A stretch of 41,031 nucleotides of DNA from Rhodanobacter sp. (GTDB taxonomy: Bacteria > Pseudomonadota > Gammaproteobacteria > Xanthomonadales > Rhodanobacteraceae): positions 1-41,031 of the forward strand of contig SCRO01000009.1 in NCBI GenBank assembly GCA_004298505.1, read 5' to 3'. The stretch's first letter is position 1. Every line of letters starts with the position of its first letter. Below the pieces are notes generated by a model that had not been told where the DNA came from, did not search any database, and saw nothing but the letters and a program-made list of their open reading frames with translations. Positions 1-41,031 of this stretch are shown piece by piece. A program made the translations under genes and the position numbers.

Positions 1-1661
<1,661 letters not shown>

Positions 1662-1906
1662 GCGACACACAGTCACCACGATGTCCACCTGCGTCGCGTC
1701 GTCTGTGTCACGCTGCCCCAGTGACTGCCGGTCACCGCCCCGCATCATCCCAATCGCCGTCTGGCAACTGTACGATCATCTCAACACCTTGATTTTGAAC
1801 AAGCTCTCATGCGGCACTGCGACTTGTTATCGATTGCCGGATCGAGTTACGCTGCGTGACCTGTCCGTCGGCGTCGCCGCACGCTGCCCTTGCGATGAGG
1901 ATCACC

Positions 1907-3196
1907 ATGAAACATCTCCGAGGCTTTTCCATGCTGGCCGCTGCGGCCTTGCTGTTCGGCCTGGCCAGCAGCCCGGCGCTGGCCAGGCACCCGGAAAAAA
2001 CCAAGCAGGCGACGGAATATCCCGACAGCACGCGTGTCGAGCCGAAACTCGACCTGACCAAGGAAGCGGATCAGAAACAACTCCAGGCGGGTTACGACGC
2101 CCTCAACAAGGGCGACACCGCCGCCGCCGAGGCGACCCTGCAGGCTCTGCTCGACAAGAGCAGGAGCAAATATGCCCAGGCGATGGCCCTGCGTGGCCTG
2201 GCCCTGGCGAAGTACAACACGCACGACTACAAGGCCTCGATCGCGTTGCTGCAACGCGCGCTGACCAATGGCGTGTTGCCGAACGACGCCTATTTCGACG
2301 TCGAGTACATGCTGGCTGCCGCGCAGCAAGCGGACGAGCAGTATCAGGCTTCTCTGGCCACCATTGCCAAATGGCGTGCCGAAGGCAAGAAGGAAACCCC
2401 CGAATCCTACGCGATCGAGGGCAACGATCAGTATCGGCTGGGCAACTACGCAGCAGCGATTGCGGCGGTAAAGAAGGCCAAATCGCTGACCGACAAACCC
2501 AATCCGCAGTGGGACCAGATCCTGATGGCCAGCTATGCTGCCTCGGGACAAGGCGACCAACTGTTGAAGATCGCGCAAGACAATCTCGCGGCGCACCCGG
2601 ATGACCCCAAGGCCATCGAGACCGCCATCCAGGCGTTGCAGCAAGCGCAGAAGTATCCCGAGGCGATCAAGGTCATGGAGGCCGCGCGCGCCAAGGGCCT
2701 GCTCGATAGCGAGGAAAACTACGTGCTGCTGGCATCGCTGTACTACAACCAGGCCTTGTCGAGCGATGATGCCAAGCCGCTGGCGACCAAGGCGGTTGCC
2801 GTCATCAACGAAGGCATGAACAAGGGCATCATGCAGCCCAGCGCCGACAATTACGTACTGCTGGGCAAGGCCGATTTTGTAGCCGGTGACATGAAGGCGG
2901 CCAGGCAGGCCTTCGACAAGGCGCTGCCATTGGCCAAGGACGGAGAGCCCGCCCTGCAGATCGCCAACATGGAACTAACCAGCAGCCAGTACGCCAAGGC
3001 CAAGGCGATGGTCAAGGAGGCCCTCAGCAAGGGCGTCAAGCACACCGGTACCGCCTACCTCGTGCTGGCCGAATGCGAGCGTGGACTGCACGACAAGGCC
3101 GCACGGATTGCCGCGTTGAAACAGGCGGCCCAGCAACCCGAATCCGCCGCGCATGCCAAGGAGCTGCTCAAGCAGCTGGGGGTATCCGGCAAGTAG
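1907..3196 (+). CDS. Secreted tetratricopeptide-repeat protein
   Basis: This is a 429-residue exported protein of unknown specific role. The ATG at 1907 was chosen because GAGG lies 6-9 bases upstream and a clean Sec signal peptide follows (MKHLRGF, hydrophobic core, cleavage after SPALA near residue 26). A longer reading from a GTG at 1856 would bury the signal. The mature part is almost entirely helical TPR-like units, for example DALNKGDTAAAEATLQALL, LGNYAAAIAAVKKA, AQKYPEAIKVMEAA and AGDMKAARQAFDKAL, rich in Ala, Lys and Gln. There is no enzyme motif. It lies between gyrB and tonB, 214 bases before tonB, in the place where Xanthomonads carry a similar protein. TPR proteins are usually scaffolds; a periplasmic partner of the TonB machinery is an inference from position only. 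Confidence 0.85.
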   Translation: MKHLRGFSMLAAAALLFGLASSPALARHPEKTKQATEYPDSTRVEPKLDLTKEADQKQLQAGYDALNKGDTAAAEATLQALLDKSRSKYAQAMALRGLALAKYNTHDYKASIALLQRALTNGVLPNDAYFDVEYMLAAAQQADEQYQASLATIAKWRAEGKKETPESYAIEGNDQYRLGNYAAAIAAVKKAKSLTDKPNPQWDQILMASYAASGQGDQLLKIAQDNLAAHPDDPKAIETAIQALQQAQKYPEAIKVMEAARAKGLLDSEENYVLLASLYYNQALSSDDAKPLATKAVAVINEGMNKGIMQPSADNYVLLGKADFVAGDMKAARQAFDKALPLAKDGEPALQIANMELTSSQYAKAKAMVKEALSKGVKHTGTAYLVLAECERGLHDKAARIAALKQAAQQPESAAHAKELLKQLGVSGK

Positions 3197-3410
3197 TGGC
3201 GAAGGCCCGCTCGCCCGGTCGTGGACATGATGGCAGGGCTTCCCTTGAGCATATATACAAAAGTCATGTCGTGTTGTAACGTTCAAAATCTTTCCCTGCG
3301 TTTCCCCAGCAGCAGCATTGTTCCGGGTACCTTCCAGTCATCGAGAGGGTTCCCGGCAAGGTCCTGTGGCGACGTGGCCTCCCAATTGATCAGCTTCCAG
3401 ATAGTGACAG

Positions 3411-4064
3411 ATGGCCTCAAGTAACGAAGAAACCGGGCGGTTCAGTTGGAAGCGGACCTGGGCACTGGCAGTGGCCATCGGGCTGCATGCATTTGCTTTC
3501 CTGCTGATTGTTGCGCCCATGGCGCCGCCCAACCAGAATCACAAGGAAAAGGAAAAAATTGTCCAGGTGAGCTTCATCGAGCCGCCGCCGCCACCGCCAC
3601 CGCCACCGCCACCGCCGCCGGAGCCGCCGAAGCAGCCGCCGCCGAAGATCATTCAACGGATCAATCCGCCACCGACGCCGCCGCCGCCGGCGCCGCCGCC
3701 GCCGGTCACCGAGGTTTCGGCCAACGCCGTACAAGCCCCACCGCCCGCCCCGCCCGCCCCGCCGGCGCCGCCACCGGACATCGCGGCAGGTTCGGATCTG
3801 AGCTACGGCACCCGGCCGAGCCCGCCGTATCCGCCCATGGCCGCGCGCCAGCACCATGAAGGCACCGTGGTGTTGCTGATACTGGTTGGCCTGGATGGTT
3901 CGCCCAAGACAGTCGAAGTGGAAAAGTCCAGCGGCTATCGGGAATTGGATCGGTCGGCCAAGGAATGGGTGATACGCCACTGGAAGTTCAATCCAGAGGT
4001 GAAGGCCGGCAAGAAAGTAGAAGGTTATGCGCGTGTTCCGATCACCTTCAATCTCAGTGGCTAG
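3411..4064 (+). CDS. tonB: Energy transducer TonB
   Basis: This 217-residue TonB protein couples the proton motive force harvested by ExbB/ExbD to outer-membrane TonB-dependent receptors. One N-terminal membrane segment spans residues 15-37, with a histidine at position 25 where E. coli TonB has its essential transmembrane His. A periplasmic spacer follows with 13 consecutive prolines (58-70) and further PP/PPA runs to about residue 122. The TonB C-terminal domain occupies about 130-217 (YPPMAARQHHEGTV, SGYRELDRSAKEWV, WKFNPE). The start has only a weak ribosome site. The gene is followed directly by exbB and two exbD genes. Part of the proline stretch is encoded by a CCACCG tandem repeat, noted separately. 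Confidence 0.95.
   Translation: MASSNEETGRFSWKRTWALAVAIGLHAFAFLLIVAPMAPPNQNHKEKEKIVQVSFIEPPPPPPPPPPPPPEPPKQPPPKIIQRINPPPTPPPPAPPPPVTEVSANAVQAPPPAPPAPPAPPPDIAAGSDLSYGTRPSPPYPPMAARQHHEGTVVLLILVGLDGSPKTVEVEKSSGYRELDRSAKEWVIRHWKFNPEVKAGKKVEGYARVPITFNLSG
3591..3614 (+). repeat. CCACCG hexamer x4 inside tonB
   Basis: Four perfect tandem copies of CCACCG encode the core of the 13-proline run of TonB. The flanks are further CCG units. Copy-number slippage would add or remove Pro-Pro pairs without shifting the frame, changing the reach of the periplasmic spacer. Confidence 0.8.
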
Positions 4065-4146
4065 AGCAATTCAAATCCAACCCGCTGTAATTCGCATCCA
4101 GTCGATTACAGTTACAGTTCACGCTTGACTTTCCTAGGGTAGCGTT

Positions 4147-4893
4147 ATGTTCCTACAGACTCCCGCAGTAACCGGTAACACCAACGCCGAAGCCATGAAA
4201 CAGATGGGCTTCGAGAACCTGATGCAGAACTTCGACTGGCTAGGCTGGGTGGTCTTCGTGACCCTGGTCGCGATGTCGTTTCTGTCCTGGTACTTCATCA
4301 TCGCCAACGGCATCCGCAATGCCACCGTGAAGGCTCGCGCCGACAAGGTCATCGACGGTTTCTGGGCCAATGGTTCTACCCAGGACGCGATTCGTGAGCT
4401 GGAAGCCCAACCCAAGAGCGAACCGTTCTCCAAGATCGCGCTCGAGGCGGCCTCGGCGGTGGCGCATCACCAGCAGACCACGGCCGGCACCACTGGCCGC
4501 CTGGCTGAATCGTTGAGTCGTTCGGAGTTCATCGATCGTGCCCTGCGCCAGTCGGTGGCACGCGAGAGCATGCGTCTGGAAGGCGGCATGACTTTGCTCG
4601 CCACGGTCGGTTCGGCCGCACCGTTCGTCGGTCTGCTCGGTACCGTGTGGGGCATCTATCACGCACTGATCGGCATCGCGGCCACCGGCAACGCATCCAT
4701 GAACGCCGTGGCTGGCCCGGTGGGCGAGGCGTTGATCATGACCGCATTCGGCCTGTTCGCGGCCATCCCGGCACTGTTCGCGTACAACTTCTTCAACCGT
4801 TCCAACCGCGTGGTCTACGCCCGTTTCGACGAGTTCGCGAATGACCTGCACGACTTCTTTGCGACCGGTTCACGCATAGAAAGCGCGAAGTGA
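4147..4893 (+). CDS. exbB: TonB-system proton channel subunit ExbB
   Basis: This is a 248-residue MotA/TolQ/ExbB-family inner-membrane protein. It forms the pentameric part of the ExbBD channel that powers TonB. A first membrane segment lies near residues 34-58 (WLGWVVFVTLVAMSFLSWYF). A cytoplasmic loop follows, then the family core of two membrane segments at about 150-225, with the conserved GSAAPFVGLLGTVWGI and GPVGEALIMTAFGLFAAIP stretches. An AGGG lies 7-12 bases before the ATG. It sits 82 bases after tonB and 11 bases before exbD1, so the four genes look like one transcription unit. Confidence 0.95.
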   Translation: MFLQTPAVTGNTNAEAMKQMGFENLMQNFDWLGWVVFVTLVAMSFLSWYFIIANGIRNATVKARADKVIDGFWANGSTQDAIRELEAQPKSEPFSKIALEAASAVAHHQQTTAGTTGRLAESLSRSEFIDRALRQSVARESMRLEGGMTLLATVGSAAPFVGLLGTVWGIYHALIGIAATGNASMNAVAGPVGEALIMTAFGLFAAIPALFAYNFFNRSNRVVYARFDEFANDLHDFFATGSRIESAK

Positions 4894-4904
4894 GGGACTG
4901 ACCC

Positions 4905-5327
4905 ATGGCCGTAAGTCTAGGCGGTGATTCCAGTGGTCCGATGTCGGAAATCAACGTCACGCCGCTGGTCGACGTGATGCTGGTGCTGTTGATCATCTTC
5001 ATGATCACGGCACCACTGATGTCGCATTCGGTCACGATCGACCTGCCCATCGCCAACCCCAAGGCCAAGACGCCGAATCCGAAGACGCCACCGCTGGACC
5101 TGGCGATCAAGCTGGACGGCAACCTGTACCTCAACGATCACCGGGTTACCGACGCGGAGTTGCGCGCCAAGTTGCTGGTGGAAGCTCAGCGAACGCCGCA
5201 ACCCCAGCTGCAGATTCGCGCGGACCGCGAAGTACAATTCATGGTCGTGAAGAAGATCATCAGTGACGCGAAGGGTTCGGGCATGGTGCACGTCGCATTC
5301 ATGACCACCGACGCGCCGAAGGGATAA
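4905..5327 (+). CDS. exbD1: Biopolymer transport protein ExbD (copy 1)
   Basis: This 140-residue ExbD/TolR protein is the proton-carrying partner inside the ExbB pentamer. It has a short cytoplasmic N terminus, then a single membrane helix with the key aspartate in PLVDVMLVLLIIFMITAPL (Asp23), and a periplasmic domain from about residue 45 that starts with a Pro/Lys-rich stretch (NPKAKTPNPKTPP). It is 36% or so diverged in appearance from the next gene, keeping the N-terminal EINVTPLVDV block best. It is 11 bases from exbB and 6 bases from exbD2. In Xanthomonas campestris the tandem exbD1-exbD2 arrangement is known, and ExbD2 has a role beyond iron uptake; whether that holds here cannot be read from the sequence. 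Confidence 0.94.
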   Translation: MAVSLGGDSSGPMSEINVTPLVDVMLVLLIIFMITAPLMSHSVTIDLPIANPKAKTPNPKTPPLDLAIKLDGNLYLNDHRVTDAELRAKLLVEAQRTPQPQLQIRADREVQFMVVKKIISDAKGSGMVHVAFMTTDAPKG

Positions 5328-5333
5328 TTTAAA

Positions 5334-5747
5334 ATGGCGATTTCAACCAAGGGCAGCTCGGGAGCGATGGCGGAGATCAACGTCACGCCACTGGTCGACG
5401 TGTTGCTGGTGCTGCTGATCATCTTCATGATTACCGCGCCGATCCTGGCGCACAAGATCGAGGTGGATCTGCCGCAGCCGAACAAGGACGTGATCCCGCC
5501 GTCCAACCCGCCGAGCCCGATCAATCTGAAGATCGATCAGAGTGGGGCGTTCTACTGGAATGGCACGCCCGTCGACGAGTTGGGCCTGAAAGCGCAGTTG
5601 GCCGTGATCGGCCAGCAGGCGCTGCCCAACCAGCCGGAAATCCAGATCGCCGCCGACGACCATGTGGCCTACGAGTTTGTGGCGCGCGTGCTAGCTGACG
5701 CCAAGAGCTACAACCTGGTGAAGATCGGATTCAACGAGGCACAGTAA
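5334..5747 (+). CDS. exbD2: Biopolymer transport protein ExbD (copy 2)
   Basis: This is a second ExbD of 137 residues. The membrane helix carries the conserved aspartate at position 22 (TPLVDVLLVLLIIFMITAP). The periplasmic domain differs from ExbD1: it is shorter in the linker (PQPNKDVIPPSNPPSP) and has an acidic C-terminal part (IQIAADDHVAYEFVARVL). The ATG is 6 bases after the exbD1 stop, with no strong ribosome site, suggesting translational coupling. A rho-independent terminator follows 31 bases downstream, so this is the last gene of the tonB operon. Confidence 0.94.
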   Translation: MAISTKGSSGAMAEINVTPLVDVLLVLLIIFMITAPILAHKIEVDLPQPNKDVIPPSNPPSPINLKIDQSGAFYWNGTPVDELGLKAQLAVIGQQALPNQPEIQIAADDHVAYEFVARVLADAKSYNLVKIGFNEAQ

Positions 5748-5778
5748 GTTTCGCGGCAACGGCGCTCTGGCATGAATA

Positions 5779-5801
5779 CCCCCGCTTCGGCGGGGGTTTT
5801 T
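5779..5801 (+). terminator. Rho-independent terminator of the tonB-exbB-exbD1-exbD2 operon
   Basis: A perfect 7-bp GC stem (CCCCCGC / GCGGGGG) with a TTCG tetraloop is followed by five T residues. It lies between exbD2 and the convergent pdxJ. The reverse orientation lacks a T-run, so it should act mainly on the plus strand. Confidence 0.93.
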
Positions 5802-5821
5802 GTTGGGAGCGGGCAATCCCT

Positions 5822-6565
5822 TCAGCGCAGAATTTGCAGATAATTGCGCACGCTGGTGGCCAAACCCTCATACAAGGCTTCGCCAATCAGTGCATGACCG
5901 ATCGACACCTCGGCTAGGCCGGGGATGGCGGCCTTGAACGTACCCAGGTTCGCCTGGCTGAGATCATGGCCGGCGTTCACGCCCAGGCCGGCCTGTTGCG
6001 CACGTCGTGCGGTGTCAACGCATGCTTCGAGCGCGGGGCCCGGATGGCCTGCCGCGAACGCGTGCGCATATGGTCCGGTATAGATCTCCACCCGCCGGAC
6101 TCCGATCACCGTGGCGAGGTCGAAACCCTCGCTGCCGGCATCCACGAACAGACTGACGCGGCACCCCAAATCGACCAGTACCCCGACCACCGCTCGCAAG
6201 CGGGCGATATCCCGGTGCAGGTCGAAGCCATGGTCGGAGGTAATCTGGCCGTCGTCATCCGGCACCAGGGTAACCTGGGTGGGTCTGACCTGACGTGCCA
6301 GCTCGATCAGGCCAGGGTAGTCGCCACGTGGCTCGGCGAACGGGTTCCCCTCGATGTTGTATTCCACCCGTCCCCGCAGCATGGCGGCCAGGGCGTGCAC
6401 GTCCGCCGGACGCACGTGGCGCTGGTCAGGACGCGGATGTACGGTAATCCCGCCGCAGCCGGCTTCGATGCAAGTCTGCGCCGCACGGCAGAGGTCCGGT
6501 TCGCGGCCCCCGCGTGCATTGCGCAGGACAGCGATCTTGTTGAGGTTGACGCTGAGCAGGGTCAT
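5822..6565 (-). CDS. pdxJ: Pyridoxine 5'-phosphate synthase PdxJ
   Basis: This 247-residue enzyme condenses 1-deoxy-D-xylulose 5-phosphate with 3-amino-2-oxopropyl phosphate to give pyridoxine 5'-phosphate, the last ring-forming step of DXP-dependent vitamin B6 synthesis. The family catalytic residues appear in place: His43 in [12 protein letters not shown], Glu72 in YNIEGNP and His200 in NAGHDLS. The N terminus ([20 protein letters not shown]) matches the usual PdxJ start, and length is normal. It faces the tonB operon tail to tail. In Xanthomonas pdxJ follows exbD2 in the same direction, so its orientation here is a local rearrangement. It is the last gene of a minus-strand run gltB-gltD-PPTase-pdxJ, 88 bases after the PPTase stop. 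Confidence 0.96.
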
Positions 6566-6653
6566 GACGGACGGACGTTATGGAAAGAGGGAACGGTAGC
6601 GACGAGGTCACGAAAATACCGACTCACTTGGCCGGCCCACAACAGTGCGCCAA

Positions 6654-7298
6654 TCAGTCGGTGCTGGCAAGCATCTGCAGCTGTATGGTGCGTGGCGAGC
6701 CTCTCCACGCTAGTGCGGCAATCAGGTCGACGCTGATGACAAGACGCTGCAGCTGCCATACATCGATATCCTCGCCGTCGAAGCGCAGCAGGCGCAGCTC
6801 CGCTTCCGTACTGAGCACACGCAGTCGCTGCAAGCCGTAACCGAGGCCGCGTCCGTGCGCCTTGAGCAGCGCCTCCTTGGCCGTCCATACCTCGAGGAAC
6901 GCCGCAGCACGAGTCTCCTCAGGCAACGCGGCGATGGCGTCTGCCTCATCGCTGCCGAAGAACCGGCGGGCCAGCGGTAGCGCGTGCGGCCGTGGACGTC
7001 GGCGCTCGACATCGATACCGGGCGCAATGCCGCGGGCCACGGCAATCAGCGCGTGATTTCCGCTGTGCGACCAGTTGAAATCCAGCGTGGAGCCGTGCCG
7101 GTGATCGAGTCGCGGACGACCATGCGCGCCGTCGACCAGGGTTACGTCTCCAGCATCGATCCCGAGATACGCCGCTAGCGTTCGCAGCAGTGGTTGGCGC
7201 CCCTGCGTCGGCCGAAAGTCCAGCTGCCAGACGTGGATCGCATCGCCGCCCAGCGTTGCGGCGGCATCGACCAGGTGGCTGGAGCGTGCTGCGATCAT
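6654..7298 (-). CDS. 4'-phosphopantetheinyl transferase, Sfp type
   Basis: This 214-residue enzyme transfers the phosphopantetheine arm of CoA to a serine of carrier proteins. The start at 7298 is preferred because longer frames run into the end of gltD; a GTG at 7331 is an alternative. Family motifs are present in order: GAHGRPRL (58-64), FNWSHSG (74-80), GIDVE with the Mg-binding Asp96 and Glu98, and [16 protein letters not shown] (138-152) with Glu142 and Lys146. Sfp-type enzymes usually serve polyketide/nonribosomal synthetases or act as the only PPTase where AcpS is absent. No such synthetase is in the window, so the target is unknown. It lies 62 bases after gltD and is probably cotranscribed with it. 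Confidence 0.9.
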
Positions 7299-7360
7299 TC
7301 TCGCATGTTGCCGCCGCCTGCCTGCATGCACAAGCGGACGCACGCCATCGTGCAGCGTAA

Positions 7361-8818
7361 TCAACGCGGCAGGGTCGACGCTCCCATCAGGAATTCGTCC
7401 ACCGCTCGCGCGCACTGGCGGCCTTCGCGAATTGCCCAAACCACCAGCGACTGGCCGCGGCGCATGTCACCCGCCGCGAACACCTTGTCGGTGCTGGTGC
7501 GATAACTCGCCTGACCGTCGGTGGTTGCGCTCGCGTTACCACGCGCGTCCTTGTCTACGCCGAAAGCATCCAGCACGGCTTGCGAGGCCGACACAAAGCC
7601 CATTGCGAGCAACACCAGATCCGCCTGGATCTCGAATTCACTATCCGGCAGCTCGCTCATCTTGCCGTTCTGCCACTGCAGCCGCACGCCGGACAGGCTC
7701 CTGACGTTGCCTTTGCCGTCGTCGTTGAATCGCTTGGTGGCAACGGCCCAATCACGCTGACAACCCTCCTCGTGCGAGCTGGACGTACGCAGGCGCAGCG
7801 GCCAGTAAGGCCAGGTCAACAGCTTATTTTCCTGCTTCGGCGGTTGTGGCAGCAGCTCGAACTGGGTGACCGCTGCAGCACCCTGCCGAGTCGAGGTGCC
7901 GACGCAATCCGAACCCGTGTCGCCACCACCGATCACTACGACCTGTCTGTCGCTAGCAACGATCTGCCCCGTCACGATATCGCCTGCGACCACCCGGTTT
8001 TGCTGCGCCAGGAACTCCATCGCAAAGTGCACGCCCTTCAGGGCACGCCCCGGTACCGGCAAGTCGCGCGGCGCCTCCGCTCCGCCGGCCAATACCACTG
8101 CATCGAACTCCTGCTGCAACTGTGTCGGCGTGATCACGGCCGACCCGACCGGCGCATCGGCGAGTGCGCCGATGAAAACACTGGTGCGAAACTGCACGCC
8201 CTCGGCGGTCATCTGATCGACACGGCGATCGATATGACCCTTTTCCAACTTGAAGTCAGGGATGCCATAACGAAGCAGGCCACCGATCCGATCGTTCTTC
8301 TCGAACACGGTCACGGCATGACCGACCCGCGCCAATTGCTGCGTCGCGGCTAGTCCGGCTGGGCCGGAGCCGACCACCGCGACCTTCCAGCCGGTCAGGC
8401 GCGCCGGTGGTTGTGGTACGACCCAGCCCTCCTCCCACGCCTTGTCGATGATCTTGTGCTCGATCGACTTGATCCCCACCGCGTCGTCGTTGATGTTCAA
8501 CGTGCAGGCCGCCTCGCATGGCGCTGGGCAGATGCGGCCGGTAAACTCGGGAAAGTTGTTGGTCGAATGCAGCACGTCGATCGCGCGCTTCCAGTCCTGC
8601 CGATAGACCAGATCGTTCCAGTCGGGAATGATGTTGTTCACTGGACAGTGTTTGTGGCAGTACGGCGTGCCGCAATCCATGCAGCGCGCACCCTGGATCT
8701 TCGCCTCGGCGTCGGTCAGCTGCGCGGTGAACTCGTGCCAATGCTGTTTACGCTGGCTCGGCGGTTCGCTGGTTTCCAACACCCGCGGGTATTCGAGAAA
8801 GCCGGTAATCTTGCCCAT
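7361..8818 (-). CDS. gltD: Glutamate synthase (NADPH) small subunit
   Basis: This is a 485-residue FAD/Fe-S subunit that passes electrons from NADPH to the large subunit for reductive transfer of the glutamine amide to 2-oxoglutarate. The ATG at 8818 is chosen for its AGGAGG 11 bases upstream and the standard N terminus ([12 protein letters not shown]). Cys46, 49, 54 and 58 ([13 protein letters not shown]) and Cys97, 101 and 105 (CPAPCEAAC) are in the iron-sulfur positions. The FAD site is at about 147-175 ([26 protein letters not shown]), and the NADPH-type GGGDTGSDC site follows near 295. It starts 23 bases after gltB, forming the usual gltBD operon. Confidence 0.97.
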
Positions 8819-8841
8819 GGTGTAACTATCCTCCTGCCGGC

Positions 8842-13536
<4,695 letters not shown>

Positions 13537-13569
13537 GGTCTGAACTCGGGAGATAAATAGGGAGTCTTG

Positions 13570-13599
13570 ACTATAGTGCGTCGCAACAAAGATATGCAA
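13570..13599 (-). promoter_or_regulatory. Predicted sigma-70 promoter of gltBD
   Basis: Reading the minus strand, TTGCAT (-35, 13594-13599) is separated by 18 bases from TATAGT (-10, 13570-13575). This predicts a transcript start near 13563 and a ~27-base leader before the gltB ATG. It is a pattern match only. Confidence 0.45.
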
Positions 13600-13784
13600 G
13601 AAAAATCAAATAGCCGTCTATAAGGCTGTGTGCGATGGCGTCGCCCGCGAGGCCCGGAGCGGGCTGCCGGCCTGCCATGCATCACCTGAGCAAGTGGCCG
13701 CGGTCGGGTCGGACGCCGTGGCCACGCATCGATCTCGTCATCGGGCGGGGGCTCTGCTAGCGTGCAGGATCGGGAAACCTGTAC

Positions 13785-13791
13785 GAGGGGG
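13785..13791 (+). promoter_or_regulatory. Ribosome binding site deciding the TTG start of the hybrid kinase
   Basis: GAGGGGG lies 9 bases before TTG at 13801. No ribosome site precedes the in-frame GTG at 13762, so the shorter TTG start is preferred; it also places the first membrane helix at the N terminus. Confidence 0.55.
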
Positions 13792-13800
13792 AAGCTTGAG

Positions 13801-16800
13801 TTGATTCATGGCTGGCTGCTGTTGCTGGTATCGCTGCTGTATGTCGGGGTGTTGTTCGTGGTGGCCTATGCAGGCGACCGGCGGCCCCTGTACCCGCGGC
13901 AGCCACGGCTGCGGCCGATCGTCTACAGTCTGGCGTTGGCGGTGTACTGCTCGTCGTGGACGTTCTATGGCGCGGTCGGCACAGCTGCGCGCGGTGGGCT
14001 GGCCTATCTGCCGATCTACCTGGGACCGATCCTGCTGTTCGTATTCGGTTTCGGCTTCCTGCGCCGGCTGCTGCAGGTAGTGCGCCAGCGCAAGATCACC
14101 TCGATTGCCGACTTCATTGCCGCGCGTTTTGGCAAGTCGCACGGTCTGGCGGCCCTGGTGGCGGTGATCGCGGTGGTTGCGGTGGTGCCTTACATCGCTC
14201 TTCAATTCAAGGCGGTGGCGCTGTCCTATGGCGTACTCGGCGGGGGCGTGCCCGACGCGATCCGGACCGGCGGCGTGGACAGCGCGCTATGGTGCGCGGT
14301 GCTGCTGGCAGCGTTTGCGATCCTGTTCGGCACGCGCAGTATCGATGCGACCGAGCATCATCACGGCCTGATGCTGGCGATCGCCCTGGAATCGCTGATC
14401 AAGCTGCTGGTGTTCGTGACGATCGCCGCCTACGCACTGTGGCATGGGCCTGGCCTGCTCGACACGGTGCAACGTCCGTTGCGCGAATTCAGCCACGCCT
14501 TGCCACCGGATTTCCTGACCCAGACCATCCTGGCCCTGTGCGCCATGTTCTGCCTGCCGCGGCAATTCCAGGTCGGCCTGGTCGAATGCGAAGATGCCGG
14601 CGATCTCTGGCGTGCGCGCTGGCTGTTGCCACTGTATATGGTTATCGTCAGTCTGGCGGTGCTGCCGATCGTGGCCGCAGGCGCCCATCTGCCGCTGGTC
14701 AGCGGTAGCAACGCCGACGCATGGGTGCTCACCCTGCCGCTGGCGCACGGCGACACTGGGGTAGCGCTGCTGGCCTTCATCGGCGGATTCTCGGCCGCCA
14801 CCGGGATGGTGATCGTGGCCTCGGTGGCGCTCTCGACGATGATCAGCAACGACCTGGTCATGCCCGCCCTGTTGCGTATCCGGCGCTTGCGGCTGGAGCA
14901 GCGCAGTGATCTCTCGCGCCTGGTGCTCAGCGTGCGCCGCGTCGCCATTGTCGCGCTGGCATTGATGGCCTACGTCTACTACCGCGTCGCCGCCAACGCG
15001 GAAAACCTGGCCGCGATCGGCTTGCTGGCCTTTGCCGCGGTGGCACAGTTCGCGCCGGCACTGATCGCGGCGTTGTACTGGCGCGGCGCCAGCCGGCGGG
15101 GCGTGGCGGCGGGTCTGCTCGGCGGCTTCGCGGTGTGGATTTACACCCTGCTGCTGCCGGCCCTGATTCACTCGGACGGTTGGCTGCGCGAGGGTCCGTT
15201 TGGCTGGGATTGGCTGCGCCCGCAGGCGCTGTTCCACTTGAGCGGGTGGGATCCACTCACGCATGGCACGTTCTGGTCGCTGCTGGTCAACGTCGGTTGC
15301 CTGGTGTATTTCTCGCTGCGTTTCCGCCCCAGCCTGGAGGAACGCCTGCATGCGGCGATGTTTGTCGACGCCGACCGGATCAAACGCAGTGGTGCCGGCG
15401 ATTGGCGCGGGCGGGTGGTAGTCGCCGACCTGCATACCATCGCCGAGCGCATCGTAGGCGCACGTGGCAGCGCGCGCGCCTTCGAGGAGTACGCGCGGCA
15501 CCGTGGTCGAGCGCTGTTGCCGGGTGAGGCCGCCGATCACGCCTTGATCCAGCATACCGAACGGCTGCTCGCCTCGGCGGTGGGTGCCGCCAATGCGCGT
15601 CGCATCCTGATCAGCGCACTGTCCGGCAGTGGCCTGGGCCTGGCCGAATCGATGGCCCTGCTGGATGAGGCATCGCAGGAGCTGCGCTTCAACCGCGAGC
15701 TGTTGTCGACCACGCTGGAGCACGTCTCGCAGGGGATCAGCGTGGTCGACGCGGACATGTGTCTGGTGGCGTGGAACCACCGTTACCAGGAGTTGTTCGA
15801 TTACCCGGATGGCATGGTGCACGTTGGCGTGCCCGTGAGCGAACTGATTCGCCGCAATGCCGAGCTTGGGGAATGCGGTCCGGGCGAAGTAGACGATCAT
15901 GTGGCCAAACGCATCGACTACATGCGTGCTGGCTCGTCGTATATGTTCCAGCGGGTTCGCCCCAACGGTACGGTGATCGAGATGCGCGGCCGCGCGCTGC
16001 CGGGCGGCGGTTACGTCACCACGTATACCGACGTCACCGCCTACAAGCAGGCCGAGCAGGCGTTGATCGAGGTCAACGAAACGCTGGAACAGCGCGTCGA
16101 ACAACGCACCGCCGAACTTACCGAGGCGCTGTCTGCCACCGCCCAGGCAAGGCGCTCCGCGGAAACCGCGAACATATCCAAGACGCGTTTCCTGGCCGCC
16201 GCCAGCCACGACCTGCTGCAACCGTTGAATGCGGCACGGCTGTTCACCTCGGCGTTGCGCGCGCACCCGGGATTGGATCTCGAAGCCAGCGCGCTGGCCG
16301 AACGCATCGATGCCTCGTTCCACGCCGCCGAGGATCTGCTCGATGCCCTGCTCGACGTCTCGCGGCTGGATGCCGGAAGCTACCATCCGGAAGTCGGCGG
16401 CTTCGCGCTGGCCGAGTTGTTTGACTCGCTGCATGCGCAGTTCGCGGTGGTTGCCGACCAACGCGGGCTGCGCATGCGCGTGGCGCCGACCACGCTGGCC
16501 GTGCGCAGCGATCCGCAATTGCTGCGTCGGATCGTGCAGAACTTCCTGTCGAATGCCTTGCGCTACACCAGCAAGGGTCGCGTCCTGCTCGGCGCGCGGC
16601 GGGTCGCAGGGGAAGTGCGCATCGAGGTGTGGGATTCCGGCCCGGGTATTGCGGCGGAACAACGTGCGCGCATTTTCGGCGAGTTCCAGCGGCTCGACCA
16701 ACCCTCGCCGTGGGGCGAGAAGGGCCTGGGCCTGGGCCTGTCCATCTGCGACCGCCTCGCCGGCATTCTCGGCCACCGGCTCGACCTGCACTCGCGGGTC

Positions 16801-17259
16801 AACCACGGCAGCTGTTTCGCCGTGACGGTACCGCGCAGCGAGTCCGTGCCGGCGCAGCGCCAGCATGTGCAGCGCCGGGGGCTGGACAAGCAATTGCCGC
16901 TGACCGTGTTGTGTCTCGACAACGACACCGACATCCTCGATGGCATGCGCGCCCTGCTCGGCCGCTGGGGTGTGGATTGCCGTGTCGCGCAGGATGTGAC
17001 GCAGGCACGGGCAAGCCTGGCGTCAGGCGCGATCGACCTGATTCTGGCCGATTATCATCTGGGCGACGCGGTCGACGGCTTGCAGGCCATGCAGCAGCTG
17101 CGCGAGGCGCTGGGTGAATTGCCCCCGGTCGTGCTGATCACCGCCGACGGTAGCACTGCATTGAAGCAGCGCGCGCGCGTTCTCGGTTATCCGGTGCTGC
17201 ACAAACCGCTGCGACCGGCGGCACTGCGTGCCTTGATGACGGCGCTGCTGCGCCGCTGA
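13801..17259 (+). CDS. CrbS-like hybrid sensor histidine kinase with sodium/solute-symporter sensor domain
   Basis: This is a 1152-residue membrane kinase (TTG start; GTG at 13762 would add 13 residues). Residues 1 to about 510 form a multi-pass sodium:solute symporter (SSS/PutP-type) module with roughly 13 hydrophobic helices. A PAS domain follows (about 640-755, QGISVVDADMCLVAWNHRYQ), then a coiled coil. The HisKA domain has the phospho-acceptor His803 (ASHDLLQPLNAARLF). The HATPase domain has the N box (NFLSNALRYTSKG) and G boxes (DSGPGI, GLGLGLSICDRL). A C-terminal receiver has Asp1084 (LILADYHLGD). This architecture is that of CrbS/MxtR, which with CrbR/ErdR controls acetyl-CoA synthetase in Vibrio and Pseudomonas. 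The convergent neighbour is a LuxR-type regulator, 10 bases away, followed by acs. The ligand is unknown; acetate sensing or uptake-coupled sensing is an inference. Confidence 0.9.
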   Translation: MIHGWLLLLVSLLYVGVLFVVAYAGDRRPLYPRQPRLRPIVYSLALAVYCSSWTFYGAVGTAARGGLAYLPIYLGPILLFVFGFGFLRRLLQVVRQRKITSIADFIAARFGKSHGLAALVAVIAVVAVVPYIALQFKAVALSYGVLGGGVPDAIRTGGVDSALWCAVLLAAFAILFGTRSIDATEHHHGLMLAIALESLIKLLVFVTIAAYALWHGPGLLDTVQRPLREFSHALPPDFLTQTILALCAMFCLPRQFQVGLVECEDAGDLWRARWLLPLYMVIVSLAVLPIVAAGAHLPLVSGSNADAWVLTLPLAHGDTGVALLAFIGGFSAATGMVIVASVALSTMISNDLVMPALLRIRRLRLEQRSDLSRLVLSVRRVAIVALALMAYVYYRVAANAENLAAIGLLAFAAVAQFAPALIAALYWRGASRRGVAAGLLGGFAVWIYTLLLPALIHSDGWLREGPFGWDWLRPQALFHLSGWDPLTHGTFWSLLVNVGCLVYFSLRFRPSLEERLHAAMFVDADRIKRSGAGDWRGRVVVADLHTIAERIVGARGSARAFEEYARHRGRALLPGEAADHALIQHTERLLASAVGAANARRILISALSGSGLGLAESMALLDEASQELRFNRELLSTTLEHVSQGISVVDADMCLVAWNHRYQELFDYPDGMVHVGVPVSELIRRNAELGECGPGEVDDHVAKRIDYMRAGSSYMFQRVRPNGTVIEMRGRALPGGGYVTTYTDVTAYKQAEQALIEVNETLEQRVEQRTAELTEALSATAQARRSAETANISKTRFLAAASHDLLQPLNAARLFTSALRAHPGLDLEASALAERIDASFHAAEDLLDALLDVSRLDAGSYHPEVGGFALAELFDSLHAQFAVVADQRGLRMRVAPTTLAVRSDPQLLRRIVQNFLSNALRYTSKGRVLLGARRVAGEVRIEVWDSGPGIAAEQRARIFGEFQRLDQPSPWGEKGLGLGLSICDRLAGILGHRLDLHSRVNHGSCFAVTVPRSESVPAQRQHVQRRGLDKQLPLTVLCLDNDTDILDGMRALLGRWGVDCRVAQDVTQARASLASGAIDLILADYHLGDAVDGLQAMQQLREALGELPPVVLITADGSTALKQRARVLGYPVLHKPLRPAALRALMTALLRR

Positions 17260-17269
17260 GCCGGTGGCG

Positions 17270-17941
17270 TCAGTCGGCTTCCTCCGGCAACGCCGGCATG
17301 CCGTCTGGATCGACCGCCAGGTGGCTGGCGATCAAGGCAACCTGGGTGCGATTGTTGACGCCGAGCTTGCGCATGATCGCGGTCATGTGGGCCTTCACGG
17401 TGGCTTCGGACACGCTCAGGTCCCGCGCGATCTGCTTGTTCAGCAAACCCTCGGCGAGCATTGACATCACCCGAAACTGCTGTGGTGTCAGCGTGGCAAC
17501 ATGCACGGCGGCGGCCGCTTCGTCGGGTTTGAGTTCGCCGGTCTGCCCGAGCATGGTCGGTGGCAGCCAGACATCGCCGTCGAGCACGGCGCGGATCGCC
17601 GCCGCGATGTCGGCCCCGCCGCTCGATTTGGGGATATAGGCCGAGGCACCATGCGCCAGCGCGCGGCGCGCCACCTGCGCCTCCTCATGCCCGGACACCA
17701 CGATCGTCGGCAGCCCCGGATACTGGCCGCGGATATGCGCCAGCGCGGAGTAGCCATGGGCGTCGGGCATGTGCAGGTCGAGCAGCAGCAGCTCGGCGTC
17801 GGGAAATTGCTCGATCAGGCCGAGCAAAGCGTGCACGCTGTCGGCGCTGTGTACCCGCGCCTGCGGCAAGGTGGCCAGCACCGCGCGCTGCAGTGCGTCG
17901 CGGAACAGCGGGTGGTCGTCGGCGATCAGGATGTCGGGCAT
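17270..17941 (-). CDS. CrbR/ErdR-like response regulator, LuxR (NarL) type
   Basis: This is a 223-residue regulator. The start at 17941 (MPDILIADDHPLFRDAL) places the receiver domain at the N terminus; longer frames translate an intergenic repeat and are rejected. The receiver has the acidic pair Asp8/Asp9, phospho-acceptor Asp55 (LLLLDLHMPDA) and Lys105 (AYIPKSS). The LuxR helix-turn-helix covers about 152-208 (TLTPQQFRVMSMLAEG, NKQIARDLSVSEATVKAHM). It is tail to tail with the hybrid kinase, its likely partner. It lies downstream of acs on the same strand, 98 bases away across an inverted heptamer repeat. CrbR-type regulators activate acs in other gammaproteobacteria; direct control here is inferred from context. 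Confidence 0.9.
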   Translation of the reverse strand: MPDILIADDHPLFRDALQRAVLATLPQARVHSADSVHALLGLIEQFPDAELLLLDLHMPDAHGYSALAHIRGQYPGLPTIVVSGHEEAQVARRALAHGASAYIPKSSGGADIAAAIRAVLDGDVWLPPTMLGQTGELKPDEAAAAVHVATLTPQQFRVMSMLAEGLLNKQIARDLSVSEATVKAHMTAIMRKLGVNNRTQVALIASHLAVDPDGMPALPEEAD

Positions 17942-17951
17942 GCGCGAAGGC

Positions 17952-18031
17952 GGGATTCGGAATGGGAGATTCGGGATTCGGGATTCGGACGTGGCGTTCT
18001 TGCGAATCCCCAATCCCCAATCCCGAATCCC
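17952..18031. repeat. Inverted array of heptamer repeats between acs and the response regulator gene
   Basis: Five 7-base units, mostly GGGATTC (exact at 17952, 17973 and 17980, GAGATTC at 17966, one degenerate at 17959), are followed after a 17-base spacer by four units on the other strand: GAATCCC, CAATCCC, CAATCCC, GAATCCC (18004-18031). The two halves can pair to a long imperfect hairpin. Arrays of this kind are familiar as intergenic repeats in Xanthomonadales. Lying in the 98-base gap between two same-strand genes, it could attenuate read-through from acs or protect the acs mRNA 3' end. Confidence 0.85.
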
Positions 18032-18039
18032 GTTGAGGA

Positions 18040-19980
<1,941 letters not shown>

Positions 19981-20063
19981 GGCGAACTCCTGTGGGCTCA
20001 TCACGGAATAGTGGCAAGGACATCATGCGTCGCATCGTCGCGGTGCGTCCGCTGACGTCTCCG

Positions 20064-20092
20064 AGTGTAGCCGCATCGCTTTGAAAGTCCGC
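20064..20092 (-). promoter_or_regulatory. Candidate acs promoter
   Basis: On the minus strand TACACT (20064-20069) is a fair -10. The hexamer 17 bases upstream (GCGGAC region) is a poor -35, as expected for an activator-dependent promoter. The predicted start is near 20057, leaving a ~77-base leader before the acs ATG. Confidence 0.35.
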
Positions 20093-20102
20093 AGCGACCC
20101 TG

Positions 20103-20135
20103 CTCGACATTGGTCGAAGTTCGACCATGGTCGAA
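20103..20135. promoter_or_regulatory. Tandem 16-bp palindromes (candidate operator) in the acs/porin divergent region
   Basis: TTCGACCATGGTCGAA at 20120-20135 is a perfect 16-bp palindrome. One base upstream lies CTCGACATTGGTCGAA at 20103-20118, matching it at 13 of 16 positions. The half-sites alternate in direction with a centre-to-centre spacing of 17 bases. The pair is centred about 60-70 bases upstream of the predicted acs start, a usual activator position. The binding protein is unknown; the adjacent LuxR-type regulator is the first candidate. Confidence 0.7.
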
Positions 20136-20196
20136 TAGCGGTCCGCAGTGCAGCATGGCCACACTCGCTACGCGTTTCTAGCCTGGGGAGTCATCT

Positions 20197-21576
20197 ATGA
20201 GCAGCCAACTTTTTCGTGGACACCGGACAATTGCACTGGGGGTGGCCTGCGCGCTTGCCCTACCGCTTGCGGCGCAAGCGCAAGACAGCACGCATGAGCA
20301 GCAGCTCGAGCAGCGGGTGGATCAGCTGCAACAACAGCTGGATGAACTGAAGCAAGTGGTGCAGGAGCAGAAGGCGGCGGCAGCGACGGCGGCAAAGGCC
20401 GCGCCGCAGAATGTCGCGGCCGCGCCGGCCAAGCCGGTTTTCACGAGTGCGCCCGGCGTGTCGGTCGCGTTGCACGGCTTCATCAGCGCCACGGCATTTA
20501 GTCAAGACAAGAGCTTCTATTTTGGTAACGGCCAGTTCGCCGAGTTTCCATTGCCGGGCTCCAGCGGCAGATTGAGCGGCGTAGATGTACGCAATACGCG
20601 TTTCTGGCTCGATTTCAGTGGCGCCAAGTTTGCCGGCGACTGGACCGGCGGCGGTCGCATCGAGATGGACTTCTTCGGTGGCTTCAACGGTACCGGCCCC
20701 TTCAGCCAGCAGCAGGCCACGCCGCGTCTGCGGCAGGCTTATATGGATCTGGACAATGCTGACACCGGAACCAAGATTCGCCTGGGTCAGCAGTGGGAAT
20801 TGATGTTCCCGATCGACAATGGACCGTCGTCGTTGTCGCACATCGCGTTTCCCCTGGGCTTCGGTACCGGCATGGTCGGCTGGCGTTTCCCAGGCGTCGT
20901 GGTGATGCAGGATCTCAATCACGGCTCGGCCGGACCCCAATGGCGTCTGGACCTGGGTGCCTTCGAGGGCAGCTGGAATGGGCCCGGCGACAATGTCAAT
21001 TACCTGACCGCCGGCAGCACGGGCTTCCGCCCGCAGCTTGAAGCTCGCCTGCATGTGCAGGACGGCAAGACCTGGCTGGCCTATATCGCCGCGCACTACA
21101 GCCAGGTCGATCTGCGCGGGGTTGGCGCCACGGTGGTAGCGCCGATCAAGGACAAAGTCGAGAGCGTCGGCTACGAAGTGGGCGGCCAATGGAAGCCGGG
21201 CGCATTCACCCTCAAGGGTTTGGTATACCGCGGCAAGGGCTTGGGCGAGATTTTCGGCGACCTGGTGCAGTTTGGCGACATCCAGGACACCGGCGGCTAT
21301 GCGCAGGTCGGCTACAGCTTCACGCCCCACTGGAGCGCCAACCTGTTCTACGGGATGAGCAAGCCCGACCAGCATGATGTGATTGCCTGGCTTGGCCACG
21401 GCTCAGTCGGCCGCCTCGAGAGTCGGCAGTCGGCGTTGCAGCTGCAATACGCCAGCGGCGCCTATGATCTCGGCATCGAATGGATGCACGCCAAGCTCGA
21501 CAGCACCAGCAATGGGGTGGATCGCAAGAGTACCAGCGGCAATCAAGTGAGCGTGAGCGCGTTGTATCACTTTTGA
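20197..21576 (+). CDS. DcaP-like trimeric outer-membrane porin
   Basis: This is a 459-residue outer-membrane protein. It has a Sec signal peptide (cleavage after PLAAQAQ near residue 29), then a short coiled coil (about 30-65, EQQLEQRVDQLQQQLDELKQVVQEQ) and an Ala-rich linker. A beta-barrel of alternating strands follows from about residue 90 and ends in the terminal phenylalanine (SALYHF) required for barrel assembly. The layout is that of DcaP-like porins, which pass organic acids and other small anionic solutes. GGGGAG lies 7 bases before the ATG. It is divergent from acs and 268 bases upstream of an ABC importer binding-protein gene, suggesting that it supplies the same substrate across the outer membrane; that is an inference. 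Confidence 0.85.
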   Translation: MSSQLFRGHRTIALGVACALALPLAAQAQDSTHEQQLEQRVDQLQQQLDELKQVVQEQKAAAATAAKAAPQNVAAAPAKPVFTSAPGVSVALHGFISATAFSQDKSFYFGNGQFAEFPLPGSSGRLSGVDVRNTRFWLDFSGAKFAGDWTGGGRIEMDFFGGFNGTGPFSQQQATPRLRQAYMDLDNADTGTKIRLGQQWELMFPIDNGPSSLSHIAFPLGFGTGMVGWRFPGVVVMQDLNHGSAGPQWRLDLGAFEGSWNGPGDNVNYLTAGSTGFRPQLEARLHVQDGKTWLAYIAAHYSQVDLRGVGATVVAPIKDKVESVGYEVGGQWKPGAFTLKGLVYRGKGLGEIFGDLVQFGDIQDTGGYAQVGYSFTPHWSANLFYGMSKPDQHDVIAWLGHGSVGRLESRQSALQLQYASGAYDLGIEWMHAKLDSTSNGVDRKSTSGNQVSVSALYHF

Positions 21577-21844
21577 CGCGGGCGGGGGCCCCAGGGTGAT
21601 GCGTTCCGACTCGGCGCTGGATAAGGGAGCAGATGGGCAACGCGAAGGCGTCGCCGGACTTTCGTGACGCGAGACCCCCGGCCCGAGCCGGTCGCGTGCC
21701 GACTGCCGGTTACAGGGCCTGATCGACGGCAGCCGGCTCGGCGACAAGGAGATGAGGGTGAGTTCGGCACTCGCTGGTATGCCCGCACATGGCGGTACGA
21801 GACAGGCGCTCGTGCCATTCCTTGGTCAGTTGAGGAGCTCTGTC

Positions 21845-23266
21845 ATGAAAAAGTATCTATCCAGGTGCATCGTTGGCGCGCTGACGCTGGCGCTGTCAAC
21901 GGTCGCGCTGGCCGCAGCAACACCGGGTCTGCAGCCCACGCCCGAACAGTTTCCGTCCAAGTTCGGCAGCATGACGTTCCCGACTACCTTTCCTGCCGGC
22001 ACCACACTCACCATTACCCAGTGGAGCCATTTCGTGCCGCGCTACGACAAGTGGTTCGACCAATACGCGCAGACATGGGGCAAGAAGAACCACGTCAAGG
22101 TCACCGTGCAGCACATCAACCTGGCAGATCTGGGCTCGACCCTGGCCGCATCGATCGCGGCCGGCAAGGGTTCGACCCTGTTTGAGACGGTCTCCACGCC
22201 GGCGTCCTTCGTCGAGGGCTTGCAGGACCTGACTGACGTGAACCACGCGGCGGATCAAGCCTTCGGCAAACAGGAGGACGTCTGTGCCAGCCAGGCCTAT
22301 CTCCCGATCAAGCACATCTGGTACGGCTATTGCCACGCCTGGGTGCCCGACCCCGGCGACTACCGGGTGTCATTGTGGAAGGCTGCCGGCTATCCGAACG
22401 GCCCGCGCAGCTATGACGATCTCTACGTCGGCGGCGTGAAGATCTTCGAGAAGACCGGCATTCCGGTGGGCGTAGGCATGTCGCCGGAGCTGGACTCCGA
22501 GTTTTATGCGCGCTCGCTGATCTGGTCTTTTGGTGGTTCGTTGTTCGACAAGTGCGGCAACGTGACACTTGATTCACCCCAGGTGCTCAAGGCGGTCGAG
22601 TTCCAGGCGAAGCTTTTCAAGAATGCGCAAACACCGGAAGTCTTCGCGTGGAATGCCGCCTCGAACAACCAGGCCTTCATCTCCGGCCAGGCGTCCTACA
22701 TCCAGAACTCGATCTCGTTCTACCGCACTGGGCAGCAGACGAGTCCGAAGATCACCGCGGACACGGGGTTCAGCCCCGGTCTGAAGGGGCCGGATGGCCA
22801 GGTCCACCAGACCTCGCATGTGTGGTTGATCTACACGTTGCCGAAGTACGTGACGGACAAGCAGCAGGTGCTGGCCGCCAAGAAGTTTTTGCTGGACCTC
22901 ACGGCAAATGCCAGCTGGGGTACCTACGAAAGCCAGTTGTATGACTTCCCGGCGCACAGCAAGGCCGTGCCGCAGCTATGGGCCAAGGGCGGCTGGCTGG
23001 ATCGCGATCCGTTCGGTTCGGTGCCGCCCAACAAGCTCGAGGTGCTGCGCAACGCGGTGGAGTGGACCGCCTGGCCAGGCTATCCCGGCTCCGCCAACCC
23101 CGCGGTGAGTGAGGTGTACAACACGCATCTGCTCTCCACGATGATGTCGCAAGCCGCGCGCGGTCAGAAGACGCCGGCCCAGGCGGTGCAGGCCACCGCA
23201 GCGCAGCTTGGCAGCATCGTCGCCAAATGGAAGGCCAAGGGCTACATCGGCTGTCCAGCCCAGTGA
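21845..23266 (+). CDS. ABC transporter substrate-binding protein, family 1 (CUT1-type)
   Basis: This is a 473-residue periplasmic binding protein. The ATG at 21845 is supported by GAGGAG 8 bases upstream and a Sec signal peptide (MKKYLSRCIVGALTLALSTVALAA); there is no lipobox cysteine. The fold looks like the extracellular solute-binding family 1: an N-terminal lobe starting TLTITQWSHFVPRYDKWFDQYAQTW, then a PRSYDDLY hinge region. The mature protein has four cysteines (DVCASQ, YGYCHAW, FDKCGN, YIGCPAQ), allowing two disulfides, which is uncommon for this family. Aromatic residues (WSHF, WYGYCHAW, QNSISFY) may line the site. The substrate is not readable from sequence; family members bind oligosaccharides, glycerol phosphate and related polyols. 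It starts a four-gene operon. Confidence 0.88.
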   Translation: MKKYLSRCIVGALTLALSTVALAAATPGLQPTPEQFPSKFGSMTFPTTFPAGTTLTITQWSHFVPRYDKWFDQYAQTWGKKNHVKVTVQHINLADLGSTLAASIAAGKGSTLFETVSTPASFVEGLQDLTDVNHAADQAFGKQEDVCASQAYLPIKHIWYGYCHAWVPDPGDYRVSLWKAAGYPNGPRSYDDLYVGGVKIFEKTGIPVGVGMSPELDSEFYARSLIWSFGGSLFDKCGNVTLDSPQVLKAVEFQAKLFKNAQTPEVFAWNAASNNQAFISGQASYIQNSISFYRTGQQTSPKITADTGFSPGLKGPDGQVHQTSHVWLIYTLPKYVTDKQQVLAAKKFLLDLTANASWGTYESQLYDFPAHSKAVPQLWAKGGWLDRDPFGSVPPNKLEVLRNAVEWTAWPGYPGSANPAVSEVYNTHLLSTMMSQAARGQKTPAQAVQATAAQLGSIVAKWKAKGYIGCPAQ

Positions 23267-23292
23267 AGCATTGCACCAGGCGGGAGTGATTC

Positions 23293-24324
23293 ATGGCGAC
23301 GCTTGAGCTGCGCGGACTGAAAAAGTATTACGGCAATACCCATGCCGTGGATGGCATTGATGCAGCCATTGCGGAAGGCGAGTTTCTGGCCATCCTCGGA
23401 CCGTCCGGCTGCGGCAAGAGCACCACCATGCGCATGATCGCGGGTCTGGAGGCGCCCAGTGCAGGCGAGGTGCTGATCGGTGGCAAGTCGGTCACGCACC
23501 TCCCGCCACGCGCACGCAATGTGTCAATGGTGTTCCAGAGCTACGCGCTCTATCCGCATATGTCCGTGCTGGAGAACATCGCCTTCCCGCTGAAGGCGCG
23601 CGGCGTACCCCGGACCGAGCGCGATGCCAAGATCAAATGGGCGAGCGCCATGCTGGGCATCGAGCCGCTGCTGCAGCGCAAACCGGGAAGATTGTCCGGT
23701 GGCGAGAAGCAGAAGGTCGCGCTGGCCCGTTCACTGGTACGCGACCCGGCGTTGTTCATCTTCGACGAGCCGCTCAGTTCACTGGACGCCCAGGTCCGCA
23801 CCATGGCGCGCAGTGAACTGCGCCTGTTGCACGACCGCACCGGTGTCACCACGGTGTATGTCACCCACGACCAGATCGAGGCACTGGGCATGGGCGATCG
23901 CATCGCGATCATGCAACACGGTCGCGTGCGTCAATTGGGGACGCCGCAGCAACTGTATGACCAGCCGGCCGACACCTTTGTGGCCGGATTCCTGGGCTCG
24001 CCGCCGATGAACCTGCTGCAGCGCGGCGGCCGCATCATCGGCATCCGGCCCGAACATCTGTTGCCGGCACCGCCGGGCACCACGGATGACCAATCCTTCG
24101 AGCTGCAGGTGCGCATCAAGCGATTGGAGTTCCTGGGCACGGACTGGCTGATTTACGGTCTGCTTGAAACCGGAGCGCAGGGGCAAAAGGTACTCTCGAA
24201 AGTATCTCCGGGCATCGCCGCCACGCTGCAGGAAGGCGCACTGCAAACCTTTCGTGTCGAGCGTATGTGTCTGCGCTTCTTCGACCCGGCCACGGGTTCG
24301 CGAGTCGACGATGGCCCGCGCTGA
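23293..24324 (+). CDS. ABC transporter ATP-binding protein, MalK/UgpC-like
   Basis: This 343-residue ATPase drives the importer. It has Walker A GPSGCGKST (36-44), Q-loop VFQSYALYPHMSV, ABC signature LSGGEKQKVALARSL, Walker B LFIFDEPLSSLD and switch histidine VTHDQ. The C-terminal region from about 240 is a TOBE-like regulatory domain (GIRPEHLLP), as in MalK/UgpC importers. The signature has Glu-Lys-Gln-Lys where most relatives have Gln-Arg-Gln-Arg. It starts 26 bases after the binding-protein gene and its last 14 bases overlap the first permease gene. Confidence 0.94.
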   Translation: MATLELRGLKKYYGNTHAVDGIDAAIAEGEFLAILGPSGCGKSTTMRMIAGLEAPSAGEVLIGGKSVTHLPPRARNVSMVFQSYALYPHMSVLENIAFPLKARGVPRTERDAKIKWASAMLGIEPLLQRKPGRLSGGEKQKVALARSLVRDPALFIFDEPLSSLDAQVRTMARSELRLLHDRTGVTTVYVTHDQIEALGMGDRIAIMQHGRVRQLGTPQQLYDQPADTFVAGFLGSPPMNLLQRGGRIIGIRPEHLLPAPPGTTDDQSFELQVRIKRLEFLGTDWLIYGLLETGAQGQKVLSKVSPGIAATLQEGALQTFRVERMCLRFFDPATGSRVDDGPR

Positions 24325-25246
24325 CACCGAGGTGCGCGTCAGCCTGGGCGATCGTGAAGGTCTGCTCGGTACGCTCATGCTCGCGCCGGCGTTCCTCTAT
24401 ATCGCCGCGCTGGTGGGCATTCCGTTCTTTCTCGCCATTGCGCTCAGCCTGAGCAGCGCCACGATTGGCGATCCGCACATTCACGGTTTTGTCGGCCTCG
24501 CCAACTTTGCCCACGCCATGCATGAATCGGCATTTCCCATTGCGTTGCGCAACAGCATCATCGTCACCTGCGCCACCTTGATCCTGACCCTGGTGCTGGC
24601 CACCGCCGAGTCCGAATTGCTGGTCCGTGATTTCCGCGGCAAGTGGTTGTGGCAGATCCTGCTGATCCTACCGTGGGCGATGCCGGTATCGCTCGCGGCG
24701 GTGGACTGGTTGTGGCTGCTTGACTCGGAGTTCAGCCCGCTCGACTGGCTGCTGCGGCAAGCACACTTGCTGGGTCCGGGTACGCCATGGGGGCCGGCAA
24801 ATCATCTTTATTATTACGGCAGGGAATGGCTGGGCCTGGGCGCGATCACGATGATCAACGTGTGGCGCTTGCTGCCACTGGCCACGATCATCGTGCTGGC
24901 CGGGCGCACCGCGATTCCGCGCGAGATCTTCGAGCAGGCGCAAGTTGATGGCGCGGGCTTCTTCCGCGTCCTGTTCCGTATCACCATCCCCGCCTTGCTA
25001 CCCCTGCTGGTGGTGGCCGGCATGTTCACGGCGCTGCTGGTGTTTGGCGACATGACCGTGGTTGCCTTGACCACGCGCGGTGGACCGGGCTATGCCACGC
25101 AACTGTTGCCGTACTGGGCTTATCTCAAGGGCATCGAGGGTGGCGCGCTCAGCGAGGGCGCCGCGGTGGCGCTGTTCATGTTTCCGGTATTGCTGGCCGG
25201 TGCCGTCCTGGCGCTGCGCATGGCTTACCGGGCCGACTCGAATTGA
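24311..25246 (+). CDS. ABC transporter permease 1 (MalF/UgpA-like)
   Basis: This is a 311-residue inner-membrane permease. The ATG at 24311 overlaps the ATPase stop by 14 bases, typical of translational coupling; the much longer upstream frame is a read-through of the ATPase in another frame and is rejected. Six or so membrane helices are visible (LAPAFLYIAALVGIPFFLAIA, NSIIVTCATLILTLVLA, ILLILPWAMPVSLAAVDW, and others). The EAA loop that docks on the ATPase is EQAQVDGAGFFRVLFRITIP near 210-230. It pairs with the next gene to form the channel. Confidence 0.93.
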   Translation: MARADTEVRVSLGDREGLLGTLMLAPAFLYIAALVGIPFFLAIALSLSSATIGDPHIHGFVGLANFAHAMHESAFPIALRNSIIVTCATLILTLVLATAESELLVRDFRGKWLWQILLILPWAMPVSLAAVDWLWLLDSEFSPLDWLLRQAHLLGPGTPWGPANHLYYYGREWLGLGAITMINVWRLLPLATIIVLAGRTAIPREIFEQAQVDGAGFFRVLFRITIPALLPLLVVAGMFTALLVFGDMTVVALTTRGGPGYATQLLPYWAYLKGIEGGALSEGAAVALFMFPVLLAGAVLALRMAYRADSN

Positions 25247-25257
25247 GCGGGCTCGCC

Positions 25258-26079
25258 ATGAAGAAAATTCTGCGCCGTTCGAGCTTCTACCTGGGCTTGC
25301 TGCTGTTCACGATGTTTGCCGTCTTCCCGGTGATCTGGATGGTGATCACCGCGTTCAAGCAAGACGGCGATCTGTACAACGTGGCCAACAACCCGTTCAT
25401 CTACAACCTGCCGCCGACCCTCAAGCACATCACCTTCCTGTTCACCCACAGCAGTTTTCCGACCTTCCTGCGCAACTCCGCCTTCATTGGTGTGGTCGTG
25501 GTCATCATCACGCTGCTGCTGGCGGTTCCCGCGGCGTACAGCCTGTCGCGCCTGGTCGGCCATTGGGGCGAGCGTTCCGGTATCGCGGTGTTCCTCGTCT
25601 ACCTCATTCCGCCGACCTTGCTGTTCATCCCGCTGTACCAGATCGTCAGCTTCCTGCGCGCCACCAACACCGTGTGGGCGCTGATCCTCGTCTACCCCAC
25701 GATCACGGTACCGTTTTGCACCTGGCTGCTGCTGGGTTTCTTCAAATCCATGCCGCGTGAGCTGGAGGAATCAGCGCTGATTGACGGCTGCAGCCGATGG
25801 CAGTCGTTCCTGCGCATCGCCCTGCCGCTGGCCGCACCGGGTATCGCCACATGCATCGTGTTCGCCTTCGCGCTGTCGATCAGCGACTACATCTACGCCG
25901 CGGTCTTCGTGAGCTCCACCGCGGCACGTACGGTAAGTGCCGGCGTGCCCACCGAACTCATCCGCGGGGATATCTATTTCTGGCAATCGTTGATGGCGGC
26001 GGCGGCGATCGTCTCGATTCCGCTGGCGGTAGCTTACGGGTTGTTGTTCGACCGCCTGGTGAAAGGCTTCCAGAGCTGA
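25258..26079 (+). CDS. ABC transporter permease 2 (MalG/UgpE-like)
   Basis: This is a 273-residue second permease with about six membrane helices (FYLGLLLFTMFAVFPVIWMV at the N terminus, VVVVIITLLLAVPAAYSLS, VFLVYLIPPTLLFIPLYQIV). Its EAA loop is ELEESALIDGCSRWQSFLRI near 165-185. The ATG at 25258 is 11 bases after the permease 1 stop; a TTG at 25243 would overlap that stop and add five residues. It completes a binding protein-ATPase-permease-permease importer. No terminator is evident after it. Confidence 0.93.
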   Translation: MKKILRRSSFYLGLLLFTMFAVFPVIWMVITAFKQDGDLYNVANNPFIYNLPPTLKHITFLFTHSSFPTFLRNSAFIGVVVVIITLLLAVPAAYSLSRLVGHWGERSGIAVFLVYLIPPTLLFIPLYQIVSFLRATNTVWALILVYPTITVPFCTWLLLGFFKSMPRELEESALIDGCSRWQSFLRIALPLAAPGIATCIVFAFALSISDYIYAAVFVSSTAARTVSAGVPTELIRGDIYFWQSLMAAAAIVSIPLAVAYGLLFDRLVKGFQS

Positions 26080-26140
26080 CGCGGGCACGGTTGCGCCGAA
26101 TACGCATCACACCGCACGAGAGCGCAACGACAAAGTCATC

Positions 26141-26207
26141 TTCATACCTCGGCAGGAGGCTTCACGACTCAGGTAACGCACGCCAGACAGCTATTTTTCA
26201 TACCTCG
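26141..26207. promoter_or_regulatory. 11-bp direct repeat upstream of satP (candidate activator sites)
   Basis: TTCATACCTCG occurs at 26141-26151 and again at 26197-26207, a spacing of 56 bases, in the 216-base gap before the satP ATG. Both copies are exact. They differ from the palindromes upstream of acs, so a different regulator, or a looser version of the same site, would be needed. Confidence 0.5.
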
Positions 26208-26295
26208 ATGCAACACCCGAACGCATACGCTTGATTTGTATTTGCAGGTGTATGTCCACTACCGATGCGCTGAGCATCTTTGACAGGAGAACACC

Positions 26296-26880
26296 ATGGC
26301 AGAAGATATCAAACAGGCCAACCCGGCGGCGCTGGGGCTGGTCGGCTTCGGACTCACCACGGTTATTTTGAGCTTGATCAACGCGGGCGTGTTGCCCAAG
26401 GGCGGTGAACCGGTAGTGCTGCCGCTCGCCTTTGCATTTGGCGGGTTGATTCAAATGCTGGCAGGGCTGCTTGAAGTAAAGGCCGGCAACACGTTCGGCA
26501 TGGTGGCGTTTCTCAGTTACGGCGCATTCTGGTGGTGGTTCGCGCTGCTGATCCTGCTCGGCAGTCACGGTGTCCTGGATTTGTCGCAGGCGGGCAGCAC
26601 GATTGCCGTGACGCTGATTGGCTGGGGCGTGTTCACGCTGTACATGTGGGTGGCAACGTTCAAGGCCAGCAAGGCGCTGTGGTGGATCTTTCTCACGCTG
26701 TGGGTGACGTTCTTCCTGCTCGGTTTCGGTGATCTGCTCGGCATGCCCGGCCTGAGCATAGCCGGTGGCTGGTTGGGACTGATCTGCGGCCTGCTCGCGA
26801 TGTACACGAGTTTCGCCATCGTGACCAATATCAGCTTTGACCGGACCGTTCTGCCGGTAGGTGCGCCGTTTGTGGGTTGA
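26296..26880 (+). CDS. satP: Acetate uptake transporter, SatP/YaaH (AceTr) family
   Basis: This 194-residue inner-membrane protein imports acetate (and succinate) with protons. Six membrane helices are visible. The family motif appears as NPAALGLVGFG (9-19; usual form NPAPLGL), and the central FGG/YGAFW region as FGGLIQMLAGLLEVKAGNTFGMVAFLSYGAFWWW. AGGAG lies 7 bases before the ATG. It lies between the ABC importer and the second acetyl-CoA synthetase (143 bases before it), so import and activation of acetate are likely expressed together. Confidence 0.94.
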   Translation: MAEDIKQANPAALGLVGFGLTTVILSLINAGVLPKGGEPVVLPLAFAFGGLIQMLAGLLEVKAGNTFGMVAFLSYGAFWWWFALLILLGSHGVLDLSQAGSTIAVTLIGWGVFTLYMWVATFKASKALWWIFLTLWVTFFLLGFGDLLGMPGLSIAGGWLGLICGLLAMYTSFAIVTNISFDRTVLPVGAPFVG

Positions 26881-27023
26881 GCGAATGCAGACAGGTGCAG
26901 CGTGGGTTCCCTGGATACGGCAATGGGGACCGTCAAGCTCCACGTCATGCCAGTAGCGCGATGGTGTCGCCGGTAGGTAGCGCCGCCGCCGAAAATGATG
27001 ATTCAGGTTAGGAGATAACGACC

Positions 27024-29150
27024 ATGACAGACAAAAGCAACGTCGACGAACACACCGAGGCCAGCGAAGCGCAAATCGCGGTGCACTGGAAGGAAGAGCA
27101 GTATTTTCAGCCTTCGCAGACTTTCATCGAACAGGCGAACATGACCGATCCGGATATTCGCCAAAAATTCGGGGAGGCGAATTTTCCGGACTGCTTCAAG
27201 GACTATGCGGACATGTTGACCTGGTCAACGCCGTATACCAAGGTGCTGGACACCAGCAAGCCGCCGTTCTGGAAATGGTTTGTGGGCGGCAAACTCAATG
27301 CCAGCTACAACTGTATCGATCGTCATCTCGCGCAGTATCGCAACAAGGCCGCATTCATCTTCGTCGGCGAACCGGAACAAGACCCGCCGGTCGCGATGAC
27401 GTATCAGGAGCTGTATGTCCGGGTCAACGAGATGGCGGCGCTGTTACGCGATTTCTGCGGGCTCAAGGCCGGCGATCGGGTAACGCTGCATCTGCCGATG
27501 ACGCTTGATCTGCCCATCACGATGCTCGCCTGCACGCGCCTGGGCGTCATTCACTCGCAGGTATTTGGCGGGTTTTCCGGTCAATCCTGCGGCTCACGCA
27601 TCCAGGACTCGGGTAGCCACGTGCTGATCTCCACCGATGCGTATTGGCGTTCGGGCAAGTTGATCGATCACAAGGTGAATGCCGACATTGCGGTGCAGAC
27701 AGCGGAAAAGCTGGGCCAGCATGTCGACAAGGTGCTCATCTGGCAGCGCTATCCGGGCAAGTACAGCTCGCCGACGCCGATGGTCGAGGGGCGCGACTTC
27801 TTCGTCAACGAGCTGCTGCAGAAGTATGCGGGCAAGCAGGTTGAACCGGTACCGATGGATGCGGAAGCGCCCCTGTTCCTGATGTACTCCAGCGGCACCA
27901 CCGGCCAACCCAAGGGCTGTCAGCACCGCACCGGCGGGTACCTTGCCTATGTGGCCGGCACGTCGAAGTACATCCAGGATATCCACCCGACCGACACCTA
28001 CTGGTGCATGGCCGACATCGGCTGGATCACCGGGCATTCGTACATCGTCTATGGGCCGTTGCTGCTGGCAGCGACCAGTGTCATCTACGAAGGTGTCCCC
28101 ACCTATCCGGATGTGCGCCGCCCGTGGCGCATTGCCGAGCGCCTGGGCGTCAATATCTTCCACACCTCGCCGACGGCGGTCCGTGCGTTACGCCGGGCCG
28201 GCCCCGAGGAGCCGCGCAAGTGCGGCCACCACTTCAAGCACATGACGACGGTCGGCGAACCGATCGAGCCGAGCGCGTGGCGTTGGTACTACGACGAGGT
28301 CGGCAAGCGCGAAGCGGTGATCGTGGACACCTGGTGGCAGACCGAAAATGGCGGATTCCTGTGCAGCACCATACCTGCGCTTGATGCCATGAAGCCGGGC
28401 AGCGCCGGACCCGCCATGCCGGGAATCTACCCGGTCATCTTCGACGACAATGACGAGGAACTCGTCAAGGGTTCCGGCCAGGCCGGCAATATGTGCATAC
28501 GCAATCCCTGGCCGGGGATCATGCAGACGATCTGGGGCGACGACCAGCGCTTCGTCGACACCTACTACAAGCGCTATTGCAAGGATCCCCAAAGCAAGGA
28601 CTGGCGCGATTGGCCCTATATGTCCGGCGATGGGGCGATGCAGGCGGCGGATGGCTACTACCGCATTTTGGGCCGGCTTGACGACGTCATCAACGTCTCC
28701 GGCCACCGCCTGGGCACCAAGGAAATCGAGTCGGCATGCCTGACGGTGCCGGAAGTGGCGGAGGCGGCAGTAGTGCCTGTCATGGATGAAATCAGGGGGC
28801 GCGTGCCTGACGTGTATGTCTCCCTCAATGCCGGCTCAACGGGCATGCCCGGGTCGGGGGCCTCCGCTGATGTGGTCGATCGGGTGATCAAGGCGTGCGA
28901 GGACATGATCGGCAAGATTGCACGGCCGCGCCAAGTTTACATCGTGCCGGATATGCCCAAGACCCGGTCTGGCAAGATCATGCGTCGGGTGCTCGGTGCC
29001 ATCTCCAACGGGCTCGCTGTTGGCGATGTGACAACGTTGGCGAACGGGACTGTCGTAGAGGAGATTCGGGTGATGGTGCAAGGCAAGCATGCAGTGGCCT
29101 CCACCGATGCGATACCCGAGGACATCGCCAAGTTCGGGCAACACGACTGA
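27024..29150 (+). CDS. Acetyl-CoA synthetase (AMP-forming), copy 2, long form
   Basis: This is a 708-residue acyl-CoA ligase of the acetyl-CoA synthetase group, about 60 residues longer than copy 1 because of an N-terminal extension, extra central residues and a longer tail. Motifs: P-loop YSSGTTGQPKG near 292, DTWWQTENGG near 437 with the acetate-pocket Trp, [16 protein letters not shown] near 550, and [11 protein letters not shown] with catalytic Lys651. The P-loop differs from copy 1 ([11 protein letters not shown]). TTAGGAG lies 7-13 bases before the ATG. Acetate or propionate is the probable substrate; a distinct short acyl acid is possible. A strong hairpin follows the stop. Confidence 0.92.
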   Translation: MTDKSNVDEHTEASEAQIAVHWKEEQYFQPSQTFIEQANMTDPDIRQKFGEANFPDCFKDYADMLTWSTPYTKVLDTSKPPFWKWFVGGKLNASYNCIDRHLAQYRNKAAFIFVGEPEQDPPVAMTYQELYVRVNEMAALLRDFCGLKAGDRVTLHLPMTLDLPITMLACTRLGVIHSQVFGGFSGQSCGSRIQDSGSHVLISTDAYWRSGKLIDHKVNADIAVQTAEKLGQHVDKVLIWQRYPGKYSSPTPMVEGRDFFVNELLQKYAGKQVEPVPMDAEAPLFLMYSSGTTGQPKGCQHRTGGYLAYVAGTSKYIQDIHPTDTYWCMADIGWITGHSYIVYGPLLLAATSVIYEGVPTYPDVRRPWRIAERLGVNIFHTSPTAVRALRRAGPEEPRKCGHHFKHMTTVGEPIEPSAWRWYYDEVGKREAVIVDTWWQTENGGFLCSTIPALDAMKPGSAGPAMPGIYPVIFDDNDEELVKGSGQAGNMCIRNPWPGIMQTIWGDDQRFVDTYYKRYCKDPQSKDWRDWPYMSGDGAMQAADGYYRILGRLDDVINVSGHRLGTKEIESACLTVPEVAEAAVVPVMDEIRGRVPDVYVSLNAGSTGMPGSGASADVVDRVIKACEDMIGKIARPRQVYIVPDMPKTRSGKIMRRVLGAISNGLAVGDVTTLANGTVVEEIRVMVQGKHAVASTDAIPEDIAKFGQHD

Positions 29151-29227
29151 CCGGCCGGTCGGCTGGTGGGTGGTTGAAAAACCATCTGCCAGTGCTGGAC
29201 TCGCGTCGGTCGTCAGAGTGGTACGCG

Positions 29228-29260
29228 GTTTGCAGCGCACGCGGCGCGTGCGCTGCAAAC
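29228..29260. repeat. Perfect 14-bp inverted repeat downstream of acetyl-CoA synthetase 2
   Basis: GTTTGCAGCGCACG (29228-29241) and its exact complement CGTGCGCTGCAAAC (29247-29260) flank a 5-base loop. No T-run follows, so it is not a standard intrinsic terminator. It may limit 3' decay of the acs2 transcript, terminate with Rho, or bind a dimeric protein acting on the next gene. Confidence 0.85.
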
Positions 29261-29293
29261 AACCCGGGTGCACCAACCCGCGGCGTTGAATCG

Positions 29294-29545
29294 ATGGGTT
29301 TGTCCATGGAACAACAAGTACTGGAAGAGGCATTGCGCCGCGTTGCGGAGGCGACGCGCGCGGCGTGCGTGCGCGCGGCGGCGGACGGCTACGAACGGGC
29401 GGGGCTCGGCGGTTTGTGCGAGGCGGGTCGTTGGGAGATGGCGCTCGATTCAATCCAGTCGCTCGATGTGAAGGCCATCATTGGCGAGCTCTCGAAGGTA
29501 TCGAGTGAAGCATCCGGCGCGGACGAACGAGATCGCGCCAGCTGA
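29294..29545 (+). CDS. Small conserved hypothetical protein
   Basis: This is a possible 83-residue soluble protein starting MGLSMEQQVLEEALRR; an ATG at 29306 is an alternative start and neither has a good ribosome site. It is predicted mostly helical, with a central AAADGYERAGLGGLCEAGRWEMALDSIQSLD block. I recall similar AYEDAGxxGLCxEGRWE small proteins in other proteobacteria, but no function is known to me. Codon use is like the neighbours (GC-rich third positions). It follows the hairpin after acetyl-CoA synthetase 2 and is convergent with the next gene. Confidence 0.6.
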   Translation: MGLSMEQQVLEEALRRVAEATRAACVRAAADGYERAGLGGLCEAGRWEMALDSIQSLDVKAIIGELSKVSSEASGADERDRAS

Positions 29546-29748
29546 CGGAACGTTCCGACCGCTCTGCCATTGAACCGACGCTGCAGCGGAGGGCGCCGCT
29601 GCCGCCGATCGTGCGCCGTACTGTAATAGTGGTCAGCTTGACGCGGAAGCCTCTGGCGGTTTTCGCCTGGCTGGAACCGCAGGTGCTGGAGTCATGCCGT
29701 GCACCACAATGGCTTGTGCCGCTGCGGTTTCCTGCGTGCGACGACGAT

Positions 29749-30009
29749 TCAGGCGCGCCGGATCAGGCCAATGACCACCAACAAGACGACCGCGCCGATC
29801 ACGGCGTAGCTGATGCTGGTGAGCAGCGGATTGCCGAGGCTGAAACTCACGCCGAGCGCGGGCAGCAGCCAGCCGGCCAGGAAAGCGCCGATGATACCGA
29901 CCACGATATTGCCGAGTAGGCCAAAGCCGAAGCCGCGCACGAGCAGACCGGCCAGCCAGCCGGCGATGGCGCCTGCCAGCAGAAAGATAATCAGGGCTGT
30001 AGTGGTCAT
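29749..30009 (-). CDS. GlsB/YeaQ/YmgE family membrane protein
   Basis: This is an 86-residue inner-membrane protein with three hydrophobic helices and glycine-rich turns (ALIIFLLAGAIAGWLAGLLVRG, GLLGNIVVGIIGAFLAGWLLPAL, ISYAVIGAVVLLVVIGLIRR), the layout of the family often called transglycosylase-associated. AGGAG lies 5-6 bases before the ATG at 30009; upstream in-frame starts are not credible. Members are commonly stress-induced; the biochemical role is unknown. It stands alone on the minus strand, and the 203 bases downstream hold nothing recognised. Confidence 0.9.
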   Translation of the reverse strand: MTTTALIIFLLAGAIAGWLAGLLVRGFGFGLLGNIVVGIIGAFLAGWLLPALGVSFSLGNPLLTSISYAVIGAVVLLVVIGLIRRA

Positions 30010-30169
30010 CGCGCACTCCTGAGTTCGGGCGGAAAGTGCCCGGGATCGCGTGAAGGTCATCGCCACGCCGGGCAAGCGTCCGCGTTGTCGTGTGCAGCGA
30101 CGGTGACGAGGCAATACGGCGTTATCCTGTCACCATCATGTGGCGCCAGCGGCGCAGGAGTTTTTACCG

Positions 30170-31846
30170 ATGACGACAGCAATACCAAGTTATGTGCACG
30201 GGGCCAGCGTGCAGCCCCTGCTGGGCGACACCGTGGGCGCCTTGCTGGATCGCGTGGCGGCCGCGTATCCGGAGCGCCCTGCCCTCGTTGCCCGTGCGCA
30301 GGGCGTGCGCCTCAGTTATCGCCAATTCCACGCCGGGGTCGAGGGTGTCGCCGCCGGCCTGCTGGCACTGGGCCTGAAGCGCGGTGATCGAGTCGGCATC
30401 TGGGCACCGAACCGGGCCGAGTGGGTCATGCTGCAATTTGCCGCGCCGAAGGCAGGGCTGATCCTGGTCAACATCAATCCGGCCTATCGCACGCACGAGC
30501 TGGAGTATTCGTTGAACAAGGTCGGGTGCCGCGCGTTGGTGCTGTCACGGCGCTTCAAGACCACGCACTACCTTGAGATCCTGACCGAGCTGGCGCCGGA
30601 GCTGGCAACGTCCGCGCCAGGTCGACTGCAGGCGGCGCGTTTGCCGACCTTGCGCGACGTGATCCTGCTTGGCGATGAGCCGGCGCCCGGCACGCGCAGC
30701 TGGGCCCAACTGGTAGCGCGGGGCGATGCCAGCGCGCTGGCGCAGCTGCATGCGGCAGCGCGGGCGCTGGGTTTCGACGATCCGGTCAACATTCAGTTCA
30801 CCTCCGGCACCACGGGTTCACCCAAGGGCGCCACGCTGACCCATCACAATATCGTCAACAATGGCTGGTTCATCGGTGAGGCGATGCGCCTGACCGAGCA
30901 CGACAAGTTGTGCATCCCGGTACCGTTCTACCACTGTTTCGGCATGGTGCTGGGCAATCTGGCCTGCGTCACCCATGGCGCCTGCATGGTGATTCCTGGT
31001 GAGGGCTTCGATCCGTTGGCCACGCTGGAGGCAGTGGCGGAGGAGAAATGCACCGGCCTGCATGGCGTACCCACCATGTTCATCGCTGAACTCGAGCATC
31101 CGCGCTTCGCCGAATTCGACCTCACCTCGTTGCGCACCGGCATCATGGCCGGCTCACCATGCCCGATCGAGGTCATGCGCCGGGTGGTCAGCGAGATGCA
31201 CATGGACCAGGTCACCATCGCCTATGGCATGACTGAAACCAGTCCGGTGAGCTTCCAGACCGTGCCGGACGATCCGCTGGAGCGGCGGGTCGACAGCGTG
31301 GGCCGGATCCATCCCCACCTGGAAGTGAAGCTGGTCGGCGAGCACGGCGAGGTGGTGCCGCGCGGTACGCCCGGCGAGCTGTGCACGCGTGGTTATTCGG
31401 TGATGCTGGGTTACTGGGATGACGAGGCGCGCACCCGCGAGGCCATCGACGAGGCGCGCTGGATGCACACAGGAGATCTGGCGGTGATCGACGCGGATGG
31501 CTATTGCAGCATCGTCGGTCGGCTCAAGGACATGATTATCCGCGGCGGCGAGAACGTGTACCCACGCGAGATCGAGGAGTTTCTCTACACCCACCCGAAC
31601 ATCCAGGACGTGCAGGTGTTCGGCGTGCCCGATGCGAAGTTCGGCGAGCAGGTGTGCGCATGGATCCGCCTGCGCGAGGGCAGCGAGGTCAGCGAAGTGG
31701 AAATCCAGGACTACTGTCGCCACCACCTTGCCTACTACAAGGTGCCGCACTACGTGCGGTTCGTCGATGTATTCCCGATGACAGTGACTGGCAAGGTGCA
31801 GAAGTATCTGATGCGCGAGGTCATGGCAGCCGAACTGGTGCCCTGA
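30170..31846 (+). CDS. Medium/long-chain acyl-CoA synthetase (AMP-binding, ACSF2/FadD-like)
   Basis: This is a 558-residue ligase that activates a fatty acid to acyl-CoA through acyl-AMP. The ATG at 30170 has AGGAG 9 bases upstream. Motifs: P-loop [11 protein letters not shown] near 217, [21 protein letters not shown] near 355 (the adenylate motif), [10 protein letters not shown] near 430, [23 protein letters not shown] near 450 and the C-terminal catalytic Lys in [15 protein letters not shown] near 543. The absence of WWQTE-type residues sets it apart from the two acetyl-CoA synthetases. The natural chain length cannot be told. The radical SAM gene starts 60 bases downstream. Confidence 0.92.
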
Positions 31847-31906
31847 TGACGATGGCCGAGCCCTCATGTCGCAACCACTGAGATCCGATGGCGCGACCGT
31901 GCACCC

Positions 31907-33025
31907 ATGAGTGCTTCCATGCCCCCGCCGGTTCGGCCGCAGCAGCTTGCCGCGACGCGCGCGCACAAGGGTCGTGGCGCTGCGTCCAACCCGCAGGGCC
32001 GCTTCGAGAGCATCCGCCACCAGGCCGAGGATGACGGCTGGCAGAGTGCGTTGCTGGATGAGGACGCGCCGCGTCCGCGCACCGAAGTCACCGTCGAGCG
32101 TGCGCGCAGCGTGATCAGCCGCAACGACTCGCCGGATATCGCCTTCGACCAGGCGATCAATCCCTACCGCGGCTGCGAGCACGGCTGCATCTATTGCTTC
32201 GCGCGCCCTTCGCACAGCTATCTCAACCTGTCGTCGGGACTCGATTTCGAGACCAAATTACGCGCCAAGGGCAACTTCGCCGAGGTGTTGCGTGAGGAGC
32301 TGGCCAAACCCGGCTACAAGGTCAGCCCGATCAACATCGGCAGCAACACCGACCCGTACCAGCCGATCGAGAAGCGCTGGCAGCTGACCCGCGGCGCGCT
32401 GGAACTGCTCGCCGCTTGCCATCACCCGTGCACCATCGTGACCAAGAATGCGCTGGTCGAACGCGACCTCGACATCCTCGTGCCAATGGCGCGCGAGCAA
32501 CTGGTGCAGGTGCTGGTCTCGGTCAACTCGCTGGACAACCGCCTCGCCGCGAAACTCGAACCGCGCGCCAGCGCGCCGCATCGGCGGATCCAGGCGATCC
32601 GCACCCTGGCCGACGCCGGCGTGCCGGTGGGCGTGCTGGTGGCGCCGATCATCCCGGCACTGAACGACAAGGACATGGAGGCGGTGATGGTGCAGGCTGC
32701 CGAAGCGGGCGCACGCTGCGCCGGCTACACCACGCTGCGCCTGCCGTACGAGTTGAAGCAGCTGTTCCGCGAATGGCTGGCCTTGCATGCGCCGCAGCGT
32801 GCCAAGCACGTGATGAGCCTGGTGCAACAGATGAACGCCGGGCGCGACTACGACAGCGACTTCGCCACCCGCATGCACGGCCAGGGCGTGTTCGCCGACC
32901 TGCTGCGCCGGCGCTTCGAGCTGGCCTGCCGCAAGCACCGCTTCGCCCGCGCTCGAGAGCTTGTGCTCGATACCTCGCGTTTTGTGCCGCCGTGCAAGCC
33001 CTCGCCGCAAGGCGTGCTGTTCTGA
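31907..33025 (+). CDS. PA0069-family radical SAM protein (SplB-like)
   Basis: This is a 372-residue radical SAM protein with the 4Fe-4S cluster motif CEHGCIYC at Cys90, Cys94 and Cys97. Conserved blocks are QAINPYRGC, SNTDPYQPIEKRWQLTR, IVTKNALVERDLDIL and PYELKQLFREWL. The family resembles spore photoproduct lyase-type proteins but has no assigned reaction. The N-terminal ~60 residues are basic and probably disordered. The start at 31907 has no clear ribosome site; an ATG four codons on is possible. Its stop lies about 15-60 bases from the edge of the restriction-modification remnant. Confidence 0.92.
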   Translation: MSASMPPPVRPQQLAATRAHKGRGAASNPQGRFESIRHQAEDDGWQSALLDEDAPRPRTEVTVERARSVISRNDSPDIAFDQAINPYRGCEHGCIYCFARPSHSYLNLSSGLDFETKLRAKGNFAEVLREELAKPGYKVSPINIGSNTDPYQPIEKRWQLTRGALELLAACHHPCTIVTKNALVERDLDILVPMAREQLVQVLVSVNSLDNRLAAKLEPRASAPHRRIQAIRTLADAGVPVGVLVAPIIPALNDKDMEAVMVQAAEAGARCAGYTTLRLPYELKQLFREWLALHAPQRAKHVMSLVQQMNAGRDYDSDFATRMHGQGVFADLLRRRFELACRKHRFARARELVLDTSRFVPPCKPSPQGVLF

Positions 33026-33039
33026 TCCGCGTGCGTGGA

Positions 33040-33087
33040 TGCCTCGCGAAGGTTGATGCGCTGCAGCTGGCGGAGCTTGGGCTTCAT
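33040..33087 (-). pseudogene. 5' remnant of a gene once downstream of hsdS
   Basis: The hsdS stop overlaps an ATG as ATGA (33084-33087). From it the frame reads MKPKLRQLQRINLREAS and then runs out into the antisense of the radical SAM gene. LRQLQRINLRE resembles the N terminus of DUF4268-type proteins often found in type I restriction operons (from memory of such starts). The rest of the gene is gone, so this marks the deletion edge of the island. The exact edge (about 33030-33045) is uncertain. Confidence 0.5.
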
Positions 33088-34526
33088 GGCGTGGCTTCCT
33101 CGATCAGGGTTTGCGCTTCGGGCAGGCGCAGCTTGCCGGAGATCAGACGGGGGAGCAGGGTGTCGCGGAGCTCTGAAAGAGGTCGCGCGGTCTCAACGTT
33201 CGTCAAAATTCGTTCAAGCAGTGGCTCGACATGCCTATTGAAGGTATCACCAAGCGAATCTGGCGGAATGGGGATTGGATAGCCCGAAACATCCTTCCAA
33301 CTTGACCGCGGCATCTTTGCGCCGTTCGAAAGACGCGCGGCGTAGTCAATCAGCGCATCACTTGAGGCATGCATCAACAAAAAACTCTGAAAGGCGGCAC
33401 GCGTGGGACGCAGCACGAGTATGTCTGTCGAGCAAATTCCGCGAGAAGGGGCGAGACCAACCTTGTGAAAGGTTGGCCTGAGTTTCCCGAAAAGGATGTC
33501 CGATCGCTCGAACCAGAACTTTCCGCTCACCAAGCCCTGAGCGGTTCCGTGGTCTCCTAACGCAATGGATTTGCGTGGTAAGTGCTCTAGGCCGAAATAA
33601 GGCGTGGCAGGATCAACCTGCTCGGGCTTGGCTTGTTTTCTTGGGTTGCCGGATACCGTACCGAGGCCTCCCGTGTGCCAACCCTGCGGAATCGGGCCAA
33701 GCGGGGAATTTTCGAAGGAGTCGGGAAACAACGCGGCGGTGGCGGCGTCCATGCCGTCGGGCTTGCGGCCTTCAGCTTTCGCGTGCACCGGATCGAAGTC
33801 GATGAACCACGATTTGAACAGGGCCTGCGCGATGGCTTCAAGGGTGATGTTGGTTTGACGCAGGAGTGAAATTCTTGCTTCGATGGTTCCCAACACCGCT
33901 GCAATTTCAGTCTGCTGCGATAGGCAGGGAAAAGTAACCGCCATCCCACGCTGATCGCGCAAACTGACGTAGTCAGCCATGTCAGTTTGGCCTTTCAGGT
34001 AACCAATTTGATTCAAGAAGTCGCCACTCTGCATCCAGAAATAGAGAAAGCTTGGAAGAAGTGTCTGATGGTCAGTTGAGCGCCAGTAGCAGAGTTGTGG
34101 AGAGTAGACAAATTGCTCAGTGTCCTCGGTGACGAACGCAAAGCGCCCAACTGTCCCTTTTGAAGTAAAGACAACATCACCTGGTTGGCTGAGCTTTGCC
34201 CCAACTCGGGCGATATTGGTAGACGGGAAGCGATCTGCTTGCCCGAAATGAAAGCCGTCGTTGATGTTCGCGGCACGAGCGAATGGCATACCTTCATTGC
34301 CGAGTTCAGAATTCTTTGCACGGTAACCGTCTCCGATTTCGAGAATGCCCGTATCAATAAGTTCTTGAGCGCGATAGGTGCCAGGCTCCAGCGTTGTACG
34401 TGCTTTATCGTCAAGCATGTAGCGAGGAATTAGCTCTGCGACGCCCTTGGAAGTAGGAGGATGAGTAGCCTGAACATTAGGATTCGCAGGCTTGCTCCAA
34501 CCCGCGGACTTTCGCTCAGACGCCAT
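33084..34526 (-). CDS. hsdS: Type I restriction-modification specificity subunit HsdS
   Basis: This is a 480-residue DNA sequence-recognition subunit. It has two target-recognition domains (about 1-200 and 280-430), each followed by a conserved helical spacer: SQQTEIAAVLGTIEARISLLRQTN...ALFKSWFIDFDPVHAKAEGR near 205-260 and VEPLLERILTNVETARPLSELRDTLLPRLISGKL at the C terminus. The frame is intact and of normal length. The start overlaps the end of the hsdM remnant by 11 bases and the stop overlaps an ATG. Base composition is visibly less GC-rich than the flanking genes, consistent with horizontal gain. With hsdM broken and no hsdR in the window, it may have no partner here. Confidence 0.93.
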   Translation of the reverse strand: MASERKSAGWSKPANPNVQATHPPTSKGVAELIPRYMLDDKARTTLEPGTYRAQELIDTGILEIGDGYRAKNSELGNEGMPFARAANINDGFHFGQADRFPSTNIARVGAKLSQPGDVVFTSKGTVGRFAFVTEDTEQFVYSPQLCYWRSTDHQTLLPSFLYFWMQSGDFLNQIGYLKGQTDMADYVSLRDQRGMAVTFPCLSQQTEIAAVLGTIEARISLLRQTNITLEAIAQALFKSWFIDFDPVHAKAEGRKPDGMDAATAALFPDSFENSPLGPIPQGWHTGGLGTVSGNPRKQAKPEQVDPATPYFGLEHLPRKSIALGDHGTAQGLVSGKFWFERSDILFGKLRPTFHKVGLAPSRGICSTDILVLRPTRAAFQSFLLMHASSDALIDYAARLSNGAKMPRSSWKDVSGYPIPIPPDSLGDTFNRHVEPLLERILTNVETARPLSELRDTLLPRLISGKLRLPEAQTLIEEATP

Positions 34527-35723
34527 AACCCAACGCCCCCAGCTTCTCCCGGATCAGCGCATCCAGCTCAACTCCCCTCGCCATCTGCTTGGCGAGCTGC
34601 GCCGCGAGTCGATCCATCTTTTCGCTGAACACCTCGTCGTCGTCCTCGATCTCCTCCGCGCCCACGTAGCGGCCTGGGGTGAGGACGTAGCCGTGTTCGG
34701 CGATTTCGGCGAGAGGCACGCTGCGGCAGAAGCCGGGGATGTCGGCGTGGGGTTCGGGTGGCGCTTTGGGTGCGCCCTTGGGGCTACGCTTGGTGGGATC
34801 GGGCTTACACGAATGGCATGTTGTGCGTGAAGCCGTCTGCGCGCCAGCGGTGCACGGTGTCCCCGATGCGCCCGATATCCTCGTCATCAAACACGCGGAA
34901 GACGCGGCCTTCCATCCGGCCGAGTTTGCGCGCATCGATAAACAGCACTTCGCGGCGGCGGTCGCGGCCGTTCTTGGTCTTGTCTTTCGCCAGGAACCAC
35001 AGGCAGGCGGGGATCTGGGTGTTGAAGAACAGTTGCGGCGGCAGTGCCACCATCACCTCGACCACGTCGCGCTCGACCATCGCCTGGCGGATCGTGCCTT
35101 CGCTGTTCTGGTTGGAGCTCATGCTGCCGTTGGCCAGCACCACGCCGGCCTGCCCGCGTGCGGACAGGTGGTGCAGGATGTGCTGCAACCAGGCGTAGTT
35201 GGCGTTGCCGGCGGGCGGCGTGCCGAATTTTGCCAACGGCGGTCGTCGGCGAGGCGCTCGCCGCCCCAGTCGCTGATGTTGAAAGGCGGGTTGGCCAGCA
35301 CGTAGTCGGCGCGCAGATCCGGGTGCTGGTGGCGGTGGAAGGTGTCGGCCGGCTCCTTGCCTAGCAGCCTGTCGGACTTTGGTTGGCCGGGCTGCGAATC
35401 CTGGCCGTAGATGCTGAGGTCGCCGAAGCGACCGCCGTGGCTTTCGACAAACTTCTCCGACTGCACGAACATGCCGCCGGAACCGCAGCACGGGTCATAC
35501 GCCTTGCCCTGGTGCGGACCGAGGATTTCTACCCGTACCTTGACCACCGAGGCGGGTGTGTAGAACTGGCCGCCCTTCTTGCCCTCGGCGCTGGCGAACT
35601 GGCAGAGGAAGTATTCGTACACCTCGCCGAGCACGTCCTTGGCCTTGTCGCCCGCGCCGAAACCGATCGTGGAGACCAGGTCGACCAGCTCGCCGAGCTT
35701 GCCCGGTTCCAGTTGGGCGCGCC
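34516..35723 (-). pseudogene. hsdM: Broken type I DNA methyltransferase HsdM
   Basis: Three frames together encode an HsdM-like N6-adenine methyltransferase. Segment 1 (about 35723-35230) holds KAKDVLGEVYEYFL, GGQFYTPASVV, the SAM motif [11 protein letters not shown] and the catalytic NPPF ([13 protein letters not shown]). Segment 2 (about 35230-34805) holds [28 protein letters not shown] and [15 protein letters not shown] and ends at a TAA. Segment 3 (about 34810-34516) holds DIPGFCRSVPLAEI and YVLTPGRYVGAEEIEDDDE. Two frameshifts lie near 35230 and 34810; the second is explained by one extra G. The first ~140 residues are absent, replaced by an S9 peptidase tail. About 20 residues after IYGQ are replaced by a short foreign segment. 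A functional protein is very unlikely unless the shifts are sequencing errors. Confidence 0.88.
35364..35395. repeat. Possible REP-like insert/substitution inside hsdM
   Basis: GCAGCC (35364-35369) and GGCTGC (35390-35395) flank 20 bases exactly where the normal HsdM stretch following IYGQ (TTW..AKMNLAIRG type) is missing. The frame is kept across it (residues [12 protein letters not shown]). Confidence 0.4.
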
Positions 35724-35870
35724 CTACGCGCGTAACGCATGCCACATCTCGAACGATGGCGGCGCCGGGGTTTCGGCGTCGCGGTCGCCGACCACGATCA
35801 GTATCGGTGTCTTCACCTGTTTGATGAAGTTGATCGGCGAGCTCTTCGCGTACACGACCGGATCGTCATC
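35724..35870 (-). pseudogene. 3' fragment of an S9 (prolyl oligopeptidase-family) peptidase gene
   Basis: Forty-eight codons and a stop read DDDPVVYAKSSPINFIKQ, then VKTPILIVVGDRDAETP and PPSFEMWHALRA. This is the C-terminal alpha/beta-hydrolase portion of S9 peptidases, with GDRD carrying the usual catalytic aspartate. The catalytic Ser and everything upstream are missing, and beyond it lies a GC-rich inverted repeat and then fbp. The final His-containing segment of the family is also lost, the frame ending at TAG where hsdM sequence begins. It marks the other edge of the restriction-modification island. Confidence 0.72.
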
Positions 35871-35881
35871 ACCGGTGGAAG

Positions 35882-35909
35882 CTGGCGGGCCGTGCCCACC
35901 CTACGCCAG
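35882..35909. repeat. REP-like GC-rich inverted repeat at the 3' end of fbp
   Basis: CTGGCG (35882-35887) and CGCCAG (35904-35909) enclose an inner GGGC/GCCC hairpin (GGGC CGT GCCC). The GGGTGGGCACGGC core resembles intergenic repeats common in Xanthomonadales. It lies 9 bases beyond the fbp stop. Confidence 0.5.
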
Positions 35910-35918
35910 GGTCATGCC

Positions 35919-36947
35919 TCAATGCGTGCCGTCGGCTTGCAGATGGCAGTTCGTGGCCACCTCGACCTCGTCCTTCGAGCCCAGGAACACCGGCACGCGC
36001 TGGTGCAGGCCGGTCGGCTGCAGTTCCATGATGCGCTGGCGGCCGGTGCTGGCGGCACCGCCGGCCTGCTCGACGATGAACGCCATCGGGTTGGCCTCGT
36101 ACATGAGGCGCAGCTTGCCGCCCTGCTTTTCGATCTCCGCGTCCAGCGGGTAATAGAACACGCCGCCGCGGGTCACGATGCGGTGCACGTCGGCCACCAT
36201 CGAGGCCACCCAGCGCATGTTGAAATCCTTGCCGCGGGGCCCGCTCTTGCCGGCCAGCAGTTCGCCGATGTAACGCTGCATCGGCGCCTGCCAGTGGCGC
36301 TGGTTGGACATGTTGATCGCGAACTCGGCGGTCTGCTCCGGGATGCGGACGTTGCGTCGGGTCAGCACGAAGCTGCCTACTTCGCGATCCAGGGTGAACT
36401 CGTGCGTGCCGTGGCCGAAGGTCAGCACCAGTACGGTAGCCGGGCCGTACACCACGTAGCCGGCGGCCAGCTGTTCGGTACCCGGCTGCAGGAAGTGTTC
36501 GGCCTTCGGTTCGGTCACCCCGTCCGGGCAGTGCAGTACCGAGAAGATTGTGCCGACGGAGATGTTGACGTCGATGTTGGAGCTGCCGTCCAGCGGATCG
36601 AACATCAACAGGTGGTTGCCCTTCGGATATCTGTCGGGAATCTGTTGTGGGTCTTCCATTTCCTCGGAGGCGCAGGCGGCGAGGTGACCACCCCAGGCAT
36701 TGGCTTCGAGCAGGATCTCGTTGGAGATCACGTCCAGCTTCTTCTGCGCCTCGCCCTGCACGTTGATGCTCTGCGTGCCGTCGCTGCCGGCCATGCCGAG
36801 CACGCCGCCCAGTGCGCCCTTGCTGGTGGCCACCGCGATGCGTTTGCAGGCGCGTGCCACCACCTCGATCAACAGCGAAAGTTCGGCGTTGATGTGGCCG
36901 GCGCGGCGTGCCTCGATCAGGAACTGGATCAGCGAGATGGGCTGCAT
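35919..36947 (-). CDS. fbp: Fructose-1,6-bisphosphatase, class 1
   Basis: This is a 342-residue enzyme of gluconeogenesis hydrolysing fructose 1,6-bisphosphate to fructose 6-phosphate. The ATG at 36947 ([17 protein letters not shown]) gives the usual length. The metal-binding site is present: EEMEDP near 97 and [20 protein letters not shown] near 115, along with substrate-side residues in [16 protein letters not shown] near 285. Gluconeogenesis is needed for growth on acetate, so the presence of fbp a few kilobases from the acetate block makes sense, though no shared operon is implied. Confidence 0.97.
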
Positions 36948-36994
36948 GTCACGTCCGTGGCAGATGAAACGTTTATTATCGCATCTGGCGGTCC

Positions 36995-37085
36995 TTGTAG
37001 GGGCGCGCTTGCGCGCGCTGCTCCTGCTCTGTTGCGTGATGGAAGAGCACATCAAAAGCATCGCCCGCAAGTGCGCCCTGGCGGC
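36995..37085. repeat. REP/BIME-like inverted repeat between fbp and the DUF885 gene
   Basis: The left arm GGGCGCGCTTGCGCGCG (37001-37017) pairs with CGCCCGCAAGTGCGCCC (37062-37078) with two mismatches, and an inner TGCTCT (37025-37030) pairs with AGAGCA (37044-37049). It is the main visible structure in the 299-base divergent gap 36948-37246; the promoters of fbp and the peptidase must share this gap but no convincing -10/-35 pair was found. Confidence 0.75.
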
Positions 37086-37235
37086 CTATCTGTGCGCCGT
37101 GGATGTCGACCAGGTGGTCTGTGCTGACAAGTATTCAAGCGCCCGCTGCCGCGCTACGCTGCATGGGCCGGTCCGGATGGCGGCGCTCCACCCGCGCGAT
37201 GCGGCGTCTGCTCCGGGCATCCGGCCTGCCCTGCC

Positions 37236-37241
37236 AAGGAG
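37236..37241 (+). promoter_or_regulatory. Ribosome binding site deciding the GTG start of the DUF885 gene
   Basis: AAGGAG lies 5 bases before GTG at 37247. It favours that start over the in-frame ATG at 37103, and the signal peptide begins immediately after it. Confidence 0.75.
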
Positions 37242-37246
37242 CGTGC

Positions 37247-39064
37247 GTGTACATCACCTCGAGGATCACCCGTCTGGCCGTCTTCGTACTGGCCCTGGGA
37301 CTGTTGTCGCTGGTCCAGGCGGCGCCCGCGCCGGCCAGTGCCGCAGATGGCAGTGCGGATGCGCAGTTCACACGTATCTACAACACCGAATGGGCCTGGC
37401 GCACAGGTCACCCGGCGGCCGGGGCATCCGCCGCGGCGCCAGACAACAGCCGGCTGGACGATGTCGGTGCGCTCAGCCAGCAACGGCGACTGGATTACTG
37501 GCAACATGTGCTCGAGCAGCTTGATGCGCTCGACGTGACTAAGTTGACCGCGGCGAACCGGGTCAACTTCGAGGTGTATCACGCGCAGATCAGCAATCTG
37601 CTGGCCGACCAGAAGTTCAAGACCTGGCAGATGCCGTTCAACAGCGACTCGGCGTTCTGGTCAGATGTCGATTATGAACTGGGCGGCGATCACCTGCGCC
37701 GCGTCGGTGATTACCGCAAGTATCTGGATCGGCTGAGCCAGATCCCGGCCTACTTCGACCAGCAGATCGCCAACATGCGGCTCGGCCTCAAGCGCGGCTT
37801 CAGCGTACCGCGTGAGGTGCTGAACGGGCGCGACGTTTCGATCGCCGCGGTGGCCGACCTGCAGGATCCTACCCAGAGCAGCTTCTACACGCCGTTCAAG
37901 CACCTGCCGGCATCGATCCCCGCCGACCAGGCGCAGACGCTGCAAGGGCAGGCGCTGCAGCGCATCCGCGACGAGGTGATTCCAGCCTACGCCAAGCTGC
38001 TGAAGTTCTTCCGCGATGAATACGTGCCGCAGGCGCGCACCACGTTGGCGGCCGAGGCCATGCCCGATGGCAAGGCGTTCTATCGCCAGCAGGTCCGTGA
38101 ATACACCACGCTCAACCTGAAGCCCGGCCAGATTCACCAGATCGGCCTGGAGCAGGTGGCCAAGCTCCACGTGCAGATGCTCAAGGCGATGAAGGACACC
38201 GGCTTCAAGGGCAATTTTCCCGCCTTCCTCGCGTTCCTGCGCAACGATCCACGGTTCTATGCGAAGTCGCCACAGGAGCTGCTCGACAGGAGCGCCTGGG
38301 TGGCCAAGGAAGTGGACGGCCAGATGTCGAAATTTTTCGGTCACCTGCCGCGCTCGCGCTTCACCATCGAGCCGGTGCCGGCCGATATCGCGCCGTACTA
38401 CACCTCAGGCCGCGGCGGTCCGGGCGTCTACCTGGTCAACACCTACGATCTGAAATCGCGGCCGTTGTACAACATGCCGGCGCTGACCCTGCACGAGTCC
38501 TATCCCGGTCACGCGCTGCAACTGGAGCTGGCGGCGGAACGGCATGGTCAACCCGCATTCCGCCGCAACGGCTATATCTCCGCCTATGGTGAGGGCTGGG
38601 GCCTGTACTCCGAATACCTCGGCAACGAGATGGGCATCTACAAGACGCCGTACCAGAAGTTCGGTTACCTCACTTACCAGATGTGGCGCGCCTGCCGGCT
38701 GGTGGTGGATACCGGTATCCATCACCTGGGCTGGACGCGGCAGCAGGCGATCGACTACCTCACCGTCAACACCGCGCTTTCGGACCGCGAGATCGCCAAC
38801 GAGGTGGATCGCTACATCAGCTGGCCCGGCCAGGCGCTGTCCTACGAGCTGGGCTACCTGAAGATCCGCCAGCTGCGTAGCAAGGCGGAACAGGCGCTGG
38901 GTCCGAAATTCGACATTCGCCACTTCCACGACACCGTGCTATCGACCGGCTCGGTACCGCTGCCGGTGCTGGAAAAGCGCATCGACCACTTCATCACCGA
39001 CGGTGGGCCGGAGCCGGATTTCGGTTGCGATTGCTCCAAGGCGAAAGACGCGAGGGGTCGGTGA
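37247..39064 (+). CDS. DUF885 family exported zinc metallopeptidase-like protein
   Basis: This is a 605-residue exported protein. GTG at 37247 is preferred because of the AAGGAG 5 bases before it and a signal peptide right after (TRLAVFVLALGLLSLVQAAPAPASA). The DUF885 domain spans most of the protein. The metal-binding motif HESYPGH begins at His416, and the downstream GEGWGLYSEYLG supplies the expected further ligand. Members are putative metallopeptidases with poorly known substrates. A C-terminal CDCSK is unusual. It is divergent from fbp, and the RES-Xre pair follows 78 bases later. Confidence 0.92.
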   Translation: MYITSRITRLAVFVLALGLLSLVQAAPAPASAADGSADAQFTRIYNTEWAWRTGHPAAGASAAAPDNSRLDDVGALSQQRRLDYWQHVLEQLDALDVTKLTAANRVNFEVYHAQISNLLADQKFKTWQMPFNSDSAFWSDVDYELGGDHLRRVGDYRKYLDRLSQIPAYFDQQIANMRLGLKRGFSVPREVLNGRDVSIAAVADLQDPTQSSFYTPFKHLPASIPADQAQTLQGQALQRIRDEVIPAYAKLLKFFRDEYVPQARTTLAAEAMPDGKAFYRQQVREYTTLNLKPGQIHQIGLEQVAKLHVQMLKAMKDTGFKGNFPAFLAFLRNDPRFYAKSPQELLDRSAWVAKEVDGQMSKFFGHLPRSRFTIEPVPADIAPYYTSGRGGPGVYLVNTYDLKSRPLYNMPALTLHESYPGHALQLELAAERHGQPAFRRNGYISAYGEGWGLYSEYLGNEMGIYKTPYQKFGYLTYQMWRACRLVVDTGIHHLGWTRQQAIDYLTVNTALSDREIANEVDRYISWPGQALSYELGYLKIRQLRSKAEQALGPKFDIRHFHDTVLSTGSVPLPVLEKRIDHFITDGGPEPDFGCDCSKAKDARGR

Positions 39065-39142
39065 GCGGGTTCGCGGCAGCCTGGTTTTGACTGTAGATAT
39101 GTAGTAAAATCACGCATGGCCTCACAATGAGAGTGTCTTGCC

Positions 39143-39556
39143 ATGAATGCCCACGCGCCCCACGTTGCTGAAATCTCCCCGCACTACGCTGCGCCGACTG
39201 AGATGCTGGCGGGTCCGGCGTTACGCACCTTCTTGCGCATGGCCGAGCACTGGAAGCTGCGCATCGCCGACCAGCGCAAGCTGCTCGGCGATCCGCCGGA
39301 GTCGACGTTCTACAAGTGGAAGCGCGAGCGCGACGCGGCGCTCGGGCGCGACACGCTGGAGCGGATCAGCTACCTGCTGGGCATCTGGCAGGCCCTGCAA
39401 ATCTTGTTCCCCGACCCGGATCAGGCCGATGCCTGGCTGCACAAGCCGAACACCGCATCGTTGTTCGGCGGACAGTCGGCGCTGGAACGCATGTTGTCGG
39501 GTAACGTGGCCGATCTCTACGTGGTGCGGCAATATCTCGACGCGCAGCGCGGCTGA
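39143..39556 (+). CDS. Antitoxin of RES-Xre pair (Xre/MbcA/ParS family)
   Basis: This is a 137-residue antitoxin. It has an N-terminal helix-turn-helix-like part (LRTFLRMAEHWKLRIADQRKLLGDPPESTFYKWK, about 27-62) and the C-terminal toxin-binding MbcA/ParS-type domain (LERISYLLGIWQALQILFPDPDQADAWLHKPNTASLFGGQSALERML, about 72-118). Antitoxins of this family repress their own operon and block the RES toxin active site. GAGAG lies about 10 bases before the ATG. It is 85 bases upstream of the toxin gene on the same strand. Confidence 0.93.
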   Translation: MNAHAPHVAEISPHYAAPTEMLAGPALRTFLRMAEHWKLRIADQRKLLGDPPESTFYKWKRERDAALGRDTLERISYLLGIWQALQILFPDPDQADAWLHKPNTASLFGGQSALERMLSGNVADLYVVRQYLDAQRG

Positions 39557-39641
39557 ACATGGTCGCGCGGGGCGAGATGGTCGTGCGGGATGCTTCATGT
39601 CTCTGCCGACCTGAACGGCGAACCGCCTTCATGGAAGCCCG

Positions 39642-40358
39642 ATGTCGACCGATCTGCCACCACTGAAACGCATGCGCTGGAATCAGGCTTACCGCATCGT
39701 GCCCAGTCGCTTCCCCACGATCGGCGTGTACGACCGCGTGGCGGATCCGGCCGATCTCGACGCCGTGTTCGCACTGGAGGCGATGACCAACCCGCGCCTG
39801 CGCGAGGAGGCCGGAGCGTTGCGACAGGTGCCGAAGGAGCGCCGCCTCAGCGGGCCGGGCGCCACGCCGGTGATGGCGGCGTTCACTCATCTCAATCCCG
39901 AGGGTAGTCGCTTCTCGGATGGCACCTGGGGCGTGTTCTATGCCGCGCACAGCGTGGCTACCGCGGTTGAGGAAACCGTGTACCACCGCGAGCGCTTCTT
40001 CGCCGCCACCCGCGAGCCGGCCTGCGAGGTCCAGATGCGCTGCTACCGCACTCACATCGACAGCAGGTTGCACGACATTCGCGGAGCCTGGCCGGCGGCG
40101 CACGATCCGCACAGCTACGTGGCCAGCGTGGCGCAGGCGCGCAAGCTGCGCGCTGCGGGATCCAATGGCATCGTGTTCGACAGCGCGCGCCATGTTGGTG
40201 GCGAGTGCCTGGCAGCGTTCTACCCCGATGTGGTCGCCCCGTGCGTGCAGTCGCAGCACTTGATCTACCGCTGGGATGGCGCGCGCATCGCGCAGGTGCT
40301 GGAAGTGTCGGAGTTGGTGCGACCAAGTCAGGCGCGCGGGCATGACGGCCTTGCGTGA
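39642..40358 (+). CDS. RES-domain toxin (NAD+-degrading)
   Basis: This is a 238-residue RES-family toxin; characterised members deplete NAD+. The family Arg is in YRIVPSRF near residue 18, with the conserved GVFYAAHSVATAVEETVYHR block (about 98-117, Tyr and Glu) and the serine region GIVFDSARHVGGECLAAF near 178. Length is normal and the frame intact. The toxin follows the antitoxin, the usual order for this family. No other defence gene adjoins it apart from the degraded restriction-modification island 4 kb upstream. Confidence 0.92.
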   Translation: MSTDLPPLKRMRWNQAYRIVPSRFPTIGVYDRVADPADLDAVFALEAMTNPRLREEAGALRQVPKERRLSGPGATPVMAAFTHLNPEGSRFSDGTWGVFYAAHSVATAVEETVYHRERFFAATREPACEVQMRCYRTHIDSRLHDIRGAWPAAHDPHSYVASVAQARKLRAAGSNGIVFDSARHVGGECLAAFYPDVVAPCVQSQHLIYRWDGARIAQVLEVSELVRPSQARGHDGLA

Positions 40359-40457
40359 AGCCGATCAAGCCAGTCCGGCTTCCTCTGCCGCTCAACCTCG
40401 AAAGCAATCACGCCTCATGCCGTGACGCCATCGCCGCGTTCACGCCAGTGTAGCGCC

Positions 40458-41031
40458 TCAGGTATCCGTGTCCGTCGCCCAGCCGACGCGGTCGCCGCGG
40501 TGGAACACGCGGTCGCCGTCCAGCACGTCGCCGGCCCCCTGCGCCGGCCGTTCGTGCAGCCTGGCGTAGAGCGGGGTGAAGTCCGGCCGCGTGGCGTCGA
40601 ACAGCTGCTCGAAGTTCTCGATCACGAAATAGGTCTGCTGGTAGGTATCGATGCGGTAGCGCGTGCTCATCACGCGCTCGATGTCGAAGCCGATGCGGTT
40701 GGCCGAGGGTGAATCCAGACAATAGATCGACTCACCCTTGGAACTGACGATGCCGGCGCCGTAGATGCGCATGCCCTGGTCGGTGTTCATCAGGCCGAAT
40801 TCCACCGTGTACCAGTACAGGCGGGTCAGGTGCATCAGTGCTTCGGGGCCGATCTTGAACGCCTTCATGCCGCCGCGGCCGTAGGCCTGCATGTAGTCGG
40901 CGAACACCGGATTGAGCAGTAGCGGCACATGGCCGAACATGTCGTGAAACAGATCCGGTTCGCTGAGGTAATCGAGCTGGTCGGGCTTGCGAATCCACCA
41001 GCTGACCGGAAAGCGCCGGTGGGCCAGGTGA
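40458..41031 (-). CDS. phhA: Phenylalanine 4-monooxygenase, 3' part (5' end outside window)
   Basis: The C-terminal ~190 residues of an aromatic amino acid hydroxylase that converts phenylalanine to tyrosine with tetrahydrobiopterin and non-haem iron. The iron ligands are visible: the two histidines in EPDLFHDMFGHVPLL and the glutamate in WYTVEFGL. The frame remains open to the end of the window (HLAHRRFPVSWWIRKPDQLDYL), so roughly 80-110 N-terminal residues are missing. It is convergent with the RES toxin, with 99 bases between. Confidence 0.95.
   Translation of the reverse strand, partial: HLAHRRFPVSWWIRKPDQLDYLSEPDLFHDMFGHVPLLLNPVFADYMQAYGRGGMKAFKIGPEALMHLTRLYWYTVEFGLMNTDQGMRIYGAGIVSSKGESIYCLDSPSANRIGFDIERVMSTRYRIDTYQQTYFVIENFEQLFDATRPDFTPLYARLHERPAQGAGDVLDGDRVFHRGDRVGWATDTDT

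Follow-up and report, generated by a model that had tools for sequence, protein, structure and literature searches.

A probable CrbS/CrbR-type acetate locus of Rhodanobacter sp. with an ABC importer and a satP-acs2 pair in its carrier slot

The CrbS/CrbR (MxtR/ErdR) regulon of Vibrio and Pseudomonas includes acs behind an inverted repeat termed ACTU, and such a repeat before acs is listed for four of five Xanthomonas (excerpts of PMC5715377 and PMC8402216). As presented in these excerpts, the literature on this system deals mainly with acs and actP, plus a small number of accessory genes. The ped-cluster porin PP_2662 of Pseudomonas putida lies beside a short-chain alcohol pathway for which upstream control by CrbRS has been proposed (relevant section of PMC12997753). 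The locus described here lies in a window of 41,031 nucleotides from Rhodanobacter sp., by which we mean the whole stretch of DNA analyzed (contig SCRO01000009.1). Like the regulon outlined in the former excerpts, it combines a symporter-domain hybrid kinase, a LuxR-type regulator, and acs behind ACTU. Unlike the Pseudomonas system as described there, in which actP is found at separate loci, the switch and acs are clustered, and the box appears to serve a divergent porin-carrier unit whose carrier is exchangeable. Gene content, boxes, conservation, carrier exchange, and importer rarity were computed here, and we consider it moderately probable that the whole represents a CrbS/CrbR-type acetate-utilization locus with a refitted transport slot.

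All ten genes named in the first-pass annotation, namely, a kinase, a regulator, acs, a porin, a four-gene importer, satP, and a second acs, were confirmed as present and contiguous in the window, with start codons chosen within the ORFs. They had been taken as a single block; the contiguity stands, but acs and the regulator gene are on the minus strand, so that the block consists of two diverging units, starting from about 20005-20196. The CrbS/MxtR-type hybrid kinase (13762..17259, plus strand; the ORF opens at 13762, and a TTG at 13801 is a possible start) contains an SSS-like membrane domain and PAS, HisKA, HATPase, and receiver domains, the last four matched in Pfam. The Pfam family SSF gave no match in the kinase, but the proposed SSS domain was supported by profile comparison, in which hhalign returned a probability of 90.7% against an SSS symporter over 368 columns, versus 0.2% for one MFS control; a simple scan identified 13 hydrophobic segments in the first 470 residues. 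The gene for the regulator (17270..17941, minus strand) shares its strand with acs and lies downstream of it. Its description as a CrbR-like LuxR-type protein holds insofar as ErdR (CrbR) was the top family among 66, yet its 234.3 bits remain below the curated cut-off of 390. The first acetyl-CoA synthetase gene, acs (18040..19980, minus strand), scored 1020 bits with TIGR02188 (cut-off 725). The combination of kinase, acs, and porin reappears in other members of the family, which goes beyond chance. An Rfam search gave no match. Judged from its sequence, the locus is of the CrbS/CrbR acetate type, and the switch as such is ordinary; the symporter-like sensor kinase would activate CrbR, presumably by phosphorylation, and CrbR- and acetate-dependent activation of acs is predicted only.

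The gap between acs and the porin gene holds two tandem CrbR boxes of the ACTU type (20103..20118 and 20120..20135, no strand assigned), the second being a perfect palindrome. With a matrix built from only four published Pseudomonas sites, they ranked first and second in the window (18.5 and 14.0 bits), followed by a third site at 10.4 bits. Of 30 porin loci, 27 have the main box and 25 also a second box at a distance of 15-20 bp, and boxes separated acs from the porin-carrier unit in 64 of the 65 relatives in which the two diverge; the matrix used to score these family boxes was itself derived in part from them. Across the whole genome, the pattern with one mismatch occurred 179 times, against 125 for the reversed control, which is little excess, and of four other exact sites inspected, three fall within ORFs. 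CrbR would bind both tandem boxes and turn on acs-crbR in one direction and the transport unit in the other.

The transport unit begins with a porin-like outer-membrane protein (20197..21576, plus strand). It had been called DcaP-like, for which no support was obtained: the protein reached no curated cut-off in either Pfam or NCBIfam, so that its family is unassigned, and as no DcaP match appeared in Pfam (E <= 10), in NCBIfam (E <= 0.001), or in the PDB with a 16-sequence profile, this identity was rejected. It resembles PP_2662 in its gene context, the latter being situated, according to the same section of PMC12997753, in an ethanol oxidation cluster rather than divergently from acs. The same porin was found in 82 other genomes among the 147 family genomes searched. 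In 65 of the 82 it diverges from acs, and in every one of these a carrier of the inner membrane accompanies it, which is of the MFS type in 56 and SatP in 9. The MFS carrier is MHS-type and in the genomes sampled never occurs alongside SatP, which is carried by none of the 56 genomes with an MFS slot versus 22 of the 26 other porin genomes (the Fisher test on these data ignored phylogeny). Among the 17 porins not adjoining acs, one of which (G020) is met by a truncated acs where its contig stops, three are followed by an SSS protein that scores above the MctP cut-off, an arrangement not present in the window. In relatives the transport unit couples the porin to a single carrier of the inner membrane, either MFS or SatP. 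The window genome has no MFS ortholog of this carrier (best match 34%), and its slot is filled by the ABC importer, satP, and the second acs, a cassette for which the carrier would have been exchanged. The exchangeable porin/carrier slot seems to be new, as does the presence of an ABC importer within it.

Two members of this cassette fit acetate metabolism. Like SatP/YaaH proteins, the satP product (26296..26880, plus strand) passes the AceTr_1 cut-off (159.9 bits versus 50); it misses the E. coli SatP equivalog PRK10659 (154.8 versus 297) and, unlike SatP/YaaH, is paired with a divergent acs2. Another satP, preceded by boxes of its own, lies elsewhere in the genome, and the two products are about 51-52% identical. 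The 708-aa product of acs2 (27024..29150, plus strand) passes TIGR02188 narrowly (728.6 versus 724.95), whereas a role as propionyl-CoA synthetase was rejected since its PrpE score of 494.8 is below the cut-off of 827.4. Its residues at the positions that we take, from Salmonella Acs, to form the acetate pocket are the same except for one Val to Ile. SatP would import acetate and Acs2 would activate it. satP is next to acs2 in six of nine acs2 loci, counted without relatives at 52-54% identity (L124-L127 and L150-L152), and at L103 a 25-bit box heads the satP-acs2 unit beside crbR. Directly 3' of acs2 are two strong hairpins (29153..29260, plus strand; folding z -4.86), which may terminate the transcription unit; they are followed by a 79-aa ORF without assigned function (29306..29545, plus strand) that recurs at acs2 loci L103 and L104.

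The importer comprises a substrate-binding protein (SBP; 21845..23266; PF13416), a UgpC/MalK-like ATPase (23293..24324; PF00005), and two permeases (24311..25246 and 25258..26079; both PF00528), all on the plus strand in one run, a CUT1 layout like that of MalEFGK and UgpABCE, but no sugar catabolic genes adjoin it. The SBP had no NCBIfam match and is nearest by profile to maltose-binding protein, the ATPase scored 375.6 with UgpC (cut-off 432), and among the matches listed the permeases fall far under the equivalog cut-offs, and no part passes one for a named substrate. A sugar- or polyol-like substrate is more likely than acetate.

The first-pass annotation had proposed an expanded acetate switch with dedicated transport. 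The tandem boxes and the conserved divergent porin-carrier unit uphold this proposal, but the linkage of the importer does not, and its expected co-occurrence with acs and satP in relatives largely failed. With the window counted each time, the importer was detected in 2 of the 147 genomes searched from the family, 6 of 369 from the class, and 5 of 398 from the phylum; conservation across the family was rejected as it is missing from 145 of the 147. Its 13 loci, a count obtained with crude script-made gene calls and repeated by translated search, exclude L100 (a short fragment) and L155-L157 (contigs ending within or just after the SBP gene). acs, satP, or the porin is near the importer in only two of the 13, and none was found in the fetched flanks of the other 11, which are uneven in length (about 1 kb upstream of the SBP gene at L098); neighbors vary from locus to locus. 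Such rarity and changing company, together with the maltose-binding-like SBP, would suit a bystander, that is, a sugar or polyol importer with its own promoter and outside acetate metabolism, set within an acetate system of switch, acs, porin, satP, and acs2. We regard this as a serious, if somewhat unlikely, alternative. It is opposed by L099, the sole other locus joining importer, porin, satP, and acs2, where the importer follows a related porin (54%) and adjoins satP-acs2, so that a functional tie could be real; the placing of L099 in the importer tree has a support of 0.53. At L287, translated search also located a relative of the slot MFS (50%) roughly 6 kb away from the importer, and at L288 a CrbS-like kinase (42%) roughly 4 kb away, both mildly favoring a link.

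Predicted regulatory sites bear on the same alternative. No CrbR box was detected in the window upstream of the SBP gene, satP, or acs2, and own boxes for them were rejected; weak sites ahead of the SBP gene at L096 (12.8 bits, about 0.5 kb upstream) and L101 (9.1 bits, P 0.017) are unconvincing given nine regions tested. CrbR control of these genes would therefore need read-through from the porin promoter, which is plausible but unproven and under our reading would cover the entire cassette. Against a bystander, the importer occupies the carrier slot of the window, and no strong terminator was found ahead of it; the two larger internal gaps of the unit show no unusual folding. The gaps before the SBP gene, satP, and acs2 (268, 216, and 143 bp) leave room for further promoters, and a promoter scan that returned no site anywhere says little. 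Composition and codon usage gave no clear foreign signal for the cassette, no repeats were found at its ends, and the best identity of the SBP to plasmid records was 35%. The importer is rare and may be separately mobile and have been acquired horizontally.

It is rather unlikely that the importer takes up a compound from which acetate is set free within the cell, to be collected by Acs and Acs2. The position shared by the window and L099, the two acetyl-CoA synthetases, and the porin common to the unit would suit this earlier suggestion, but nothing was found pointing to such a substrate: the block showed no gene for an esterase, a deacetylase, or sugar catabolism, satP-acs2 is unaccompanied by the importer at L103, L105, L147, and L148, and at L099 the importer adjoins a gene of the CoA-acylating methylmalonate-semialdehyde dehydrogenase family, which hints at a different substrate there. 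That the importer carries acetate or another short carboxylate, as an ATP-powered substitute for MFS, SatP, or MctP, is very improbable, since despite filling a slot that elsewhere contains MFS or SatP (MctP in the case of the three porins apart from acs) it has CUT1-type parts with an SBP nearest to sugar binders, the genome already holds two SatP genes, and a title-level literature search found no acetate ABC importer.

Under the reading of a CrbS/CrbR-type locus with a refitted slot, the locus family adds an outer-membrane porin and an exchangeable carrier to the CrbS/CrbR picture, and the unassigned porin family and the MHS-type MFS carrier gain testable roles in acetate metabolism. The window would represent a slot refitted with another class of transporter. 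We advance only tentatively, as an unlikely extension, that this slot recruited the first ABC importer under an acetate switch, with a short carboxylate or acetate-yielding compound as cargo entering through the same porin. Should CrbR control the importer, the sensing of acetate would extend to the uptake of a second nutrient.

The ten contiguous genes described in the first-pass annotation were all recovered. They form a block of two divergent units that split at approximately 20005-20196, with acs (18040-19980) and the regulator gene (17270-17941) on the minus strand and the porin gene (20197-21576) on the plus strand. The probable start of the regulator is 17941, with the codons ahead of this position encoding a GGGATTCGG-type repeat, and the gap between acs and the regulator gene (17942-18040) carries a short inverted GGGATTCGG/CCGAATCCC-type repeat. 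The best-matching family of the regulator is ErdR, with a score under the curated cut-off. The kinase, encoded on the plus strand (13762 or 13801 to 17259), has PAS, HisKA, HATPase and receiver domains according to Pfam, which did not recognize its N-terminal half. Profile alignment of the kinase family with SSS symporters gave a probability of 90.7% over 368 columns, as compared to 0.2% for one MFS control. The switch belongs to a known kind, of which it is an ordinary example. The same genome contains, on another contig (C122:40000-56000, L163), a second CrbS-like kinase (41-43%) together with paralogs of CrbR (50%) and the porin (58-59%) and a branched-chain-type ABC importer, and hence another porin-plus-ABC-importer set near a CrbS-like pair.

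According to PMC5715377, CrbR requires the inverted repeat ACTU, which is recorded there ahead of acs in four of five Xanthomonas. With a matrix built from four sites printed in that paper, the two best places in the window were 20120-20135 (18.5 bits) and 20103-20118 (14.0 bits), both between acs and the porin gene, followed by a third at 10.4 bits. Later scans used a matrix that also contains family sites and therefore describe conservation rather than provide an independent test; in these, 27 of the 30 porin loci (the window counted) had the main box, and 25 had a second box 15-20 bp off. Across the whole genome, TCGACNNNNGTCGA is matched exactly at eight sites, two of them in the window, one ahead of a second satP gene, and five elsewhere, of which four were inspected (three inside ORFs, one intergenic). 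With one mismatch, 179 matches were obtained versus 125 for the reversed control. Given these numbers and the exact matches inside ORFs, the box is informative in place but not as a genome-wide search. Two box-like sites (15.5 and 13.1 bits) share one intergenic region of contig C96 of this genome (L159, positions 992 and 1129) and adjoin a gene interpreted as encoding a TrmB-like regulator, which may be an additional target.

Of the 147 family genomes, 83 have the porin, that of the window being one of them; the other 82 were classified by translated search. In 65 of them the porin gene is divergent from acs, and in all 65 a carrier gene adjoins it: MFS downstream (52) or upstream (4), SatP downstream (8) or upstream (1). 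The other 17 have SatP (10), an SSS protein (3; the single one scanned passes the MctP cut-off) or none of the carriers tested (4). Boxes scoring 16 bits or more were found no further than 350 bp from the porin gene in 59 of the 65 acs-divergent genomes and in 4 of the 17 others. In five further acs-divergent genomes the box is upstream of the carrier gene that precedes the porin gene, giving 64 of 65; no box was found in the remaining one, G040.

In the window, this carrier slot is occupied by the genes of an ABC importer (SBP, 21845-23266; ATPase, 23293-24324; permeases, 24311-25246 and 25258-26079), satP (26296-26880) and a second acs gene, acs2 (27024-29150), all on the plus strand. In seven of eight porin-bearing congeners the unit runs on to a GlsB-like, acyl-CoA ligase or radical SAM gene, and these three genes are also found 3' of the cassette in the window. 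Genes of type I restriction-modification (the specificity subunit and part of a methylase) lie further on, at 33084-35491, in a stretch of lower G+C. Within the window, no CrbR box was found ahead of the SBP gene, satP or acs2, nor was a plus-strand terminator-like site detected in the gaps preceding them; the two gaps that were folded showed no more structure than shuffles. Downstream of acs2 are two strong hairpins (z -4.86), which have no clear U-tract and may be repeats. Judged from sequence, a single transcript from the porin gene to acs2 is plausible.

Of the 146 other genomes of the family, 3 have an acs2 ortholog (at least 64%). Nine acs2 loci with an identity of 62% or higher were compared (window, L099, L103, L104, L105, L147, L148, L149 and L144); satP adjoins acs2 in six of them, the exceptions being L104, L149 and L144. 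At L103, crbR and the gene of a 375-aa protein flank a 25-bit box; this protein has no Pfam match, we read it as outer-membrane, and its gene is followed by satP and acs2. Acs2 retains, except for one conservative change, the residues of Salmonella Acs that we take to form the acetate pocket. The satP-acs2 pair looks like a real acetate module. At L105 (G056:C12) its neighbors form a CbrA/CbrB-like pair, consisting of a sigma-54-type response regulator and a distinct CrbS-like kinase (30%). At L148 (G294:C28), a 38% porin relative comes after it; farther along lie two genes, one of which was scanned and encodes a Peripla_BP_6 binding protein, and then genes for permease and ATPase components, interpreted as Liv-type. 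A porin and an ABC importer, here of a different class, are again near satP-acs2. A 79-aa protein without a Pfam match (29306-29545) recurs directly after acs2 at L103 (9528-9680; 67%) and about 4 kb off acs2 at L104 (2365-2511; 49%).

The importer is rare. Counting the window, it was present in 2 of 147 genomes of the family (E 1e-20), in 6 of 369 of the class (1e-40) and in 5 of 398 of the phylum (1e-60). The scan of genome contigs yielded five importer loci, one of them a fragment. The best PDB relative of its SBP by profile is a maltose-binding protein. Among 13 importer loci compared by translated search (window, L096, L097, L098, L099, L101, L145, L153, L154 and L286-L289), relatives of acs, satP or the porin are near the importer in the window and L099 only. 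L099 has a 54% porin followed by the importer, which is divergent from satP-acs2; no close CrbR was found in its genome (best match, 33%). A 50% MFS relative (L287) and a 42% CrbS-like kinase (L288) are near the importer elsewhere, and the L101 genome has acs and the porin on another contig. The importer's putative tie to acetate derives from its position in the window and at one other locus.

At a threshold of E up to 1e-40, SatP is present in 26 genomes besides that of the window; these include none of the 56 MFS-slot genomes and 22 of the 26 other porin genomes (Fisher 3e-16; 8e-7 over all 146 genomes, both figures ignoring phylogeny). The split is largely by genus, but in the window's genus MFS (6) and SatP (3) both occur, as they do in one other genus (3 and 6, respectively). 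No MFS ortholog was found in the window genome (best match, 34%). Its second satP, on contig C48 (L146, 2743-8706), has its own box pair (21.1 and 10.8 bits) and has as neighbors a PrpD-family fragment, an Acs-like CoA ligase (40%) and genes that by eye resemble prpB and prpC, a setting that suggests a propionate link. In the L097 genome, a satP 88% identical to this second copy directly follows the boxes beside acs. The literature searched, with most subscription journals outside its coverage, yielded neither a title nor a passage on a porin-carrier unit or on an ABC importer as direct CrbR target; the term 'ACTU motif' itself occurs in two of its papers. Both the conserved unit of box, porin and carrier and the exchange of its carrier seem to be undescribed there. 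The role of MFS and SatP is inferred to be one and the same, the uptake of acetate.
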